From Kiloniella sp. EL199 (GTDB lineage Bacteria > Pseudomonadota > Alphaproteobacteria > Kiloniellales > Kiloniellaceae): DNA of 64,000 bases. The DNA lies in NCBI RefSeq assembly GCF_900313065.1, contig NZ_OMPU01000010.1, forward strand, positions 868,001 to 932,000, read 5' to 3'. A program made the position numbers and the translations under genes. Below, in pieces: positions 1 to 64,000 of the stretch. Each line of letters opens with the position of its first letter. The first letter of the stretch is position 1. The notes beneath the pieces were generated by a model. The model saw only the letters and a program-made list of their open reading frames with translations, was not told where the DNA came from and searched no databases.

Positions 1-609
1 ATCCAGAATTTCCAGCTCTCGCATACAAACGATTGCCATGGTTGGTGTCTTGACGCGTCCAATACCGATAGCACCGTATTGTCCGGGGTGTTTCAGGGCA
101 ACGGTCGCTGCACGGGTTAGAGACAGATTATAAACCTGATCGGCCTGTTGGCGTACAACAGCGGCTTGCCCTAAGTTGTGATATTTATCATTGGGTTCCA
201 GGTTTTCAAACGCCTGTCGCAGTGTTTTTTCATCCTGCGCAGTGAACATGGCGCGCTGCACTTGCCCGGCGAATTTATAGTGCCGTAAAATCTCTTCGCC
301 AATAAGCTGTCCTTCGCGATCACAGTCGGTCGCGATGATGACCCTTTCGGCTGTTTTAAGTGCCTTGGCTATGGCTTCCAGTTTACTTCTTGCAGAAGGT
401 GATGCATCTGGCGCTGGGCAGGTTGGGTAAAAATCATCGGGCTTGAGCAAGTCAAATGACCAGCGCCCCCAACTGCTTTCAATTTGCTGTGGTTCTTGCA
501 GGCTTAACAGGTGTCCTTCTGCTGGAAGGATTTGCCCGTATTTACTGCCGATTGCCGCCTGAACATCGCGCTTTTGCGAAGTTTTTTCTGTAATAATAAT
601 GGTGGACAA
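1..609 (-). CDS. DNA topoisomerase IA (TopB/topoisomerase III-like), N-terminal part
   Basis: Partial gene: the reading frame enters from the left edge of the window and its N-terminus lies at 609. The protein begins STIIITEKTSQKRDVQAAIG, and residues of the TOPRIM fold are clear (ATDCDREGQLIGEEIL), where the DxD pair binds Mg2+. Type IA topoisomerases relax DNA or decatenate it through a transient 5' phosphotyrosine link. The active-site tyrosine region would lie near or beyond the visible end (the last visible part reads IGIGRVKTPTMAIVC). The start chosen is TTG at 609 with AAAGGG upstream; GTG at 630 is an in-frame alternative. It faces away from the phage block and marks the flank of that block. 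Whether it is a host gene or belongs to another mobile element cannot be told here. Confidence 0.8.
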   Translation of the reverse strand, partial: MSTIIITEKTSQKRDVQAAIGSKYGQILPAEGHLLSLQEPQQIESSWGRWSFDLLKPDDFYPTCPAPDASPSARSKLEAIAKALKTAERVIIATDCDREGQLIGEEILRHYKFAGQVQRAMFTAQDEKTLRQAFENLEPNDKYHNLGQAAVVRQQADQVYNLSLTRAATVALKHPGQYGAIGIGRVKTPTMAIVCMRELEILD

Positions 610-858
610 TCTGAAACCCTTTACCGTCACTCAATTCTATTATGCTTTTTAACGTAAAGAAGGGGGGAGGATAAAGGCTCTCTTTTGAAAAAAGTTTGCG
701 TGTTGAGGATAGGATTGAGGTTTCCCTACAAAGTTTCTGATGAATTGTTTCGCTTGCCCGTCGGTTATAAAATAGGGGCAGGGAAGTGTGCGTAATTCCA
801 GCTTTGGATACGCAAATAGCTCTTCCCCATTTCTGTTTTATATCTGGTGGGAGGAAAA

Positions 859-1317
859 ATGAGTGATCCGGATTTAAAGCAGCAGTTGACGGAGCGGCAA
901 AAAAGGTTTGTTGAAGAATACCTTATTGACTTCAATGCAACGCAAGCTGCCATTCGGGCGGGTTATAGTCCTAACTCGGTTAAGCAGAGTGCCAGCCGAA
1001 CACTGAAAAATCCCCTGATGCAAGAGGCTATTGAGCAAGCCAAGGCCGCGCGATCTCAGAGGCTGCAGATTGATGCTGACTACGTTCTGAAGGGCGCGGT
1101 TGAGCTGTTTGAACGTTGTATGCAGCGCAGCCCGGCTGCTGATGCAGATGGTGAATACAAATTTCAGCATACGGGGGCTGGGAAAGCGCTAGAGATTATC
1201 GGACGACATGTGTCGGTTCAGGCTTTTAAGGAAAAGGTTGAAATGTCGATCGAAAATGAACTTATTGACCGCCTCATGCGTGGTCGTAAGCGCCTGAATG
1301 ACAAATCAGAAAATTGA
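859..1317 (+). CDS. Phage terminase small subunit (Terminase_2 type)
   Basis: 152-residue DNA-recognition subunit of the packaging motor. The N-terminal third carries the typical small-terminase helix-turn-helix region, with LTERQKRFVEEYLIDFNATQ followed by AAIRAGYSPNSVKQSASRTL, a pattern common to this family. The rest is charged and helical, consistent with the oligomerisation region. The ATG at 859 is preferred to the GTG at 847 because a GGGAGG ribosome site lies directly before it. The gene sits 63 bases upstream of the large terminase, the normal order. It is expected to bind the phage pac or cos site and deliver DNA to TerL. Confidence 0.9.
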   Translation: MSDPDLKQQLTERQKRFVEEYLIDFNATQAAIRAGYSPNSVKQSASRTLKNPLMQEAIEQAKAARSQRLQIDADYVLKGAVELFERCMQRSPAADADGEYKFQHTGAGKALEIIGRHVSVQAFKEKVEMSIENELIDRLMRGRKRLNDKSEN

Positions 1318-1380
1318 ATGGATTTCATTTAGTTTTCTGATTTCTGATCACTATTTTTCCATCTGATTTTGAGGTGTCTG

Positions 1381-2844
1381 ATGACCCACCGGGTTGATCT
1401 GGATCTTGCCGAGGACTGTGCGCAGTTCTATGCGGATCCGCTGGGGTTTGTGCTGTGGGCCTTTGATTGGGGGCAGGGCGAGTTGGTTGATTTTGAAGGT
1501 CCGCGCGATTGGCAGTTGGCTTATCTGAAAGATCTGGGTGCACAGATCAGAGAGCGCGGGTTTGATGGGCTTCATCCCGTTGCCCCCATGGATATGGCAA
1601 CGGCATCCGGCCACGGTATTGGCAAGTCGGCAATGTCAGCGTGGCTTATCCTCTTTATCATGTCAACGCGACCCTTTGCCAAGGGAGTGGTGACATCGAA
1701 TACCAGCGATCAGCTACGCACGAAAACCTGGGCCGAGCTGGGGAAGTGGCACAAGCGTTGTCTGACGGGGCATTGGTTTAGCTATAGCACCAGCAAAGGG
1801 AATATGGCGCTGGTCCATAAACGCCACCCTGAAAGCTGGCGGTGTGATGCGCAGACCTGTCGCGAGGAAAATTCCGAGAGTTTTGCCGGACTGCATGCCG
1901 CAAATTCGACGCCCTTTTATCTTTTTGATGAAGCCAGTGCTGTGCCTGATAAAATCTGGGAAGTTTCTGATGGTGGTTTGACCGATGGCGAACCTATGCG
2001 TTTTGTCTTTGGCAACCCAACACGAAATTCCGGGCGTTTTTTTGAGTGTTTTAACCGTTTGCGCCATCGCTGGAAAACGAGACAAATTGACAGCCGTTCA
2101 GTCAGGGGAACCAACCAGAAGCTGATGCAGCAATGGGTGGAGGATTACGGCGAAGACAGCGATTTTGTTCGCGTCCGTGTCCGGGGGGTGTTTCCTCGGG
2201 CAGGATCGACGCAGTTTATCAGTGGTAAAATTGTGGAAGAGGCAAAAGGCCGCCAACTTTCGGCGCAACCTCAGGATGCTATCGTGATAGGTGTGGATGT
2301 AGCCCGTTTTGGCGATGATCAATCCGTGATTTTGATACGACAGGGCCGCAAGGTTTTAGAAATAATCAAGTACCGCGTGGATACCATGGCATTGGTCGGT
2401 CATGTGGTTGAGATGATCCGCAAATGGAAGCCTGACGGTGTGCTGGTTGACGGCGTGGGTGTTGGTGGTGGCGTTGTGGATCGCCTGAAGCAATTGGGCC
2501 ACGACTGTATTGACGTAAACGCAGGGGCCAGAGCACAGGACCAGAAGACTTACATGAACAAACGCGCAGAGATGTGGGGTAAGATGCGCGATTGGCTCAA
2601 GGGTGGTGATATCCCCGCTGATGATCAGGAGCTTGAAACAGACCTTACCGCCATTGAGTACGGCTTTGATGCCAAGAACAGGCTCCAGCTTGAGCGTAAG
2701 GAGGATATGAAGAAGCGCGGGCTGCACTCTCCAGATGTGGCGGATGCACTGGCGTTGACCTTTGCCGAGGATGTCGTGAAGTGGTCAGAGGATGACTATG
2801 GCGATATGGAGGTCGCTATCTCGGACTATGAGCCGGGGGGGTAG
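1381..2844 (+). CDS. Phage terminase large subunit
   Basis: 487-residue packaging ATPase-nuclease. The N-terminal ATPase has a Walker A-like loop (ASGHGIGKSA, about residues 76-85) and a Walker B motif (FYLFDEASAVPDKIW). The C-terminal half begins with an RNase H-fold nuclease strand, IVIGVDVARFGDDQSVI, and has further acidic residues at VLVDGVGVGGG and SPDVADALALTF, all typical of TerL. The length is normal and the frame is intact, so packaging function looks preserved. ATG at 1381 follows TGAGGT; an upstream TTG at 1369 is less likely. The stop is followed at once by the convergent TM2 gene, where an accessory block has entered the late operon. Confidence 0.93.
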   Translation: MTHRVDLDLAEDCAQFYADPLGFVLWAFDWGQGELVDFEGPRDWQLAYLKDLGAQIRERGFDGLHPVAPMDMATASGHGIGKSAMSAWLILFIMSTRPFAKGVVTSNTSDQLRTKTWAELGKWHKRCLTGHWFSYSTSKGNMALVHKRHPESWRCDAQTCREENSESFAGLHAANSTPFYLFDEASAVPDKIWEVSDGGLTDGEPMRFVFGNPTRNSGRFFECFNRLRHRWKTRQIDSRSVRGTNQKLMQQWVEDYGEDSDFVRVRVRGVFPRAGSTQFISGKIVEEAKGRQLSAQPQDAIVIGVDVARFGDDQSVILIRQGRKVLEIIKYRVDTMALVGHVVEMIRKWKPDGVLVDGVGVGGGVVDRLKQLGHDCIDVNAGARAQDQKTYMNKRAEMWGKMRDWLKGGDIPADDQELETDLTAIEYGFDAKNRLQLERKEDMKKRGLHSPDVADALALTFAEDVVKWSEDDYGDMEVAISDYEPGG

Positions 2845-2846
2845 GG

Positions 2847-3245
2847 CTAATCGAACGCCTCAACCTGTTGTTGTGTGAGGGTGTCGGGTTGTTTCTTTAG
2901 TTTGAAGTAGATCCAAAAGAGGTCGAAGGTGAGGTAGAGAGGAGGCAACCATGCACATAATATATAACTTAGTACCATTATGTTTATGTGTAATTCATTA
3001 TTCATAATTCTATTAAGTTCAGATTGAGGGTTGTTTATGATTGCCAATGGTAGCTTTACGTACATGTGCTGCATAACCATATCATCCATGGTAAAAAAAA
3101 TAATACTTGAGCCTGTCAAAAAATACACCCCAACCACACTCATAGCCAAAGCACTCCACCGCTTCTCCAAATACCACCGATGCCCACCGAAGATACCAGT
3201 GAACAGCCAGAGTAAGTACGCTATGGGGAGGGATTTATTGGGCAT
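2847..3245 (-). CDS. TM2-domain membrane protein, copy 1
   Basis: 132 residues. The N-terminus has the TM2 signature: a hydrophobic helix, a short turn with FTGIFGGHRWYLEKRW, then a second helix. A third hydrophobic segment lies near residues 90-110. It is paralogous to the protein at 7100-7450; both contain AYLLW(L/I)FTGIFGGHRWYL and a (T/K)FDLFWIYF motif near the end. TM2 proteins sit in the inner membrane and have no single known role. The gene is antisense to the phage late genes and starts inside the stop codon of the gene at 3568-3245 (TAATG overlap), so the two form an operon. Such antisense accessory genes in prophages are usually morons; exclusion of other phages is a possible but untested role. 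Confidence 0.75.
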   Translation of the reverse strand: MPNKSLPIAYLLWLFTGIFGGHRWYLEKRWSALAMSVVGVYFLTGSSIIFFTMDDMVMQHMYVKLPLAIINNPQSELNRIMNNELHINIMVLSYILCAWLPPLYLTFDLFWIYFKLKKQPDTLTQQQVEAFD

Positions 3246-3568
3246 TAAGCGCTTTCAAAGGGAGTGAATTTAATATCATACCCATGAGGATTATCCCTTG
3301 GAGGCTCATTTGGATCTGTTTCCCACGTTTCCAGTTTACCTTTGATCTGGAAACCTATTTGTGAACTAACATAAGTAAATAGATCAGCTGCTTGCTCCAT
3401 GTCTTCTGCCCAGATCTTCATAGCCATGAAAGCATCACCCTTGGGGCATTCAAAACCTTCTGAAAGTTCTTCAACTACTCCTTCTGAAATTATTGAATAA
3501 TGCTGATAAGGTGTTTTGAGTTTGCCATATCTGAGCTTTAATTTCCAATCAGTTTCAATCTGTTCCAT
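3245..3568 (-). CDS. Hypothetical moron protein
   Basis: 107 residues, soluble and acidic, with no signal peptide or membrane helix and no family I recognise. Visible features are a mixed alpha/beta pattern, a YVSSQIGFQI strand and a proline-rich stretch, DPNEPPRDNP, near the C-terminus. It is translationally coupled to the downstream TM2 gene by a TAATG overlap, so the two products probably act together. The coding DNA is AT-rich compared with the terminase and portal genes, in keeping with recent acquisition. Confidence 0.6.
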   Translation of the reverse strand: MEQIETDWKLKLRYGKLKTPYQHYSIISEGVVEELSEGFECPKGDAFMAMKIWAEDMEQAADLFTYVSSQIGFQIKGKLETWETDPNEPPRDNPHGYDIKFTPFESA

Positions 3569-3605
3569 TACAATTCAGCTAAATATTTGAAATTAAATTT
3601 TCCCC

Positions 3606-3794
3606 GCACAAAGAAGGAAGAGGGCGAGGGTTAGTCTTTGGTATATACGCCATTTAATTGCATCAACCAAGATCAATGAACAGGAGAGGGTGACCGCCAA
3701 GGGGATCGCCAAGCTTGGTGAGTTGTTCGAGAAAGAAGAGGTGAGTAGTGTGCCGCCGCCTTCGTTGGGTGGAAGTACTCACCTATCAACCTAA
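3606..3794 (+). pseudogene. Possible 3' relic of a phage gene
   Basis: An open frame without a good start codon, ending at TAA 3792-3794. Its last part reads TAKGIAKLGELFEKEEVSS and then a proline- and serine-rich tail. The bases here are richer in G+C than the AT-rich accessory genes on both sides and resemble the core phage genes, and an intrinsic terminator follows six bases later. This fits the tail of a former late gene cut off by the accessory insertion. No family assignment is possible. Confidence 0.25.
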
Positions 3795-3798
3795 CACT

Positions 3799-3820
3799 AA
3801 GGCCCTTCGGTGCCTTTTTT
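3799..3820 (+). terminator. Intrinsic terminator
   Basis: Stem AGGC/GCCT closed over a CCTTCGGT loop and followed by six T residues on the plus strand. It would stop plus-strand transcripts coming from the terminase side and lies just before the convergent Rap1a-like gene. Confidence 0.6.
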
Positions 3821-4187
3821 AGTTACAGGGATATGCGTCAGAAAGAGCAAGAGTTATTGCGTAGCTAGCTTGCTCTCTTTTGCTAGCTTGGTTACGGCCT
3901 ATATATTCTAAAACTATGTCTTTAAATTGATAAATAGAGAATTCTACAGGTAGGCAATAGTTTAATATCTTTGATATTTTTTCATCATTGTACTCATTGT
4001 TTTGAACATACACGGTTATTGCTCCGCTCCACGTACCAGAATTAAATCCAGTAAAATACCCTAAACAAAAAGATTCATAATCTTTCTGGGAGCAAGTATT
4101 GTATAGATCTTCGCCACTAGAGAAATCCGCTTTTGCTTGAACTAAGGTGGACCCAATAATGAAGATAGCTGTAATGATGTGTTTCAT
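3819..4187 (-). CDS. Rap1a/Tai-like periplasmic immunity-type protein, copy 1
   Basis: 122 residues with an N-terminal signal peptide ending near VQAKA. The mature part has the pattern of the Rap1a/Tai family: a GEDLYNTCS segment, a paired cysteine in FCLGYFTGF, and a C-terminal helix ending in ALSDAYPC. Family members bind and inhibit type VI secreted peptidoglycan amidases in the periplasm. Here no type VI genes are visible, so the target is unknown; an amidase or endolysin of a competing phage is one possibility. It was originally the second gene behind the homologue at 5415-5038. The IS element at 4197-5030 now sits 9 bases upstream of its start and has probably cut it off from its promoter. 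Confidence 0.7.
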   Translation of the reverse strand: MKHIITAIFIIGSTLVQAKADFSSGEDLYNTCSQKDYESFCLGYFTGFNSGTWSGAITVYVQNNEYNDEKISKILNYCLPVEFSIYQFKDIVLEYIGRNQASKREQASYAITLALSDAYPCN

Positions 4188-4196
4188 TCTTAATTA

Positions 4197-5030
4197 GGGT
4201 GTGGACTCAATTGATCCATAATTTCATTGAAAAGAGGTATAGCATATTTAAAAAGTTTGCTCCCTTTTTCTCAAATCGTGTTGCCAGCCGCCTCATATCT
4301 TTCATTTTACAGAAGAACCGTTCAACAATATTTCTCATAGCATAGAGATTTTTATCATGGGGAACGGGATTTTTGGCATTTCGTTTTGAGGGGATAACCG
4401 CCAAAGCACCTTCATCAGCGATATCCTGTCTGATTTTACCACTGCTGTAGGCTTTGTCGGCAACAATAGCCAGAGGCGGTACCTCCCAGTCCAGAAATTC
4501 AGGCATTAATTTACTATCGTGAACATGACCACCACTAATGGCAAGACGGACCGGGCGGCCTTTCTGATCTACAGCCACGTGAACTTTGCTTGTGCGACCT
4601 CCGCGTGAGCGGCCAATACCTTCCGCCAGTTCCCCTTTTTTGACCCGGCCGCTGCGCGGTGAGCCTTTACAATGGAGCCATCTATAAAAATCAAAGCGTC
4701 TTCACATTCTGTTGCCAGCGCATCAAAGATACCTTTCCAGATACCACGCTCACCCCAACGAACATAACGATTGTAAACCGTTGTGTGAGGGCCATAACGT
4801 TCCGGAAGATCACGCCAGGGTGCACCTGTGCGCAAGATATAGAAGATACCATTCAGAATAACACGGTCATCACGACGGGCTGGCCCGCGACCTTTCTTCG
4901 GTAGTAAAGGCTCAATAACCTGCCACTCTTCATCACTTAAATCAAATCGGGCCATGTAAAACTCCCTAAAACGAGAGCTATGAATCACAAAAAGTTATAT
5001 TCTGCAAGACATTAAAATGGGTTCACACCC
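4197..5030. mobile_element. IS5-family (IS427-type) insertion sequence, complete
   Basis: An 834-bp element with matching ends: GGGTGTGGACTCA at the left and, read inward, GGGTGTGAACCCA at the right. A TA dinucleotide at 4195-4196 and 5031-5032 is the probable target duplication. The single transposase gene is split between two frames. Both ends, the transposase and the target duplication are intact, so the insertion appears recent. It separates two tandem Rap1a-like genes. Confidence 0.9.
4207..4955 (-). CDS. IS5/IS427-type transposase, made by frameshift
   Basis: The first frame runs from ATG 4955 (GGGAG site upstream) and holds the N-terminal DUF4096-type domain (SDEEWQVIEPLLP) and the first catalytic aspartate, in DALIFIDGSIVKAH. 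A run AAAAAAG on the coding strand near 4633-4640 lies where the reading shifts to the second frame (4578-4207), which supplies the second aspartate (IVADKAYSS) and the glutamate in RNIVERFFCKMK. This is the usual DDE arrangement of IS427-group elements, in which a slippery A-run yields the full transposase. No other damage is visible. Confidence 0.88.
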
Positions 5031-5037
5031 TAGTACC

Positions 5038-5415
5038 TTATAAATTGCAGGGGAAAGCTTCACGAAGAGACTGGATGACTGCTATTCCAGCAAACCTTTT
5101 TAAATATTTAGGGTTTCTTTCAATATATTGTCTGTATATTTTTATAGCAGTTTTGTTATCTAAGTTGGTAGGAATGCATAGGCGGGTTATTTCTGGCAAC
5201 TTTTCCTTGTCATATGTTTTTAAGCCATTGTTGTGCATATATGCCTCAGTACGCCCCATGGAAAATCCGTCATAAATCCCCATGATGTAAGTGGTGCACA
5301 ATTCCTTTTGTTCCCCAGTTGAGCAGGCTGAGTAGAGAGCGTCATTGGTGATCAGTCCATCTGCATGGCTGTTAAACATCCACAATGAAATGGTCAGACC
5401 TAGTAAATACCTCAT
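5038..5415 (-). CDS. Rap1a/Tai-like periplasmic immunity-type protein, copy 2
   Basis: About 125 residues with a signal peptide cleaved near NSHADG. It shares the family plan of the copy at 3819-4187: ALYSACSTGEQKELCTTYIMG with spaced cysteines, and a final helix ending SLREAFPC. ATG at 5415 is chosen because GGGGA lies 7 bases before it; ATG at 5427 is an alternative. Without the IS, its stop would lie about 16 bases before the start of copy 1, so the two were a tandem operon. The sequences differ a good deal, suggesting different targets rather than a fresh duplication. Periplasmic location is predicted. Confidence 0.7.
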   Translation of the reverse strand: MRYLLGLTISLWMFNSHADGLITNDALYSACSTGEQKELCTTYIMGIYDGFSMGRTEAYMHNNGLKTYDKEKLPEITRLCIPTNLDNKTAIKIYRQYIERNPKYLKRFAGIAVIQSLREAFPCNL

Positions 5416-5475
5416 TCCATTCCCCATTGTATTCTAACTCAATATCTCTTATCATTCTCGTGGGCTAGTTCGCCC

Positions 5476-5507
5476 AAAGGCTCTGCGGTTGCAGGGCCTT
5501 TTTTTGT
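5476..5507 (+). terminator. Intrinsic terminator
   Basis: Stem AGGCTCTGC/GCAGGGCCT with a GGTT loop followed by seven T residues on the plus strand, between two minus-strand genes. The opposite strand lacks a good T run, so it acts mainly on plus-strand transcription passing through the accessory block. Confidence 0.6.
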
Positions 5508-5863
5508 TATGTGTTTGGGTCTTCGAACCAGCAGAAGCCAGTAGTTCCATTTGATGAATAACATCGACGGGTTAAGCCAGTTGTTTGCTCGATAGGTTGT
5601 TTGTGGCAGTTTGCAACAACCTTACCACAGACTGTGGCTTCTTTTGCTGTAGAGAGGTGTTTGGTATCTGCGGTGCAGACGTCACTAGAAAAGGTAGGTG
5701 AGGTGCAGTTGTAGTTGTTTCTGATATCAGAAACAACGTTTGCATCACCAAGAGCATCAAGTGAACCAGTTACTAGACCAGGTCCGAAGCTATTTAGATG
5801 AAATGAATTACAGGCAGACAAGCTTATAATTAAACAGCCGATCACACAAATTCGAACAAGCAT
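5507..5863 (-). CDS. Small cysteine-rich lipoprotein
   Basis: 118 residues. The N-terminus is a lipoprotein signal peptide with the lipobox LSAC at residues 15-18. The mature protein has seven further cysteines and no membrane helix. No family is recognised. It should be anchored in the envelope by its lipidated cysteine. It shares the direction of the Rap1a-like genes but is separated from them by a terminator-like hairpin, so it may be transcribed independently. In a prophage setting a surface lipoprotein could mask a receptor, but nothing here proves it. Confidence 0.6.
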   Translation of the reverse strand: MLVRICVIGCLIISLSACNSFHLNSFGPGLVTGSLDALGDANVVSDIRNNYNCTSPTFSSDVCTADTKHLSTAKEATVCGKVVANCHKQPIEQTTGLTRRCYSSNGTTGFCWFEDPNT

Positions 5864-5933
5864 AATAACCCCCGTTATCTGCTCTTATATTGAGAGTGGG
5901 TAGGGGGAGAGTCAACTATAAGGAGTTTTAGAT

Positions 5934-6728
5934 ATGGCAGAATCAAGAGGTCGTCCCGGATCGCACGGTCCCGGAGGGCGGAATTCCAATAATAACGGTA
6001 ACGGGAACCAAGGGCCTGATTTTGGAGGCGGAGGCGATAACGATTATGGCAATTCGAAACCGAGTGTCGGGCGGCATAATGTTAAAGGCTATTCTCACCA
6101 ATCCTTTGGCCCACAAGGTCTTGATTTCTTTGGGGGCGCAAATGGTTACGACAAGCTGACAGAAGAGCAGCGAAGAAGGGTTGCCAGGTTCAGAAGTCCA
6201 TTTGCAGCATTTATGCATCGCTTTGGCTCTTTCCTTGTTCCAGGGGTTGATTCACATTTAAGCATTGACCCTCAAACAGGTGAGCTTGCTTCTGTCGATG
6301 AGTTTGATGCTATCGGAATGACAACCGGTATTATGGGAACCGGTGGGAAAAATCCGGTAGGAACGTTTTTCAATCGTGGATATCAGATAGCGAACAGACT
6401 TGGGTATGGCGCCCCAACGTATAATTCTACCCGTCCTCACAGTAGCTTCAACAATGGTTCGCAAGGTCGCCCCGGCGTGGGAAGCGGTCACGGATTTTCA
6501 GGTGGAGGCAATCCGGGTGGTCGACCAGAAAATAACAGCCGATCATCACTAAGCAGATCATTTAACAAAAGCAACTCTGTTTATGATCAGGCACAACATA
6601 TTCTCTATCCGCAGGAAGAGGAAAATACATCCTTTGGGGTTGGTGTGAGCCAAGGAAAGTCGAAGGTCAGGAGAGCGCGGAACTTGTCCACCCTGAATGT
6701 GAGAAGACCGAGGTTTGGACGGGGGTGA
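5934..6728 (+). CDS. Glycine-rich phage accessory protein A
   Basis: 264 residues in three parts. Residues 1-50 are Gly/Asn/Pro-rich low-complexity sequence. Residues about 75-170 form a conserved domain shared with the protein at 9493-10398 (FLVPGV, then EFDAIGM, then RLGYGAPTY). The C-terminus carries an ILYP motif and then a basic tail, GVSQGKSKVRRARNLSTLN. The same tail closes the protein at 9493-10398 and, more weakly, the one at 10399-10713. An ILYP motif also ends the scaffold protein, so the tail may bind the same virion partner. The frame lies on the late-gene strand with a TAAGGAG site upstream. Function is unknown; a virion-associated or packaged protein is inferred. Confidence 0.6.
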   Translation: MAESRGRPGSHGPGGRNSNNNGNGNQGPDFGGGGDNDYGNSKPSVGRHNVKGYSHQSFGPQGLDFFGGANGYDKLTEEQRRRVARFRSPFAAFMHRFGSFLVPGVDSHLSIDPQTGELASVDEFDAIGMTTGIMGTGGKNPVGTFFNRGYQIANRLGYGAPTYNSTRPHSSFNNGSQGRPGVGSGHGFSGGGNPGGRPENNSRSSLSRSFNKSNSVYDQAQHILYPQEEENTSFGVGVSQGKSKVRRARNLSTLNVRRPRFGRG

Positions 6729-6734
6729 TTGTTA

Positions 6735-6866
6735 TCAAAGGTGGCCGAATCCTGAAATTAAAAAACCAAGTATTGCGACAATGGACAACAAGCAGAGGCC
6801 ACCTAAGATTATGTATAAGATAAAAGTTACTATCTTTGATTCTTTATGTGTTTTTTGATCCAGCAC
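6735..6866 (-). CDS. Single-helix membrane microprotein
   Basis: A 43-codon frame starting with GTG at 6866, preceded by AGGGGA six bases upstream. The product has a short hydrophilic N-terminus (DQKTHKESK) and then one long hydrophobic helix (FILYIILGGLCLLSIVAILG) and a second short hydrophobic turn. Its stop lies 7 bases from the convergent glycine-rich gene. The clean membrane segment and good ribosome site argue that it is real. A superinfection-exclusion or toxin-like role is possible but cannot be shown. Confidence 0.45.
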   Translation of the reverse strand: MLDQKTHKESKIVTFILYIILGGLCLLSIVAILGFLISGFGHL

Positions 6867-6980
6867 ATTAAATCCCCTGATGTATGTTTAGAATAATATT
6901 ATTTATTAACAGAGAGCTAAACAAGCTGTTTGCATTTCATAACGAATGCAGTTGTCATTTTCCATGTATTATTCCATAGG

Positions 6981-7009
6981 CCTCATGTTTTCACACATGG
7001 GGCTTTTTT
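6981..7009 (+). terminator. Intrinsic terminator before portal fragment
   Basis: Stem CCTCATGT/ACATGGGG with a TTTCAC loop and a following run of six T residues. It ends 12 bases before the ATG of the portal-gene fragment, matching the terminator that precedes the intact portal gene at 10919. Confidence 0.7.
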
Positions 7010-7020
7010 ATGAGAAAAAT

Positions 7021-7096
7021 ATGCAATTAGCAGAGACGATTGTTAATAGAAAGAGCGCGTTACAGCAAGAATGCCAGAAGTATGACAAGTTGGGAA
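7021..7096 (+). pseudogene. 5' fragment of a portal gene
   Basis: Starts MQLAETIVNRKSALQQECQK and continues YDKLGK, which aligns with the first 25 residues of the intact portal protein at 10919 (MELAEKVINRQAALANERSK). The match stops abruptly at the 3' end of the convergent TM2 gene. It is therefore the remnant of a second portal gene that was cut by the accessory block. The two copies differ at many codons, so they come from two related phages or from an old duplication. Confidence 0.75.
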
Positions 7097-7099
7097 AAG

Positions 7100-7450
7100 T
7101 TAACTCGCAGATTCAGTTGCCTGTTCGAGGGTGTTTTGCTTTTTAATGGCGAAATAAATCCAGAAAAGATCGAACTTTAGGTAGATTACCTGCAGAAAGA
7201 AAGCGTAATTTACGACAGTCTCAATGACTTTATAGGTGTTGGCTGTTTCGGGATCTGGAATTAGGTTGAGATCATCAATGTCATATTCGATCATAAGACC
7301 GGTTATGTATGCCAGGGTTGCCAGATAAATGCAGAAAAAGAGCAGGTGAATAGCCGCACCCCACCTTTTTCTCAAATACCAGCGGTGTCCGCCGAAGATA
7401 CCTGTGAAGATCCAGAGTAAATATGCGGCGAATAATGATTTTTTAGCCAT
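7100..7450 (-). CDS. TM2-domain membrane protein, copy 2
   Basis: 116 residues, paralogous to 2847-3245. It starts MAKKSLFAAYLLWIFTGIFG and has the TM2 turn GGHRWYLRKRW between two helices, with a third helix near residues 85-105. The stop codon lies only a few bases past the portal-gene fragment. Both TM2 copies thus sit precisely where the plus-strand phage core is interrupted (after terminase, after the portal fragment). Inner-membrane location is predicted; the role is unknown. Confidence 0.75.
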   Translation of the reverse strand: MAKKSLFAAYLLWIFTGIFGGHRWYLRKRWGAAIHLLFFCIYLATLAYITGLMIEYDIDDLNLIPDPETANTYKVIETVVNYAFFLQVIYLKFDLFWIYFAIKKQNTLEQATESAS

Positions 7451-7658
7451 GAAACCCTTGCGTTTCTTTAATGGTTAAATATCCATAACTGTCGATAATC
7501 AGTTACAATAAGCTCTACGAAGCGTTATATTTTTTACAGGATTTAGGAGCAGTTCACATGCCTCATATAGAGTATGAGGTTTGGGGGATATGAACCTTTT
7601 TGATCTTGTTGCCGACTGACAGTATAAATCTGTACGTAATTTATTGTCGGAGGACAAA

Positions 7659-7841
7659 ATGGGTTGGGTTCTTTTTCTTGTCGGTCTGGTGGGAATCACG
7701 TTCGGGATGTGGGGGATGTATACGGATGCTGGCCGGGTTCGGTTTGATGAAATGGATGGCCTTTACCCGATGTTCAGTGCCTTGGCTGGCGGAATCTTGG
7801 TTATCATTTCCATTTTTGTGATTTATTATCGCAGCCGTTGA
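7659..7841 (+). CDS. Two-helix small membrane protein
   Basis: 60 residues from ATG 7659, which is preceded by a strong CGGAGG site 6 bases upstream. Residues 1-20 (GWVLFLVGLVGITFGMWGMY) and about 36-57 form two membrane helices joined by a short acidic loop. No family is recognised. The size and layout resemble phage-encoded small inner-membrane proteins of the moron or exclusion type; holin-like action is a weaker alternative because a better holin lies beside the endolysin. Confidence 0.55.
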   Translation: MGWVLFLVGLVGITFGMWGMYTDAGRVRFDEMDGLYPMFSALAGGILVIISIFVIYYRSR

Positions 7842-7871
7842 ATACACTCTGCTAAAACTTGTCAAAACTCT

Positions 7872-8192
7872 TTAAAATTTATCGAAACCCCGGGCGAGAA
7901 AAAACAGGCAAGGAAGCGCGGTATAGACGGTGATAAGCAAAAGCCAGAATTGGGTGAGTTGATAATAAAAGCCGGGTTGGTTGATAAAGAGGAAATAGGA
8001 AATCCCGCCAGCATAGGCTATGGTAATAACTATACTTATTGTTGGGGATATTCGCTCACTTACCCAGACGGACAGACATAGGTGTGGAAAGAGGATAAGC
8101 AAAAAAAGATCTAATAATCTTTGTTTGAAAATCATTGGGATAGCCCGCGAATTGGTAAACTTTTTATCTTCATCTGAGTGGTTATCTATCAT
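7872..8192 (-). CDS. Small membrane protein with three predicted helices
   Basis: 106 residues. A charged N-terminus of about 20 residues (MIDNHSDEDKKFTNSR) is followed by three hydrophobic segments near residues 25-45, 52-70 and 78-100. No motif or family is recognised. It is convergent with the small membrane gene at 7659-7841 and shares its AT-rich base composition. Likely another accessory gene of the phage block, located in the inner membrane. Confidence 0.5.
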   Translation of the reverse strand: MIDNHSDEDKKFTNSRAIPMIFKQRLLDLFLLILFPHLCLSVWVSERISPTISIVITIAYAGGISYFLFINQPGFYYQLTQFWLLLITVYTALPCLFFLARGFDKF

Positions 8193-8198
8193 TATCAA

Positions 8199-8549
8199 AT
8201 TTAACTTTTTTTGAGTATTTTTCCTCTCGGTATTCAGGAGGATTTTTCATTGCTTGTGTAGCCCAATTTGTATCTCTCTTTAGGTTTTCAGTTAGAGGTA
8301 TCGTTAATAATTATATGTGCTGATGAATAGTGATTGGGCGCAAATCTTAAGTCAAGATATGATGGCGGGGTCATCTTTTAAGAAAATGATTGTAAAATTA
8401 CCTAATTTGATTAGGGTTGTTACGACTGATTGATTGTACCGAACGCCGCAAACCTCCTAGAGGGGCGCGGCGTTTTGGTGTGTATCAAGAGTTATCCGCC
8501 AAGATTTTGTTGGTGTTTGAATTACAGAACATTCGACAGATTGAATTTT
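8199..8549. other. Intergenic stretch without a supported gene
   Basis: No frame here has both a good start and a plausible product. The only clear structure is the hairpin at 8442-8478. The upstream half is AT-rich and probably holds the promoter of the minus-strand membrane protein that starts at 8192. Confidence 0.5.
8442..8478 (+). terminator. Hairpin, possible terminator
   Basis: Perfect arms AACGCCGC and GCGGCGTT around an 17-base loop, followed by only a short T run on the plus strand. It lies beyond the 3' end of the minus-strand gene at 8550-9125, where a transcript stop would be expected, although the T run favours the other strand. Confidence 0.4.
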
Positions 8550-9125
8550 TCAGAGAATATCGCGATATTCTTCGTAAAGTCCCAGAGGCTCAAACATGCA
8601 TTGCATTGGATCGTGTTCTGATATGGGACGAAAGCGGTGGCTTTTGGTTTGTAGCGCTTTTTGATCTTGTGCTTGCAGGGGAATGCCCTGTGCCATCTTG
8701 TTGAATACTTTGTGCTGATCCGGGGTCATGAGGTTATTCCATGCGTCTTTGTTGCTACAGGCACATATTTGGGATTGTTCTTCCGGTGTTAAATTTACAA
8801 GCCTGTCGACGGCTTTTTTCATAAAACGTTTTTGTTTTTGGGTGATCTGAGGGTGATCAATAAACTGATTAAGTTCTTCGACAATACCATTCTTCATCTG
8901 GTTGGTCGTGATCTGTTTCATACATCCCAGATAACCAATAGACATACCTGGTTCATCAAACAGGCCGTTTACTTGCTCTAGCTCTTTTAGAATTTCCGGG
9001 GGATATTTAGTAAATTCGCCACTTCTCATTTGGCGTTCGAGTTCTTTGACATCAACTGATTGCGCGTATGAGATATTGCTTATTGTCGAACTTAATATGA
9101 AAAATATCAAAGCAAGGAAGCGCAT
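8550..9125 (-). CDS. Secreted hypothetical protein
   Basis: 191 residues with a signal peptide cleaved near SYAQS. The mature protein is helical, rich in Gln, Lys and Glu, and has cysteines at GCMKQ, ICACS and MQCMF that could form disulfides in the periplasm. I recognise no domain. It is isolated on the minus strand between accessory genes and the second glycine-rich gene. It may be a further periplasmic defence or immunity factor like the Rap1a-type proteins, but that rests only on location and signal peptide. Confidence 0.55.
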   Translation of the reverse strand: MRFLALIFFILSSTISNISYAQSVDVKELERQMRSGEFTKYPPEILKELEQVNGLFDEPGMSIGYLGCMKQITTNQMKNGIVEELNQFIDHPQITQKQKRFMKKAVDRLVNLTPEEQSQICACSNKDAWNNLMTPDQHKVFNKMAQGIPLQAQDQKALQTKSHRFRPISEHDPMQCMFEPLGLYEEYRDIL

Positions 9126-9423
9126 GAGTTAATCCTGTCAGATGAAAGTATACTTACATTATGAACAAGTGGTTTGTATTTGGACAAGATTGGGGCGGTA
9201 GAATAGTACGTATTTTGAATTTGATTAATGATAGAAAACAAAAGACCCGATTTAATTGTGAGTTATGTTAGAGTGTTGATGCTTCGAGTTCAAATAATTT
9301 TCAATAATATTTTAAAGGTAGGGAAAGAGGGCAGCCGTCGGAAAAGACAACATATTTTTATGATACTTTTTGTTCTTATGATTTTGGCATTAATATTTTT
9401 ATGGGAAAATGCGTCTTCTCATA
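9126..9423. other. AT-rich intergenic region
   Basis: Upstream of the secreted protein and of glycine-rich gene B. A plus-strand frame containing a hydrophobic run (MILFVLMILALIFLWEN) near 9358-9410 lacks a clear ribosome site and reads through the terminator, so I do not call it a gene. Promoters for the divergent genes are expected here but none is distinct. Confidence 0.4.
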
Positions 9424-9452
9424 AAAAAGCTCCACTGATGTGGGGCTTTTTT
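9424..9452 (+). terminator. Intrinsic terminator before glycine-rich gene B
   Basis: Arms AAAAAGCTCCAC and GTGGGGCTTTTT with a four-base loop and flanking A and T runs, so it could work in both directions. It lies 41 bases upstream of the start at 9493. Confidence 0.75.
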
Positions 9453-9492
9453 GTGTTGGGCAGGAGTTGTTGAGGCTGAAAAGGAGATTAGG

Positions 9493-10398
9493 ATGCCGGG
9501 GTATAGTTCGCCAAGTGGTCACGGAAGCGATATTGGAGATCGTAGAAGTAATAGTCCTGGCCGTGGCCCGGGGGGAAACCCTGGGGGAGGTCGGGACAAG
9601 AAAGATTGGAGTAAAAGAAATGCTGATGCAAGGGCAAGAGCTAAAGCTCAAAAAGCTGCCAAGCCAAAGGAAGTTGTCAAAGAAAAGAAAGGAGGATGGA
9701 AACCTACTCCAAATATCGAGGAGATGGAGTTTTATGATCCTACCTTAGATTGGCAACAAAATGTGGATCGTTATAATCAAAGTCAGGGTATAGGGAAGTA
9801 TGGAGGAAACTCAAATTCCAAACTTGGTTTTCATGAGATGCGTAATAGATCTCAACTCAAAACACCTGCTGCGAAACAAGCCTATTCGCAAAGAATTGCA
9901 GAAATAAACCATCCTGTTCAATCTGCATTACGAGGTTTTTTATCTCAGTTTGTTCCAGGAGTAGTCGCATCAAAACTTACATACGACGCTCAAGGGAATC
10001 TTGCAGATTATACTGAATTTGACCCTATTGATATGGCGACAGATTTACTTGCTGTCGGTAGTAATCCGGGAATAGGAAAAGCGCCTCAAATGGCTTATGG
10101 TGCCTTGAGACAAGTAGGGTATGGGGCAAAGCCTTATGCATCTATCCGATCACTGTCAGATGGAATGGCGCAGGCTGCTCAAAGTAGCCGGCAGCAAATG
10201 TCTCAGCGGAATTCATCGAATACAACTAGTAGATCTGTATATGATAGGGCTGCTCAACAATTATACCTAAACATCCAGAATGAAGATGATTTACCCAACT
10301 TAGGCATTGGCGTTTCTCAAGGAAAACCAAAAGTACGCAGGGCACCAAAACTCTCAAAGCTAAAAGCCAGACGTGCAAATTTTGGAAGGGTTAGATAA
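9493..10398 (+). CDS. Glycine-rich phage accessory protein B
   Basis: 301 residues, paralogue of 5934-6728. The N-terminus is Gly/Pro/Ser-rich, followed by a Lys/Ala-rich charged stretch (about residues 36-70) that protein A lacks. The shared domain spans about residues 135-225 (FVPGVVASKL, EFDPIDM, QVGYGAKPY). The C-terminus repeats the tail GIGVSQGKPKVRRAPKLSKL and ends basic. ATG 9493 follows AGGAG. It directly abuts the gene at 10399, so the two are co-translated. The position just upstream of the portal gene is matched by protein A upstream of the portal fragment, which suggests the ancestral order was this gene then portal. Function unknown. Confidence 0.65.
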   Translation: MPGYSSPSGHGSDIGDRRSNSPGRGPGGNPGGGRDKKDWSKRNADARARAKAQKAAKPKEVVKEKKGGWKPTPNIEEMEFYDPTLDWQQNVDRYNQSQGIGKYGGNSNSKLGFHEMRNRSQLKTPAAKQAYSQRIAEINHPVQSALRGFLSQFVPGVVASKLTYDAQGNLADYTEFDPIDMATDLLAVGSNPGIGKAPQMAYGALRQVGYGAKPYASIRSLSDGMAQAAQSSRQQMSQRNSSNTTSRSVYDRAAQQLYLNIQNEDDLPNLGIGVSQGKPKVRRAPKLSKLKARRANFGRVR

Positions 10399-10713
10399 AT
10401 GGGATTGGCTAGTTTTTCATCTTATAAACGCGAACCTGAAAAAGATAGAGATGCCGGGTTTTTAGGTAATAGTCTCTCATCTAATCGGGAAAACCAAAAT
10501 ACCTCGCGGTCCTCTGGTAGTTCTATCGGAAGTTTTCAAGCTCTTGGCGGCTATAGTGGTTGGCGTTCTCCTGAACAGATTTTATATCCAAGCGTGAACA
10601 ATCCAAAACCTTTGTTGTCGCCCTACACCAGCTTGAACCCGTCACCTGTTCGGCGTGTTCGTGGTTTGGCGACATTGAGTTTGTATCGTCCTGAGTACAA
10701 CAAAATTATGTAA
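10399..10713 (+). CDS. Small basic protein with the shared C-terminal tail
   Basis: 104 residues, rich in Ser, Arg and Asn and probably unstructured. It starts one base after the stop of protein B. Near residue 60 it has PEQILYPS, and the end reads VRRVRGLATLSLYRPEYN, which matches the VRR..L(S/A).L...R(P/A) tail of glycine-rich proteins A and B. This suggests a targeting or assembly tag carried by three neighbouring products. A sigma70-like promoter and terminator follow, separating it from the portal gene. Confidence 0.55.
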   Translation: MGLASFSSYKREPEKDRDAGFLGNSLSSNRENQNTSRSSGSSIGSFQALGGYSGWRSPEQILYPSVNNPKPLLSPYTSLNPSPVRRVRGLATLSLYRPEYNKIM

Positions 10714-10732
10714 GAATTTTCTTCGTTATACT

Positions 10733-10781
10733 TTGTTTGAGCATGGAGATAACGGTATATTCGTTCTTGGATAAATAGGTC
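10733..10781 (+). promoter_or_regulatory. Promoter with conserved leader, site 1 (upstream of portal)
   Basis: TTGTTT at 10733-10738, a 17-base spacer and TATATT at 10756-10761 form a sigma70-type promoter. Directly after it the leader TCGTTCTTGGATAAATAGGT (10761-10780) matches the leader at 24588-24608 in 20 of 21 bases. A terminator follows about 70 bases on, then the portal gene. The repeated promoter plus leader suggests a common control, such as antitermination or a protein binding site. Confidence 0.6.
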
Positions 10782-10852
10782 CTCTGAAAGACATTATCTA
10801 TTTGCAACTTGATCGCTTTGTAGAGATTAAAAATCATGACTGAGAAGTCTTG

Positions 10853-10888
10853 AACCCCTTGCATTTAATGCGGGGGGTTTTGTTTTTT
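10853..10888 (+). terminator. Intrinsic terminator before the portal gene
   Basis: A long stem (AACCCC...GGGGTT, extended by TTGCAT/ATGCGG) with a short TTA loop, followed by a T-rich tract with six consecutive T residues. It lies between the leader promoter and the portal start at 10919, so portal transcription from this promoter needs read-through. Confidence 0.75.
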
Positions 10889-10918
10889 GGGGATCCGATA
10901 TAATGAACTGGAGATCTT

Positions 10919-12598
10919 ATGGAGCTTGCTGAAAAGGTAATTAATCGTCAGGCCGCATTGGCAAATGAACGATCCAAGTTTGACAAGATCTGGATGGAAA
11001 CGGCTGAACGTCTTGACCCCTTTGGATCAATTCTGGAGGGCAGACGTGGTGATATGTCAAAGATGTTCAGTTCCCGCCCTCTGCAGGATCTGGCACGTTT
11101 TTCTGCGGCAATCGAGAGTTTGCTTATTCCCCGGGGATCAATTTGGCACGGTCTGGAACCTGTTGATGATGATCTGCGAGAGAGCGATGAAATTCAGGCG
11201 TGGGCAGAACAGCGCACCAAAAAGCTCTTTTCCGTTCGATATATGGCAAGATCTGGCTTCGTTTCAAATACGCAGCGAATGTTTCGGTCTTTGGGGTGTT
11301 ATGGCAATCAGGTGCTGATGACTGAAGAAGTTCTGTCCAGAGGCCCCGGGGGCGAGGATTTGCCACCTATTCGATATCGTATGATTCCGATTATTGAGTG
11401 CTTTCTGGCGACTACGGCCTGGGGGCAGATTGATACCTTTTACCGGGTTTATAAACTTACATTACGGCAAATCATTGATGAATTCGGTCTGGAGGCTTTA
11501 CCAGAGTTTTTGACTTCCCGATTGGACAAGCCTGATTTACTGGAAGAAAAGTTTGAAATTATCCATGCCATAGACACGACCCTGAGTGGGGATACGCAAA
11601 CTTTACTTCCCTGGCCGTCTGTTCATGTTCTTAAAGGACATCATCATGTCTTGAGACAGTCCGGCTATTATGAATTCCCCATTCACGCGTCATCATTTGT
11701 AGAGAGTGATGGCGAAGCCTATGGATGGGGACCGGGCATGATGGCCTTGCCGGATATCAAACAGCTCAATGTGATGAACAAAACCACGATTGCGGCGGCT
11801 GAACAGGCGGTATCACCTGCTTTTGCAACGGTTCAGAAACTCAAACGCAGATTGAACCTGAGCGCCAATGCGATCAATCCGGATCTGGTCACCGATGATG
11901 GGCGTTTAAAAATTCAACCCATCGTGACGGGGGCACGACCAGATATCGGGGAGCAGCTAATCGCCAAGAAACAGATGGATATCAGTGCGAATTTTTACGG
12001 TGATCTGTGGCAAATTCTTGTGAACAAGCCTGATATGACAGCCTATGAAGCAGCTTTGCGGGCACAGGAAAAGAACGAGTTGATTGGCCCGCCCTTTGCC
12101 AAGCAGGAAGAAATGCTGGCGTCTATGGTAATGCGTGAAAATGCAATCCTTGAACGTCAGGCGGAAGATGGCATTATTGATCTGCCGCCGCGGCCTGATG
12201 GACTGGAGGGGAAAAGCCTGACCCTGAAATTTACCAGCCCTATGGCGAAACTACGTCGTGCGGCGGAAGATGTAGGTATTCAACGTACGCTGGAAACCGC
12301 GGCACAACAAGCACAGTTCGACCCGACAATTATGGATAATTTTGACCACGACCGGATTATTCGTGCCCGTGCGGATATCAATGGGATGCCCGCGGATTTG
12401 ATGCGTCCTGTGGAAGAGGTTCAGGCAAGCCGACAAGCAAAAATCCAAGCCGAGCAACAGCAGTTAATGGCGGCGCAGCAGGCACAGGATGTCGATACTG
12501 CGGGGAAAGCCTTGCCAATTATGGAAGCACTTGGTGCTGCTGGCCTTGGTTTCGAAGGGGAGATTGATCCCAATCAAACACCGAAAGGCGATGTTTAA
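10919..12598 (+). CDS. Portal (head-to-tail connector) protein
   Basis: 559 residues, the normal size for podovirus connectors of the T7 gp8/BPP-1 type. The N-terminus (WMETAERLDPFGS) and the segment ESLLIPRGSIWHGLEP match the family, and the middle has the conserved GEAYGWGPGMMALPDIKQLN followed by a basic, helical wing. The C-terminal 60 residues are Gln/Ala-rich. Twelve copies form the ring at the capsid vertex through which DNA is pumped and the tail attaches. ATG 10919 has GGAG upstream. The next gene starts four bases after the stop. A 5' fragment of a second portal gene lies at 7021. Confidence 0.93.
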   Translation: MELAEKVINRQAALANERSKFDKIWMETAERLDPFGSILEGRRGDMSKMFSSRPLQDLARFSAAIESLLIPRGSIWHGLEPVDDDLRESDEIQAWAEQRTKKLFSVRYMARSGFVSNTQRMFRSLGCYGNQVLMTEEVLSRGPGGEDLPPIRYRMIPIIECFLATTAWGQIDTFYRVYKLTLRQIIDEFGLEALPEFLTSRLDKPDLLEEKFEIIHAIDTTLSGDTQTLLPWPSVHVLKGHHHVLRQSGYYEFPIHASSFVESDGEAYGWGPGMMALPDIKQLNVMNKTTIAAAEQAVSPAFATVQKLKRRLNLSANAINPDLVTDDGRLKIQPIVTGARPDIGEQLIAKKQMDISANFYGDLWQILVNKPDMTAYEAALRAQEKNELIGPPFAKQEEMLASMVMRENAILERQAEDGIIDLPPRPDGLEGKSLTLKFTSPMAKLRRAAEDVGIQRTLETAAQQAQFDPTIMDNFDHDRIIRARADINGMPADLMRPVEEVQASRQAKIQAEQQQLMAAQQAQDVDTAGKALPIMEALGAAGLGFEGEIDPNQTPKGDV

Positions 12599-12601
12599 AC
12601 C

Positions 12602-12883
12602 ATGCTTAAAGGGTGGCCTTTTCCCCTCAAAAAACAACATGAGCTCGTCGAGGCTTACAGCCGGCTTTTTGCATCATCTGATGGTCAGATTGTTTTGGCA
12701 GATATTCTTGATCAGGCGCAGGCTTTTGAAGCAACGCCCCCTGATGGACCATCAATATTCAATGACGGTAAACGCGCTGTCGCGTTCGATATTCTTCGGA
12801 AAGCTTCTGTTAGTTCTGACTTAAGAGCAGAGTTGGCAAAGGCGGCTTACTTAAAACAAGAGGAAGATACGCAATATGAGTGA
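12602..12883 (+). CDS. Bbp19-like phage protein
   Basis: 93 residues. The pattern YSRLFASSDGQIVLADIL followed by FNDGKRAVAFDILRKA is that of the small protein placed between portal and scaffold in BPP-1-like podoviruses (Bbp19 family). Its exact role is not established. It overlaps the scaffold gene by 8 bases. Highly helical, soluble, no signal peptide. Confidence 0.75.
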   Translation: MLKGWPFPLKKQHELVEAYSRLFASSDGQIVLADILDQAQAFEATPPDGPSIFNDGKRAVAFDILRKASVSSDLRAELAKAAYLKQEEDTQYE

Positions 12884-13724
12884 TGATCACGGTTTAAGCG
12901 GTTCAGCCGTTTCAGGCTCTGGCTTCTCTGGCCCTACGTTTTCAGGTCATGAGTTTTCGGGACCTGAAAGTCCCGGTTATTCGCAACCTTCCCCATATCA
13001 ACCCGCATCGCAAGATAGCGGGTTTTTTCATGCCGAAAATTCTGGTGGGGGTGAAGGTTTGAATAGGCCATCAGCGGTGGATGCCGAAGCTTCGTCTAAT
13101 GATGATTGGCAAGAGGGCAAAACTCAGCCCGCCGATCAGGCGACGGAGAGGGATGGGTATCTTAAGTTACCATCAGATGGCGCAAGTGAAGATGAAATTG
13201 ATGCCTTTTATGCGGCGCTGGGTGTTCCCGAAACGCCGGATGGCTATGAGTTGCAGGTTCCGGAAGAACTCGGTTCTCAGCATAGCGAGGAAGACTGGAA
13301 AGCTTATACCGGAGCCATCAGCGAACTTTCACACGCGCTGGGACTTTCGCCAGAACAGGCGCAGGCGCTGGCCGATATGGATTTACAAGCCAAAACACAA
13401 TCCATGGAGAACCTGGAACGTGAACAGGAACAATATTTAACGCAACAAATTGAGGAAACCACAGAAACGCTTCGCGAAGAGTGGGGATCTAAAATGGATG
13501 TGAATGTCAGAACCGCCAATCGTGCCTTGAAGGCATTGGGTGGTTCTGAACTTGAGGGGGTGTTGTCTGAAGCCGGGGTTCTAAACGACCCCGTTGTCAT
13601 TCGCGCCTTTCATAAAGCTGGCCTCTCCCTGGTAGAGGACAGCAGCCCCGGCGGTGCCGGTGCAACCAGACGCAACAAATCTGCTGCGGAAATTCTCTAC
13701 CCATCATCTACTAAGGAAGGCTGA
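12876..13724 (+). CDS. Capsid scaffolding protein
   Basis: 282 residues, acidic. The N-terminal 80 residues are low-complexity with repeated SG(S/P)xFSG units, followed by a region LPSDGASEDEIDAFYAALGV and PETPDGYEL that is typical of phage scaffold proteins, then a long coiled coil rich in Gln and Glu (about residues 170-215). The C-terminus ends SAAEILYPSS, the usual capsid-contacting end of such scaffolds. It lies directly before the major capsid gene, as expected. The ILYP motif recurs in the accessory proteins at 5934 and 10399. Confidence 0.85.
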   Translation: MSDDHGLSGSAVSGSGFSGPTFSGHEFSGPESPGYSQPSPYQPASQDSGFFHAENSGGGEGLNRPSAVDAEASSNDDWQEGKTQPADQATERDGYLKLPSDGASEDEIDAFYAALGVPETPDGYELQVPEELGSQHSEEDWKAYTGAISELSHALGLSPEQAQALADMDLQAKTQSMENLEREQEQYLTQQIEETTETLREEWGSKMDVNVRTANRALKALGGSELEGVLSEAGVLNDPVVIRAFHKAGLSLVEDSSPGGAGATRRNKSAAEILYPSSTKEG

Positions 13725-13726
13725 TT

Positions 13727-14746
13727 ATGGCAACACTTGGAAATACCTTTGTCGATCTTATCGATATCTACAAACAAACTGATCCGAATGGTTCTACGGC
13801 AACCATTATCGAGCTTCTCAAACAGCAAAATCCTATTCTGGATGATGCGATTGCAATGGAGTGTAATAAAGGATCGGAACATCTACATACCATTCGTACC
13901 GGTTTACCGTCTGTTTCCTGGGGCGCGTTGTATCAGGGAATCACACAGTCAAAAGCCAAACAACAGCAGGTCACGGATACAACGGGCTATCTGGAAGCAC
14001 TGGCAACCATTGATGAACGTGTTCTGAATCTGTCCAAAAATGAAGCTGGTGTTCGCCTTAACGAAGCCATGGCGTTCATGGAATCAATGAATCAGGAAGC
14101 GGCTTCGGGTCTGTTCTATCATGATACAGCTTCAACCCCGGAAAAGTTCAAAGGGCTTTCTGCACGATTTAATGCCATTGGTGGCGGGGGTGCCGGTGAA
14201 CAGGTCATTGATGCAGGTGGAACCGGATCGGATAACACATCTATCTGGTTTGTAACCTGGGGTGATCGCCATTGTCATCTGCTTTATCCGCAAGGTACTA
14301 AAGCTGGCCTGCAACGAGATGATATGGGCCGCCAACGTGTTTTGGATGAAAACAACAATCCATATTATGTGAAGGAAGAAAAGTTCACATGGCATCTTGG
14401 GCTGGCCGTGAAAGACTGGCGCTATGTATCTCGTGTTGCAAATATTGATGTATCCCAAATGCAGGCGGGTAATGTGAAGCTCTATGATTTCATGCGTAAA
14501 GCTTATTACAAGCTGCAAAGTCGTATTCGTCGCGGTGATGCGGCAGGTGGTCGTCAGGTTATCTATTGTAATCGTGATGTGCTTGAAGCTCTGGATGCAT
14601 TGGCCACCAATGCCGGGGCCGGGGATAATTTTGTACGCTTGAAAGACAGTGAGCTGGAAGGGCAGGAAGTTCTGACCTATCGCGGTATTCCAATTCGTGA
14701 AACCGATGCGTTGCTCAATACCGAAGCACGCGTTCTGTCTGCTTAA
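13727..14746 (+). CDS. Major capsid protein
   Basis: 339 residues, HK97-fold shell protein of the BPP-1/GP7 type. Diagnostic segments are NTFVDLIDIYKQTDPNG at the N-terminus, IRTGLPSVSWGALYQGI, NEAMAFMESMNQEAASGLFY, GLSARFN, and SIWFVTWGD. It starts two bases after the scaffold stop with AAGGAAGG as ribosome site. The gene is intact and of normal length, so head assembly may still be possible. It should be the most abundant virion product. Confidence 0.93.
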   Translation: MATLGNTFVDLIDIYKQTDPNGSTATIIELLKQQNPILDDAIAMECNKGSEHLHTIRTGLPSVSWGALYQGITQSKAKQQQVTDTTGYLEALATIDERVLNLSKNEAGVRLNEAMAFMESMNQEAASGLFYHDTASTPEKFKGLSARFNAIGGGGAGEQVIDAGGTGSDNTSIWFVTWGDRHCHLLYPQGTKAGLQRDDMGRQRVLDENNNPYYVKEEKFTWHLGLAVKDWRYVSRVANIDVSQMQAGNVKLYDFMRKAYYKLQSRIRRGDAAGGRQVIYCNRDVLEALDALATNAGAGDNFVRLKDSELEGQEVLTYRGIPIRETDALLNTEARVLSA

Positions 14747-14787
14747 TCCCTATAAAATTCAGGACCGAATTTAGAGAGAGATTTAAT

Positions 14788-15210
14788 ATGATTCATAGTA
14801 AACAACTCACCTTATCTGATCAGCAGGCAATTACCAGCACTGCTGCGTCAACCAATATTCTTGATTTGGGTACAACCGGGACTGTTATCGGTGCCTCTGC
14901 GGCGCTGCCAAGTAACCCCGGTGATGGGACTGCGGTGCCGTTGAATGTGCAGGTGACAGAGGGTTTTAACAACCTGACATCACTTAAAATCGCGATTGAA
15001 GTGGACAGCACGACAAGCTTCTCTTCCCCACGCGAAGTACTGTCTCAGTCTATTGTGCAGGCTGATCTTGTTGCAGGCAGACAGACGTCTTTCCACATTT
15101 TGCCAAAAGGTCTGGATGAACGTTATATGCGTCTGCGCTATACGGTGACGGGTTCTAACCCGACCAATGGCAAGATTTCTGCGGCAATTGTCGCCGGAGT
15201 GCAGAGTTAA
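14788..15210 (+). CDS. Capsid cement/decoration protein, Bbp16-like
   Basis: 140 residues, beta-rich, with no signal peptide. Sequence pattern (LDLGTTG, AIEVDSTTSFSSPREVL, LPKGLDERYMRLRYTVTG) matches the small protein encoded after the major capsid gene in BPP-1-like phages, which in BPP-1 (Bbp16) acts as a jelly-roll cement on the capsid surface. The assignment rests on recalled family pattern and gene order. The stop overlaps the next start by one base. Confidence 0.78.
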   Translation: MIHSKQLTLSDQQAITSTAASTNILDLGTTGTVIGASAALPSNPGDGTAVPLNVQVTEGFNNLTSLKIAIEVDSTTSFSSPREVLSQSIVQADLVAGRQTSFHILPKGLDERYMRLRYTVTGSNPTNGKISAAIVAGVQS

Positions 15211-15434
15211 TGGCGTTGCGGGCAAAAGCCGCGAAAGGAACGACAGCCAAGAGATCGCGTGGTTCTGCCAAAGCAGTGTCTGTGACAAGTCCTGCTACTG
15301 TATCAAAAGCAGACGAGTTGAAGGTACGCGCGATTGCTTTGGGGTATTACGGCGCCCAGCTCCGGGAAGAGGGGGATACTTTTGAGCTAAGAGACCCTGA
15401 ACATTTTTCATCCAGTTGGATGGAAAAGATCTGA
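15210..15434 (+). CDS. Small basic phage protein
   Basis: 74 residues. The first 35 are Lys/Ala/Arg-rich and likely disordered; the rest reads RAIALGYYGAQLREEGDTFE and ends with FSSSWMEKI, a pattern common in small proteins next to capsid genes of podoviruses. It is coupled to the cement gene by an ATG-TAA overlap and is followed by a terminator. The exact role is unknown; a DNA- or capsid-binding minor protein is plausible. Confidence 0.6.
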   Translation: MALRAKAAKGTTAKRSRGSAKAVSVTSPATVSKADELKVRAIALGYYGAQLREEGDTFELRDPEHFSSSWMEKI

Positions 15435-15470
15435 TGTCATCAAGGATTGAGTTCCTTTGATGTTTGAGAA

Positions 15471-15505
15471 AGCGGGAGATCAGAAAACTGGTCTCCCGCT
15501 TTTGT
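15471..15505 (+). terminator. Intrinsic terminator after the capsid genes
   Basis: Nine-base perfect stem AGCGGGAGA/TCTCCCGCT with a 12-base loop and a TTTTGT tail. It separates the head genes from the tail genes. Confidence 0.8.
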
Positions 15506-15536
15506 ATTATCCCATAACTACAGGTCAGGAAAACAG

Positions 15537-16115
15537 ATGAGCAGCAAAGTTGAAATCTGTCGGGATGCTTTGCAGATCCTGGGTGATAAATCCATTGTTT
15601 CCTTGGATGAAAACAGCAAGGAAGCGCGTCAATGCAAGATCGCCTATCCCAGAGCAGTCGAAACCGTTTTGCGTGCCTATCCCTGGTCGTGCGCTATTCG
15701 TCGGGTGAAACTGGCTGCATCCGCTGAGGCATCAGCCTTTGGTGAATGGAAACGATATCGACGCCCGGTTGATGATATTCAGGTTTTGCCTATCACCACA
15801 ACAGGGGAAGCCAATGGCCTGCCCGTGACATATCAACTGGAAGGGCGATACATCCTGTGTCATCAGTCCGCACCGCTTTATTACCGCTATATCAGTAGTG
15901 AAGTGGAACCGTCTGACATGCCACCGGACTTGCGTCGTGTTGTGGCGGCTCAACTGGCTGTGAGGCTGGCAGAGGTTTTAACCGGGTCACAAACCAAACT
16001 GAATATGGCCCTTGGCCTCTATCGGAATGATCTGGCACTGGCCAAGTCCAATGACATGATGGAAGACGGTGTGAGTGATATGGTGTCTTCGTCCTGGGTG
16101 GAGGCGCGAAACTGA
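15537..16115 (+). CDS. Tail tubular protein A-like adaptor
   Basis: 192 residues. The start SSKVEICRDALQILGDKSI and the following YPRAVETVLRAYPWSCAIRR motif are characteristic of T7 gp11-type tail tubular A proteins, which form the ring between portal and nozzle. A later YYRYIS motif and helical C-terminus also agree. It overlaps the nozzle gene by one base (TGATG), so the two are translated together. Intact and of normal length. Confidence 0.88.
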   Translation: MSSKVEICRDALQILGDKSIVSLDENSKEARQCKIAYPRAVETVLRAYPWSCAIRRVKLAASAEASAFGEWKRYRRPVDDIQVLPITTTGEANGLPVTYQLEGRYILCHQSAPLYYRYISSEVEPSDMPPDLRRVVAAQLAVRLAEVLTGSQTKLNMALGLYRNDLALAKSNDMMEDGVSDMVSSSWVEARN

Positions 16116-17878
16116 TGCCACCAAGAACCCTTCAGGCCAGCTTTATTCGCGGGGAAATCACCCCCCGATTACATGGACGCGAAGATACGCAGCTCTACCA
16201 GACAGGCTTGGCCCTGTGTGAGAACTGGATTGTGTTACCCCATGGTGGCATGACGCGCCGTCCGGGGACACGGTTTGTGGCAAAGGCGAAACACGCCGAT
16301 AAACAGTGCCGTCTTATTTCGTTCGAATACTCAACAGAAGACGCCTATATTCTGGAAATCGGTGATCTTTACATGCGGTTTTACCGTGATTTCGGACAAA
16401 TCGAAAAAGACGATGCTCCTTATGAGATAACCACACCTTACAAGGAAGAAGAGTTGTTTGATCTGGTCTTTACCCAGACGGAAAACAGCCTGTGGATTGT
16501 GCACAAGGATCACCCGCCCAAAGAATTAAAACGCAACGATCATGCCGACTGGTCTCTGGCGGATATTACCTTTACGTCAAAGCCGGCAGAATGGAAGGCC
16601 GGGAACTATCCCAGACGCTGTTCCTTTTATCAGCAGCGATCTATCTTTGCTTCGCCACCTGATCAACCGCAAACCATCTGGACGTCGAAAACATCCAACG
16701 AGAAAAATTTCACTTTAGGCACCAATGCCGACGATGCCTTCAAGGCCACGATCAAGGCGGGGCAGGTCAACCACATTCAATGGATGGTCGAGGGACGTGC
16801 CCTAATGATGGGCACATCCGGGGCAACAAGAACATTGAGCGGATCGTCTGCCAATGAAGCCCTGACCGTGACTTCGGTGATCAATCGCCGTCATACGACC
16901 GAAGGATCAGCCGCTATTCCACCGATCCAGAAGGGGGAAGTGGCTCTCTTTTTAAGTCGGAACAGAAAACGGTTGCACGAGTTTGTCTTTTCGTTTGAGC
17001 GCGACAGCTTTATTGCGCCTGACCAGACCTTTTTATCCCAGCATATTACGGGTACCGGGATCAAGGATATGGATATGGTCAACGACCCTGATTCCATTAT
17101 CTGGATGGTGCGGGATGATGGACAACTGGTTGGCGTTACCTATGAAAAATCACAGGAAGTTGTCGCCTTTCATCGCCATAAACTGGGCGGATCAACCGAT
17201 GACCATGATTGGGGGGAAGTTGAGACCGTTGCTGTAACCTATGAAGCCAAACGGGAAGTTCTGTGGCTGTCGGTGAAGCGCAAAGTCAACGGCGAGGTCG
17301 TGCGTCATATCGAGTTTATGGAAGCCGGGTTTGACGATGGTCTGGATAAAAAAGATGCCTTCTTTGTGGATTGTGGCGGAACCTATGAAGGGGATGCCGC
17401 AAACACCATTAACGGTTTCGATCATCTGGTGGGCGAAGAGGTGGATATCCTGCACGACGGCAAGGTATCGCCGCGATCAATCGTGACAAGTGATGGGAAG
17501 GTATCGCTAAAGAATAACCGTACAGGTTTGAAGATTACGGCCGGCTTGCCTTACCAATCGGTCGTACAGCCCTTGTCCCCGATCGTCGCGCTGCAAAATG
17601 GGACTGGTAGAGGCAAGAAAAAACGGGTTGTTTCCATGGGTGTGGATGTCATGAACACGGGAACAATCGAAGCTGGTGATACGCTGGCAGATACCCAAAC
17701 GCATATCTTTCGCGATGGTTCGACACCCTTTGGGCAGTCCCCGGATCTCTATACGGGGTATCTGGAAATTGATCCGGAAAACGGCTTTAGCGACAAGGCA
17801 CAAATTTTTATCCGCGCAAGACAACCACTCCCGGCAACAATCAGGTCACTGATCACAGAAGTACAGTCAGAGGGGTAG
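16115..17878 (+). CDS. Tail nozzle protein (tail tubular B-like)
   Basis: 587 residues, beta-rich. The N-terminus, LQASFIRGEITPRLHGREDT and then ENWIVLPHGGMTRRPGTRFV, is typical of the nozzle proteins of BPP-1-like and T7-like short tails, as is MRFYRD further on. Six copies form the tube end through which DNA leaves. The gene is coupled to the upstream adaptor. Its stop is followed by a shift to AT-rich DNA at 17.9 kb, where an accessory gene has been placed. Confidence 0.88.
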   Translation: MPPRTLQASFIRGEITPRLHGREDTQLYQTGLALCENWIVLPHGGMTRRPGTRFVAKAKHADKQCRLISFEYSTEDAYILEIGDLYMRFYRDFGQIEKDDAPYEITTPYKEEELFDLVFTQTENSLWIVHKDHPPKELKRNDHADWSLADITFTSKPAEWKAGNYPRRCSFYQQRSIFASPPDQPQTIWTSKTSNEKNFTLGTNADDAFKATIKAGQVNHIQWMVEGRALMMGTSGATRTLSGSSANEALTVTSVINRRHTTEGSAAIPPIQKGEVALFLSRNRKRLHEFVFSFERDSFIAPDQTFLSQHITGTGIKDMDMVNDPDSIIWMVRDDGQLVGVTYEKSQEVVAFHRHKLGGSTDDHDWGEVETVAVTYEAKREVLWLSVKRKVNGEVVRHIEFMEAGFDDGLDKKDAFFVDCGGTYEGDAANTINGFDHLVGEEVDILHDGKVSPRSIVTSDGKVSLKNNRTGLKITAGLPYQSVVQPLSPIVALQNGTGRGKKKRVVSMGVDVMNTGTIEAGDTLADTQTHIFRDGSTPFGQSPDLYTGYLEIDPENGFSDKAQIFIRARQPLPATIRSLITEVQSEG

Positions 17879-17927
17879 TTCCTTCTCACGTTTTGCTTTT
17901 ATCGGGGCGTTATTATTGAGGCATAAA

Positions 17928-19136
17928 ATGGAAAACCTTCGTATTATAAAAGACTTTACTGGTTCATCGCAGAAACGCTCCCAAAAAGCGCCTGAAACAG
18001 TTGATGAACTTCTAAGACGTATTGATCAACTGACTGAAGGTGCAACAACTAATTTCTATAAGGCATATTCCGAGATTGCTTTAGTTCTTGATGAAAAACC
18101 TGAAATATTGGGGATAGATCGAAATTCTGATGCCTATGAAAAAACGAAAACATGGTTTGAACGGGCTGTAGAAATTAATAGTAATGATCCTCGAAGTTCA
18201 GCAAATAAATTCATACGCGCAGTTTCTAAGTATGGATTGCTTTATTCAGGAAAGTCACTTGTCAATAAAGATGGTAAAGATCGCCTTGCTGATACAACCA
18301 ATATCATTGGAAGTAATGTTATTGGTTATATCCTTGATCAAAAGACAGTACCAAACATCAGCGAAATTATTAATGCAGAAATTGATGGCGCCTTAAAGCA
18401 GGGAGGACAAGATTTGGCCGGTTGGGGAGGTGCGTTTTATTTTTGGGACCATAAGCTAAAATCAGGCGAAACAATTGGCGAAACAATAAAGAAAAATCCC
18501 GAACAGCTAGAAAAATTTTTGGCAATTAATGCGGCTGCGACCCGTTACACAATGGGATCTGAGTGGGATGAAGACGATTATGGAGAGTTTTTTGAGGGGA
18601 TTTGGTTCGGCATGAATGCACCGGTTCCTAGTAGTATTCAAGATGAAATCACTTGGAGAGTAATAACAAAGGACTATATCGGCAATCCTGACAGAGTTGG
18701 TGAATGGACTTATAATGAGAAGAGGAGCCAATGGGGAAAACCTGCGGGATTGAGAGAGTCTAGAGCCGTAAAGTTAACACCTACCTCACAAGAAGTTACA
18801 GAACTTAGCTTAAGAAGGCAGGCTCGTCTTAAACATCAAAACATCGATTTTGATAATATAGATGTGCTTGGAAATCGCGATAATTCAGACAACGTTGCTC
18901 CTGTTAATAGGAAGGAAAATTTACTGGACCAATTCTTCCCTGATAATGTTTTGCCTGGACATGATGATTTTGAGTTTTGGTCTGGGAAAAAGAGTAATTT
19001 ACATCAGAGAGAACAAGAAAGCATAAATCAGTTCGATAGCGCCAAAGAAAAAGAAAGTTTAGGGCTTTTAAATGGTCTGCCTAGGAACTCTTTGATGTCT
19101 TCTCAATTAAGTAAGCCATCAAAGTTTATTCAATGA
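17928..19136 (+). CDS. AT-rich protein of unknown function, possible virion cargo
   Basis: 402 residues from ATG 17928 (GAGG upstream). No signal peptide or membrane segment. The N-terminus is basic (DFTGSSQKRSQKAPE), the middle is a predicted globular helical domain with SKYGLLYSGKSLVNKDG and WGGAFYFWDHKL, and the last 80 residues are Asn/Asp/Ser-rich. The DNA is clearly more AT-rich than the nozzle gene before it. It takes a place in the tail module where BPP-1-like phages encode internal proteins, and its 3' end overlaps by seven bases a convergent membrane-protein gene. A carried effector with a membrane partner is an inference only. Confidence 0.5.
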   Translation: MENLRIIKDFTGSSQKRSQKAPETVDELLRRIDQLTEGATTNFYKAYSEIALVLDEKPEILGIDRNSDAYEKTKTWFERAVEINSNDPRSSANKFIRAVSKYGLLYSGKSLVNKDGKDRLADTTNIIGSNVIGYILDQKTVPNISEIINAEIDGALKQGGQDLAGWGGAFYFWDHKLKSGETIGETIKKNPEQLEKFLAINAAATRYTMGSEWDEDDYGEFFEGIWFGMNAPVPSSIQDEITWRVITKDYIGNPDRVGEWTYNEKRSQWGKPAGLRESRAVKLTPTSQEVTELSLRRQARLKHQNIDFDNIDVLGNRDNSDNVAPVNRKENLLDQFFPDNVLPGHDDFEFWSGKKSNLHQREQESINQFDSAKEKESLGLLNGLPRNSLMSSQLSKPSKFIQ

Positions 19137-19741
19137 CATTTATTTTGGTCTTTGAAAATAAGATAGCTGCTCAGGGATACGGGAGTTATTGCTAAAACGC
19201 CACTACCTACCGAAAAAAGACAAAACAGGAAATAAGTATAATCTTCCAAGTGTCGTGCTGTCGCGATGTCATGGTTTTCTTCTACTGTTTCCAAAAGAAC
19301 AGGCGGGTACAGTTCAGATAGTGCGTCATAGCAAAAAATAATCGTAAGTATGAACCACATGACAGATGTAAATAATGTTGTATATCTGAGGGAATATATA
19401 AAGTTAGGTGGTAAATCTAACTTGTTTTTCAAAGTCTTGAAATAGCTATCCAGCTTTTGTCTTTTTATCAGGTAAAAAGGAATTGTGATCGTCAAAAGTA
19501 GGGCGATTATGAGGATAGAGATCAATACTGTTGATAAAAATATTCCCCAATATTTTCTGTATATATAAATATCGGGGGGCGTGTCCCAGCTATAGTACAT
19601 TGTGAAATCAGATGGTTTTGCAAACACTAGGGATATGCACAGGAGTACACAGAAGATGGTTGCAGAGACGCAGGCGAGTGTACTGTACGCCAAGCAACGT
19701 TTTTTGAATTCAGCTTCGATTTTATCGATTAGAGAATGCAT
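19130..19741 (-). CDS. Four-helix membrane protein
   Basis: 203 residues from ATG 19741. Hydrophobic segments lie near residues 20-42, 66-92, 122-140 and 168-196, separated by hydrophilic loops; the loop YYSWDTPPDIYIY is probably outside. No family is recognised. A longer version from TTG 20185 would overlap the plus-strand gene at 19929 and is rejected. It lies tail to tail with 17928-19136, both AT-rich, inside a tail operon of opposite direction. An immunity or exclusion function for the inner membrane is conceivable. Confidence 0.55.
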   Translation of the reverse strand: MHSLIDKIEAEFKKRCLAYSTLACVSATIFCVLLCISLVFAKPSDFTMYYSWDTPPDIYIYRKYWGIFLSTVLISILIIALLLTITIPFYLIKRQKLDSYFKTLKNKLDLPPNFIYSLRYTTLFTSVMWFILTIIFCYDALSELYPPVLLETVEENHDIATARHLEDYTYFLFCLFSVGSGVLAITPVSLSSYLIFKDQNKCH

Positions 19742-19928
19742 AGAAAACAGCACCTGTTTACTTAATACACGTAATGGTAGCTGGTTTGAGGCCTTTGAAC
19801 AATTAAATAAAGTGATGTCGACTAAGTGGCGGTGATGTTGCGTCGTTTGGAGAGTTTCAAACATGTTATGAATATATTGCTGATGCTGATCAAGTTTTGA
19901 CAAGAAATCTAAAATAAAGGGTAAAGCG

Positions 19929-20372
19929 ATGGGGTTTTTAAAAAAACTGTTTAAAGGTGTTAAAAAAGTTTTGAAGGGTGCGGCCCCTGCTATTGGTGCG
20001 CTGGCAGGGATTGGCGGTTTGTCGTCGACGGCTGGTTTACTCGGGGCGGGTGGGGCACTTTTTAACGGCTTTTCCGAACGCAAACGCGCAAAAAAACAGG
20101 CTAAAATGGCAAGGCGGTTTGCTGCGCAGGAGGCCGCGATCAGTCGACGCAATACACAACGTTTGGCGGGGCAACAGCGTGCCAATTTTGCAGCTGCGGG
20201 TTTGAAAATTGAAGGTAGTCCGGCTCTGTTGATTGAAGAGACAGAAAAGTTGGGGGCGCAGGAAGTTGATAATATTCTCTACGCCGGAAATCAGCAGGCC
20301 AAAGCTCATAAGCGTGCCGGAAACAACGCCATGATCGGTGGTTTTCTGAATGCGGGACCAAGCTTCTTATAG
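19929..20372 (+). CDS. Internal virion/core protein (T7 gp14-like)
   Basis: 147 residues. An amphipathic basic N-terminus (FLKKLFKGVKKVLKG) leads into a Gly/Ala-rich hydrophobic segment, then a long charged helix (RKRAKKQAKMARRFAAQEAA) and a conserved AAAGLKIEGSPALLIEETEK-like segment. This order is typical of small internal virion proteins that are ejected first and form a pore in the outer membrane (T7 gp14 and its relatives). Base composition matches the core phage genes. Confidence 0.75.
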   Translation: MGFLKKLFKGVKKVLKGAAPAIGALAGIGGLSSTAGLLGAGGALFNGFSERKRAKKQAKMARRFAAQEAAISRRNTQRLAGQQRANFAAAGLKIEGSPALLIEETEKLGAQEVDNILYAGNQQAKAHKRAGNNAMIGGFLNAGPSFL

Positions 20373-20483
20373 ATAATGATATAGGAGATAGAGATCTAAT
20401 CCCGTTATATCTTATGGTTGAATAAAGTGGTGCTTTCTGAGTTAATTGGCTATCTGGGTTTGATAAAAAAATGAGATAGTAAA

Positions 20484-21062
20484 ATGTTTCTTACCGCTAT
20501 TCAGTCACGTTTTAAGGAAATAGAATTCAAGCGGGTATTGAAAGCTTTCGTTATTTCTATACTGGTTCTTTTTTTTCTGACCTTTGCGTATGAATTTATT
20601 GATAAACTTTATTATGACTTCACTTTGATAGATGAAGCGAACCCGCAAAAGGTAACTCTACTTCTGGACAGAGCTCTGGAGTTGATCATAAAGTTTTCGC
20701 TTTATTTAACTCTCTATCAAATCCCGTCAAATTTGCCTGTTCTCCTAGGGGGATTGGTCCTGAACTTTTTTAAAGTGAAGCGGATCATTTGGACATATCT
20801 GCTATTTGTTATCTGCTTCATTTCATATGATGTTTATAACCTTTTCAATTTTATGTATCCGCGTGAAGGTACATCAACCTTTGGGTATAGCACGAGGGAT
20901 TGCGTGGCTATTGTTGATTATGTTCGAACAGCTTGCGGGTACGAAATCTGGGCAAAAGGTTTTTTTGTGGATTTAGCTGAGGGTTTGATTGGCGCAGCTG
21001 TTTATCTAAGATGCTATCAAAGAGGAAGCAAAGAGAATGTCGGACAAGTGGCAATTAAATGA
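20484..21062 (+). CDS. Multi-helix membrane protein in the tail module
   Basis: 192 residues with about four hydrophobic segments (near residues 20-40, 65-85, 100-120 and 160-180) and basic cytoplasmic ends. No domain recognised. AT-rich. Its 3' end overlaps the start of the next gene by 26 bases, so the two are strongly coupled. The pairing of a membrane protein with a soluble partner repeats what is seen at 17.9-19.7 kb. Confidence 0.5.
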   Translation: MFLTAIQSRFKEIEFKRVLKAFVISILVLFFLTFAYEFIDKLYYDFTLIDEANPQKVTLLLDRALELIIKFSLYLTLYQIPSNLPVLLGGLVLNFFKVKRIIWTYLLFVICFISYDVYNLFNFMYPREGTSTFGYSTRDCVAIVDYVRTACGYEIWAKGFFVDLAEGLIGAAVYLRCYQRGSKENVGQVAIK

Positions 21063-21867
21063 GGATGGCACGGCAACTTTTTTCACGGATGAATATGGCC
21101 CTGTCACAATTGATCAAGATAACTTTTTTGATACGTTTGGTGACGATATCATTGATGTTAAAAAGAGCCATGAGGATTATCACGAATACGGCTTTTTACA
21201 TGACCTTGGTATTTCAACTAAAGATATTGATCATGAAGTTGTATCCGCAGCTTTGGCAACCTTTGCAACTCCGTTAGGACCCAAGTATGGAAGTTTTGCT
21301 GGGCCAGGGTTCGTAAAGCATTCCTCGGCTCATTCCGGTGTTGTGACAAATTATACAACAAACTTGCACCTTCTTGATCCAGGGTTGGTACAACGGTCTA
21401 TCGTCGTGAAAGATGGAAATTACCATATTCGTACTGTGGGTATAGGCACAGGTAATCTGAGAGAGAAAAATTTAAAATACGCAGAGGATGTTTGGGGATT
21501 TGCGGATAAAAGAATAAAGAATTGGATTGAAACTTTCCAAGAAAGTGACAGTTTACGAATGGTTCCGACACACAAAAAAATAATTGGCGATGAAATAGAA
21601 AAATCAGTACTTCAAGACCGCCTATCCGGTGTTCTCGGCTCTGATGAGGCTGTGTCTGAGAAAAGCATTGATCGTAAGAATTCATTATATTCTCATACTC
21701 TTTTAAAAGATCCAGAGGATGCCATTGATACAGATGAAACCTTGTCAGAGCGTATGCGACCAGGTTCTATGAAATCTCAAATAGATAATTTCGATACTGG
21801 TATAGAAAACAATGTGGCCGGGTTCTTGAGTAACTTTTCAAACAACGGACTGTTACGGGCACAGTGA
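21037..21867 (+). CDS. AT-rich soluble protein of unknown function, possible virion cargo
   Basis: 276 residues. The N-terminal 60 residues are very acidic (DEYGPVTIDQDNFFDTFGDD). A middle domain has VSAALATFATPLGPKYGSFA and HIRTVGIGTGNLREKN; the C-terminal 80 residues look disordered. No signal peptide, membrane helix or recognised family. It starts within the upstream membrane-protein gene. Located between two internal virion genes, in the same kind of slot as 17928-19136. Role unknown. Confidence 0.5.
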   Translation: MSDKWQLNEDGTATFFTDEYGPVTIDQDNFFDTFGDDIIDVKKSHEDYHEYGFLHDLGISTKDIDHEVVSAALATFATPLGPKYGSFAGPGFVKHSSAHSGVVTNYTTNLHLLDPGLVQRSIVVKDGNYHIRTVGIGTGNLREKNLKYAEDVWGFADKRIKNWIETFQESDSLRMVPTHKKIIGDEIEKSVLQDRLSGVLGSDEAVSEKSIDRKNSLYSHTLLKDPEDAIDTDETLSERMRPGSMKSQIDNFDTGIENNVAGFLSNFSNNGLLRAQ

Positions 21868-21928
21868 ATGCCAATGATTTAATATCTCTGTAAGCATCGC
21901 TCCCCCTATCTCTTTAGTTTTTTCTTTG

Positions 21929-21960
21929 GATCCAAGCAGAATTGCTGGATCTATTTTTTT
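21929..21960 (+). terminator. Intrinsic terminator before internal virion gene
   Basis: Arms GATCCAAGCA and TGCTGGATC with a GAAT loop and one bulged A, followed by TATTTTTTT. It ends 43 bases before the start at 22003. Confidence 0.75.
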
Positions 21961-22002
21961 TGCCCAAATTTCAGTGGGTTCAAGCTTAGAAGGTTATCGA
22001 AA

Positions 22003-24540
22003 ATGCCAAATATCCCTGATAGTCGAGCCCCAGCTACAGTTCGATTTGAATTACCAGATGAAAACATTGGTGCTGTTACGAAAGGCCTTTCCAGGCTTGC
22101 AAAAGCTGTTCATGAAAAAGATAAAAAGAAGAAAGAGGAAGAAAAAGCACGCAAACAAGAACCTGCTACTGCCGATGTTGATCCTGCTGAGAGCCCACAA
22201 GACGAAAGTGTCATCGAAGGAGTGAAATCTGATCTGAGGGACGCATCGGAATACATGCAGGAAAAATTGCGTGATATTGATCTGTACGAAGAAATGTCAG
22301 AATTTGCGTCTGGTCTTTATCAGGGGATCAAGGAGCAGCTTGGCTTTACAGACAGTTCGCCATCAAAAATTGATGAAGAAATCAATTCGGCCTATGCGAA
22401 TATAAAAACTGACCTGATGACACGGCAGAATTTCAAAGGTGAAGATGAGGCCGCCGCCTTTAGTCAGCGGTTTGACGAAAAGGCTCGTTTTGATCAGCAG
22501 TCTCTAAGGGCTTTTAAACAGGAAATCATCAAAGAGAAAATTCATACGACCGTAGATCGCCATATTGAAAAGTATGGTTCCGGTGTTGTTGGTAATCCTG
22601 ATACCCTGACGGATGCCATTATCGTTATTGATAGTAATATCAATGATCTTGCACCGGGCATAGGGCGTGAGGCTGCGGTTGAAAAAAGCAGAGAAGCACG
22701 TAGAAGTTTGTTATCCTTTGCGCTACAGGGACACGCGAAACAAGGGAACTATGACGCATTACAATCCTTGTTGGACGGCGTTGACCCGGCAACAGGAGCA
22801 GCGATTAATATTGATGAGTACGTGAACCGCGAAGATAAGGGGTATTTTCAATCCATTGCCTCAAAAGGAATTGTTCGCAATGAGGCCACAAGACTTCTGG
22901 ATGATATTTATTCTGCGGGGCTTTCCGAAGAAGATTTGCTTAGAACGCTGGAATATTATCCTGATCAGTTAGTGGGCGAAGAGGCGGCTCTTCTCTGGCG
23001 AAATGAACGACGCCTTCAAGCTAAAGAACAAAGAGAGAGAGTAAAAGGGCAGCGTTATTTTGCGTGGAATTTCCTTGTCGAAAACAAAGGAAATATCGAT
23101 ATTAATGATCTTTCGCTGGATTTAAGTCAATCAGATCGAAATCAGATCGCAGAATATGCTGATCAGATAATCGCCGGGGATAACGATTTTTCTCCTGATG
23201 TTAAGTTCAGACGTGAGCAAGGTTCACGTGCCTTATACGAACTTAAAGCGTTGCAAGTCGCTGATCCTGAAGCTTTTCCAAATTATGATTTATCTCATTA
23301 CTTTAAGGATTTATCACCAAAGCAAATCAACGAAGTTATAGCTATGCAGCAAAGTGAGCCGGATCCTCGTTTAGCTGCCAATTTTAAATTGCGTGAACGC
23401 TTGGCGCAAAGAGCTTGGGAAAGCATTACTGGAAGTGATGGACAAGGAGAGCTTGATCGCCATGCTTTTGTCGATTTCCGAATTCGCCTTGATGAACGGA
23501 TTGACGAATATAACGGCACGCAAAAAGAACCTGCTGGACCTTTTGAAATAGAGCAAATCGTCAATGACATGGTCGCCAATGGTGAGGTGGTTCAGCCTGT
23601 GCAAGGGAATGAGGTTATTCGCGGCGAAGAGGAGCGTGATGTACTTGTCGGTGATGGGGACCCTGTTTTTGCCGAGGATGTGATTAAGGGCACTCATGAA
23701 TGGTACGAATTCTTAGCAGATCTTAGATCTTCTAACCCTGATGAGTTTTCTAAATTACCGATAAAAGATCAAAAGGCATCAACAGCTTATTGGATGCATA
23801 ATAGGGGAGGGACGACTGGTACTTCTGTTACTGCAATTGCACAGACGAAAGAGCATCGTCAACAATCATTAATTGCTGGTAATAACGTTTTATATCAAGA
23901 AGATGTTCTTTCTTGGGAGAAAGACGTTACAGAGGAGTTAATTCGTAATACTGGTATCGATAAAGGTTTGGCCACTGATATTGCTACTGTAATTTCATTT
24001 ACTCCTGTTGGTTCAGCTTTGGATATCGGAGAAGGGCTTTTAAATGCGTCAGTTGCTTTTGAACAAGGCGATATTGAAAAAGGATTAGGTTATCTGGGTG
24101 AGGCAGGAATGTCTGCTTTGAAAATAAATAAATTGAAAAAATTGTTTGTTAAAAGCGGTGTAAAAGCTCAACGCATAATTTCAGACGCATTACCTGATTT
24201 AGCGGCGAGAAAGATGTTTAAAGCTTTATCAAAACAAGGTCTATCTTCTGGGGTTGTGAAGGATAGTATTTTCAGAGCATTCAGAAACGGCTTTAATCCG
24301 GGAGAGGCTCTTGCCTATGGTGTGTTTTCTGCCAACGCTAAGAAGGTAATAGATTCCGCATTTCAAGCATTTAAGGGTGAGATTCTTTCAGAGAATAAAC
24401 AAAGAATAATTAGAGAAAAAATAGAATCTGTTCTTTATCGTGAAGGTAGTAAATTTTTAAAAGATGTTTCTGAGAAAGCCAAAAGTAAAGCTGTTAAAAC
24501 ACTAATAGATGAATGGTTTGAAAATTCAAAGTTACAGTAA
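22003..24540 (+). CDS. Large internal virion protein with a divergent C-terminal domain
   Basis: 845 residues, largely helical. After a short N-terminal segment comes a Lys/Glu-rich coiled region (HEKDKKKKEEEKARKQE, about residues 35-55), then a long helical body with many Glu, Arg and Gln residues, as in the ejected core proteins of podoviruses (T7 gp15/gp16 position). From about residue 590 the DNA becomes more AT-rich and the protein changes: it contains a hydrophobic stretch VISFTPVGSALDIGEGLLNA and then a basic, Lys/Ser-rich end. The stretch resembles the hydrophobic pre-toxin segments of polymorphic toxins, but no toxin domain is recognised. It precedes the tail fibre genes. Function in DNA ejection is inferred from size and place. 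Confidence 0.65.
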   Translation: MPNIPDSRAPATVRFELPDENIGAVTKGLSRLAKAVHEKDKKKKEEEKARKQEPATADVDPAESPQDESVIEGVKSDLRDASEYMQEKLRDIDLYEEMSEFASGLYQGIKEQLGFTDSSPSKIDEEINSAYANIKTDLMTRQNFKGEDEAAAFSQRFDEKARFDQQSLRAFKQEIIKEKIHTTVDRHIEKYGSGVVGNPDTLTDAIIVIDSNINDLAPGIGREAAVEKSREARRSLLSFALQGHAKQGNYDALQSLLDGVDPATGAAINIDEYVNREDKGYFQSIASKGIVRNEATRLLDDIYSAGLSEEDLLRTLEYYPDQLVGEEAALLWRNERRLQAKEQRERVKGQRYFAWNFLVENKGNIDINDLSLDLSQSDRNQIAEYADQIIAGDNDFSPDVKFRREQGSRALYELKALQVADPEAFPNYDLSHYFKDLSPKQINEVIAMQQSEPDPRLAANFKLRERLAQRAWESITGSDGQGELDRHAFVDFRIRLDERIDEYNGTQKEPAGPFEIEQIVNDMVANGEVVQPVQGNEVIRGEEERDVLVGDGDPVFAEDVIKGTHEWYEFLADLRSSNPDEFSKLPIKDQKASTAYWMHNRGGTTGTSVTAIAQTKEHRQQSLIAGNNVLYQEDVLSWEKDVTEELIRNTGIDKGLATDIATVISFTPVGSALDIGEGLLNASVAFEQGDIEKGLGYLGEAGMSALKINKLKKLFVKSGVKAQRIISDALPDLAARKMFKALSKQGLSSGVVKDSIFRAFRNGFNPGEALAYGVFSANAKKVIDSAFQAFKGEILSENKQRIIREKIESVLYREGSKFLKDVSEKAKSKAVKTLIDEWFENSKLQ

Positions 24541-24559
24541 TGTTATAACGCGAGATGAA

Positions 24560-24608
24560 TTGTTCGTCTCCGATCCGCCATCTATAATCGTTCTTGGATA
24601 AACAGGTC
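24560..24608 (+). promoter_or_regulatory. Promoter with conserved leader, site 2 (upstream of tail fibre)
   Basis: TTGTTC at 24560-24565, a 17-base spacer and a perfect TATAAT at 24583-24588. The leader that follows, TCGTTCTTGGATAAACAGGT, matches site 1 at 10761 with one change. A terminator begins three bases after the leader, and the tail fibre gene follows at once. Same order as at the portal gene. Confidence 0.65.
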
Positions 24609-24610
24609 TC

Positions 24611-24638
24611 AACCTCTGCTATTTAGTGGAGGTTTTTT
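24611..24638 (+). terminator. Terminator/attenuator overlapping the tail fibre ribosome site
   Basis: Arms AACCTC (24611-24616) and GAGGTT (24629-24634) with a 12-base loop, followed by further T residues. The GGAGG that serves the TTG start at 24640 lies inside the 3' arm, so folding could both stop transcription and hide the ribosome site. Confidence 0.6.
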
Positions 24639-24639
24639 A

Positions 24640-25563
24640 TTGGGAAAATCTGACATGACTATTTCTGCGACACCGCGGAGGGCCTCTTACACCGGGGATG
24701 GCTCTACGGTAACTTTTGCTGTGCCCTTTAAGTTCCTTGCCGATAGCCACTTGAAGGTTGTGGTGACAACCCCAGGCGGAGCTGAAAGCTTTGTAACGCC
24801 TTCGCAAATAAGTGGAGCGGGGGCCGAAAGTGGAGGCTCTATTACGCTTACTAATGCTCCTGCTACGGGGGATACTATCACCGTTCTCGGGGCGACACCG
24901 CTGGAGCAACAAACCGATCTCGCGGTATCAGATGGTATGCCCGCCGATGTTATTGAGACTGCTGTTGATCTTCTTACCATTCAGAATCAGGAACAGGACG
25001 TACAGATTGGTCGGGCGATTAAATTACCCATTGCCTATTCCGGTGACGAGCTGCAGTTCCCGGCTCCGGTGCCCAATGAGGTGCCGTACTACGATGAAAA
25101 CGGTAAGTTGGTGATGTCATCAGTTGGTTTTAGCACCTTGATGTCGACGGTTCAGGATTTGATTAATCTGGCGAATGAAAGTGGTCAGGCACACACTCAT
25201 GATTTTTCGGTTTTAACGGGGACAGATCAGGTTCTTTTGGCCAGTTTATCCCGAATTCTGGGCGTGAGTTATCCGACCACGGTCAATTCCTATGGCAATA
25301 CGACAGATAATCCCGTGATTGATCTGACGAAGACTTTTCTGACCTCAATGACGAATAATGGGAACGGGGTGATTACGGCAGATAAAGCCAATAATAACTC
25401 GGTTGATGTCTGGGTAACAAATAATCAAAGCGCGGGAACACTGGATATTTCCAGCTTTGATTATGTAAAGGGATCTTTCGGTGTGGGTGATGGTGTTATC
25501 ACCATCATGCATATGTCTACGGTAAATGGTGTCGCCCGAGTAGCGCTAGAGGTGCTGGAATGA
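24640..25563 (+). CDS. Tail fibre protein, virion-anchoring N-terminal type
   Basis: 307 residues. Residues from MTISATPRRASYTGDGSTVT onward form the T7 gp17-like N-terminal fibre domain that attaches to the tail, with ITVLGATPLEQQTDL and a QNQEQDVQIGRAI helix typical of that domain. The C-terminal half is a beta-rich stretch without a recognised receptor domain. The TTG start at 24640 has GGAGG seven bases upstream; ATG 24655 is an alternative. It overlaps the next gene (ATGA), so the distal, receptor-binding part is probably the 1175-residue protein that follows. Confidence 0.8.
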   Translation: MGKSDMTISATPRRASYTGDGSTVTFAVPFKFLADSHLKVVVTTPGGAESFVTPSQISGAGAESGGSITLTNAPATGDTITVLGATPLEQQTDLAVSDGMPADVIETAVDLLTIQNQEQDVQIGRAIKLPIAYSGDELQFPAPVPNEVPYYDENGKLVMSSVGFSTLMSTVQDLINLANESGQAHTHDFSVLTGTDQVLLASLSRILGVSYPTTVNSYGNTTDNPVIDLTKTFLTSMTNNGNGVITADKANNNSVDVWVTNNQSAGTLDISSFDYVKGSFGVGDGVITIMHMSTVNGVARVALEVLE

Positions 25564-28500
25564 GAGCACTTTATTCAGGTACTGATACTAGCTGGGTCAA
25601 TGATCTTGAGGCTTCGCTAGCGTTGTGCGCCGGGAAAAAACTGACCTACACACCGTCTGTTACAGGAAACCGCCGTCAGTTTACTGTCATGATGAACGTG
25701 CGACGTCACAAATTCGGTGTATTACAGAATATTTTAAGTGCTGGATCTTCGTGGTATCTCTCGTTTGCCGCCACTGATAGATTGTCATTGTATACATCTG
25801 CGGCGAATGGTGGGGATTTCTCTCCTAAAAGAGTCTTTAGAGACACTGAATGGTTCTTTCTAGGTATTGCTTACGACACAGTAGCTCGAACAGTTAAGAT
25901 GGTTATCAACGATCAAGAAGTTGATGAGTGGCATACCAGTACATTGCCGAATGCAAACTACCAATCCAACATGAACCTTGCCGGGGCCATGATGGAATTA
26001 GGTGCATTTAACGGTGCGTCGGGGGATGCTGAAGTAACCGTCTCTGATTTCGTGCTACTTGATGGCGAAGTTTTGACACCACAGGAAATGATCAACTATC
26101 GGACACAGAATGTACCGTTCGGTAACAACGTTATTACGACGACCAAAAAGTTCACAACCGAGGGTCAACAAGAGCGGTTTTTAGGATTGCATCGCACCGA
26201 TCCGGCAAGTGGAACAACCAAGATTGAGGATGAAGGACAGCAAATTTCCCGTGTTACTTCTTCATGGGACAGTATCGCTTCAGACATTCTTCCTAATACA
26301 GGTAAGTTTCAGTTTGAGGTATCATTAGCTTCAGACGTGACAAACTTGATTGCTGGAATATCGGATGCAAGAGGGGATTACCCAAGAGCGAATGTTAATA
26401 CGTTTTCTCAAGGTTTGTTTACGGGTGCGGCTTTCAACGCCGTGGGGTTATCTACTCTCGCTTACAATAACGCTCAGGTTAATTATGATCCAACAGAATG
26501 GGGGAGTACAAACCCTCACGATGTATTTTCTATGTACTTTGATATGGATTCAAGAACAGCAATTTTAGCGGTCAATGGTGTTGAAATTGTCGCCCCACAC
26601 CCATTAGATTCAACTGCCGAGAACTTGCGTATATTTATCGATATGCACAGCCTGACTGATCCTGCGTCAGTCAACTTTGGTCAGACCGATTACAAATACC
26701 CTAAAGCTGGTTATGGTCCGCTTAAAGAACCCGCCAAGTCTGACCTCAAGCGGTGTAAGTTGTTAAACGGTGGGACACTCTACACAATCCCATTAAAAGA
26801 ACGTCAACTAAGTTCTGCAAGCGCTGCTTCGGGGTGGCATCAAGCTTACAGCAATTTTACGATGTCCACGGGTAAAATCTATATAGAGCATACGGACAAC
26901 ACTTCGGATACCAACAGTCTTGGCTGGGGAATTTGTTCTGATCTTAATCGCCTACAGACACTAGCAAGTGATACTGTTATGGGAGCTGTAGCAGATAAGG
27001 CTGTAGGGCTGTATGTCGATGCTGCGGATCACTACCACAATACTCTCGCTAGCACCTCAATCTCTGGCGTGGCGGGAACATCTGGAAAATTCAATGGTGT
27101 ACATCGGAATGGCGAAACCACAAAAATGGCTTTTGATTTCGATGCTAACAAATATTGGGTCGGGTCCGATGATGAATGGGAGAATGGAGATCCTGCCACT
27201 GGTGCGGGGGGATATAGTCTTCCTGCGGAGAGAGACTGGTGGCTATATGTAAGTTCATTCTCCTACGGCGGCGGCCTGTTTAACTTCGGGGATAGCCCTT
27301 GGGATCAAACCCCGCCAACAGGCTTTAAAGGCCCTGCTGAGTTTGACTTTGATAGTTTGCGTAAATCTGGTGATGTAACAAACTATGAATACGGCCCGAA
27401 CGGTACACAGCTATTATTTGAAGATGGGGGTAATCTTGGTAAATCCACGGCGGGTAACCTTGTGTCATGGACAACACCAGGCATCACATCAGATGGTCAG
27501 CTAACGGATACGCCGGGTGATCCTTATGCAATACTAAGCACTATAATGAACGGTGCCTCTGGCATTAGCCACGGCGGTACGCGATTGTCTGCCTCTGGTG
27601 TAACCAGACATGCACAAAGTTCTATGCCGATGTCATCAGGAAAATGGTATTGGGAAGTCACAATTTCAGGTGGGGCAAATCCCAACAAAGGGGCCGTCGG
27701 TATTGTTCCCGCTGGTGCACTGTTATCTGGTGCTTGGTACATTAATGAGAATACGTATGGATATTACGGTTATAACGGGACTGTTTATTCAAGCAATGTT
27801 CAAGGATCTACAGGTCTTACTTACACCATAGGGGATGTAATAGGTGTCGCACTTAATCTTGATACAAATGAAATTGAGTTCTTTAAAAATAGTGTATCCC
27901 GTGGAAAATTCCCTGTTAATACTGGAATAGATTATGTCGCAGCAGTTGGGCAAGTTAGCTCTGCTTCAGGCTCGAACATCTGGAATGTCAATTTCGGTCA
28001 GAAACCTTTTACGCATTCTGTTCCGGCTGGCTTTAAAGAACTCAAAAGTTCCAATCGGGAAGCACCTAAGTATCACGGGCGGGACAAGTTTGATGTGGTT
28101 CTTAGGTCAGCTAACAATAATGAAACCAAGGTTTATCCCGCTGTGAAGCCTGCCGTTGTCTGGACAAAATCCCGCAACGGTTCTTACAGCCATTCTCTTT
28201 ATGATGTTGTCCGTGGTGCCGGAAAGTATCTCAGGCCCGATACAACGGCTGCTGAGGGAGATTATATCGAAACCCTCAAGTTGTTTGAGGAAGACGGCTA
28301 TACATTAGGCACTTCAAACGAGAGTAATCGAGCAGGTAATAATTATGTTGATTGGATTTTTAGTCTAGATGGTACGGAAAACACTAATAATGATGGTTCG
28401 GTATCTTCACAAGTGATTACTGATAGCTCTGGCTATATGTCTATTGCTACGGCAACAACCCTTGCAGCTGGTGATACTTTAGGGATTGGCATTCAAGATC

Positions 28501-29087
28501 ACGAATTGACTATTTTAAAAGAGCGAAATCAGGCCGGGTTGGATTGGGGTGTTTGGTGTCAGCACATCAGCGACCAGAGCGGTTCGACACAAAAATGGCT
28601 CGTTCTAAATTCAACGATTGGTGCAACAGGCCCTGACGGTGTTGTTTTTGGTAAGATGGATAATGGCAAGGTTACTGCGGGGACGTGGGCCGGGGCTATA
28701 GGCGATCTTATCACTTACAACTTTAAATCCGTACCAGGTCTTAGCAAGGTATTCAGCTACAAGGCTAATGGATCTTCCAAAGGGCCATTTATTGACCTCG
28801 GCTTTAAGGCCCGTTGGGTGATGATTAAAGAGTTTTCAAGTTCAGGCTCGTGGAATCTCTTCGATAGTGAGCGCAACCCAGAGAACTCTTTAGATGATGT
28901 TTTGTACGCTAACAATTCATCCGCTGAGGCTTCTTATGGTGCTGGTGATGGCGTTGATTTTACTGCTAACGGGATCACCATCCGAGAAACATCATCCGAT
29001 TTAAATGCCAGTGCCCAAACCTATATCGGCCTCGCGATTGCAGATGTTGCAGGCGGGGGTGATCTTCCAGCAATTTTGGGGAATTAA
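25560..29087 (+). CDS. Large receptor-binding tail protein with LamG- and SPRY-like domains
   Basis: 1175 residues, beta-rich. Rough order: a concanavalin/LamG-like domain (about residues 20-200, with RRQFTVMMNVRR and LGAFNGASGDAEVTVSDFVL); three SPRY-like lectin domains starting near residues 247, 439 and 695, the last with SSGKWYWEVTISGG and FNFG/NVNFGQKPF turns; and a C-terminal domain (about 860-1175) with VVWTKSRNG and LFDSERN, in the manner of DUF7483-type phage proteins. SPRY and LamG folds bind glycans or proteins, so this is the likely host-recognition protein. No reverse transcriptase or template repeat is seen, unlike BPP-1, whose receptor protein is varied by a retroelement. Confidence 0.75.
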   Translation: MRALYSGTDTSWVNDLEASLALCAGKKLTYTPSVTGNRRQFTVMMNVRRHKFGVLQNILSAGSSWYLSFAATDRLSLYTSAANGGDFSPKRVFRDTEWFFLGIAYDTVARTVKMVINDQEVDEWHTSTLPNANYQSNMNLAGAMMELGAFNGASGDAEVTVSDFVLLDGEVLTPQEMINYRTQNVPFGNNVITTTKKFTTEGQQERFLGLHRTDPASGTTKIEDEGQQISRVTSSWDSIASDILPNTGKFQFEVSLASDVTNLIAGISDARGDYPRANVNTFSQGLFTGAAFNAVGLSTLAYNNAQVNYDPTEWGSTNPHDVFSMYFDMDSRTAILAVNGVEIVAPHPLDSTAENLRIFIDMHSLTDPASVNFGQTDYKYPKAGYGPLKEPAKSDLKRCKLLNGGTLYTIPLKERQLSSASAASGWHQAYSNFTMSTGKIYIEHTDNTSDTNSLGWGICSDLNRLQTLASDTVMGAVADKAVGLYVDAADHYHNTLASTSISGVAGTSGKFNGVHRNGETTKMAFDFDANKYWVGSDDEWENGDPATGAGGYSLPAERDWWLYVSSFSYGGGLFNFGDSPWDQTPPTGFKGPAEFDFDSLRKSGDVTNYEYGPNGTQLLFEDGGNLGKSTAGNLVSWTTPGITSDGQLTDTPGDPYAILSTIMNGASGISHGGTRLSASGVTRHAQSSMPMSSGKWYWEVTISGGANPNKGAVGIVPAGALLSGAWYINENTYGYYGYNGTVYSSNVQGSTGLTYTIGDVIGVALNLDTNEIEFFKNSVSRGKFPVNTGIDYVAAVGQVSSASGSNIWNVNFGQKPFTHSVPAGFKELKSSNREAPKYHGRDKFDVVLRSANNNETKVYPAVKPAVVWTKSRNGSYSHSLYDVVRGAGKYLRPDTTAAEGDYIETLKLFEEDGYTLGTSNESNRAGNNYVDWIFSLDGTENTNNDGSVSSQVITDSSGYMSIATATTLAAGDTLGIGIQDHELTILKERNQAGLDWGVWCQHISDQSGSTQKWLVLNSTIGATGPDGVVFGKMDNGKVTAGTWAGAIGDLITYNFKSVPGLSKVFSYKANGSSKGPFIDLGFKARWVMIKEFSSSGSWNLFDSERNPENSLDDVLYANNSSAEASYGAGDGVDFTANGITIRETSSDLNASAQTYIGLAIADVAGGGDLPAILGN

Positions 29088-29089
29088 TC

Positions 29090-29746
29090 ATGAAATATGT
29101 CATTGAAAAAAATGGTTCGGCTGTTTCTCAAGTAAGTGCCTGGACGCCTGCTTTTGCAAAGAAATGCAAGTTGTCAGGGAACGCTTCTGCACCAGCCCTG
29201 CCTCATACCGTCAAGGGTATTGGTATTCTACGGGCTGTGCGAGTCGAGCGGGTAGCCGTTACCGGATTTCAAATGGCCAACGATAATCCCGGTGTCGTTG
29301 TCGGGGATGAGTGGCTAATTACCCAAAGCGTTCAGGACAGGCCGCTTGAGCAGGTTAAAGTCACACTTGTGAACAAGGTCAAGCTGGTCCGGGATCGCAT
29401 TGTTTCTGGCGGGGTTATCTGGTCGCCGGATGGTGGCAATACAACCTATGAAGTGCAAAGCGACAAAGACAGCCGCTTTGAAATGGCGGGGGCTGTGCAG
29501 ATACTTGAACACACGGGCGCTACGGAACAGGGGTGGCGGATGCTTGATAACTCAATGGTTGTTCTGTCCTTGAGCCAGCTAAAGGATATGGGCGTAGCTA
29601 TTCGCAATCATGTCAATGCCTGTTTTGTGCGGCAGGCAGAACTGGAAGCGATTATTGCTGGAGCTGCTACGGTTGATGATTTGCACGCGATTGATCTTGA
29701 AGCGGGCTGGCCTACGGAACTGGCGGATCAAGCGGAGGCACTATGA
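29090..29746 (+). CDS. DUF4376-type phage protein (fibre accessory)
   Basis: 218 residues. The C-terminal half contains the DUF4376 pattern: KLVRDRIVSGGVIWSPDG with a following strand and LKDMGVAIRNHVNACFVRQA. Such proteins lie directly after tail fibre genes and are thought to help fibre assembly or attachment. The N-terminal part (SAWTPAFAKKCKLSG) is not recognised. It starts two bases after the fibre stop and its own stop overlaps the holin start. Confidence 0.65.
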   Translation: MKYVIEKNGSAVSQVSAWTPAFAKKCKLSGNASAPALPHTVKGIGILRAVRVERVAVTGFQMANDNPGVVVGDEWLITQSVQDRPLEQVKVTLVNKVKLVRDRIVSGGVIWSPDGGNTTYEVQSDKDSRFEMAGAVQILEHTGATEQGWRMLDNSMVVLSLSQLKDMGVAIRNHVNACFVRQAELEAIIAGAATVDDLHAIDLEAGWPTELADQAEAL

Positions 29747-29946
29747 TTGATCATCTTATGAGGGGAGAGAATATGGACAAGCTTATAGGGGTGACTGCCG
29801 TATCTACCCCTTTATGGCTTCATTATTTTAACACAGGTGTCGCCGTCTGTATTGGTATCGGTGGTCTTGCTTTGTTGGTCTTTCGTATTGCGAAGGCCAG
29901 ACAGGAATATCTGGAAGTCAAGCGTAGGAATAAAGATGCCCCTTAA
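29743..29946 (+). CDS. Holin-like small membrane protein, possible dual start
   Basis: 67 residues from ATG 29743, or 57 from ATG 29773. Both starts have strong ribosome sites (GGAGG and GGGGAGAG). One membrane helix spans about residues 25-48 (GVAVCIGIGGLALLVFRIA) with a charged tail, KARQEYLEVKRRNKDAP. Directly followed, with an 11-base overlap, by the endolysin gene, which is the classic holin position. The two starts differ by a short N-terminal extension, as in lambda-type holin/antiholin pairs. Release of endolysin through the inner membrane is the inferred job. Confidence 0.65.
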   Translation: MIDHLMRGENMDKLIGVTAVSTPLWLHYFNTGVAVCIGIGGLALLVFRIAKARQEYLEVKRRNKDAP

Positions 29947-30304
29947 CTGGTCAGATTACTCCAACTTCTCGGCCTCAGAATTTATTTGTAAGTGTGGCTG
30001 TGGTCGTGCCGATATGAACCCAGAATTTATGGTAAAGCTGCAAGAGCTTCGAGACAGGATAGGCCCTCTGGTAATCACAAGTGGGTTTCGTTGCAAGAAC
30101 CATCCTGTCGAGAAGGGTAAAAAAAGACCCGGCGCACATTCTGCTGGACTTGCTGCGGATATCATTCCGCTTAAAGCAAGGCGTTACGAATTACTCACCA
30201 CCATTAGCGACATGCGTTTTAAAGGCATTGGGGTTGCTAAGTCTTTCATTCACATAGACGAGGGCCATCCTTACGCATATCGCCCTGCGTCATGGAGTTA
30301 TTAA
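29936..30304 (+). CDS. Endolysin, M15 peptidase family
   Basis: 122 residues. Zinc peptidase of the M15A/VanY type. The metal site is visible as SGFRC, then GAHSAGLAADI (His and Asp ligands) and SFIHIDEG with the last His. These enzymes cut the peptide stems of peptidoglycan (L-Ala-D-Glu or D-Ala-D-Ala bonds) and lyse the cell at the end of infection. No signal peptide, so a holin is needed; the gene overlaps the holin-like gene. ATG 29936 is chosen as the start of the conserved domain. Confidence 0.88.
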   Translation: MPLNWSDYSNFSASEFICKCGCGRADMNPEFMVKLQELRDRIGPLVITSGFRCKNHPVEKGKKRPGAHSAGLAADIIPLKARRYELLTTISDMRFKGIGVAKSFIHIDEGHPYAYRPASWSY

Positions 30305-30306
30305 CC

Positions 30307-30624
30307 ATGAAAAACATACTGATGACAGTCGCTCTTGTAGCGGCTTTTTTTATGTCTGCCTGTACGACACCGGGTGGCAATCGTCTGAGTGCTGAACAGC
30401 AAGTACAGATTACCTGTGAAGGCATCATTTCAACAGTGCGCGTACTTGCTGGCTATCGTGCAGCAGGCGAACTGTCAGAGGAAACGGTGAAGACTGTATC
30501 TGATCTGATGCCATCCACTGTGAAGCTTTGTTCCGGCGAGGTGACGGATTACCAGACAGCCCTGACCACTTTACAGGAAACAGCTTTTGTCCTTCTGACT
30601 GTCAAGAAAGGTGTTGAATCATGA
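30307..30624 (+). CDS. Small lipoprotein in the lysis cassette
   Basis: 105 residues with a lipoprotein signal (MSAC lipobox at about residues 16-19) followed by a short, helical domain (EQQVQITCEGIISTVRVLAG). It lies two bases after the endolysin. An outer-membrane spanin subunit is one thought, but the mature part is not Pro-rich and no inner spanin partner is obvious, so the role stays open. The next gene overlaps by four bases. Confidence 0.55.
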   Translation: MKNILMTVALVAAFFMSACTTPGGNRLSAEQQVQITCEGIISTVRVLAGYRAAGELSEETVKTVSDLMPSTVKLCSGEVTDYQTALTTLQETAFVLLTVKKGVES

Positions 30625-30809
30625 ACCCGGCAACAATTGCAACAGTGAATGCGCTTATCGAGATCGGTGTGTTTGCGTTTAAATCAATCAGAGCCGTCCA
30701 GAATGGTGACAAAACACCAGAGCAAATCCGAGCCGAGTGGCCTGCTATAGCCGCAAAGTTAGAGGATGCTTGGACAGCTTGGGAAGCGGCGGGAAAATCT
30801 AATGGCTGA
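30621..30809 (+). CDS. Small helical phage protein
   Basis: 62 residues. First half hydrophobic and amphipathic (NALIEIGVFAFKSIRAVQ), second half acidic and Trp/Ala-rich (AEWPAIAAKLEDAWTAWEA). Overlaps both neighbours (4 and 8 bases), so it is part of the same late lysis operon. Could be a lysis accessory factor. No family recognised. Confidence 0.5.
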   Translation: MNPATIATVNALIEIGVFAFKSIRAVQNGDKTPEQIRAEWPAIAAKLEDAWTAWEAAGKSNG

Positions 30810-31224
30810 CGGGTACGAGTTCACGCCTGAATATGATCTGGCCCAGATAAAAGCATCTCGTCCAAGTGGCGGGGTGTTGGTCTGGGTGTCGCCCGAAGAT
30901 CCAGATAATCCTTTTACGGCTGCGTGTGCTCATAAAATCACCGGACCAAGGGGCATGGACGTTATTGTTCCGGGTGGTTTTAACTATGACGGTGCAAGCG
31001 TTCCTCGTTCGCTTTGGTGGTTTATTCCTAGAGCCGATGCTCGTTTTTTTCGGGCCGCGACCCTACATGATCTGCTTTACGCCAGCCGTGAAGGTTCCCG
31101 CGCTGTTGCCGATGCGATCCTGCGGATAGTGGCAGAACAAGACCGGATGCCGTGGCTCAAGCGGTGGGCAGCCTATATTGCTGTTAGGCTTGGTGGCCGG
31201 GCTGCTTGGCTGGATGATGATTAG
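30802..31224 (+). CDS. DUF1353-type phage protein
   Basis: 140 residues. The DUF1353 pattern is clear: PGGFNYDGASVPRSLWWFIP, then FRAATLHDLLYASREGSRAVADAILR. Members are common near the lysis and tail genes of phages; the conserved His-Asp and Asp residues look like a metal or catalytic site, but the reaction is unknown. It is the last recognisable phage gene. Just past its stop the sequence turns into insertion-sequence remnants, so the original right end of the phage is lost. Confidence 0.75.
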   Translation: MADGYEFTPEYDLAQIKASRPSGGVLVWVSPEDPDNPFTAACAHKITGPRGMDVIVPGGFNYDGASVPRSLWWFIPRADARFFRAATLHDLLYASREGSRAVADAILRIVAEQDRMPWLKRWAAYIAVRLGGRAAWLDDD

Positions 31225-31234
31225 GAAGAGGAAT

Positions 31235-31318
31235 ACTTCTTGGCAGGAATACCTTATATTTATACAAGATTTTTTGGGCTTGATACCAGAAGCTTTCAAT
31301 GCCGTTGGTATGATTGCG
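31235..31318 (-). pseudogene. Fragment of an IS1595-type transposase, C-terminal
   Basis: Minus-strand reading RNHTNGIESFWYQAQKILYK closely follows the conserved end of IS1595/ISXO2-type transposases (NGIExFW then a Lys/Arg-rich helix). Both ends are cut: by the phage gene end on one side and by another transposase fragment on the other. Confidence 0.55.
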
Positions 31319-31354
31319 TCTGTTTGCAAACAATGCCAGGGGAAGTATCCGAGG

Positions 31355-31541
31355 GCTTTGTTGCACGTTCAAAGACACCTGATGCACCTTTAAGTAATTG
31401 ATCGCGCCATTGTTTGATTTGATTAGGATGGACATCAAAGTGCTGACCGAGTTCACTTAAGCTTTGCTCTCCTCTAACCGCAGCTAAGGCCACCTTGGAT
31501 TTGAAAGCAGAGGTATGATTGCGTCGGGGACGTCGTGACAT
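31355..31541 (-). pseudogene. Fragment of an IS3-family OrfA
   Basis: Starts MSRRPRRNHTSAFKSKVALA with ATG at 31541 and continues with the helix-turn-helix SELGQHFDVHPNQIKQWRDQ, the standard N-terminal DNA-binding part of IS3-family transposases. Homology ends near residue 62, after GASGVF. The rest of OrfA, the whole of OrfB and the element ends are absent. Confidence 0.75.
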
Positions 31542-31978
31542 TGTAGGATCTCCTGTAATCGGCAAAACATTGCGATATACAGACCGAAAATCCACTTATA
31601 TAAACTGTCTAAATTTATCGAGCTACTTCTGTGAGTATTTCATAATTGGTGCTGGCATTATATGCGAAGCGGTAAATTGATCGCTGACAAATCCATTGAA
31701 CCTTTCGACAACAAGATTTTTATTTAAACCCGATAGGCGAAAATCAAAAAACTTATACCTGTTCCTGATGTTTTTAGGGTTAGAATCGGAGTGTAGATTC
31801 TCACTGATTTTTCTACCAGAAATACAAAAAGCTACGAGTAAAATGAGAACGTGTGTGTCAGATTTGTGCCGGTAAAAGCGCATGTTCCTGCGATGTTCTG
31901 CATAAATCTATTTTTTATTTTTTTTATCCTTTACAGATATATCGGAAAACCTTAGTAATTCCGGCGTTCACAGATTGT
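31542..31978. other. Decayed region before the tRNA gene
   Basis: No supported gene. It holds AT-rich DNA that probably derives from further insertion sequences and, in its last part, the expected tRNA promoter. Confidence 0.4.
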
Positions 31979-32069
31979 GGAGAGTTGGCCGAGTGGCTGA
32001 AGGCGCTCCCCTGCTAAGGGAGTATACGTTAATCGCGTATCGAGGGTTCGAATCCCTCACTCTCCGCCA
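31979..32069 (+). tRNA. tRNA-Ser (anticodon GCT)
   Basis: Complete class II tRNA. Acceptor arms GGAGAGT and ACTCTCC pair; the anticodon arm CTCCC/GGGAG encloses loop CTGCTAA with anticodon GCT (reads AGC/AGT). A long variable arm is present (TATACG...CGTATC), and the T arm has GGGTTCGAATCCC. CCA is encoded. The last bases are repeated at 49016, so this gene is the probable integration site of the island to its right. Confidence 0.96.
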
Positions 32070-32244
32070 CTGTTTGGCAGATGAAGCGCTTTGCTTTTAT
32101 GATGTTCTTTAAATTTATTTCCGATGTAATTCTTTATGGCAACCTAAGCTGACAGAGAATTTCCCCCTATAAGACTTTGAAATAAAATATTTAATCAGCA
32201 AATTTATAGTTTGTCGATTATGAATTATCGTGTGAATGGTTTTC
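32063..32244 (+). repeat. Direct repeat, left copy (island boundary)
   Basis: About 182 bp starting TCCGCCACTGTTTGGCAGAT in the last bases of the tRNA gene. It matches 49016-49196 with only about five differences. The left copy ends where the truncated IS6 element begins. Confidence 0.9.
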
Positions 32245-32249
32245 TATAG

Positions 32250-32979
32250 CTTCACTCAAGGCATTCGGCCCAATATTGAAGACTCTTTCTATAAGACCTA
32301 CTTCTCCTATGATCCCGGCTGGATCTGAAAGGCCTTGGCTTCCCCCTTCTTTAAGGTTCTCATGACTTCAAAGCCCTTGATTGTCGTATAAGCTGTTTTA
32401 CTAGATTTAAATCCAAGCGTAGGCTTTATCAAACGCTTCAGCTTACCATGGTCGGCTTCGATGACATTGTTCAGGTATTTAATCTGCCTATGCTCTGTCT
32501 CTTCTGGAAGCTTGCCTTCTTTCATGAGCAGAGGGATTGCAGCTTCGTAACAGCCAGCTTTGTCTGTATTGATAACACGTGGCTTTTCCCAATCTTTGAG
32601 CCTGGACAGGGCTTTACCGAGAAATCTCTTGGCGGCTTTGGTGTTGCGTGTAGGAGAGAGATAAAAGTCAATTGTATCTCCGTCTTTGGTCACAGCTCTA
32701 TAGAGATACATCCATTTACCATGGACCTTAATATAGATTTCATCCACTTTCTAACTGCTTGACGAACCCAGACGACGCTAATGCCAACGTAACTGTTTTT
32801 TTTATTTCTTGTGCATAGTATTGTACCCAATGATAGAGCGTTGGGTGATTAACCTTAACACCACGCTCTATCATCATTTCTTCAAGATCTCTATAACTGA
32901 TGCTGTATTTACAATACCAACGGACACACTGAAGGATCACTGTACCATTGAAATGACGCCATTTGAAATCAAACATCAA
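32250..32979 (-). pseudogene. IS6-family transposase, frameshifted and truncated
   Basis: The N-terminal part (ATG 32979) has the IS6 helix-turn-helix region ISYRDLEEMMIERGVKVNHP. A frameshift near 32745 breaks it; the next frame carries the DDE core: VDEIYIKVHGKWMYLYRA, INTDKAGCY and EADHGKLKRLIKP. A second frameshift near 32310 separates the tail GEVGLIERVFNIGPNALSEA. The catalytic residues are intact but the gene cannot make one protein. Confidence 0.85.
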
Positions 32980-33045
32980 AAAATCCCGCTTAGATAATAA
33001 CTACCTAATTAAGAATAGCCTTGACCCAATTTTTTGTAACAGAAC
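32250..33045. mobile_element. Truncated IS6-family element
   Basis: The right end near 33045 reads inward GTTCTGTTACAAA, an IS6-type terminal repeat. The opposite end is missing: the transposase C-terminus (IERVFNIGPNALSEAI) runs straight into the tRNA-flank repeat near 32248. The element is therefore cut on the tRNA side and cannot move on its own. Confidence 0.75.
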
Positions 33046-33082
33046 TCCCGGGGATTGAATTGCACAATGACTGCTTGCTCCG

Positions 33083-33895
33083 TCACCACCCCGGGAAGTA
33101 AGTCGCGAAAAAGTTTGGGAGCTGAGTTGAGAACAGCCGTGTTAGAACAGACTTAATTGTAATGACAGCGTTAATTTGTGCGGGGCTTCCGTCTTTTGGG
33201 GAATAGCCGATCACGCGCTGCGTTTCAGAAATATCCCAACGCATACCCGGGTTGTCCGACATCAAATTCAGGGCCACAAAAGACACGTCCTCCGCATTGA
33301 TCGCGGCCTTAACACCACCGATAAAATCCCGATCACTGAGCCACATTTCCTGGCCCCAACGACCCATCGCCATGTGTGGGCCTGGCTGATTGTCGTGGGT
33401 CCATTGCGTCCAGCCGATGCGCAGACAGATAACAGACAGCCCATGATGCTCGGCGAAATACGCCCCGGTGCGTTCGCAGAACAGCTTTGACATACCGTAA
33501 GCGTTCACCGGTCCCGGAGGTGTCGTGCTGTTGAGCACGTCTTGCGTGAAACGCTTGTCACCGTGCACCCAATTGGAACTGGCAAGAATCACGCGGCCAA
33601 TACCCATCGCCGCCGCATGGTGATAAAGCGTGAGCGTTGCATCCATGTTGTGTTTGATCGCCGAGGGCCATGTGGCGGCGGGTTCTCTGTCGCCGGCCAG
33701 ATGCACGATCACGTCAACGCCCTCCAGTAAGTTCAACCAGCTGCTGCTGTCACCGGACAAATCGGCTGTGTGAATGTTGGGGTGATCGACCGTTCGAATG
33801 TCGATACCGGAAACCGTATAGCCGGGATCGCTTTCGAGCGTGTCAAACAGCTTGCGGCCAAGATGCCCGCCCGCGCCTGTGATCAGGACATGCAT
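33083..33895 (-). CDS. NAD-dependent sugar dehydrogenase, uronate dehydrogenase-like
   Basis: 270 residues, extended SDR fold. The dinucleotide loop is ITGAGGHLGRKLFD at the N-terminus, and the catalytic set is visible as ILASSNWVHG and YGMSKLF (Tyr and Lys). The RIGWTQW segment and the later MRWDISETQRVIGYSPKDG follow the plan of uronate dehydrogenases, which oxidise C1 of hexuronates to an aldarolactone. The last 30 residues (from about NAVITIKSV) are not like the family and the DNA there is AT-richer, so the 3' end may have been replaced when the IS6 element arrived. It overlaps the upstream gene by 13 bases. The lactone made could be the substrate of the SMP-30 enzyme at 39350. Confidence 0.65.
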   Translation of the reverse strand: MHVLITGAGGHLGRKLFDTLESDPGYTVSGIDIRTVDHPNIHTADLSGDSSSWLNLLEGVDVIVHLAGDREPAATWPSAIKHNMDATLTLYHHAAAMGIGRVILASSNWVHGDKRFTQDVLNSTTPPGPVNAYGMSKLFCERTGAYFAEHHGLSVICLRIGWTQWTHDNQPGPHMAMGRWGQEMWLSDRDFIGGVKAAINAEDVSFVALNLMSDNPGMRWDISETQRVIGYSPKDGSPAQINAVITIKSVLTRLFSTQLPNFFATYFPGW

Positions 33896-34785
33896 GACAA
33901 AAGTTCCTTACTTTTTGATTGGGTACCTGGTATGTTTGGGTTCTCGTCATCCGCCCAGACGCGAAACGCTTGCTGAAAGCTCATTGTTTCCCCAGATCCC
34001 AAGTTGCGCGCAGGGGAGTGCCATTCAGCTTCGCAATAGGCGTAGTCACCAGAGTTGAAGATTTCGAACGGATACTGATGGGCAAATCGGTGATCCTGTT
34101 CAGGCGGTGACACCGAACAACTTATCCAAGGGCCGGCTTCACTGCATCGGATCAGCGAATTACCGTTTGGATTTGGCAGCCCGACCTTGAACTCCTGCAG
34201 CCGCGCGCAATCCGTGACAACGCAGGTTTGGCCTGAGGTGACGATGCCATCTGGATCACCGAAAACGGTGTGAAATTCCGGCTTGCCCGTTACGACGCCA
34301 ATCATTGAGGGTGTATCAAGCATCATGACAGACCAAATCCCAGTCGGGCGTGGGCGCGCTGCATGATTGGTAACGTTGTGCTTAATGGTCCAACTGTTGT
34401 GAGATGTCAGGGTGATCCGGCGGGTCACTGACAAATGAGAGATTGGGCATATGGTACTGGCCATTTCGACCTGTGAGTTACTCTTTGAAGTGATGTGATA
34501 AGGCCCGCTGTCCAACGCGAGAAATGGGGCGCCGTTTGCCCAGGATGTGTCCGGTGCAATCCACGTCTTTTCCCCACCCCAAAGCGGAAAGCCAAATTGT
34601 GGAGAACGTGTAGGTAGGTCTGAGGGCAGAGTGTCTTCTAACGGCAGTTCGTCGAGGTCGGGGTTCTGGAAGAGGAGTGAGCTTCCTTGGAAGCTCACAT
34701 CCCACAATCGCCCCCCGATACCAGGTAGAAGGGTTAGTCGCAGATCGCACTGCTCAAGGTGATGAAAGCGCCATCTGAACGACAT
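33883..34785 (-). CDS. DUF4380-like, aldose-epimerase-fold protein
   Basis: 300 residues, beta-sandwich type. The start RLTLLPGIGGRLWDVSFQG, then FGFPLWGGEKTWIAPDTSW and LALDSGPYHIT, follows the DUF4380 pattern of proteins related to galactose mutarotase. It could interconvert anomers of the imported sugar, but the catalytic residues of true mutarotases are not certain here. First enzyme gene after the left-facing ABC importer and coupled to the dehydrogenase gene. Confidence 0.55.
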   Translation of the reverse strand: MSFRWRFHHLEQCDLRLTLLPGIGGRLWDVSFQGSSLLFQNPDLDELPLEDTLPSDLPTRSPQFGFPLWGGEKTWIAPDTSWANGAPFLALDSGPYHITSKSNSQVEMASTICPISHLSVTRRITLTSHNSWTIKHNVTNHAARPRPTGIWSVMMLDTPSMIGVVTGKPEFHTVFGDPDGIVTSGQTCVVTDCARLQEFKVGLPNPNGNSLIRCSEAGPWISCSVSPPEQDHRFAHQYPFEIFNSGDYAYCEAEWHSPARNLGSGETMSFQQAFRVWADDENPNIPGTQSKSKELLSCMS

Positions 34786-34838
34786 TTGAAACCTTTCCGG
34801 TGGTTGTCCGACGCGCGCAAGCGCGCCGGGGTATTCAT

Positions 34839-35834
34839 TTAGGTGTGTTTAAACTGCGCGACATTGTCTGCGGTGATTGGCATCACCCCAGTTTCCACAC
34901 GTTCTGGCAGCGGGTTGATCCCTGCGGCTTTCCAATCGGGCAAAACCTTCAGCGCATCGGTGTTCTGCCAATGCATCATGTGGAAGGCAAGGAAGATTTC
35001 CAGATAGGATTTCTGCGCTACTGCGCCGTGGATCGTACCGTCCTCGATGTAGGGCAGCATGTCGTCATTGCGATCCATGGCGACAATCTTGATATCCTTG
35101 CGCCCCGCTTCGTTGACCGCAATCGCAGCGCCTTTGCCACTGTCGCCATCGGTCCCGCCAATGCCAACGATGTCCGGGTTCGCCTGAATGGCCTGCAGAT
35201 AAGCTGTCGGCGCATAAGAAGGGTCAGCCTTGTCATTCACAACATCGACCACTTCGATGTCGGGGTACTTTTCGGCGAAGATCTGTTTGTAGCCCTCGAC
35301 CCGCTCCAATGTAGAAGGAGCAGGGAAAGTGCCGAGGATGACTTTGCCCTTGCCGCCAATCGCCTGGGCCAGCATTTCCCCACCCACGCGTCCCGCCTGT
35401 ACACCGTTAATGCCAAGGAAGGTAGACCGAGGGCTTTCAGGGATATCTCCAATACAGCAGGTTACCGGAATACCGGCTTCAACCGCGCGCTCGACGCCGG
35501 GGGCGAGGGTTGCCGGGTCACCGGGGAAGATGAGGATGCCAGCAGGGCGGCGCGCGATAAGCTCGTCAAGTTGACGCGCCTGTGCAGCCGTGTCAAAATC
35601 CAGAGGGCCGGTGAAAGTCGCCTTGATCCCCATCAATTCTTCAAGGTCTTTCATTGCATTGCGATAATCTACCCAGAATGGAACCTGTGTGACGATCGAC
35701 AGGAAAACATATTCCTTGCCTGCCGCCCGTGCCATCGCTTCTTTGGACAGCATGGGTAGACCAAATGCGGCCGCCAATCCAGCGGTGGTCCCTGTTGTCA
35801 GAAATTTACGCCGATTTACTTTTACGTCAGTCAT
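34839..35834 (-). CDS. Sugar ABC transporter, periplasmic binding protein 1
   Basis: 331 residues from ATG 35834 (AGGGAG upstream). The N-terminus holds a Tat signal, NRRKFLTTGTTAGLAAAFG. The mature part is a ribose-type Peripla_BP_4 protein: LDELIARRPAGILIFPGDPA, GIPVTCCIGD, GIGGTDGDSGKGAAIAV and IVAMDRNDDMLPYI (end strands lining the sugar cleft). It delivers a monosaccharide to the permease and ATPase encoded directly upstream in the same operon. A Tat signal on a sugar binding protein is less usual and hints at a bound cofactor or fast folding. The exact sugar cannot be read from sequence. Confidence 0.85.
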   Translation of the reverse strand: MTDVKVNRRKFLTTGTTAGLAAAFGLPMLSKEAMARAAGKEYVFLSIVTQVPFWVDYRNAMKDLEELMGIKATFTGPLDFDTAAQARQLDELIARRPAGILIFPGDPATLAPGVERAVEAGIPVTCCIGDIPESPRSTFLGINGVQAGRVGGEMLAQAIGGKGKVILGTFPAPSTLERVEGYKQIFAEKYPDIEVVDVVNDKADPSYAPTAYLQAIQANPDIVGIGGTDGDSGKGAAIAVNEAGRKDIKIVAMDRNDDMLPYIEDGTIHGAVAQKSYLEIFLAFHMMHWQNTDALKVLPDWKAAGINPLPERVETGVMPITADNVAQFKHT

Positions 35835-35888
35835 AGTGATCTCCCTGTCTTGGATCATTGATTGAAATTGAATTTTGGTTGGGCGGTT

Positions 35889-36881
35889 TTAACCCCGCTT
35901 GCTTCGAATTAGCATGTCTAGCGCAACCGCTGTGACGAGCACTCCGCCGATGACAATCATCTGCCAGTAGATAGACACGGCCAGCATGGTCATGGAGTTG
36001 TTGATCAGTGCGACGAATACGACGCCGAGAAATGCGCCCAGGATCGTGCCTTCACCGCCGCGCAAGGATGCGCCACCGATGACTGCCGCCGCCAGAACCT
36101 GAAGTTCGATACCATTGCCCGCCGTCGGGGTCCCGCTCATCAGGCGAGAGGCGAGCAGTACGCCGGCCAATGCGGCCAGAACACCGGCCAAAGCGTAAAG
36201 GATGATGCGCACGCGCGTGACATGAATGCCTGATAGCATCGCCGCCTTTTCGTTGGCGCCTATGAAATAGACTTGCCGGAAAAAACGCGTGTGACGTACA
36301 GACAGGTCAAAAAGGATGACGAGAAGTACAGTAAACAGGACGATAACGGGCAATCCTCCGATGTCAGCTTTGCCGATCCAGGCAAAGGAGGCAGGCAAGC
36401 TGGATACGGAGAACCCTTCGGTCAGGACAAGAGCGATGCCGCGTGCGATTGACATTGTGCCAAGTGTTGCAATCAGCGGATTGATCCCGAGGCCGGTCAC
36501 CAACACACCGTTCACCACGCCGACAACTCCGCCCAGAACTAGGCCACATATCACAGCGAGTGGTATCGGCATTCCTGTCAGAAGCAACATGGCTACTACA
36601 GTCGAAGAAAGAGCCATCACTGATCCGACCGAAAGGTCAAAGCCGCCCGATGCAAGCAGGATCGCCATGCCGATCACGATAATTGCGGTGGGCGCCATGC
36701 CCACTGCGACGGCCCGGAAGTTTGAGAAGCTGAGGAAGTATGGGTTGACGTTGGACATCACGATGATGATTACGGCGATCAGAACGATCAGCGTCAGCTC
36801 GCGTATGTCGACAAAGGCCTGAAGGACACGGCGTAGAAGAGGCCGTTTTGTAGGCAAATTGGTTTGAGCGGTCATGGTCAC
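35889..36881 (-). CDS. Sugar ABC transporter permease 1 (RbsC-like)
   Basis: 330 residues with about eight to ten membrane helices. Typical RbsC/AraH features are FDLSVGSVMALSS, the loop GLGINPLIATLGTMSIARGI, and QVLAAAVIGGASLRGGEGTI near the C-terminus. Forms a homodimer channel in the inner membrane. The start overlaps the stop of the ATPase gene by four bases. Serves with binding protein 1. Confidence 0.9.
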   Translation of the reverse strand: MTMTAQTNLPTKRPLLRRVLQAFVDIRELTLIVLIAVIIIVMSNVNPYFLSFSNFRAVAVGMAPTAIIVIGMAILLASGGFDLSVGSVMALSSTVVAMLLLTGMPIPLAVICGLVLGGVVGVVNGVLVTGLGINPLIATLGTMSIARGIALVLTEGFSVSSLPASFAWIGKADIGGLPVIVLFTVLLVILFDLSVRHTRFFRQVYFIGANEKAAMLSGIHVTRVRIILYALAGVLAALAGVLLASRLMSGTPTAGNGIELQVLAAAVIGGASLRGGEGTILGAFLGVVFVALINNSMTMLAVSIYWQMIVIGGVLVTAVALDMLIRSKRG

Positions 36882-38443
36882 GGCGTGACTCCTGATTGAT
36901 TGGGTTGCGGTGACACTGCGGGCGGATTTGAATTCCCCGCAGCCAACTGAAGGAGCGTATCCTCGGTCGCTTCTGCTGCCGCCACGTCACCCATGAGCCG
37001 TCCTTCGTGGACAACAAGAATGCGTGTTGAGAGTGAGACGAGCTCCAGAAAATCGGATGACACAACGAGGATGGCCATGCCTTCTGCTGAGCAGCGCAAA
37101 AGTTCAGTGTGAATCTGGAATTTGGCTCCGACATCGACGCCCTTGGTGGGGTCCTCGATGATCAGAAGTCCCGGCGAACGTTTAAGCCATTTGGCCAACA
37201 TGATTTTTTGCTGGTTCCCTCCAGAAAGATCTCCGACGAACTCAGAGATCCCGCTGGTTTTTACGCTGAATGCGTCGATGGCCGCGTGACAGGCAGCCTT
37301 GATAGACCCAGCGCGCATGATACCTACGGATGTGTGCTCATCAAGGCTGGCTGCAATTAGATTGTCGCTGAGTGTTTGTTCCAGAAAAAGGCCTTCGGTC
37401 TTGCGTTCTTCCGGGACAAAGCCAACACCGGCTCGCATCGCTTGCCGCAAGGATTTAAACCTGACGGGCTTGCCATGGAGCGCGATCTCGCCGGTTGCGC
37501 CGTGCATCAGTCCGGCGATGGAGCGAACGATTTCGCTGCAGCGAGCACCCATCAACCCCGCCATACCGACGATTTCTCCTGCATTTATTGAGAATGAGAT
37601 GTCATCAAAATCGCCGTGATGTGTAAGGTTGTTGACTCGTAAGACTTCGTCGCCGTTGACCTGAGCCGAACGATTTACATCGCCTAGATGTGCGCCACCA
37701 ATCATCTCGGCAATGACTTGTTCCTGTGAAGTTTGCGACACAGGCAGGGTGCTGATTTGCCTCCCGTCCCGTAGAACGGTGATACGATCCGAGATCCGGA
37801 AAATTTCGGCCATGTGGTGACTGACATAGACAATGCCAATCCCTTTTTCGGTCAGGGAACGAAGCACTTCAAACAGAGCGTCCACTTCATCGGGCGCCAA
37901 TGCTGAAGTTGGCTCATCTAATAATAAGACGCGCGAATTCAAAGACAATGCCTTGGCGATTTCAACAATTTGACGAGAGCTGATTGGCAGGTTTTCCACC
38001 GGCAGCGAGACATCAATGTCCAGCCCGAATTCTGACAGCAACGCCTCGGCACGGCGACGCAGTTCAGGCCAGTCTACCACACCCATTTTTGTGGGAGCAC
38101 GACCGGCATAAATATTTTCTGCTACCGACAGCGCCCCTGCGAGACTGAGCTCCTGAAAGACGCACCCAACACCAAGGGACTGAGCGTGCGAAGGGCTTTC
38201 GATTCTTTGTTCGCTGCCGTCGCAAAGAATTCTTCCAGCTGTCGGCTGGTGTAACCCGTAGAGCAGGCCGAGGCAGGTAGACTTCCCTGCGCCGTTTTCA
38301 CCGCAAAGCGCGTGCACCTCCCCGGGTCTCAGTTCAAAATCGACCCCGTTCAATACAGTGTTAGATCCGAAGCTTTTGCCAACCCTGTCCAGTTGGATCA
38401 GAGGCCGTGTCTCCGATTCGCCCTGTTCCAAATTCTGCGCCAT
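36878..38443 (-). CDS. Sugar ABC transporter ATPase 1 (RbsA/MglA-like)
   Basis: 521 residues, two fused nucleotide-binding domains. The first has Walker A GENGAGKST, a modified signature LPISSRQIVEIAKAL and Walker B LLLDEPTSAL. The second has a degenerate Walker A (GLMGARCSEIVRSI), a good signature LSGGNQQKIMLAKWL, and Walker B IIEDPTKGVD with Glu-Asp in place of the usual Asp-Glu. One weak second site is normal in this family. ATG 38443 has AGGAGGAG upstream. A palindromic operator lies 20 bases ahead of it, so this gene heads the left-facing operon. Confidence 0.9.
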   Translation of the reverse strand: MAQNLEQGESETRPLIQLDRVGKSFGSNTVLNGVDFELRPGEVHALCGENGAGKSTCLGLLYGLHQPTAGRILCDGSEQRIESPSHAQSLGVGCVFQELSLAGALSVAENIYAGRAPTKMGVVDWPELRRRAEALLSEFGLDIDVSLPVENLPISSRQIVEIAKALSLNSRVLLLDEPTSALAPDEVDALFEVLRSLTEKGIGIVYVSHHMAEIFRISDRITVLRDGRQISTLPVSQTSQEQVIAEMIGGAHLGDVNRSAQVNGDEVLRVNNLTHHGDFDDISFSINAGEIVGMAGLMGARCSEIVRSIAGLMHGATGEIALHGKPVRFKSLRQAMRAGVGFVPEERKTEGLFLEQTLSDNLIAASLDEHTSVGIMRAGSIKAACHAAIDAFSVKTSGISEFVGDLSGGNQQKIMLAKWLKRSPGLLIIEDPTKGVDVGAKFQIHTELLRCSAEGMAILVVSSDFLELVSLSTRILVVHEGRLMGDVAAAEATEDTLLQLAAGNSNPPAVSPQPNQSGVTP

Positions 38444-38462
38444 GCATTACTCCTCCTACCTC

Positions 38463-38500
38463 TTTCAATTGACATCTGATATCTCAGATGTCAATTGAAA
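38463..38500 (-). promoter_or_regulatory. GntR operator of the left-facing operon
   Basis: Perfect 17-base arms (TTTCAATTGACATCTGA and its complement) around TATC. The core ATCTG-N6-CAGAT at 38474-38489 is the same as in two sites at 39285-39322 by the regulator gene. It lies just upstream of the ATPase start, so binding should control the left-facing importer operon. Confidence 0.75.
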
Positions 38501-38570
38501 ATAATAAAATGCTGTAAGTGTACGACAAGAAAGGGGGCGCGCCGCTTTGGCACGTCCCGATCACAACGCC

Positions 38571-39242
38571 TCATTTGGTAACCGCTCCTTCGAGGGCTAT
38601 GGAGGCGTTTTTGTAGGCTTGGCGTGTGCGATCAATATGTTTGGCGAGGAGGAATTTTATGTTCTCCATATCGCCTTCCAGAACAGTGGAGACTATCTTT
38701 TTATGCTCATCAAATGAGAGTTCGGTATGTTGTGGAAGTTTGGCCAAGTGGGTTCGCAGAGCCGCAATTTTCCCTACATATCGCGTATAGCTGGCAGAAA
38801 GATAGTCGTTGCCCGCATGTTTGAAAATTAACTGATGAAACGCGGTGTCGAGTGAAAGATAGCCCTTTTCATTGCCTCGCCCGCGTTCGCGTTCCATGTC
38901 TTTTACAACCCGTCGCATTTCTCGGGCCAATCGATTCGGATTGCGCACCAGAGCAAGTTCAAATGCGGCGGTTTCAATGGCTTGCCTGAAGTCGCATATC
39001 TGGGCCACTTCCGGTTCGGACAGAGAAAAAACGCGTGCACCTTTTTGAGGTTCGATGCTGACCAACCCTTCGTCACGCAATTGAGCCAGCGCCTCGCGAA
39101 CTGGCGATTTCGATACGTCCAGTTCTTCAGAGATTTTCCGTTCAGACAAAACCTGCCCCATTTTCAGCGAGCCATCGATTATACTGTTTCGCAAATGTTC
39201 CAGGGCCAGCTCACGTAGTGATTTAGGTCTTTCAAGCGCCAT
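38571..39242 (-). CDS. GntR-family (FCD) transcription regulator of the island
   Basis: 223 residues from ATG 39242. Residues 1-70 hold the winged helix (SERKISEELDVSKSPVREAL and an EGLVSIEPQKGARV wing). The C-terminal FCD domain has metal-ligand positions in DTAFHQLIF, DEHKKIVSTV and LLAKHIDRTR. FCD regulators bind organic or sugar acids and usually repress. It stands between the two divergent transport operons, next to three copies of ATCTG-N6-CAGAT, the likely target. A sugar acid made by the pathway is the expected inducer. Confidence 0.88.
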   Translation of the reverse strand: MALERPKSLRELALEHLRNSIIDGSLKMGQVLSERKISEELDVSKSPVREALAQLRDEGLVSIEPQKGARVFSLSEPEVAQICDFRQAIETAAFELALVRNPNRLAREMRRVVKDMERERGRGNEKGYLSLDTAFHQLIFKHAGNDYLSASYTRYVGKIAALRTHLAKLPQHTELSFDEHKKIVSTVLEGDMENIKFLLAKHIDRTRQAYKNASIALEGAVTK

Positions 39243-39284
39243 CCAGAGATATCTCCCAAAAAAAAGTGTTGCAAGGAGCAAGAT

Positions 39285-39322
39285 ATCTGATACACCAGAT
39301 AAAGCAACCTGAAATATCAGAT
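39285..39322. promoter_or_regulatory. Two GntR operator sites in the divergent promoter region
   Basis: ATCTGATACACCAGAT at 39285-39300 and ACCTGAAATATCAGAT at 39307-39322 share the ATCTG-N6-CAGAT plan of the palindrome at 38474. They lie 22 bases apart, two helical turns, on the same face of DNA between the regulator start and the SMP-30 gene. They probably control both the regulator and the right-facing operon. Confidence 0.7.
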
Positions 39323-39349
39323 ATCAGATGTTGACATGGAGGAAATGAA

Positions 39350-40219
39350 ATGCACGCTGAATTGGTGTTTGACAGCAAGAATCAGCACGGAGAGGGGATC
39401 TTTTGGAACCCTGCCGATAGTCTGGTTTGGTGGACTGATATCGAGGGCTGTGCGCTTTGGTCCTTTAATCCGGCAACATCAAAAGCCGCGTCACACAAGA
39501 TGCCGGAGCGCGTATGTTGCTTTGCTCCTCGAGCCTCTGGTGGGCTGATTGTTGCATTTGCTGATCGAGTCGTTTTGTTCGATTCGACCATGAACAAAGA
39601 AACACTCGTGGCGAAATTCGAACCGCATAATCCGGAGACACGATTGAACGACGGTCGGACGGATCGGCAGGGGCGGCTGATTGTCGGGGGTATGAACGAA
39701 GTATCCGGTACAGCTGATTCGTCGGTCATCTGTGTCGACACGGATCTGAGCGTGCGCACAATCATCGAGGCCGTATCTTGCGCCAACTCGACTTGCTTTA
39801 CACCAGATGGCGCCACGATGTTCTTTGCAGACACTCCGGATCGAGAAATCGTCGCGTTTGATTATGATATCGCCAGCGGCTCCGTTTCGAACCGGCGACC
39901 ACATGTTAATTTCAAGAACGAGCCGGGCTTGCCTGATGGGTCCTGCGTCGATGCCGAAGGCGGTGTCTGGAACGCTGAATGGGAAGGCCACCGTGTGGTT
40001 CGCGTAGCACCGGACGGCGTAATTGATCGCGTGATTGAGGTGCCAGTCTGGAAACCTACTTGCTGTGCCTTTGGCGGACCCGATCTCGACACGCTTTTCA
40101 TCACGACCTCACGGTTGATGAGTGACGAAGCAGAATTACAAAAAGAACCGGAATCCGGCGGACTCTTCGCTGTGAAGCCCGGCGTCCAAGGCGTGATCGA
40201 CACGCCATTCAACGGATAA
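39350..40219 (+). CDS. SMP-30/gluconolactonase-family sugar lactonase
   Basis: 289 residues, six-bladed beta-propeller. Metal and active residues are visible: Glu in GEGIFWNPADSLVWW, Asn-Asp in NDGRTDRQGRLIVGG, Asn in ANSTCFTPDGATMFFAD, and Asp in GLPDGSCVDAEGGVWNAEW. Such enzymes open aldono- or aldarolactones with a divalent metal. It is the first gene of the right-facing operon, behind the operator pair. It likely acts on the lactone formed by the dehydrogenase at 33083 or by the SDR at 43882. Confidence 0.82.
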   Translation: MHAELVFDSKNQHGEGIFWNPADSLVWWTDIEGCALWSFNPATSKAASHKMPERVCCFAPRASGGLIVAFADRVVLFDSTMNKETLVAKFEPHNPETRLNDGRTDRQGRLIVGGMNEVSGTADSSVICVDTDLSVRTIIEAVSCANSTCFTPDGATMFFADTPDREIVAFDYDIASGSVSNRRPHVNFKNEPGLPDGSCVDAEGGVWNAEWEGHRVVRVAPDGVIDRVIEVPVWKPTCCAFGGPDLDTLFITTSRLMSDEAELQKEPESGGLFAVKPGVQGVIDTPFNG

Positions 40220-40245
40220 CCAACGATTTTTTGGAGGAGAAAACA

Positions 40246-41280
40246 ATGTTGAAAACGCTTATGACCACAACGCTTGCTGCGGGGTTTGCTACGATAGCAT
40301 CGGTCGCAATGGCAGAAAACTATCCGAAACCTGTACCGCTTCAGGATGGGGCGCAGGCACCGATTGCTGCGATTGCGCCCAAGAACGATACGTTCCGGAT
40401 TGCGTACATGCCGCCCGCAACTGAGTTCAATTACTACATTGCCATCGGTGAGGGTATCAATGCCGTTGCGGCAGAGGCCGGTGTCGAAGTCTTCATGCTT
40501 GCTCCTCAGTCCGGTGCCGACATCAACGGCCAAATGGGCATGATTCAGGACGTTCTGACCCAAGATGTCGACGCAATCATCTTTGGTACGCATGACGAAT
40601 TCGCAGCTGCGCCACTGCTGAAGCAGGCTGTGGACAAAGGCATGGCTGTGATGATGATCAACTCGGACATTCCAAACTTCCCAACACCTATTCACGGTGT
40701 GGTTGGATACTCACAGCGGAAGGGCACGCACAACATCGCGGACTGGGCTATTGAAAACTACGGTGATGAGCCACTGAAAGTTGGTATTATCGAAGGTCAG
40801 CCAGGCTATCACTCAACGGAGCGCGTTGGTGGTTTCTTGGATGGTATCGAAGGTAACGAAAACTTCGATGTTGTTGTGTCGATCGACGGTAAATGGAACG
40901 TCGAAGGTGGCAACACCGCGGGTATGGACATACTTCAGTCACACCCTGATCTGGATCTGATTTTTGCAGCGAACGACTATATGGTCATCGGTGCATCATT
41001 CGCCGCAAAGGCGCTGGGTCGCTCGGACATCGTGCTACTGGGCAACGACGGTGACACCTCTGGTCTTGAAGAAATCGCCGCCGGTAACATCACGGCGACC
41101 GTCAATACTTCTCCATTCTTGATGGGCAAGGCGGCCATGCATGCAACCCTTGACGCTCTGAACGGGTCCTATCCCGGAGGCTGGATCGAAACGCCAACGT
41201 CAATCGAAGACAAAGACGGTGCGATCGCTGTGTTGCAAGAGCCTGAAAAGCTCTTCCCGCAACCGTCCAAAGAGTACTAA
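40246..41280 (+). CDS. Sugar ABC transporter, periplasmic binding protein 2
   Basis: 344 residues from ATG 40246 (GGAGGAG upstream) with a Sec signal peptide cleaved after VAMAEN. Ribose-type binding protein: FRIAYMPPATEFNYYIAIGE, DVDAIIFGTHDEFAAA, VGIIEGQPGYHSTERVGGFL and FAANDYMVIGASFAA. It differs strongly from binding protein 1, so the locus can import two substrates or one substrate in two affinity ranges. The intergenic stretch to the ATPase holds a run of ten C and a GC-rich hairpin that may lower downstream expression. Confidence 0.87.
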   Translation: MLKTLMTTTLAAGFATIASVAMAENYPKPVPLQDGAQAPIAAIAPKNDTFRIAYMPPATEFNYYIAIGEGINAVAAEAGVEVFMLAPQSGADINGQMGMIQDVLTQDVDAIIFGTHDEFAAAPLLKQAVDKGMAVMMINSDIPNFPTPIHGVVGYSQRKGTHNIADWAIENYGDEPLKVGIIEGQPGYHSTERVGGFLDGIEGNENFDVVVSIDGKWNVEGGNTAGMDILQSHPDLDLIFAANDYMVIGASFAAKALGRSDIVLLGNDGDTSGLEEIAAGNITATVNTSPFLMGKAAMHATLDALNGSYPGGWIETPTSIEDKDGAIAVLQEPEKLFPQPSKEY

Positions 41281-41358
41281 GACCCCCCCCCCTGCTTTCC
41301 GGCGGCGCCTTTCGGGGTGCTGACGGGGGCACTTCGACTGATCTGCGAGGACTTACCG

Positions 41359-42882
41359 ATGACACCCGAAACGCCCCTTTGGGAGTTTGTCGATATCACT
41401 AAGGCCTATCCTGGTGTTCTGGCAAACGACAAAGTCAACATCCGGCTGATGCCAGGATCGATCCACGGACTGCTGGGAGAAAACGGCTGCGGCAAGTCCA
41501 CAATGATCAAGACTTTGTCCGGCGTCCAGCAACCCGATAGTGGGCAGATCCTTCATAACGGCGAACCAGTAACGATCAGCGATCCCCAGGTGGCACGCGA
41601 TCTGGGTGTTGCAACTGTATTTCAGGAATTCTCCATCGTTCCGACCCTGTCGGTTGGCGAAAATATTTTTCTTGGCAACATGCCCCGATCCCGTCTTGGG
41701 GTAATAGACTGGGCCAAGGTTCACAAAGAAGCGGCACGGGTTTTGGCCGAGATGGATGTCGATGTTTCGCCCGAAATTATCACCGGAACGCTGTCGGTTG
41801 GCGAACAGCAATTGGTCGAGATCGCAAAGGCCATCGCAATGGATGCTCGTATGATCATCCTTGATGAGCCGACGGCTGCTCTTGGCGAGGATGAGATCGA
41901 ACGCCTGCACCAGCTTTTGCGTAGCATGCGTGAGCGCGGCACCGCGATTCTTTACGTGTCACATCGGTTGGATGAGGTTGAACGGATCGTTGATGAAGTG
42001 ACCATCCTACGCGGTGGTTGCGTTGTGCGGGCGAGCGGCGAGACAAAGATCAATGTCTCCGAGATTGTCAGCGCAATGGTTGGGGAAGACATCGGCGAAC
42101 ATTACCCCAAGGAACATAACGCAAGAGACGAAGTTGTGCTTGAAGCTTGCGAACTCGTAACGATCTCTGGTGTCAAAGATATTTCGTTTTCATTGCACCG
42201 AGGGGAAGTGTTGGGTTTAGGAGGCGTGTTAGGCAGCGGTCGCACGGAGATCGCCCGAGCCTTGTTCGGGACGGATCACCTGACCAGTGGGCTGATTAAA
42301 TTGAACGGCAATCCGGTTCACTTGCGCAGAGAAATCGATGCCATCCGAGCAGGGATTGCCCTGGTTCCCGAAAACCGCAAATTTGATGGTTTGTTCTTTA
42401 ATTTTCGCGCAAGCGGGAATGTCACTGCCGCTTCCCTTGGTGGGTTGGCCCGGTTTGGCGTTCTTAATTTGAAGGCCGAAGAAAAGGCTACCCACAACCT
42501 GATCCGCGACCTTGAAATCTCGACCCAAGCCGAGGAAAAGACGGTAAACTTTCTGTCTGGCGGCAACCAGCAGAAGATCGTGATCGCACGATGGCTGTTT
42601 TCGGATTCAGACATATTGATCCTTGATGAACCCACGCAAGGGATCGATATCGGCGCGAAGATTGCGGTCTACAAGCTGATCAACAAACTGACCCGCGCCG
42701 GTAAGTCCATCATCTTGATCAGTTCGGACCACGATGAGTTGTTGGCCATGAGCGATAGGATTGCAGTTGTCCATCACGGCACGATCGCACGCACAGTCAA
42801 GGCATCTGACCTTACTCATGACGACCTTGTTCGTGCATCCGCCGATATCCCCCATTCCAAGCCTAAGGAGGCGTTCGCATGA
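41359..42882 (+). CDS. Sugar ABC transporter ATPase 2 (RbsA/MglA-like)
   Basis: 507 residues from ATG 41359 (GAGGA upstream). First nucleotide-binding domain: Walker A GENGCGKSTM, signature LSVGEQQLVEIAKAI, Walker B MIILDEPTAAL. Second: GVLGSGRTEIARALFG in place of Walker A, signature LSGGNQQKIVIARWL, Walker B ILDEPTQGID. Overlaps the permease gene by four bases. Partner of binding protein 2. Confidence 0.9.
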   Translation: MTPETPLWEFVDITKAYPGVLANDKVNIRLMPGSIHGLLGENGCGKSTMIKTLSGVQQPDSGQILHNGEPVTISDPQVARDLGVATVFQEFSIVPTLSVGENIFLGNMPRSRLGVIDWAKVHKEAARVLAEMDVDVSPEIITGTLSVGEQQLVEIAKAIAMDARMIILDEPTAALGEDEIERLHQLLRSMRERGTAILYVSHRLDEVERIVDEVTILRGGCVVRASGETKINVSEIVSAMVGEDIGEHYPKEHNARDEVVLEACELVTISGVKDISFSLHRGEVLGLGGVLGSGRTEIARALFGTDHLTSGLIKLNGNPVHLRREIDAIRAGIALVPENRKFDGLFFNFRASGNVTAASLGGLARFGVLNLKAEEKATHNLIRDLEISTQAEEKTVNFLSGGNQQKIVIARWLFSDSDILILDEPTQGIDIGAKIAVYKLINKLTRAGKSIILISSDHDELLAMSDRIAVVHHGTIARTVKASDLTHDDLVRASADIPHSKPKEAFA

Positions 42883-43880
42883 AGCGGATCTTTGACACTC
42901 AGCTGATCGGGCCATTCGCGGCCATGGTGATCGTCGCCCTGATCGTGGCGCTTACGACAGAACGGTTTCTGAACCCCGGCAACCTGTCGAACCTGTCCTT
43001 GCAAGTGAGCATTGTGGCATTGATTGCGATCGGGTCTACCATCGTGATTTTCGCCGCTGGCATTGATCTGAGCTCTGGGTCGATGGTGGCTTTGTTGACG
43101 ATGATCCTGGCGCAAATGCTAAAATTTATTGGCATTCCACTGGTTTTGGCTTTGCCTCTTATACTGTTCGCCGGTGGTTTGCTCGGGCTCTTCATTGGAT
43201 TGATAACCGCTTATGGGCGTATCCCGTCGTTCATCACCACGCTCGCGGCCTTGATCGCGTTTCGGGGGTTGGCACTTACATTCAACAATGGTTCACCTAT
43301 CTTTTCGCTTGACCCGGCGTTGGAACCCATTTTCTACGGAAAATTGCTCGGCATTCCGTTACCATTTTTCTACCTGGTGTTCTTCTATGCTCTTGCCGCG
43401 TTCACGATGAACTTCACCAAACTGGGCCGTGAGATTTACGCCGTTGGTGGAAACCCCGCAGCTGCTGTTCTAACAGGCATCAATGTTCGCAAAGTTCAGG
43501 CAACGACATTTGTCATCGCTGGTTTCATGACGGCGGTCGGCGCAATCCTCATGTCGGCGCGCCTGAATTCTGGTTCGCCTAATTATGGCCAGACGCTTGA
43601 ACTTCAGGCCATTGCTGCCGCCGTGGTTGGCGGGGCGAGCCTCGCAGGTGGGCGCGGCAACATCCTCGCCACTCTGATGGGTGCGATGACCATTGTGATT
43701 GTTCAAAACGGACTGAACCTGAACGCAGCGCCGTCCTCGGTTCAGAACATCGTATTAGGTCTGATCATTCTGCTGGCTGTTGGCATCGACATGTGGCGTG
43801 CCGAAATCTCGACCCTGCTGGGTCGCATGTTCGGCCGCTCATCAAAAAAGCAATTGTCAAACGTAAAGAAGGAGGCCTGA
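42879..43880 (+). CDS. Sugar ABC transporter permease 2 (RbsC-like)
   Basis: 333 residues, about nine membrane helices. Family marks are FAAGIDLSSGSMVALLTM, the conserved loop GRIPSFITTLAALIAFRGLA, and LQAIAAAVVGGASLAGGRGN. It ends one base before the SDR gene, in the same operon as binding protein 2 and its ATPase. Confidence 0.9.
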   Translation: MKRIFDTQLIGPFAAMVIVALIVALTTERFLNPGNLSNLSLQVSIVALIAIGSTIVIFAAGIDLSSGSMVALLTMILAQMLKFIGIPLVLALPLILFAGGLLGLFIGLITAYGRIPSFITTLAALIAFRGLALTFNNGSPIFSLDPALEPIFYGKLLGIPLPFFYLVFFYALAAFTMNFTKLGREIYAVGGNPAAAVLTGINVRKVQATTFVIAGFMTAVGAILMSARLNSGSPNYGQTLELQAIAAAVVGGASLAGGRGNILATLMGAMTIVIVQNGLNLNAAPSSVQNIVLGLIILLAVGIDMWRAEISTLLGRMFGRSSKKQLSNVKKEA

Positions 43881-43881
43881 G

Positions 43882-44670
43882 ATGGATCTGGGGCTAAAAG
43901 ATAAACTTGTCCTTGTGACAGGTTCGGGCTCTGGCATCGGTAAAGCCACTGCCAAGGTATACCTCGAAGAAAATGCTCGGGTTATCGTACATGGCTTAAC
44001 CGAGGCGGAGGTCTCTGCCTGTGTCGACGATCTGTCGGTTTTGGGTAAAGTTGAAGGCATTGCGGCCGATCTGACCAAAGCCGCTGATGCAGAAGCGCTG
44101 GCGAACTTTGCGCAAGCACGTGGCACAGTCGATGTGTTGGTCAACAATGTCGGCATTTTTTCGGTCAAGCCGTTCGAGGAACTGACCGACGACGATTGGA
44201 TGCGTTACTTCAATATCAACGTTTTGTCGGCTGTGCGGATGAGCCGGATCTTGCTTCCAACTATGCTGAAGCGAGGTGAGGGGGCCATCATTAACATGGC
44301 CAGCGAAGCCGCGGTTAAACCACTGCCTCAGATGGTACATTACTCTGTCACCAAAACTGCCATGTTAGGTCTGACCCGTGGCATGGCAGAACTGACAAAA
44401 GGCACGAAAGTTCGGATCAACTCAATCCTGCCCGGCCCAACCTGGACCGAAGGGGTTGAAGCCTATTTTGACGGGTTAGCCGATCAAAAGGGCGAACCGC
44501 TCGACACGATTGTCGACAACTACTTCAAAGCAGACGAGCCAACATCGCTGATTCAAAGGTTCGTGCAACCCGACGAAGTCGCCCGAATGATCGTAACGAT
44601 TTCGGCAAGCACAGCTTCAAACGGCGCGGCGCACCGGATCGAAGGCGGCATCGTTCGCAACATTCTTTAA
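43882..44670 (+). CDS. Short-chain dehydrogenase/reductase
   Basis: 262 residues, classical SDR. Cofactor loop VTGSGSGIGKATAKV, NNVGIFSVKPF, and the catalytic set NMASEAAVKPLP with YSVTKTAML (Ser, Tyr, Lys). Substrate unknown; in sugar catabolic operons such enzymes oxidise C1 of an aldose or a hydroxyl of a sugar acid. It begins directly after the permease gene, with GGAGG overlapping the permease end. Confidence 0.82.
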   Translation: MDLGLKDKLVLVTGSGSGIGKATAKVYLEENARVIVHGLTEAEVSACVDDLSVLGKVEGIAADLTKAADAEALANFAQARGTVDVLVNNVGIFSVKPFEELTDDDWMRYFNINVLSAVRMSRILLPTMLKRGEGAIINMASEAAVKPLPQMVHYSVTKTAMLGLTRGMAELTKGTKVRINSILPGPTWTEGVEAYFDGLADQKGEPLDTIVDNYFKADEPTSLIQRFVQPDEVARMIVTISASTASNGAAHRIEGGIVRNIL

Positions 44671-44692
44671 CAACAAGAAAGAGGAGCCCGTC

Positions 44693-45187
44693 ATGGCCGC
44701 CCTTACATTCTCTCATATCGGCATCACTGTACCAGACCTGGAAAAGGCCGTGGAATTTTACTCCAAGGCATTTGGTCTCTACGTGCTGATGGAGCCGACC
44801 GAAATCCTGCATGACGAAAGCGCCATCGGTCAGATGTGCGACGACGTTTTTGGCGAAGGCTGGGGCAAGTTCCGCATAGCCCACTTGTCGATGGGTGATG
44901 GCGTCGGAATCGAGCTGTTCGAATTTCCAAAGACCATCGATGAAGAGCGTCCGTTCGAATATTGGCGCCGCGGTTTGTTCCATTTCTGCGTTCAGGATGA
45001 AGACTTGGAAGGTCGCGTCAAGGTTATTGAAGAACTGGGCGGGCGTCAGCGCATGAGCCAAGTGCGCAAGTACTATCCCGGCGAGAAGCCATATCGCATG
45101 GTCTATATGGAAGACCCGTTCGGCAACATCTTTGAGCTCTACAGCCATTCTTACGAGCTTACATACTCGGCGGGTGCCTATGACTGA
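44693..45187 (+). CDS. VOC (glyoxalase/dioxygenase-fold) protein
   Basis: 164 residues with two beta-alpha-beta-beta-beta units. Likely metal ligands are His in FSHIGITVPDLEKAVEFY, Glu in GIELFEFP, His in GLFHFCVQDEDLEG and Glu in NIFELYSHS. The family includes glyoxalases, epimerases, dioxygenases and lyases, so the reaction cannot be named. Its place between an SDR and a hydroxyacid dehydrogenase suggests it handles a keto or diketo sugar acid. It overlaps the next gene by eight bases. Confidence 0.75.
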   Translation: MAALTFSHIGITVPDLEKAVEFYSKAFGLYVLMEPTEILHDESAIGQMCDDVFGEGWGKFRIAHLSMGDGVGIELFEFPKTIDEERPFEYWRRGLFHFCVQDEDLEGRVKVIEELGGRQRMSQVRKYYPGEKPYRMVYMEDPFGNIFELYSHSYELTYSAGAYD

Positions 45188-46211
45188 TCGCACCAACGTC
45201 ACTCCCCGAACGGACAAGCCCAAGGTCGTGATCACTGATTACGACTTTGGAGACGTCAAAGTTGAGACGGAAACTCTTGAAGCTGCTGGTGCCGAAGTGA
45301 TCGCGCTGCAGGCAAAGCGCCAGGAAGACCTGTTCGACGTTGCACCCCACTGTGCTGCAATGATCAATCAATATGCCCGGATTGGGAAAGAAACGATCAC
45401 GCGGATGCAGAAATGCGAGGTCATCGCGCGCTACGGTGTGGGTGTGGATATCGTGGATATCGGCGCAGCGACGGACAAAGGTATCTTGGTCACCAATGTG
45501 CAAAACTATTGCACGGAAGAGGTCGCAGATCACGCAATTGCCCTTTGGCTTACGTTGGCCCGCAAGCTGCCTGAATACGACAGGGCCACGCATGCCGGTG
45601 TCTGGCAGTGGCAAAGCGGCCAGCCCGTTTACCGGTTGCGCGGTCGTACGATGGGTGTCGTCTCGCTGGGCAAGATCGGACAAGCTATTGTGGCGCGAGC
45701 GCAAGCCTTCGGGGTTACTGTCATCGCGTATGATCCATTTCTTCCGGCAAAGATCGCCGCGAAGATTGGCGTCGAATTGGTGAGTAAGCAGGATTTGCTC
45801 ATGCGGTCCGACTACATCCTGATGCAGGCGCCGATGACGCCAGACACGCATCATTTTCTGTCGGACGCCGAGTTCGCAGCCATGAAGCCGGGCGCGATCC
45901 TTGTGAACACTGGGCGCGGGCCGACCGTCGATAACAAGGCGTTGTTCCGGGCGCTGACCGAGGGCCACCTCGCCGCAGCTGGGCTCGACGACCCCGAAGA
46001 AGAGCCCGCCAAGCGCGCTAATTGGACGCCGGATGACAACCCGCTTTTCACTTTGCCCAACGTCCTCGTGTCCCCCCATGCTGCCTACTACTCTGAGGAG
46101 TCCATTCGCGCCGCACGGGTCACAGCAGCCACGCAGGTGGCCAAGGTCCTGACAGGGCAAAAACCAGACTACACCGTCAACGCCGAAGCGTTGGCTGTAT
46201 CAACCGCATAA
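45180..46211 (+). CDS. D-2-hydroxyacid dehydrogenase (SerA/CtBP-like)
   Basis: 343 residues from ATG 45180. The NAD site reads GRTMGVVSLGKIGQAIVARA. Catalytic residues: Arg in VNTGRGPTVDN, Glu in GLDDPEEEPA, His in NVLVSPHAAYYSEESIRAA. It should interconvert a 2-keto acid and a D-2-hydroxy acid with NAD(P)H. The substrate could be a sugar-derived keto acid of this pathway. The overlap with the VOC gene implies coordinated production. Confidence 0.82.
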   Translation: MTDRTNVTPRTDKPKVVITDYDFGDVKVETETLEAAGAEVIALQAKRQEDLFDVAPHCAAMINQYARIGKETITRMQKCEVIARYGVGVDIVDIGAATDKGILVTNVQNYCTEEVADHAIALWLTLARKLPEYDRATHAGVWQWQSGQPVYRLRGRTMGVVSLGKIGQAIVARAQAFGVTVIAYDPFLPAKIAAKIGVELVSKQDLLMRSDYILMQAPMTPDTHHFLSDAEFAAMKPGAILVNTGRGPTVDNKALFRALTEGHLAAAGLDDPEEEPAKRANWTPDDNPLFTLPNVLVSPHAAYYSEESIRAARVTAATQVAKVLTGQKPDYTVNAEALAVSTA

Positions 46212-46223
46212 CAGGAGATAAAA

Positions 46224-46913
46224 ATGCCAGACGTGAGCACGGACCTGAGGGTCTTTAACGATTTTGAACGCAACCCGGACCTGCTGAAGAAATTCGATAA
46301 GGTTCTGGAGGTCTATTCTGCCGCCGCCATCTTCGCCGATGTTCAATACCGTACGGGCGTAATGGACAGCGCCATCAAGCCCGCTTTCCGAGCGAAAGTA
46401 ACAGGTCAGGCCGTGACCGTTCAGCTGTCTAAAGGCGATCTGGTTGATCCATTAAAAGCGCTTGAAATGGCGCAGTCCGGCGATGTGATCGTTGTGGACG
46501 CGGGCGGGGATCAGCAAACGTCGGTCTGCGGCGGTCTGATGGGTGGATTGGCCCAGAATCGCGGCATTCGCGGCATGATCGTTGATGGCACCGGTCGCGA
46601 TACGGATGAATTGGAAGATATCAACTGGCCGATCTGGACACGGGCAATTACGCCGCGTGGCACGCACACGATGTTCTCTGAACGCAAAGAAGAGCTTTCG
46701 ATCAACGTGCCAATCGCCTGCGGGGGTGTCGTTGTGAACCCGGGTGATTTCATCGTTGCCGATCTGATGGGCGTCGTCGTGATTCCTCAGGAAATTGCGG
46801 AAGAAACTGTGCGCCTTGCTCAGGAACAGGCGGATCGTGAAGAGAAAACCCGCGAATGGGTTGCACAGGGTAAAACGGTTGAGGATCTACTGAATGAATT
46901 CGGTCGCATCTGA
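46224..46913 (+). CDS. RraA-like protein (HMG/CHA aldolase or oxaloacetate decarboxylase fold)
   Basis: 229 residues. The family core is clear: VDAGGDQQTSVCGGLMGGLA and then GIRGMIVDGTGRDTDELE, where Arg and Asp bind the substrate and metal in class II pyruvate aldolases of this type. The longer length than RraA itself fits the aldolase/decarboxylase branch. It may cleave a keto acid to pyruvate or another keto acid. It overlaps dgoK by 20 bases. Confidence 0.75.
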   Translation: MPDVSTDLRVFNDFERNPDLLKKFDKVLEVYSAAAIFADVQYRTGVMDSAIKPAFRAKVTGQAVTVQLSKGDLVDPLKALEMAQSGDVIVVDAGGDQQTSVCGGLMGGLAQNRGIRGMIVDGTGRDTDELEDINWPIWTRAITPRGTHTMFSERKEELSINVPIACGGVVVNPGDFIVADLMGVVVIPQEIAEETVRLAQEQADREEKTREWVAQGKTVEDLLNEFGRI

Positions 46914-47814
46914 GCCTGCCCTGATTGGCGTTGATTGGGGTACTTCGTCGCTTCGTGCTTTTCTTATCAGCACGGAAGGCGACGTAATTGACGGCGTTTC
47001 GTCTTCGGAAGGCATCATGAAGGCTGATAGCCAGACTTTTGAGGCGGTCCTTGACCGTCTCATCAGCCCATGGGCTGTCAGCACAGACCTTCCGATCCTC
47101 GCGTCGGGGATGATCACCAGTCGGAATGGCTGGGTGGAAACGCCCTATGCCGAGATGCCGTTGGGTGCTGGTGATCTGGCGCGTGCTTTGGTCCCGCATG
47201 AATCGATGAACAATTTGCAAATCCACTTCGTGACGGGGGCCTCGACTGAGCACGCCGGAGGGCCGGACGTCATGCGGGGTGAGGAAACTCAGATTATCGG
47301 TGCGTCTTCGCTTGGTTTGAGCGAAGGCACATTCGTGATGCCGGGAACGCACAGCAAATGGGTTCAGGTTACGGACGGACAGATCCTGGATTTCTCAACC
47401 TACATGACAGGCGAGATATTCGCCGCGTTGAAAGGGCATACCATTCTAGGCACCTTCATGAAAAACGATGCTTTCAACGAAGAAGCGTTCGTGATGGGGG
47501 TCAAAGCAGGGCTTAAGGGCGGATCAAACCTATTGCACAGCCTCTTTTATGTCAGGACACTTCCTCTGATGGGGAAAATTCCAAAGGTTGCCACGGCTGA
47601 CTACATGTCCGGCTTGCTTATCGCCACCGAAGTTGCGGCTGCGACTGACGGTGCTGAAGATTTTGGTACAATAACAATTGTAGGACGAAACGACTTGTCA
47701 GACCGATACGAAATTGCACTCAAAACTGCCGGCTATGAAAGCAGACATGCGCCTGATGACATCGTTGCAAAGGGTCATTTCCTTATTGCCCGGGCTGCGG
47801 GGTTGGTCGGATGA
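46894..47814 (+). CDS. dgoK: 2-keto-3-deoxygalactonokinase (DgoK-like)
   Basis: 306 residues. The phosphate-binding loop is IGVDWGTSSLRAFLI; later parts follow DgoK (GMITSRNGWVETPY, VMRGEETQIIGAS, VMPGTHSKWVQV, TYMTGEIFAAL). DgoK phosphorylates 2-keto-3-deoxy-galactonate at C6 with ATP. Its start lies inside the RraA-like gene and its stop overlaps dgoA (ATGA). With DgoA it forms the lower part of the De Ley-Doudoroff route. Confidence 0.9.
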   Translation: MNSVASEPALIGVDWGTSSLRAFLISTEGDVIDGVSSSEGIMKADSQTFEAVLDRLISPWAVSTDLPILASGMITSRNGWVETPYAEMPLGAGDLARALVPHESMNNLQIHFVTGASTEHAGGPDVMRGEETQIIGASSLGLSEGTFVMPGTHSKWVQVTDGQILDFSTYMTGEIFAALKGHTILGTFMKNDAFNEEAFVMGVKAGLKGGSNLLHSLFYVRTLPLMGKIPKVATADYMSGLLIATEVAAATDGAEDFGTITIVGRNDLSDRYEIALKTAGYESRHAPDDIVAKGHFLIARAAGLVG

Positions 47815-48437
47815 CAAATCTCGCCACTGCTCTCTCTCAGAACGCGCTGATAGCGATTCTGAGGGGGTTGGAGACGAAAAACGCGCTGTCCGTTGCGGAC
47901 ACGCTTGTTGAGGCTGGTTTTCGGATCATTGAGGTTCCTCTGAACTCTCCTGAACCGCTTTCTTCGATCGAAGTGATCGCGCAACACCATGGGCAGGCGG
48001 CGATTGTCGGCGCAGGCACTGTTTTGACAGTAGAGCAGGTCGACGCTGTCGCAGATGCAGGCGGGCGTATCATCGTGTCACCGAATATGAACCCTGATGT
48101 CGGACGCGCCGCTGCTGCGCGCGGGTTGTATTGGTGTCCGGGCGTCATGACCCCATCCGAGGCATTTACCGCTTTGGATCTTGGTGCATCCGTGCTCAAG
48201 TTCTTTCCAGCTGAACTAATGTCGCCAGCAGCCATCGCCGCCATGCGGGCCGTTTTACCCAAAGATGCTGTGGTGGTTGCGGTAGGTGGGATCACGCCAG
48301 AAACCATGGCCCCGTATCACGCTGTGGGTGTGGACGGGTATGGTCTTGGATCAGCACTGTTCAAACCGAGCTATGCATTGGATGATATCGGTAGGCGCGC
48401 GCGCGCCTTCACCAGCGCATTGGAGGAATTAGATTGA
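47811..48437 (+). CDS. dgoA: 2-keto-3-deoxy-6-phosphogalactonate aldolase (DgoA-like)
   Basis: 208 residues, class I KDPG/KDPGal aldolase TIM barrel. Visible: LIAILRGLETKNALSVADTL (Glu near the active site is usual in IxRG), GAGTVLTVEQVDAVADAG, and the Schiff-base lysine in ASVLKFFPAELMSP. The product pair is pyruvate and glyceraldehyde 3-phosphate. It lies last among the intact genes of the operon; the SDR remnant overlaps its stop. Confidence 0.9.
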   Translation: MTNLATALSQNALIAILRGLETKNALSVADTLVEAGFRIIEVPLNSPEPLSSIEVIAQHHGQAAIVGAGTVLTVEQVDAVADAGGRIIVSPNMNPDVGRAAAARGLYWCPGVMTPSEAFTALDLGASVLKFFPAELMSPAAIAAMRAVLPKDAVVVAVGGITPETMAPYHAVGVDGYGLGSALFKPSYALDDIGRRARAFTSALEELD

Positions 48438-48665
48438 AACAGGTCCTTGTCACAGGCGGTACACGGAGTATTGGTGAAGGGATAGCGAGGTCGGCCGAAG
48501 CTGGATGGTCCCGCCATCACCGCATCCGTGTCCCAAACCGAACTGGACAGTTTCGAGCCTCAAGATGGAATCACCGTCCGGCGTCTTGATGTCATCGATC
48601 AGACTGAGGTTTTTGATGACCTGACGCGTCTCGATGCATTGGTGAATTGTGGAGGCATTCTTTTG
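48434..48665 (+). pseudogene. SDR gene remnant, frameshifted and 3'-truncated
   Basis: From TTG 48434 the frame gives KQVLVTGGTRSIGEGIA, an SDR cofactor loop, then loses phase. A second frame resumes near 48510 with ITVRRLDVIDQTEV and LDALVNCGGILLRG, the next conserved SDR strands. Homology then stops where a mobC-like gene, in the other direction, begins. The gene once extended the operon but is now dead. Confidence 0.75.
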
Positions 48666-48892
48666 CGGGGTTTGGGCAATGATTCGGAATTTTCGAATAA
48701 TCGCTCGCGAATATATCCATTCAAAGATTTATTTCCGGCCAAGCGAGTAAGCTCATTGCGTTCTGCTTCTGATAACCTCAAAGAAATCGGTGAGGGGCGC
48801 TTTGGTTTACTTTTTTTGCCAGGTACAGATACGCTTGATTGAAATGCAGACTTGATTGATTTGGATGAATTGTTTTTTAAGGAGCTTTTCAT
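48666..48892 (-). pseudogene. MobC-like mobilisation gene, 3'-truncated
   Basis: ATG 48892 with GAGGAA upstream. A Lys/Ser-rich start leads to ISLRLSEAERNELTRLAGNK and SLNGYIRERLF, the ribbon-helix-helix of MobC-type relaxosome proteins. After about residue 75 (KPRKR) the sequence is that of the SDR remnant read backwards, so the C-terminal part is lost. It shows that the island end was once part of a mobilisable or conjugative element. Confidence 0.6.
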
Positions 48893-49015
48893 GGCCGGGG
48901 TTCCTCAATTTTATCGTCTATTTCATTATCCAAACTGTTAGGATTTGTTTGTTATAATTGAGTATTCCAGTCTTCTAAGATTTCAAACAACGTGTTCGAA
49001 CTTAGTAAGTCCGTG

Positions 49016-49196
49016 TCCGCCACTGTTTGGCAGATGAAGCGCTTTGCTTTTATGATGTTCTTTAAATTTATTTCCGATATAATTCTTTATGGCAACCTAA
49101 GCTGACAGAGAATTTTCCCTATAAGACTTTGAAATAAAATATTTAATCAGTAAATTTATAGTTTGTCGATTATGAATTGTCGTGTGAATGGTTTTC
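49016..49196 (+). repeat. Direct repeat, right copy (island boundary)
   Basis: Starts TCCGCCACTGTTTGGCAGAT like the left copy at 32063 and continues for about 181 bp with four substitutions and one single-base deletion. The bases before it do not form a tRNA, so only the 3' tail of the tRNA is duplicated. Beyond it the sequence is presumed to be the original chromosomal flank. Confidence 0.9.
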
Positions 49197-49547
49197 TTGT
49201 TTATAGTTTCCGTTATATTTTTTGCTTGCAGGCTACAGAGTGGTCGGAATTTTTTTTCAATTCAGGTTGATTGAGGCATGTAGAAAGCCTAAATAGGATG
49301 ATAGCAAAAAACTTGGGAATAAATTTATTTATGTTATCTGCTTTGATCCTTTCAATTTTCCGTGCCCTTACTTTCACGCCTGAGCCTGCACGGGCTGTCG
49401 TTCCTGTGCATATTAAGCGCCGCAGTCAACAATCGAAACAAAGAAGTTTTCGTGATTGTTAATTGATGATTTCTCGGTTGAATGGCCGAATTTCTATCGA
49501 TTATGAGATCATAATTTTATGATACAGCAGACTTTTCTGGGATCTCT
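49197..49547. other. Intergenic stretch, no firm gene
   Basis: A frame from ATG 49298 to 49462 would give a 54-residue peptide with one hydrophobic stretch (INLFMLSALILSIFRAL) and a basic tail. The ribosome site is weak, so it is noted but not called as a gene. Confidence 0.35.
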
Positions 49548-50156
49548 ATGAAAGCTTTAGGGTTTCTGAAACAGGTACAAAAGTTTTGGTCTTCAGAACA
49601 TGAGAGCCTTCGCTGGTGGCATCTGCTTTTTACATTTAAACGGGCAGAAAATTCTCTTGCAAACCACTCGTATGGCCTTGCTCGGTTAATACCGTTTTTA
49701 CTTCTTGTCGCATTGGTAACTTTATTTGCGGGGTTAACGATTCCTATTCTTAGGGTTGAAAAGTTTTTTCTTTTTGAAGACCTTATCTCAATCTCTGGTG
49801 CTATTTCTCAGCTTGTGCAAAGTGGTGAGTATCTTATTGCTGTTATCATTTTATTGTTTTCGGTAATTTTCCCTACGATTAAAATTCTGGTTGCTGATTA
49901 TATCTGGCGAGCACGTTCTGTCGGTCATAAATCGGTTAAAAGAGCTGTGAAGCTAATTGACCTGTTGGGAAAGTGGAGCATGCTTGATGTTTTTATCGTT
50001 GGTATGATTGTTATTTCTGCAAAGTCTTCTGGTATGGCAAGTGCGACCTCGCAACCGGGAATGTACTATTTCGGTGCATCTGTAATATCTTCTATGATTG
50101 CAGTCGTTCTTCTTAAGCGTGCTATTGATAAAATAACGTCAAGCCTCGTTAGTTAG
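49548..50156 (+). CDS. PqiA-like membrane protein
   Basis: 202 residues with four membrane helices. The PqiA-type core is seen in GLTIPILRVEKFFLFEDLIS, then AVIILLFSVIFPTIKILVADY, and VKLIDLLGKWSMLDVFIVGM with the conserved KWSM.DVF motif. PqiA proteins work in the inner membrane with MCE-type partners in envelope lipid transport; no such partner is beside it here. A Cys-rich zinc motif typical of full PqiA is absent, so this is the short single-domain form. Confidence 0.78.
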   Translation: MKALGFLKQVQKFWSSEHESLRWWHLLFTFKRAENSLANHSYGLARLIPFLLLVALVTLFAGLTIPILRVEKFFLFEDLISISGAISQLVQSGEYLIAVIILLFSVIFPTIKILVADYIWRARSVGHKSVKRAVKLIDLLGKWSMLDVFIVGMIVISAKSSGMASATSQPGMYYFGASVISSMIAVVLLKRAIDKITSSLVS

Positions 50157-50174
50157 AGCATATTTCATACTGGT

Positions 50175-51083
50175 TTACTTTCGAAATTTCTTCCAGAATC
50201 TTCCGTCAATTGCTGATAGTCCAATGGCGATAAATCCCATGCCGATAAAATGAGAAGTATCCAGTTTTTCATCTAAAAATAATGCGCCAAGTAAAATTGC
50301 CGAAACAGGCACGAGTAAAGTCACGAGCAACAGGTTTGTTGCGCCAGCTCTTTCCAGGATTTTGAAATAGAGAATATAAGCTACTGCTGTTGAGAGAAGG
50401 GCGAGTGCGATTAGAGATAGCCATGTTTCATTGGATATTGTTGGTAAAAGTGGAACGCCTTCTATCACATAAGTGATGGGGATGAGGAGCAATGTTGCAC
50501 CAGTGACTTGTCCGGCGGCTGTAACGATGGGGTTTATTGCCATTGCTTTGAACCTGCGGCCAAATACGCCTGCAAATGCATAGGTTAGTGTCGCCCCTAA
50601 AATAGCGAGTTGGGCGAGAAAGTTTTGATTATCATCTGGCAAACCAAACATGAGAATCACGCCGAAGAAGCCGATAATAACACCTAATATTTTTAAAACA
50701 TTCGCTTTTTCATCTGGTAAAAACAATGTAGCAACAATAACTCCGAATAGGGGCGTGGTTGCGTTTAAGATAGATGCGAGACCAGAGGGGATGTATATTT
50801 GCCCCCATACGATAAGGGTAAAGGGGATTACATTATTCAAAAGCCCCATAACCAGAAGCGCATTCCATGCCTTTACTGTTGTTGGCAACGGCATTTTAAA
50901 GGCAAAGATAACTACCCATAAAGCTATTGCTGCAAGCCCGACACGGATAGTAACGATCGTAAAGGGAGGCAATTCAGATACTGCAATGCCAACAAAGAAA
51001 AAAGATCCACCCCAAAGTATTGATAGAATGATTAACATGATCCATTCACTGACCCCCATAGAGGTCTTGATCGATGTATTCAT
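50175..51083 (-). CDS. EamA-family drug/metabolite transporter
   Basis: 302 residues with ten membrane helices in two EamA repeats. Family marks are LSILWGGSFFFVGIAVSELP at the N-terminus, SILNATTPLFGVIVATLFLPDE at the end of repeat 1, and SAILLGALFLDEKL near the C-terminus. Expected to be an inner-membrane exporter of amino acids or metabolites; the substrate is unknown. Start ATG 51083 with AAGGAAA upstream. Convergent with the PqiA-like gene. Confidence 0.88.
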   Translation of the reverse strand: MNTSIKTSMGVSEWIMLIILSILWGGSFFFVGIAVSELPPFTIVTIRVGLAAIALWVVIFAFKMPLPTTVKAWNALLVMGLLNNVIPFTLIVWGQIYIPSGLASILNATTPLFGVIVATLFLPDEKANVLKILGVIIGFFGVILMFGLPDDNQNFLAQLAILGATLTYAFAGVFGRRFKAMAINPIVTAAGQVTGATLLLIPITYVIEGVPLLPTISNETWLSLIALALLSTAVAYILYFKILERAGATNLLLVTLLVPVSAILLGALFLDEKLDTSHFIGMGFIAIGLSAIDGRFWKKFRK

Positions 51084-51186
51084 TTAAATTTCCTTTTGTC
51101 TTTATGTTGGTTCAATAATGATTTAGAGGAATGTATAGGTACAAACTATTCGTTTCTTGCTTTTGTGTTTTTAAGTATGATTATCG

Positions 51187-52245
51187 ATGATGGGTCTTAG
51201 AAACGTGTTTCTTGTCTGGTTTTTATTACAGGATAAAAGATTGATCTTTAGCCAAAACTTTTTTGATGTCATAACGTCAGGATTGGTGAAGGTACTGCCT
51301 GTAAAAATCTTGAATATCGTATTACTCACCTGCTTTACACTGTGGCCTGATTTTACTTATTCTAAGCCCCGGTTCATAATTTATTATAACAGTGATGCGT
51401 CAGCTTTGATTGATGTTGCTCAGGCTGATTATACTCATGTTATTCTATCTTTTCTTGGGGCTGATATTCGTCAAGATAATACAATTGTTCTTATGACGCC
51501 CCCCAAAATGGCTGATCAGTGGGGTGCGGTTAAAGCACTCAAAGCTAGGGGCATTAAGGTACTGATTTCTTTTGGTGGCGGTTTGGCCAAAGCAAACGAT
51601 TATCAGAAGTTTATCGGGCGTGAAAATGAATTGGCCGTGGAAATCGCTGGCTTTATTCGTTCAAAAAAACTTGATGGTGTGGATCTGGATTTTGAAGCCA
51701 GTGACATGCTTCACAAAGTGCGTAAAACTGGTGTTGCCGATGGTAAAGGTTTTTTGATTAATCTGACAAAAGCCCTGAGGCGAGAATTACCGAGCCCAGC
51801 ATTTTCAATTAGTCATGCACCACAATCTCCCTATTTAAATCCTGAATGGCATGGAGGGCCATACCTGGATATTTTAAAGACATCTGGAGATGCAATCGAT
51901 TGGATTACCGTACAATATTATAACAATCCGGGGCAGGATGGTCCTGTGAAAACTAAGGTGGTTGGATTAAAGGGGGATGCCTACAGCACTTCATACCGGG
52001 GGCTTGTGGCTAAGGATGGGGCGCTGGCTTGGCCAAGTGAGAAAATTATCATTGGCAAGCCTGTGTATAAGGCTGATGCTTTTAGTGGTCACATCTCACC
52101 AGAAGATATTATTAAATTGATTATTCATCCCCTGAGTACCGAATATGGTGACGTCTTCGGAGGTATTGCTGGCTGGCAATTCTCGACACATACAGAAGAT
52201 CATCGCGATTGGAATAGTGAAATTGGTCAAGCTCTGTTCAGGTGA
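51187..52245 (+). CDS. GH18-family glycosidase-like protein (secreted)
   Basis: 352 residues. A hydrophobic segment at about residues 38-55 (VKILNIVLLTCFTLW) may be a signal peptide if translation starts later than ATG 51187, for example at the GTG near 51288. The TIM barrel follows with HVILSFLGAD, VLISFGGGLA and the GH18 catalytic motif LDGVDLDFEAS (DxxDxDxE complete), then ITVQYYN. The acid-base Glu is present, so chitinase or endo-glucosaminidase activity is plausible. Confidence 0.8.
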   Translation: MMGLRNVFLVWFLLQDKRLIFSQNFFDVITSGLVKVLPVKILNIVLLTCFTLWPDFTYSKPRFIIYYNSDASALIDVAQADYTHVILSFLGADIRQDNTIVLMTPPKMADQWGAVKALKARGIKVLISFGGGLAKANDYQKFIGRENELAVEIAGFIRSKKLDGVDLDFEASDMLHKVRKTGVADGKGFLINLTKALRRELPSPAFSISHAPQSPYLNPEWHGGPYLDILKTSGDAIDWITVQYYNNPGQDGPVKTKVVGLKGDAYSTSYRGLVAKDGALAWPSEKIIIGKPVYKADAFSGHISPEDIIKLIIHPLSTEYGDVFGGIAGWQFSTHTEDHRDWNSEIGQALFR

Positions 52246-52404
52246 ATTATAGTATCGCTTAAGAGTGTTTAGTAACTATTTCAGCTGCTTAATATTGTAT
52301 GTAAGGGATGGTAGATTATATTAAAGCTACTCTGGTTTGATATCAATAAATCAACTTGATGCTGAAGCTGTCATTTATTTTTAACAGTCTATTGGATTTA
52401 TGTA

Positions 52405-52611
52405 ATGCCCTATGTGAATATAAAAGTTACTGATGAAGGTGTGACCAAAGGGCAAAAAACTCAACTGATTAAAGGTGTTACAGATCTTTTATAGGATGTA
52501 TTGGGTAAGGACCCGAATACGACATATGTTGTTATTGATAAAATTGCACTTGAAAATTGGGGTGCTGGCGGTTTGCAAACCGATGAGTATCGAAAACTTC
52601 ATTCCTCCTAG
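52405..52611 (+). pseudogene. 4-oxalocrotonate tautomerase-like gene with an internal amber codon
   Basis: 68 codons from ATG 52405. It reads PYVNIKVTDEGVTKGQKTQL, then codon 30 is TAG (52492-52494), and the same frame goes on with DVLGKDPNTTYVVIDKI and ENWGAGG, the expected second half of the family. The TAG probably arose from CAG (Gln). Pro-1, the catalytic base, is present. Nonsense mutation is the simple explanation, and the rest of the frame is well kept, so the change is young. Confidence 0.75.
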
Positions 52612-52625
52612 TTTGTATGATTTAT

Positions 52626-52672
52626 AGAAGCCGCTTGGTCTTTACCGTGAGGCGGCTTCTTTTTTACGGCTT
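52626..52672 (+). terminator. Intrinsic terminator
   Basis: Arms GAAGCCGC and GCGGCTTC around a 17-base loop, followed by CTTTTTT on the plus strand. It closes the tautomerase transcript just before the convergent matB stop and may also affect matB transcripts. Confidence 0.75.
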
Positions 52673-52675
52673 AAT

Positions 52676-54190
52676 TCAACTAAAAAGATCCGCATAATTC
52701 TGTCTCAAGATGTTTTTCTGAACTTTTCCCATTGTATTTCTGGGTAGTTCATCAATAAAAAAAATTGCTTTTGGCTGTTTAAAGCGAGCGAGTTGGCTTT
52801 TTAAATGACTAAGAATGTAATCGTCGTCTAAATCGCGTGTGTTATCGTTGATAATAACGGCAACAACAGCTTCACCGAAATCCGGGTGCTGAACACCTAT
52901 AATGGCAGATTCCTTAACGCCATCAATGGTATCAATGATTTGTTCTATCTCTTTGGGATAGATGTTGTATCCGCCGCTGATGATCAAATCCTTGGCGCGT
53001 CCAACAATGGCAACACGGCTGTCTTCAGAAATAGTTGCGATATCCCCTGTTATGAAATAACCATCTTTCGTGAATTCTTCTGCGGTTTTTCCAGGCATTT
53101 TCCAATAGCCTTTAAAAACGTTTGGTCCTTTGATTTCCAGAACACCGGTAACTTTATCTGGTTTGCTTTTTGAAAGCCTTGCTTCAACCCCAGGAAGTGG
53201 ATAGCCAACTGTGCCGGCGATGCGGTCACCATCGTGCGGGGTGTTCAGAGGGTTAGATGTGATCATGCCAGCCTCTGTCATGCCGTATCGCTCTAGAATA
53301 GCCATACCTGTACGGTTTGAAAATTGCGCAAAAGTATCTTCCAAAAGCGGGGCTGATCCCGAGATGAATAGTCTCATGTTCCGACAGGTATCTTGACCAA
53401 AATCAGAGTGATCCAGCAAGCGAGTGTAAAAAGTTGGAACCCCCATCATGATTGTACTCTTTGGGAGGAGATTGATTATTTCCTCAACATTAAACTTGGG
53501 TAAAAACCACATCCCTGACCCGTTCATCAGAACGCAGTGGATCGCCACAAAAAGACCGTGGACATGAAAGATGGGCAGAGCATGTAAGAGGATGTCATCT
53601 TGAGTCCAGCCCCAATACTTGTGTAAAACCTCTGCATTACTAGCAAGATTGTTATGGGTGAGCATCGCACCTTTGGAGCGCCCGGTTGTCCCTGATGTGT
53701 AGAGGATCGCGGCAATATCATCGGCAGAAACATCTTTTATTTCATTGTGGGGCAAAGCTTGCTCGAACCGATCCATCAAAGTGCCTGTTCCCTGATTACT
53801 CAGGGTTAGAAGATGAGGAACAGAATTCTGTTGTGCCACTGTTTCAAGTTTTTTGTATTTTTCAAGGGTGCAAATCATTATATGCGGTTGTGCATCCCCC
53901 AGAAAATAATCCAGTTCCTCGGCAGTATAAGCAGTGTTTAATGGCAGATAGATCGCACCAATCCGTAAACACGCCAAATAGAGAACAACAGCTTCCTTTG
54001 TTTTATCCACTTGAACCGCAACTCGATCACCAGCCTCAAGGTCTAGGGATAATAGCGTTCCGGCCATTTGCGCTGTCTGTTGGTCCAATTCTTTGTAACT
54101 TAGGTTTTCCCCGTCGGGTGATTTAATAAAATCGGATGACATATCATTGGGGAAGCGTGACTGGAACAGGGCATAAAGATTTCTGGACAT
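52676..54190 (-). CDS. matB: Malonyl-CoA synthetase (MatB-like acyl-CoA ligase)
   Basis: 504 residues, adenylate-forming ligase. P-loop: ILYTSGTTGRSKGAMLTH; further core motifs: YGMTEAG, GYFITGDIATIS, GRAKDLIISGGYNIYP, and the catalytic Lys near the end in LPRNTMGKVQKNIL. The N-terminal LYALFQSRFP and overall length match MatB, which makes malonyl-CoA from malonate, CoA and ATP. Its neighbours, a GntR regulator and a TRAP importer, match the malonate loci of rhizobia (matR, matB, matPQM). The decarboxylase MatA is not in this window. Confidence 0.82.
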   Translation of the reverse strand: MSRNLYALFQSRFPNDMSSDFIKSPDGENLSYKELDQQTAQMAGTLLSLDLEAGDRVAVQVDKTKEAVVLYLACLRIGAIYLPLNTAYTAEELDYFLGDAQPHIMICTLEKYKKLETVAQQNSVPHLLTLSNQGTGTLMDRFEQALPHNEIKDVSADDIAAILYTSGTTGRSKGAMLTHNNLASNAEVLHKYWGWTQDDILLHALPIFHVHGLFVAIHCVLMNGSGMWFLPKFNVEEIINLLPKSTIMMGVPTFYTRLLDHSDFGQDTCRNMRLFISGSAPLLEDTFAQFSNRTGMAILERYGMTEAGMITSNPLNTPHDGDRIAGTVGYPLPGVEARLSKSKPDKVTGVLEIKGPNVFKGYWKMPGKTAEEFTKDGYFITGDIATISEDSRVAIVGRAKDLIISGGYNIYPKEIEQIIDTIDGVKESAIIGVQHPDFGEAVVAVIINDNTRDLDDDYILSHLKSQLARFKQPKAIFFIDELPRNTMGKVQKNILRQNYADLFS

Positions 54191-54246
54191 AATAGCTCGG
54201 TGAAGAAAGTATGTTTGAGTTTGGCTGTCTTTATCAGAGTGTTAAA

Positions 54247-54915
54247 TTAAGCTGATTGATCAATCAGATCCATGGGCAGGCTGGCAAGAAAGTCGTTAAA
54301 AGAACCTCGTTGAACGGTAACGTGTGTTCCCAAAAGTTGTTCCGCTAGCTCTTTGTTCCCGCTTGTTATAGCCTCGGTGATTTCAGCATGTTCCTGAAAA
54401 GAGTTATTGAGGCGGTTACTCTGACGTAGTTGTAGACGGCGATAGGGTGTCAGGCGGTTACGCAGATTTTTGGTTTGATCGCTCAGGAATTCATTATGGC
54501 TTCCTTTGTATATTGCTTCATGAAAAGCAACATTGGCCCAGTAATAGCCATCGTAGTCCTTGTTTTTGACAAGGGGTTCAGCTGCGAGGTGGAGATCTTC
54601 GAGCTTCTCGCGTTCATCATCGGTCATGCGATCTGCGGCCAGCTTTCCACAAGTACCTTCCAACTCTGCCATCACTTCAAACATATCGACGAGTTCTCTA
54701 AGGCTCATTTTTTTGACAAAAGCACCGCGTCTTGGACGAATTTCGACCAATTGCATCATACTGAGTTGTTGGAGGGCTTCACGAACGGGTGTTCTTGAAA
54801 CGCCAAAACGTTCTGTTAGGGCAACTTCGTCCAAACGTGTGCCAGGTACAATTTCACCAAGGACAATTTCATGCTCAAGCTGTCTTCTCAAGTCATTTGA
54901 CGACATGTTCGCCAC
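54247..54915 (-). CDS. GntR-family (FCD) regulator of the malonate-type locus
   Basis: 222 residues. Winged helix at residues 1-70 (LDEVALTERFGVSRTPVREA and a VEIRPRRGAFV wing). The FCD domain has NVAFHEAIY, FQEHAEITEAI and LGTHVTVQRG with the metal-binding His positions. It lies next to matB on the same strand and divergent from the TRAP operon; an inverted TTGTAT/ATACAA element lies between. Malonate or malonyl-CoA is the expected effector by analogy with MatR. Confidence 0.87.
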   Translation of the reverse strand: MANMSSNDLRRQLEHEIVLGEIVPGTRLDEVALTERFGVSRTPVREALQQLSMMQLVEIRPRRGAFVKKMSLRELVDMFEVMAELEGTCGKLAADRMTDDEREKLEDLHLAAEPLVKNKDYDGYYWANVAFHEAIYKGSHNEFLSDQTKNLRNRLTPYRRLQLRQSNRLNNSFQEHAEITEAITSGNKELAEQLLGTHVTVQRGSFNDFLASLPMDLIDQSA

Positions 54916-55015
54916 GCCTAGAACTCCTGATACATTTGTTGTTTTTTGCTTCGCGACTTTGAGGAGAGCTTATCGCTCAAAGAACGGGAACATGAAAGCT
55001 ATAATACAGATTATT

Positions 55016-55033
55016 TTGTATATTTAAATACAA
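55016..55033. promoter_or_regulatory. Putative GntR operator between regulator and TRAP genes
   Basis: Inverted repeat TTGTAT-N6-ATACAA, with a related TTGTACACAA at 55037-55046. GntR/FCD proteins often bind TTGTAT-type palindromes. It is placed to control the divergent matB regulator and TRAP operon. Confidence 0.45.
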
Positions 55034-55171
55034 TTATTGTACACAAGAATTATTGACTTGTATTTTATAACTGGCTTATTGTGTTCGAAATCAAATTTAA
55101 AATTCTATAAAAAGCAACGGGTCATCTTTTCTGGATTTGGGGAAATTGACCTAAAACAGGGAGACTAACCA

Positions 55172-56179
55172 ATGAAAATGTCTAAAAAGGCACTGGGACT
55201 GGCGCTGGGCAGTTTTGTGCTGATGGGTGGGTTATTTGCTGAAACAGTCATGGCAAAAAGCCTGAAAGCTTCGCATCAGTGGCCGGGTGGTAAAGGGGAT
55301 GTTCGTGACGAGATGGTTCAAATTATCGCGCGCGAAGTCAATGCTGCGAATGTTGGTTTGGATATAAAGGTTTATCCGGGAAAAGCACTTTTCAAACCGA
55401 AAGAACAGTGGGGGGCGATGGTCAAGGGACAGCTTGATATTTCTGCTTTTCCCCTTGCGTATGCTGCTGGACGCCACCCTGAATTTAATGCGACAAATAT
55501 GCCAGGATTGGTCAAAAATCATGACCATGCGACACGCTTGAATAAATCCGCTTTCATGGATGATATCAAGAAAATCATTGATGATGCGGGTGTTGTTGTT
55601 CTTGCGGATGCCTGGCTTGCAGGTGGATTTGCGTCAAAGAAACAGTGTATTCTGGGTCCTGATACAATGAAGGGACAAGTTACCCGCGCGGCAGGTAAAT
55701 CTTTCGAACAAATGCTGGTCGGGGCAGGGGCCTCTATTGCGTCTATGCCAAGTTCGGAAATTTATTCCGCCATGCAAACCGGTGTGTTGGATGCGGCCAA
55801 TACCAGTTCCGGAAGCTTCGTTTCTTATCGTATCTATGAACAGGTCAAATGCCTGACCGCACCGGGTGATAACGCACTATGGTTTATGTATGAACCGCTT
55901 CTTATGTCAAAGAAAAGCTGGAACAAACTCAATAAAGAACAGCAAGATGCCTTGATGGCGGCGGGTAAAAAATCTGAAGATTTCTTCATCGATGCTGCCA
56001 AAGGTTTGGATACCAAGCTGGTCGAGGCTTATGAGGGGGCGGGCGTTGAAGTTGTTACCATGAGTGACGAAGATGCTGCTGCGTGGCTCGAAATCGCCAA
56101 GAAGACATCTTACAAAGCGTTTGCAGAGAAAGTGAAGGGCGGAGAAGTGCTGATCAACAAGGCTCTCGCTGTCGAGTAA
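55172..56179 (+). CDS. TRAP transporter substrate-binding protein (DctP)
   Basis: 335 residues with a signal peptide cleaved near VMAKS. DctP family: LKASHQWPGGKGDVRDEMVQ, QWGAMVKGQLDISAFPLAYA, and the conserved Arg that holds the substrate carboxylate in MKGQVTRAAGK. The SEIYSAMQTGVLDAANTSSG loop is also typical. Binds a carboxylate, likely malonate given MatB next door. GGGAG precedes ATG 55172. A hairpin between this gene and dctQ probably lowers the membrane subunits relative to the binding protein. Confidence 0.88.
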   Translation: MKMSKKALGLALGSFVLMGGLFAETVMAKSLKASHQWPGGKGDVRDEMVQIIAREVNAANVGLDIKVYPGKALFKPKEQWGAMVKGQLDISAFPLAYAAGRHPEFNATNMPGLVKNHDHATRLNKSAFMDDIKKIIDDAGVVVLADAWLAGGFASKKQCILGPDTMKGQVTRAAGKSFEQMLVGAGASIASMPSSEIYSAMQTGVLDAANTSSGSFVSYRIYEQVKCLTAPGDNALWFMYEPLLMSKKSWNKLNKEQQDALMAAGKKSEDFFIDAAKGLDTKLVEAYEGAGVEVVTMSDEDAAAWLEIAKKTSYKAFAEKVKGGEVLINKALAVE

Positions 56180-56189
56180 GAAGGACATT

Positions 56190-56218
56190 AATGCCTCACA
56201 GAATGTCTGTGGGGCATT
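56190..56218 (+). terminator. Intercistronic stem-loop after dctP
   Basis: Arms AATGCCTCACAGA and TCTGTGGGGCATT (one G-T pair) with a three-base loop. A short T run follows, so it may be a partial terminator or a 3' stabiliser that keeps binding-protein mRNA in excess. Confidence 0.65.
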
Positions 56219-56260
56219 TCTCTTACATTTAATTTATTCTTTTCGTTTGGTCAGTTCAGT

Positions 56261-56788
56261 ATGAATTTTTTTATTGATCTCGTGCGCCAACTTTCCCGTG
56301 TGTGTGGTGTATTTGCTTCGGTTCTTATTGCTTCGGCGATCGTTGTTGTCTGCCAAATGGTTGTCCTGCGTTACTTTTTACAAGAATCTACGGTATGGCA
56401 AACAGACTATGTCACCTATGCACTGGTGGCGGCAACATTGATCGGCAGTCCTTATGTTCTGTTGATTAAAGGGCACGTGAATGTCGATTTGCTTCCGCAT
56501 TACTTAAGCTTGCCAGCCCGAAAAGTTCTCGCATTTGTTGCGAGTGCATGCGGTTTGATTTTTACAATACTACTAACCTGGAAGGGCTATGAGCTCTTTG
56601 CCGAAGCATTGGAAGGTGGTTGGGTAACAGATACAATTTGGGAGCTTCCTTTGTGGATACCCTACTTGTCGCTTCCTCTCGGTGTAGGTTTGTTATCCCT
56701 GCAGTATGTCGCAGATATTATGGCGTTGTTGGGCGGGCGAGATATGCCCTTTGTGATGGACAGTCACAGTTCATTTGAGGGGGAATAA
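56261..56788 (+). CDS. TRAP transporter small membrane subunit (DctQ)
   Basis: 175 residues with four membrane helices. The DctQ pattern is seen in MVVLRYFLQESTVWQTDYVT and LIGSPYVLLIKGHVNVDLLP. It stabilises the large subunit in the inner membrane. Two bases separate it from dctM. Confidence 0.88.
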   Translation: MNFFIDLVRQLSRVCGVFASVLIASAIVVVCQMVVLRYFLQESTVWQTDYVTYALVAATLIGSPYVLLIKGHVNVDLLPHYLSLPARKVLAFVASACGLIFTILLTWKGYELFAEALEGGWVTDTIWELPLWIPYLSLPLGVGLLSLQYVADIMALLGGRDMPFVMDSHSSFEGE

Positions 56789-56790
56789 CA

Positions 56791-58104
56791 ATGGATCCGC
56801 TTTATATTGGCCTGTTGGTGGCCATCGTAACCATCGTCGTTCTTTCTTCCGGAATTCCTGTTGCCTTTGGTCTCGGGTTGATCGCAGTTGTTTTTCTCTT
56901 TGCTTTTGAAGGCTTCGACTCTCTGGATGTGGTTGCTGAAACCTTTTTTTCTGGTTTGGCTGAGTTTGCGTTGGTTTCAATCCCTATGTTTATCGTTATG
57001 GGGGCGGCGGTTGCTTCTTCGCCGGCGGGCAAGGACTTATATGCGGCGCTTGATCGTTGGCTCAATCGCGTGCCGGGTGGTCTGATTATCTCAAATATTG
57101 GTGCCTGTTCGATCTTTGCCGCTTTGAGTGGTTCTTCGCCTGCGACCTGTGCTGCCATCGGGAAGATGGGTATCCCTGAAATGCGCAAACGTGGTTACCC
57201 GGATGGATTGGCCACAGGCTCTATTGCGGCAGGTGGCACTCTGGGCATCCTTATCCCGCCATCTATAACAATGATTGTCTATGGCATTGCGACAGAAACA
57301 TCCATTGGCCGTCTGTTTCTGGCTGGATTATTACCGGGATTACTCTTAACTGTCCTATTTATGTGCTGGTCGCTCTACACGGCATGGCGCAATGGCTATA
57401 GTTTTAAGGCACAGATTGGGGGGTATAGCTGGCGCGAAAAGTTCGAAGTTTTGCCGCGTGTTTTTCCTTTTCTCGTGATCATTGTCGGGGTGCTTTATGT
57501 CCTCTACGGCGGTGTTGCAACCCCGTCTGAGGCAGCGGGTGTTGGTGCCCTTTTCTGTCTGGTGCTGGTTGTTGTGATCTATGGCATGTGGCAACCAAGA
57601 AAGATTTGGGCGATCCTGTCTGATTCCATGAAAGAGTCTGTAATGATCCTGATGATTATCGGGGCATCAGCACTTTTCAGCTATACGCTTTCATCGCTGT
57701 TTGTGACCCAATCTGTGGCTGAATACATTGCCGGTCTTGATATTGGAAAATGGCAGTTACTGATCATTATCAATCTGTTCCTGCTGGTTGCAGGGTTTTT
57801 CTTGCCACCTGTTGCTGTTATTTTGATGACTGCGCCAATTCTTCTGCCGATTATTATTCAGGCCGGATTTGACCCTTATTGGTTTGCGGTGGTCTTTACC
57901 ATTAACATGGAAATTGGCCTTATCACACCGCCTGTAGGGCTTAATCTTTATGTGATCAATGGTATTGTTCCGGATGTATCTCTCCCCACCATCTTGAAAG
58001 GCGCTCTTCCCTTTATGCTCTGTATGGTTTTGGCCATCGCCATTCTTTGTGTCTTCCCCGAGATTGCAACATGGTTACCCAATTATCTGATGGGTGGAGT
58101 ATAA
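56791..58104 (+). CDS. TRAP transporter large membrane subunit (DctM)
   Basis: 437 residues, about twelve membrane helices. Family marks are VSIPMFIVMGAAVASSPAGK, the conserved loop ALSGSSPATCAAIGKMGIPE, GTLGILIPPSITMIVYG, and ITPPVGLNLYVINGI near the C-terminus. Moves the carboxylate with sodium ions. A strong terminator lies 36 bases past the stop. Confidence 0.92.
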   Translation: MDPLYIGLLVAIVTIVVLSSGIPVAFGLGLIAVVFLFAFEGFDSLDVVAETFFSGLAEFALVSIPMFIVMGAAVASSPAGKDLYAALDRWLNRVPGGLIISNIGACSIFAALSGSSPATCAAIGKMGIPEMRKRGYPDGLATGSIAAGGTLGILIPPSITMIVYGIATETSIGRLFLAGLLPGLLLTVLFMCWSLYTAWRNGYSFKAQIGGYSWREKFEVLPRVFPFLVIIVGVLYVLYGGVATPSEAAGVGALFCLVLVVVIYGMWQPRKIWAILSDSMKESVMILMIIGASALFSYTLSSLFVTQSVAEYIAGLDIGKWQLLIIINLFLLVAGFFLPPVAVILMTAPILLPIIIQAGFDPYWFAVVFTINMEIGLITPPVGLNLYVINGIVPDVSLPTILKGALPFMLCMVLAIAILCVFPEIATWLPNYLMGGV

Positions 58105-58138
58105 CAGCGTAAATCGCGCTTTAATGAGACGGTGATAA

Positions 58139-58180
58139 AAATCGGCTGATTGGCACGGGTCAGCCGATTTTTTATTTTTT
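58139..58180 (+). terminator. Intrinsic terminator of the TRAP operon
   Basis: Arms ATCGGCTGA and TCAGCCGAT around a 10-base loop, followed by TTTTTTATTTTTT. Confidence 0.85.
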
Positions 58181-58340
58181 GCGAGTTAAAAATGTTCACG
58201 ATTAATCCGATTTCTATTTTATTGATTATTTTGTATCTGCTGCGTCCAAAGGTCTCAAGTCAGTTTCGGGGCTTTAAAGTTGACTTCGTTCAGATTATTT
58301 ATAAACATATATATAAAATGAATGTTAAAAAGGAAGCGAG

Positions 58341-58505
58341 ATGACTTTTCTACGGTGGCTTGAAATTGCCTTTCTTTTCCCCGGGGATATTGTGGTCCAG
58401 AAACTGGGCGTGAGTGTTGAAGAAGATGGCGGGATCTTGCGATCCTTTATCAACATGTGCGTCTGGGGTGTTGTGACCGGCACAATAGTTTTTTATGCGT
58501 TATAG
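58341..58505 (+). CDS. Small membrane protein
   Basis: 54 residues from ATG 58341 with AAGGAAGCGAG before it. Reads TFLRWLEIAFLFPGDIVVQK, an acidic middle and a C-terminal helix (MCVWGVVTGTIVFYAL). One clear membrane segment. No known family; the good ribosome site and codon pattern support a real gene. Convergent with the DUF418-type gene. Confidence 0.55.
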   Translation: MTFLRWLEIAFLFPGDIVVQKLGVSVEEDGGILRSFINMCVWGVVTGTIVFYAL

Positions 58506-58552
58506 GTTTAGGGGTGCTTTATCGACCCGAAATTGTTGCTCTACCGACATTT

Positions 58553-59629
58553 TTATCCGGTGATCAAACGCATCAGGTTTTCGATAGGGCCGCGTGTGAA
58601 GAATTTGGAATATATCCAAATATAAAGAGCAGTCGCGACGACAAAAATTCCAGAGGCAATAAGTGCATCATCTGTGGTTCCAGATGTATTTTGTCCGTCA
58701 AGAAGTCCTAGTGCTTCCAACGTGCCCATGCCGAGGAGTATGTGGGCAACATACAGGGTTAATGTCTGGCGACCAATTTGTCGACAAAGTTTAAAGACAG
58801 ATCCTTTCGAAAAGAAAGAGTTCATCCAAAGACTGACAGCCAACACCATACAGGCGCTTCCCATGCCTGCGATCATATAGTAGGGCATGGGCGGGATTGG
58901 TTCTGTCGTGGCAATATCGAGTAAATCCTGTTCAGCACCAGCAAGCAAAGCCAGCGTGAAAAGAGATAATCCTTCGACAGTAATTAGTGCGATGAGGCCG
59001 AAAACAAAAAGCTGTAGCTGAATCTGACCTTTATCAAGAGGCAGTCGGCTTAGAAGAATGCCGAAAAGAAAGAATGCCAGCCAGGGAACAACAGGGTGCC
59101 AACCATTGAAAAAGAGGTTGCAAATAAAGCCCTCAAAGGTCCAGAAATTCTGATAGCTATAGGTTTTCCAGTCCCAGCCCACATCGTAATCAAGGGTTAA
59201 CAGCATGATGACAAAGCCAATGAGCAGGGTGATGATAGAAAAAATCAATCCCCCGGAACTCATACGAATAAAAAAGACACCGAAAAAGAAATACAGGGCG
59301 TAATAATGCAAAATATCTGCATCAAAGATCAGGCTATTTAAAAGGCCAAGAACAAGAAGAAACAGGGCGCGTTTGCTGGTCAACCAGATTAATTTGCCAT
59401 TAAACTCGTGGTCATCGTTGGTCTTGTTCGCGGCAAGTCCCAGACCAATGCCTGCCAGAACAACAAAAGTCGCAGCCGCACGCCCTTCCAGAGTGCCAAC
59501 AAACGTTGTTGCCAGAAAAGACCCTTGTCCTTCTGCGCCCATCGCGACCGTGAAGTTGACCAGAACCATGCCTATAAAGGCAATAAAACGAGCGAAATCT
59601 AGCCCATCCAGACGCGCAAACGTTGGCAT
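58553..59629 (-). CDS. DUF418/HGSNAT-type multi-helix membrane protein
   Basis: 358 residues with about nine to ten membrane helices. The start RLDGLDFARFIAFIGMVLVN and the middle NGWHPVVPWLAFFLFGILLS are typical of DUF418 and the related N-acetyltransferase membrane domain, and the C-terminal helix pair has RQIGRQTLTLYVAHILLGMG. The family may transfer acyl groups across the membrane; the substrate is unknown. Confidence 0.75.
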   Translation of the reverse strand: MPTFARLDGLDFARFIAFIGMVLVNFTVAMGAEGQGSFLATTFVGTLEGRAAATFVVLAGIGLGLAANKTNDDHEFNGKLIWLTSKRALFLLVLGLLNSLIFDADILHYYALYFFFGVFFIRMSSGGLIFSIITLLIGFVIMLLTLDYDVGWDWKTYSYQNFWTFEGFICNLFFNGWHPVVPWLAFFLFGILLSRLPLDKGQIQLQLFVFGLIALITVEGLSLFTLALLAGAEQDLLDIATTEPIPPMPYYMIAGMGSACMVLAVSLWMNSFFSKGSVFKLCRQIGRQTLTLYVAHILLGMGTLEALGLLDGQNTSGTTDDALIASGIFVVATALYIWIYSKFFTRGPIENLMRLITG

Positions 59630-59753
59630 AAATCTTTCCTGTGTAATGACCTATAACGAATGTCTAAATGTTGATCTGCTTCATAGAAAAACTATAGACA
59701 TTAGACAGGTGTTGATATGCGAACCTTGCTGACAATAAGCTGACAGGTATGGG

Positions 59754-61031
59754 TCAGATCAGGAAATTGGCGAGAATTTCGTTGTTGGTAATGTCTTGAA
59801 ACTGGATACCGTTGTCGTGGAATTTTTCCATCAGGGTGTCGAAGTTCTTCGGGTTTTTGGTTTCGATACCGATCAGGATGGAGCCGAAGTTTCGGGCGGA
59901 TTTTTTCAGGTATTCAAAGCGCGCGATATCGTCATCTTCGCCGAGCAGGAATAGGAAGTCTTTCAAGGCACCGGGACGCTGGGGCATGCGCAGGACATAG
60001 TATTTTTTGAGGCCAGCGTATTTCAGGGCGCGCTCTTTTACTTCTGGCAGGCGTTCAAAGTCAAAGTTCCCGCCAGAGGTAACACAGACAACATTTTTGC
60101 CCCGGATACTTTCGGGATCAAGGGATTGCAAAATATCAATGGTTAGGGCGCCTGCGGGTTCCAGCACAACGCCTTCTATATTGAGCATGGTGATCATAGT
60201 GGCGCATAGGCGATCTTCGGGGGCGAGGAGCACGCGACCCGCGGCAAAATCCTTGAGTGCTTCAAAGTTGTGTTCCCCGATCAGGGCAACGGCAGCGCCA
60301 TCAACAAAGTTATCAATGCTGTCCAGTTTGATGCGTTCGCCTGCGGCAAGGCTTTCTTTTAGGCTTGGTGCGCCTTCGGGTTCAACAAACCAGAAATCAG
60401 TGTCGGGGGATGTTTCTTTAAGGTATTGGGTCACGCCCGCCGCCAAACCCCCGCCGCCTGTTGGCATGATCAGGGTATCAAGAGGTTCACCGCCCAGCTG
60501 TTCCATAATCTCCATCCCGATGGTTGCCTGTCCCTCTATGATATCTGGGTGATCAAAGGGCGGTACCATAAAGGCACTTTCTTCATCGGCGAACCTGTGG
60601 GCGGCTTCGTAAGCTTCGTCAAAGATATCCCCAATCAGTTTCACATCAATGTAAGGACCGCCAAAGGCACGGGTCTTGTGAATTTTTTGCTGCGGCGTTG
60701 TGGTCGGCATAAAGACCGTGCCGCGCTTTTTAAAATGATTACAGGTATAGGCAAAACCCTGCGCATGGTTTCCGGCAGAAGCGCATACAAACTGTTGATT
60801 TTCTAACCGTTGTCTTTCTTCTGGACCATGACCATTCTCAAGCGCCTTACTGAAAAAGTTAAAGGCACCACGGATTTTATAACTGCGGACCGGGGTCAGG
60901 TCTTCACGTTTCAGATAAACATTGCAGTCGTATTTATCCGACAGAAAACGGTTGTGCTGTAACGGCGTTTCCGAAAAAACAGTGGAAATATTCTGCCGCG
61001 CTTTCTGAACGGAATCTTTGAATGCAGTCAT
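59754..61031 (-). CDS. ilvA: Threonine dehydratase (IlvA)
   Basis: 425 residues. PLP lysine in VRSYKIRGAFNF, substrate loop CASAGNHAQGFAYTC, phosphate loop PTGGGGLAAGV, and a single C-terminal regulatory domain (YYVLRMPQRPGALKDFLFLL and IGIETKNPKNFD). It makes 2-ketobutyrate for isoleucine synthesis. The short regulatory part with one ACT-like unit matches the 400-425-residue form rather than the 514-residue enterobacterial form. Not in an operon. Confidence 0.93.
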   Translation of the reverse strand: MTAFKDSVQKARQNISTVFSETPLQHNRFLSDKYDCNVYLKREDLTPVRSYKIRGAFNFFSKALENGHGPEERQRLENQQFVCASAGNHAQGFAYTCNHFKKRGTVFMPTTTPQQKIHKTRAFGGPYIDVKLIGDIFDEAYEAAHRFADEESAFMVPPFDHPDIIEGQATIGMEIMEQLGGEPLDTLIMPTGGGGLAAGVTQYLKETSPDTDFWFVEPEGAPSLKESLAAGERIKLDSIDNFVDGAAVALIGEHNFEALKDFAAGRVLLAPEDRLCATMITMLNIEGVVLEPAGALTIDILQSLDPESIRGKNVVCVTSGGNFDFERLPEVKERALKYAGLKKYYVLRMPQRPGALKDFLFLLGEDDDIARFEYLKKSARNFGSILIGIETKNPKNFDTLMEKFHDNGIQFQDITNNEILANFLI

Positions 61032-61554
61032 TATCTTTTAACCCTTGAAGAACAACAGCTATTTCTATTAGTCGCAAAACTTAGCTTTTACTCAAGGCAT
61101 GAAGAGAGAAGTGTAGGTAAACCTACACGAACGATGAAAAACGATGAGAAAGAATTAAGTTTAACAACTATATACGCGCTCTTCGGGTTTTTGTATAGGA
61201 GATATGCGAATAGCTCTCATGCATAAGCGGCAATTCGGTGAACGCGTTGCTTATTTACCAGTTATTGTTCTCAATCATCAGAGTGTTTTAGCGCTAAGCA
61301 AGAAAGAGGAATTATTTCTAGGTTTTAAATGCTATGCCAATGGTTGTATTTTTAGTTGTTTTTATAATGTCTGATCTATTATTGGAACTTCTGTAACAGA
61401 CCCAAAGCAACCCTCATCATTCAGATGGCGGAACGACAACTATGCGGATAAAATGAGCTTTCTCTGATGGACATCAATGGCCGCAAATGGCTCTGGTTGT
61501 TGAATGCTCTTTAGACCATTCTTTATGTTGGTTTGACGAGAAAAAAGTGAATTG
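61032..61554. other. Long intergenic region
   Basis: About 520 bases without a supported gene. Short frames near 61440-61540 have no ribosome site and no recognisable product. The part nearest 61031 probably holds the ilvA promoter. Confidence 0.5.
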
Positions 61555-62121
61555 TTATTCCTCTGGCATTGATCCAGGCCGAAGATATGCAAACATGTGC
61601 GGCACATAATCGGCTTTACCAAGCTCAATCCCTTGTCCTCGCAAGATGGCGTAGGCAGTGTTTAAATGGAAATAAAACTGGGCTAACGCCCAATCCCGTG
61701 CATATTGCTCACCTGTCATATCGAAGATCATACCGGTTGGAAGTTCAAGCGTGATTGACCGTTTGACACCAGTATCGAGTGCGTCTGATTCAAGGTTGTT
61801 CAAAAATAAGAGAGTTTCACTGATCCGGGTTTCGGCATCCGAGAGTGAGCCTGGACTTTTACCAGCATTTCGGCCCTCAAGTGCTACTTGCTCTAGCGCT
61901 TCTGGTATAGGTTCTCCCTTAAGTCTAAATGTTGCCTCTTGTGCTTGAAAGCAGGCAAAGGAAATTTGCGATGATAAGGGATACATATCTGGTGCAAGAC
62001 GTGCAGACAGTAGCATCTCCGCTTCTGCTTCGGGCAATTGTTTCTGTGCTTTATTCAGCCAACCGGATAACCCCTTCAACATTTGAGTATAAGTCGGGAT
62101 AAGAAGTTTCGTTAGCGACAT
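61555..62121 (-). CDS. DUF1993-family protein (DinB-like fold)
   Basis: 188 residues. The DUF1993 pattern runs from TYTQMLKGLSGWLNKAQ through MYPLSSQISFACFQAQE to FYFHLNTAYAILRGQGIELGKADY at the C-terminus. Helical bundle related to DinB; the biochemical role is not known. Single gene. Confidence 0.82.
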   Translation of the reverse strand: MSLTKLLIPTYTQMLKGLSGWLNKAQKQLPEAEAEMLLSARLAPDMYPLSSQISFACFQAQEATFRLKGEPIPEALEQVALEGRNAGKSPGSLSDAETRISETLLFLNNLESDALDTGVKRSITLELPTGMIFDMTGEQYARDWALAQFYFHLNTAYAILRGQGIELGKADYVPHMFAYLRPGSMPEE

Positions 62122-62221
62122 GGCATTTTCCTAAAGTTTGACGGTTTTGCACAAGCGCGCATAAGTCATGTGATCATAAGTTATTTTGAAGTAAATCTAC
62201 CATGATCTCTGCTTGTTACAA

Positions 62222-63514
62222 TCATTTCATGAAATTCACAACTTCCTTTTCCCCATCCAGATTAAGCTGCGCCTCAACGGGGGCTGTTGTGCTGATTACC
62301 TTGCCGCGTCGTATGACAAACAGTCGGGCGGGGCGCAGGCGGATGGCTTCGATGGGATCTTTTGCTTGTAAGATCACCAGATCAGCGAAGTTACCTTTGG
62401 CAATGCCATAATCCGGCAGGTGCATAACTTTGGCAGAATTTTCGGTGACGGCTTTGAACATGGCTTTGGTTTCGCTAACGCCCGTCATTTGACCGACATG
62501 AGTTGCCATATGGGCGACGTCGAGCATGTCGTGGCTGCCAAAGCTGTACCAGGGGTCCATCACACAGTCGTGGCCAAGAGCGACGTTAATGCCCATGGCG
62601 GTCATTTCCTTGACCCGTGTCATGCCACGTCGCTTGGGATAGCTATCGTGGCGACCTTGCAGCGTGATGTTGATCAGCGGGTTAGGGATCGCTGTGATCT
62701 CAGCTTCCTTGATCAGAGGCAGGAGCTTGCTGACATAGTAATTATCCATGGAATGCATGGATGTCAGGTGAGATCCGGCCACACGTCCCTGTAAGCCCAG
62801 ACGCACGGTTTCACTGGCAAGGGTTTCGATGTGGCGGGAATACGGATCATCACTTTCATCGCAGTGGATATCAACCAGCAAGCCACGGTCCGCCGCAATT
62901 TCACACAGCGCTTTTACGGAACGGGCGCCATCGTCCATGGTGCGCTCGAAATGGGGAATGCCGCCAACAACATCAACGCCCATATCCAGGGCACGGTTCA
63001 GGTTTTCTGCCGCTTTTTCATAACGGAAATAGCCGTCTTGTGGAAAGGCAACCAGCTGAATATCAATCCAGGGGGCGAGTTCTTTTTTGGCTTCCAACAG
63101 GGCGCCAACAGCCAGCAGACGGTCGTCGCTGGTGTCCACATGGCTGCGTATCGCCAAGGTGCCACGGGCAATAGACCATCGGGCGAGGGCGTGAACGCGT
63201 TGCTTGATCGCCTCGTGGGTCAGGTGTGGTTTCAGCTCCCCCCAAAGCTGAATACCTTCCAGCAGTGTCCCGCTTTCGTTCAGTCTGGGCTGTCCGAGGC
63301 TGAGGGTGGAATCAAGGTGGAAATGCGGATCGATAAAGGGCGCGGTGACCAGATGTCCCCCGGCGTCAATGACCTCTGTCTGCCCCTCGACTATGCCGTC
63401 CGTAATATTCGGCCTGATCTCGACAATACGGTCATCTTGTACCGCGATATCAACCCTGTGATTTGTATCTTTGCTATCAGCAAGCCGGGCATTTTTGATG
63501 ATGAGATCAAGCAT
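62222..63514 (-). CDS. codA: Cytosine deaminase (CodA-like amidohydrolase)
   Basis: 430 residues, metal-dependent TIM-barrel hydrolase. Metal ligands: HFHLD near residue 62, His in VDIHCDESDD, and Asp in GHDCVMDPWYSFGSHDML, which closely follows the CodA end motif. RSHVDTSDDRLL also matches. Turns cytosine into uracil and ammonia, or acts on a related base. Next to an ABC permease of nucleoside type, so the locus probably salvages pyrimidines. Confidence 0.9.
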   Translation of the reverse strand: MLDLIIKNARLADSKDTNHRVDIAVQDDRIVEIRPNITDGIVEGQTEVIDAGGHLVTAPFIDPHFHLDSTLSLGQPRLNESGTLLEGIQLWGELKPHLTHEAIKQRVHALARWSIARGTLAIRSHVDTSDDRLLAVGALLEAKKELAPWIDIQLVAFPQDGYFRYEKAAENLNRALDMGVDVVGGIPHFERTMDDGARSVKALCEIAADRGLLVDIHCDESDDPYSRHIETLASETVRLGLQGRVAGSHLTSMHSMDNYYVSKLLPLIKEAEITAIPNPLINITLQGRHDSYPKRRGMTRVKEMTAMGINVALGHDCVMDPWYSFGSHDMLDVAHMATHVGQMTGVSETKAMFKAVTENSAKVMHLPDYGIAKGNFADLVILQAKDPIEAIRLRPARLFVIRRGKVISTTAPVEAQLNLDGEKEVVNFMK

Positions 63515-63589
63515 GAAAATATCCGTTAGTTAAGTGCGTATGCCAAGTCTTTTGGTCGCGGTTTGGTACCGAAATCCTGTACGTGCGTA

Positions 63590-64000
63590 TCAAGTCCGTT
63601 CCCCTCTGCGGAAAGGAACCAGTAATGCTTTGGGGTAACTGGCTTTTCTCGCCATAATAACCATGGCAACGATGCTGAGAATATAGGGCATCATAAGGAA
63701 GAATTGATAGGGAATTAATGCACCAGCCGTTTGCTGTGCACGTACCTGTAGGGCATCAAGCCCGGCAAACAGTAATGCGCCTAACAGGGCCTTCCCCGGC
63801 TTCCACGACGCAAAGATAACCAGTGCAATACAAATCCAGCCGCGACCATTAATCATGCCAAAGAAAAAGGCATCAAAGGCCGACATGGTAATAAAGGCCC
63901 CGCCCACCGCCATAAAGGCACTGCCGACCATTACCGCGCCTGTCCGGATCGTCAGAACATTAATGCCCTGCGCTTCAACTGCCATGGGGTTTTCCCCCGA
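63590..64000 (-). CDS. Nucleoside-type ABC transporter permease, C-terminal part
   Basis: Partial: the frame continues past the right edge. The visible part has the conserved loop SGENPMAVEAQGINVLTIRT, four to five membrane helices, GGAFITMSAFDAFFFGMING and GRGWICIALVIFASWKP. This is the YufQ/PnrE-like permease that works with BmpA-type binding proteins to import nucleosides. It lies just upstream of codA in the same direction, with 75 bases between. Confidence 0.85.
   Translation of the reverse strand, partial: SGENPMAVEAQGINVLTIRTGAVMVGSAFMAVGGAFITMSAFDAFFFGMINGRGWICIALVIFASWKPGKALLGALLFAGLDALQVRAQQTAGALIPYQFFLMMPYILSIVAMVIMARKASYPKALLVPFRRGERT

Follow-up and report, generated by a model that had tools for sequence, protein, structure and literature searches.

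Paired promoter-leader-terminator units ahead of the portal and tail fibre genes of a podovirus-type module in Kiloniella: candidates for regulated read-through of virion operons

In the lambdoid phages lambda, 21 and 82, a promoter is followed by an intrinsic terminator before the late genes, the initially transcribed region is conserved, and the binding element of Q lies between –35 and –10 (excerpts of PMC6606751). A chromosomal arrangement of the same kind is found at the alpB promoter of Pseudomonas aeruginosa, where a terminator just downstream is read through by the dedicated antiterminator AlpA, whose binding element is in the spacer (excerpts of PMC9371919). In the alphaproteobacterium Caulobacter, GafZ (of GafYZ; GafA in RcGTA) exerts antitermination over the terminators of an inherited, phage-derived GTA cluster, and its element is a palindrome in the spacer (excerpts of PMC11150451). 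RcGTA-like clusters number 0 in the Kiloniellales row of a published survey (excerpts of PMC6821227), and the papers listed by our literature searches included none about a prophage or GTA of Kiloniella, or about a podovirus-type GTA in the genus. The two Kiloniella units described here, S1 ahead of a portal gene and S2 ahead of a tail fibre gene, appear akin to Q, AlpA and GafZ in logic. They are not assigned to that group because the sites of these factors lie in the spacer, a stretch that S1 and S2 do not have in common (identity 0.18). Moreover, the lambdoid system has one unit, whereas Kiloniella has two or three per module.

The window, that is, the whole stretch of 64,000 nucleotides of Kiloniella sp. 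EL199 that was analysed, holds a phage structural cluster at about 847–31224 (Table 1), with Bbp19 and Bbp16 families among its genes. The cluster is of podovirus type, unlike that of RcGTA. Its structural gene set and order are those of BPP-1/BcepC6B-like podoviruses and of Vibrio phages MZH0603 and 1.185.O; the portals of BcepC6B and BPP-1 are 30.7% and 26.4% identical to the Kiloniella portal. The module is vertically inherited at one locus. The topoisomerase-terminase junction is the same in 7/7 modules readable there, and a tRNA-Ser gene forms the right border in the own genome and in three others (within 2.5 kb) but is not found within 2.35 kb in G002. Genome G006 is without a portal match, having the terminase at the topoisomerase junction, after which the contig ends, and G005 (77% complete) has no match. 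Module genes are under strong purifying selection, with finite dN/dS of 0.007–0.060 for portal, major capsid protein (MCP), TerL and tail tube B. PHROGs and/or Pfam scans of 29 module ORFs brought up neither an integrase nor a replication gene. The module looks like a domesticated, GTA-like cluster. Variable genes separate terminase from portal, and tail tube from fibre.

Table 1. Coordinates of module genes and of promoter, leader and terminator elements in the window
Feature	Coordinates	Strand	Details
Promoter-like element ahead of terminase small subunit	745..773	+	TTGTTT-17-TAAAAT; without the 20-base leader
Terminase small subunit	847..1317	+	Pfam PF03592
Terminase large subunit	1381..2844	+	PHROGs phrog_2; ORF from TTG 1369
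Decayed unit, module B type	6930..7080	+	TTGCAT-17-TGTCAT; terminator 6980-7011; truncated portal start from 7021
Possible further unit ahead of p302	9370..9454	+	TTGTTC; weak –10; terminator 9429-9454
S1 promoter	10733..10761	+	TTGTTT-17-TATATT; –35 at 10733-10738, –10 at 10756-10761
S1 common 20-base leader	10762..10781	+	CGTTCTTGGATAAATAGGTC; letter-by-letter check and genome comparison
S1 intrinsic terminator	10855..10885	+	Hairpin 10855-10877, T-tract to 10885
Portal (head-tail connector)	10919..12598	+	PHROGs phrog_332
Major capsid protein, S1 operon	13727..14746	+	PHROGs phrog_212; 69.7% to Vibrio phage MZH0603
Strong hairpin with short T-tract, between p74 and tail tube genes	15472..15507	+	Inside S1 operon
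Tail tube A and B	15537..17878	+	PHROGs phrog_394, phrog_376
Terminator ahead of p845	21927..21961	+	
p845	22003..24540	+	N-terminal part conserved, C-terminal part variable
S2 promoter	24560..24588	+	TTGTTC-17-TATAAT; –35 at 24560-24565, –10 at 24583-24588
S2 common 20-base leader	24589..24608	+	CGTTCTTGGATAAACAGGTC; letter-by-letter check and genome comparison
S2 intrinsic terminator	24613..24638	+	Hairpin 24613-24632, T-tract to 24638; GGAGG in 3' arm
Tail fibre	24655..25563	+	PHROGs phrog_1640; ORF open from TTG 24640
Large fibre, S2 operon	25560..29087	+	PHROGs phrog_19943, phrog_24898

Letter-by-letter reading bore out the order promoter, leader, terminator, virion gene that a preliminary description had given for both sites, and with it the promoter pattern TTGTTY-17-TATAWT. 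The portal ATG at 10919 lies downstream of the S1 terminator, and the fibre ORF, from TTG 24640 or ATG 24655, downstream of the S2 terminator; the gap between –10 and hairpin is 24 nt in S2 and 93 nt in S1. Both promoters look like the ordinary housekeeping type. We favour, at a probability of about 0.5, the reading that these promoters are on, that transcription by default ends early, and that a factor acting at the initially transcribed region allows read-through. On this view, a structural module that derives from a podovirus and is inherited vertically would have S1 and S2 as control units of the late type. In each of them a promoter of the housekeeping type comes first, the conserved initially transcribed region (about –6 to +14) next, and a terminator last, before the first virion gene. 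RNA polymerase would initiate and stop within some 45 nt at S2 and 120 nt at S1, unless a module-specific factor recognised the leader, either in DNA form within the early elongation complex or in the 5' end of the RNA, and let the polymerase read through the terminator behind it; in the S1 operon, read-through may extend to the hairpin before the tail tube genes. What the sequences show are the elements with their order and conservation, a leader common to the units of each module, and purifying selection on the genes; promoter firing, efficient termination, regulated read-through and the factor itself are inferred. Early termination with regulated read-through is preferred because a terminator follows each housekeeping-like promoter, while an insulator would be expected before it. 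The preliminary description had proposed a switch shared by virion operons and named antitermination first among its mechanisms. The switch is a fair inference from leader conservation, from terminators in 8/8 modules and from the layout of module B (see below), although no regulator was found; antitermination is our best guess as well, but the factor families searched for are absent or nearly so.

The leader is conserved beyond the needs of a promoter, as had been claimed. Its mean identity among orthologues is 0.91 at S1 and 0.92 at S2, versus 0.53 and 0.51 for the spacers, and it stays at these values even though the structural genes have diverged from those of the own genome at synonymous sites by 0.41 up to saturation. 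Both sites are kept in 8/8 Kiloniella modules readable at both regions, namely those of the 7/7 genomes with a portal and module A of the IMG/VR record G058 (G058A); S1 occurs twice in G007, and since G058A and G007 are close, the eight do not count as fully independent. Taken from the –10 onwards, the pattern invariant over 16 sites is TATA.TC.....TGG.TA.A..GGT. (dots mark variable positions). Within the same genome, S1 and S2 leaders have a mean identity of 0.87 (range 0.70–1.00), compared with 0.18 for the spacer and 0.22 for the next 20 bases. This sharing of the leader, and not of its flanks, favours read-through controlled from the leader; the same lack of spacer conservation also counts against that reading, as the spacer is the seat of the known Q, AlpA and GafZ sites in the excerpts cited above.

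Chance does not readily produce such a repeat. The + strand of the window compared with itself gave 21-mers with ≤1 mismatch in 5 diagonal bins; S1/S2 is among these, the other places listed being two in a repeat next to a tRNA, and 0/20 dinucleotide shuffles of the window held any 21-mer pair at ≤1 mismatch. The whole-genome search that had been suggested for the leader, run with the 26-mer from –10 to leader end, returned S1 and S2 only at ≤3 mismatches (reversed control, 0). A looser search of the window with the leader alone (15-mer, 3 mismatches) gave 4 matches versus 2.48 expected, which is not above chance; hence, the argument depends on the repeat being exact, on where it lies and on how well it is conserved. 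Searching two genomes with a loose regulon pattern found S1, S2 and three chance-like places in each, with totals equal to the reversed control; such control-level extra matches count against the read-through reading. The leader contains a –10-like GATAAA at a place suited to a sigma-dependent pause; it scores 4/6, a value reached by 53% of random 24-mers, and the S1 site of G008 (1/8 S1 sites) breaks the hexamer; this chance-level score also weighs against the read-through reading.

In 8/8 modules, as judged from sequence, the S1 leader and the S2 leader are each followed by a hairpin with a T-tract before the gene begins, and this constant placement after the leader argues for read-through control. 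The S2 hairpin is almost invariant in sequence across modules, and the S1 hairpin drifts. For S1, 98.1% of cells are paired in the 6 alignable sequences, versus 44.7–61.1% when the hairpin is slid, again in favour of read-through; G001, G002 and G008, which have other hairpins at the same place, lie outside this count. Covariation in the S1 hairpin is not above the shuffle control (102 of 500; 6 alignable sequences), which is a point on the other side. Within the S1 operon, the hairpin that precedes the tail tube genes recurs in 9/9 modules (read by eye from joined ends in G007) and is a further argument for read-through, and the terminator preceding p845 is present in 10/11 copies, as read by eye. 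A mechanical promoter-terminator-ORF scan of the window and six other loci found S1 and S2 in all three A modules given and all three module B units as well, together with chance-like places, two of which are in the non-phage half of the window.

The G058 record (74.9 kb) contains two modules, of which A adjoins the topoisomerase gene and B has diverged (portal 85% and MCP 94% identical). In module B the layout TTGNNN-17-TANNAT, leader, terminator occurs at three places, ahead of terminase, portal and fibre, with TTCTACGGAT, TTCCCACGGAT or TCCTCACGGAT after the –10 and then the terminator. The gaps from –10 to hairpin are 23, 21 and 23 nt, versus 24 in S2, and this repetition of the layout with similar gaps favours regulated read-through. 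A and B leaders have in common GGAT 6–7 nt after the –10 and little else; a constant layout with a leader that differs by module is what control of each module by a factor of its own would predict. For the decayed B-type unit of the window an intact, near-identical version exists in L298, and a further decayed B-type remnant in L326 (K. spongiae). The long A-type leader pattern was found in viral contigs at 4 stretches, all on contigs with Kiloniella modules; the B-type pattern also gave 4 stretches, 3 in Kiloniella and 1 (L325) in an unrelated helicase-like gene. In a 15-mer leader scan of viral contigs, the matches listed fell mostly in unrelated genes.

The module A terminase differs in having a promoter without the leader, which counts against the read-through reading. 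The context of this promoter, GATGAATTGTT, resembles S2, and its elements are present in 6/6 aligned TerS leaders (G000, G003, G004, G006, G007, G058A; –35 by eye). The consensus fold of the module A terminase leader pairs promoter bases and is uninformative on a third terminator there. A unit similar to the possible one ahead of p302 is seen in G058A.

None of the known antiterminators searched for (PF06530, PF03589, DUF6456 and NusG paralogues) fits all genomes with the module. Q-family proteins of two Pfam families were detected in 0/5 (PF06530) and 0/7 (PF03589) genomes, with E. coli positive controls detected in both. DUF6456, the GafZ type, matched 1/7 Kiloniella genomes at the cut-off (E 2.2e–5), a weak hit outside the own genome, with the Caulobacter control detected. 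As to a second NusG-family protein, such as an RfaH/LoaP-type paralogue with an ops-like site would require, two NusG-family copies are present in G000, G001 and G007 and one in G003 and G004, and none was detected in G008. The lack of a factor among PF06530 and PF03589, with DUF6456 at 1/7, weighs against the read-through reading. That reading has a precedent in GafZ, which acts in an alphaproteobacterial GTA (excerpts of PMC11150451).

Portal relatives occur in 28/58 genomes searched, at 33 loci in named genomes, and on at least 80 viral contigs. In the 300 bases upstream of 95 non-Kiloniella portal loci (103 minus 6 left out by choice and 2 with short upstream sequence), a terminator was found on the same strand at 3 and on the opposite strand at 7, and promoter plus terminator at 0/95 by the routine used for Kiloniella. 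On this count we reject the layout as an inherited phage trait. The preliminary description had raised absence of the leader from related phages as a point against the switch; the leader is indeed absent outside Kiloniella (0/103 loci at ≤6 mismatches) but not within the genus. By capsid protein, the nearest phages are Vibrio phages MZH0603 (69.7%) and 1.185.O (68.8%), in which the genes from terminase to tail follow each other at short distances and no terminator-like site interrupts the stretch that leads from terminase to tail tube (the 1.185.O record is partial). Their late operons lack the promoter-terminator gaps seen in Kiloniella, and the lack of such gaps or terminators in the closest phages examined favours read-through. 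Comparison of the compact Vibrio phage operon with the variable genes in Kiloniella suggests that a break-up of the late operon gave rise to the promoter-leader-terminator units.

Two alternatives do without read-through control. The leader might be an operator at the transcription start, at which a repressor blocks both promoters while the terminators only insulate against upstream read-through. We regard this as unlikely, though it accounts well for a conserved block that begins right after the –10, ends near +14 and is sharply delimited, for leaders that differ by module, as module-specific repressors would predict, and for the presence of only two sites per genome. A terminator behind the promoter would also halt the promoter's own transcripts, however, and it is kept there at both sites in 8/8 modules; the leader has no clear palindrome or repeat on inspection, and no repressor gene was found among the scanned module ORFs. 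The LexA operator is GTTC-N7-GTTC; the leader has one GTTC only, and we reject this operator. Very slightly more doubtful is a leaky insulator, in which the terminators stop transcription from cargo genes, a fixed fraction reads through, and the leader sets initiation or escape with no switch involved. Variable cassettes upstream of both sites, terminators before p302 and p845 and the failure to find an antiterminator are in keeping with it, as is the hairpin after the capsid gene, which could set the capsid-to-tail ratio, as the late terminator of T7 is said to do. Yet an insulator is expected before the promoter, not after it, and leaky insulation leaves unexplained both why S1 and S2 share the leader but not the spacer and why modules A and B have different leaders.

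The remaining alternatives move the control elsewhere. There is a small chance that an activator binds conserved bases upstream of the –35 (GATGAA at S2 and the terminase, TTATACT at S1), the leader being of minor weight. Over the 12 bases preceding the –35, identity is 0.84 among S1 orthologues and lower, 0.66, among S2 orthologues, and the S2 and terminase promoters have GATGAATTGTT in common; within a genome, however, S1 and S2 agree at only 0.41 over these 12 bases, against 0.87 for the leader. That the leader is a promoter for a single-subunit phage RNA polymerase of the T7 kind is very improbable, even with a conserved block of about 20 bases ending near the start site and with T7-like tail and connector genes. 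A –35/–10 pair with a spacing of 17 always precedes the leader, and PF00940 matched 0/1 own genome and 0/23 related viral records, a weak negative since the model detected no control either; it was for want of a PF00940 match that this candidate was dropped.

Going beyond the regulated read-through favoured above, one may tentatively picture a podovirus-derived GTA with a new class of antiterminator that loads just after the –10, each operon being gated separately and each module having its own leader code; we consider this bold version unlikely as a whole. If true, regulated read-through in this inherited module would bring a podovirus-type particle cluster, passed on across the genus, into a field that has dealt mainly with RcGTA, CcGTA and BaGTA, and would show antitermination-type gating at several operons at once. 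The Bartonella agent has a regulator of BrrG type. The leader offers a 20-base handle for fishing out a candidate factor, and the A and B leaders differ, which allows a direct test of factor specificity. Such gating, if true, would also aid the reading of other clusters with a terminator after the promoter ahead of virion genes.

The preliminary description had placed the Shine-Dalgarno sequence (SD) of the fibre gene within the S2 terminator. The GGAGG is present in the terminator arm; its role as fibre SD, and with it the overlap of SD and terminator, is doubtful. The role is allowed because no stop interrupts the A-module reading frame between its TTG, which is ATG in G001 and G002, and the fibre ATG. 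It is doubted because in module B the corresponding upstream ATG is out of frame and runs into stops, the fibre starting at ATG ACT ATT TCT, and because most PHROGs alignments and profiles start at ATG 24655. In predicted folds, the leader pairs with bases near the SD.

Within the podovirus-type structural module, a hairpin with a T-tract separates the capsid region from the tail tube genes, and it is present in all nine modules (9/9). The T7 late terminator lies at a comparable position. By analogy, the hairpin could set the capsid-to-tail ratio. Proteins encoded between terminase and portal have a C-terminal motif in common (KVRRAxxLSxL...RRxxFGR) and variable N-terminal parts; the motif was found in seven ORFs among Kiloniella loci. 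These proteins may serve as cargo of the particle or be of the ejected kind. The product of p845, the ORF directly upstream of the fibre operon promoter, keeps its first ∼537 residues genus-wide and diverges in its C-terminal part, a layout suggestive of a polymorphic effector.

One Kiloniella record, G058 (IMG/VR, loci L296-L299), carries two related modules, A and B, both structural and with ∼18 kb between them. Protein identity of module B to module A is 85% for portal and 94% for MCP but 96% for p110, as if parts had been exchanged between the two.

Transposase remnants lie on either flank of the module in the window. One is an IS4/5-family ORF split over two frames, the other a short ORF resembling an HTH transposase. 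We also found two copies of a 183-base repeat (97% identical) that begins within the 3' end of tRNA-Ser. The ∼17 kb between the copies carries metabolic genes, for ABC transporters and an aldolase, an arrangement that an island integrated at tRNA-Ser would give. A second NusG-family protein of ∼170 residues is encoded in three of six Kiloniella genomes.

Positions of the features in the window and in other Kiloniella sequences
Feature	Window	Elsewhere
Capsid-tail hairpin	15472-15507	
Shared-motif ORFs	5934-6728, 9493-10398, 10399-10713	L047, L050, L052, L298
p845	22003-24540	
Transposase remnants	4207-4988, 31296-31595	
183-base repeat	32063-32245, 49016-49197	
Second NusG-family protein		G000:C12:47294-47572, G001:C24, G007:C44
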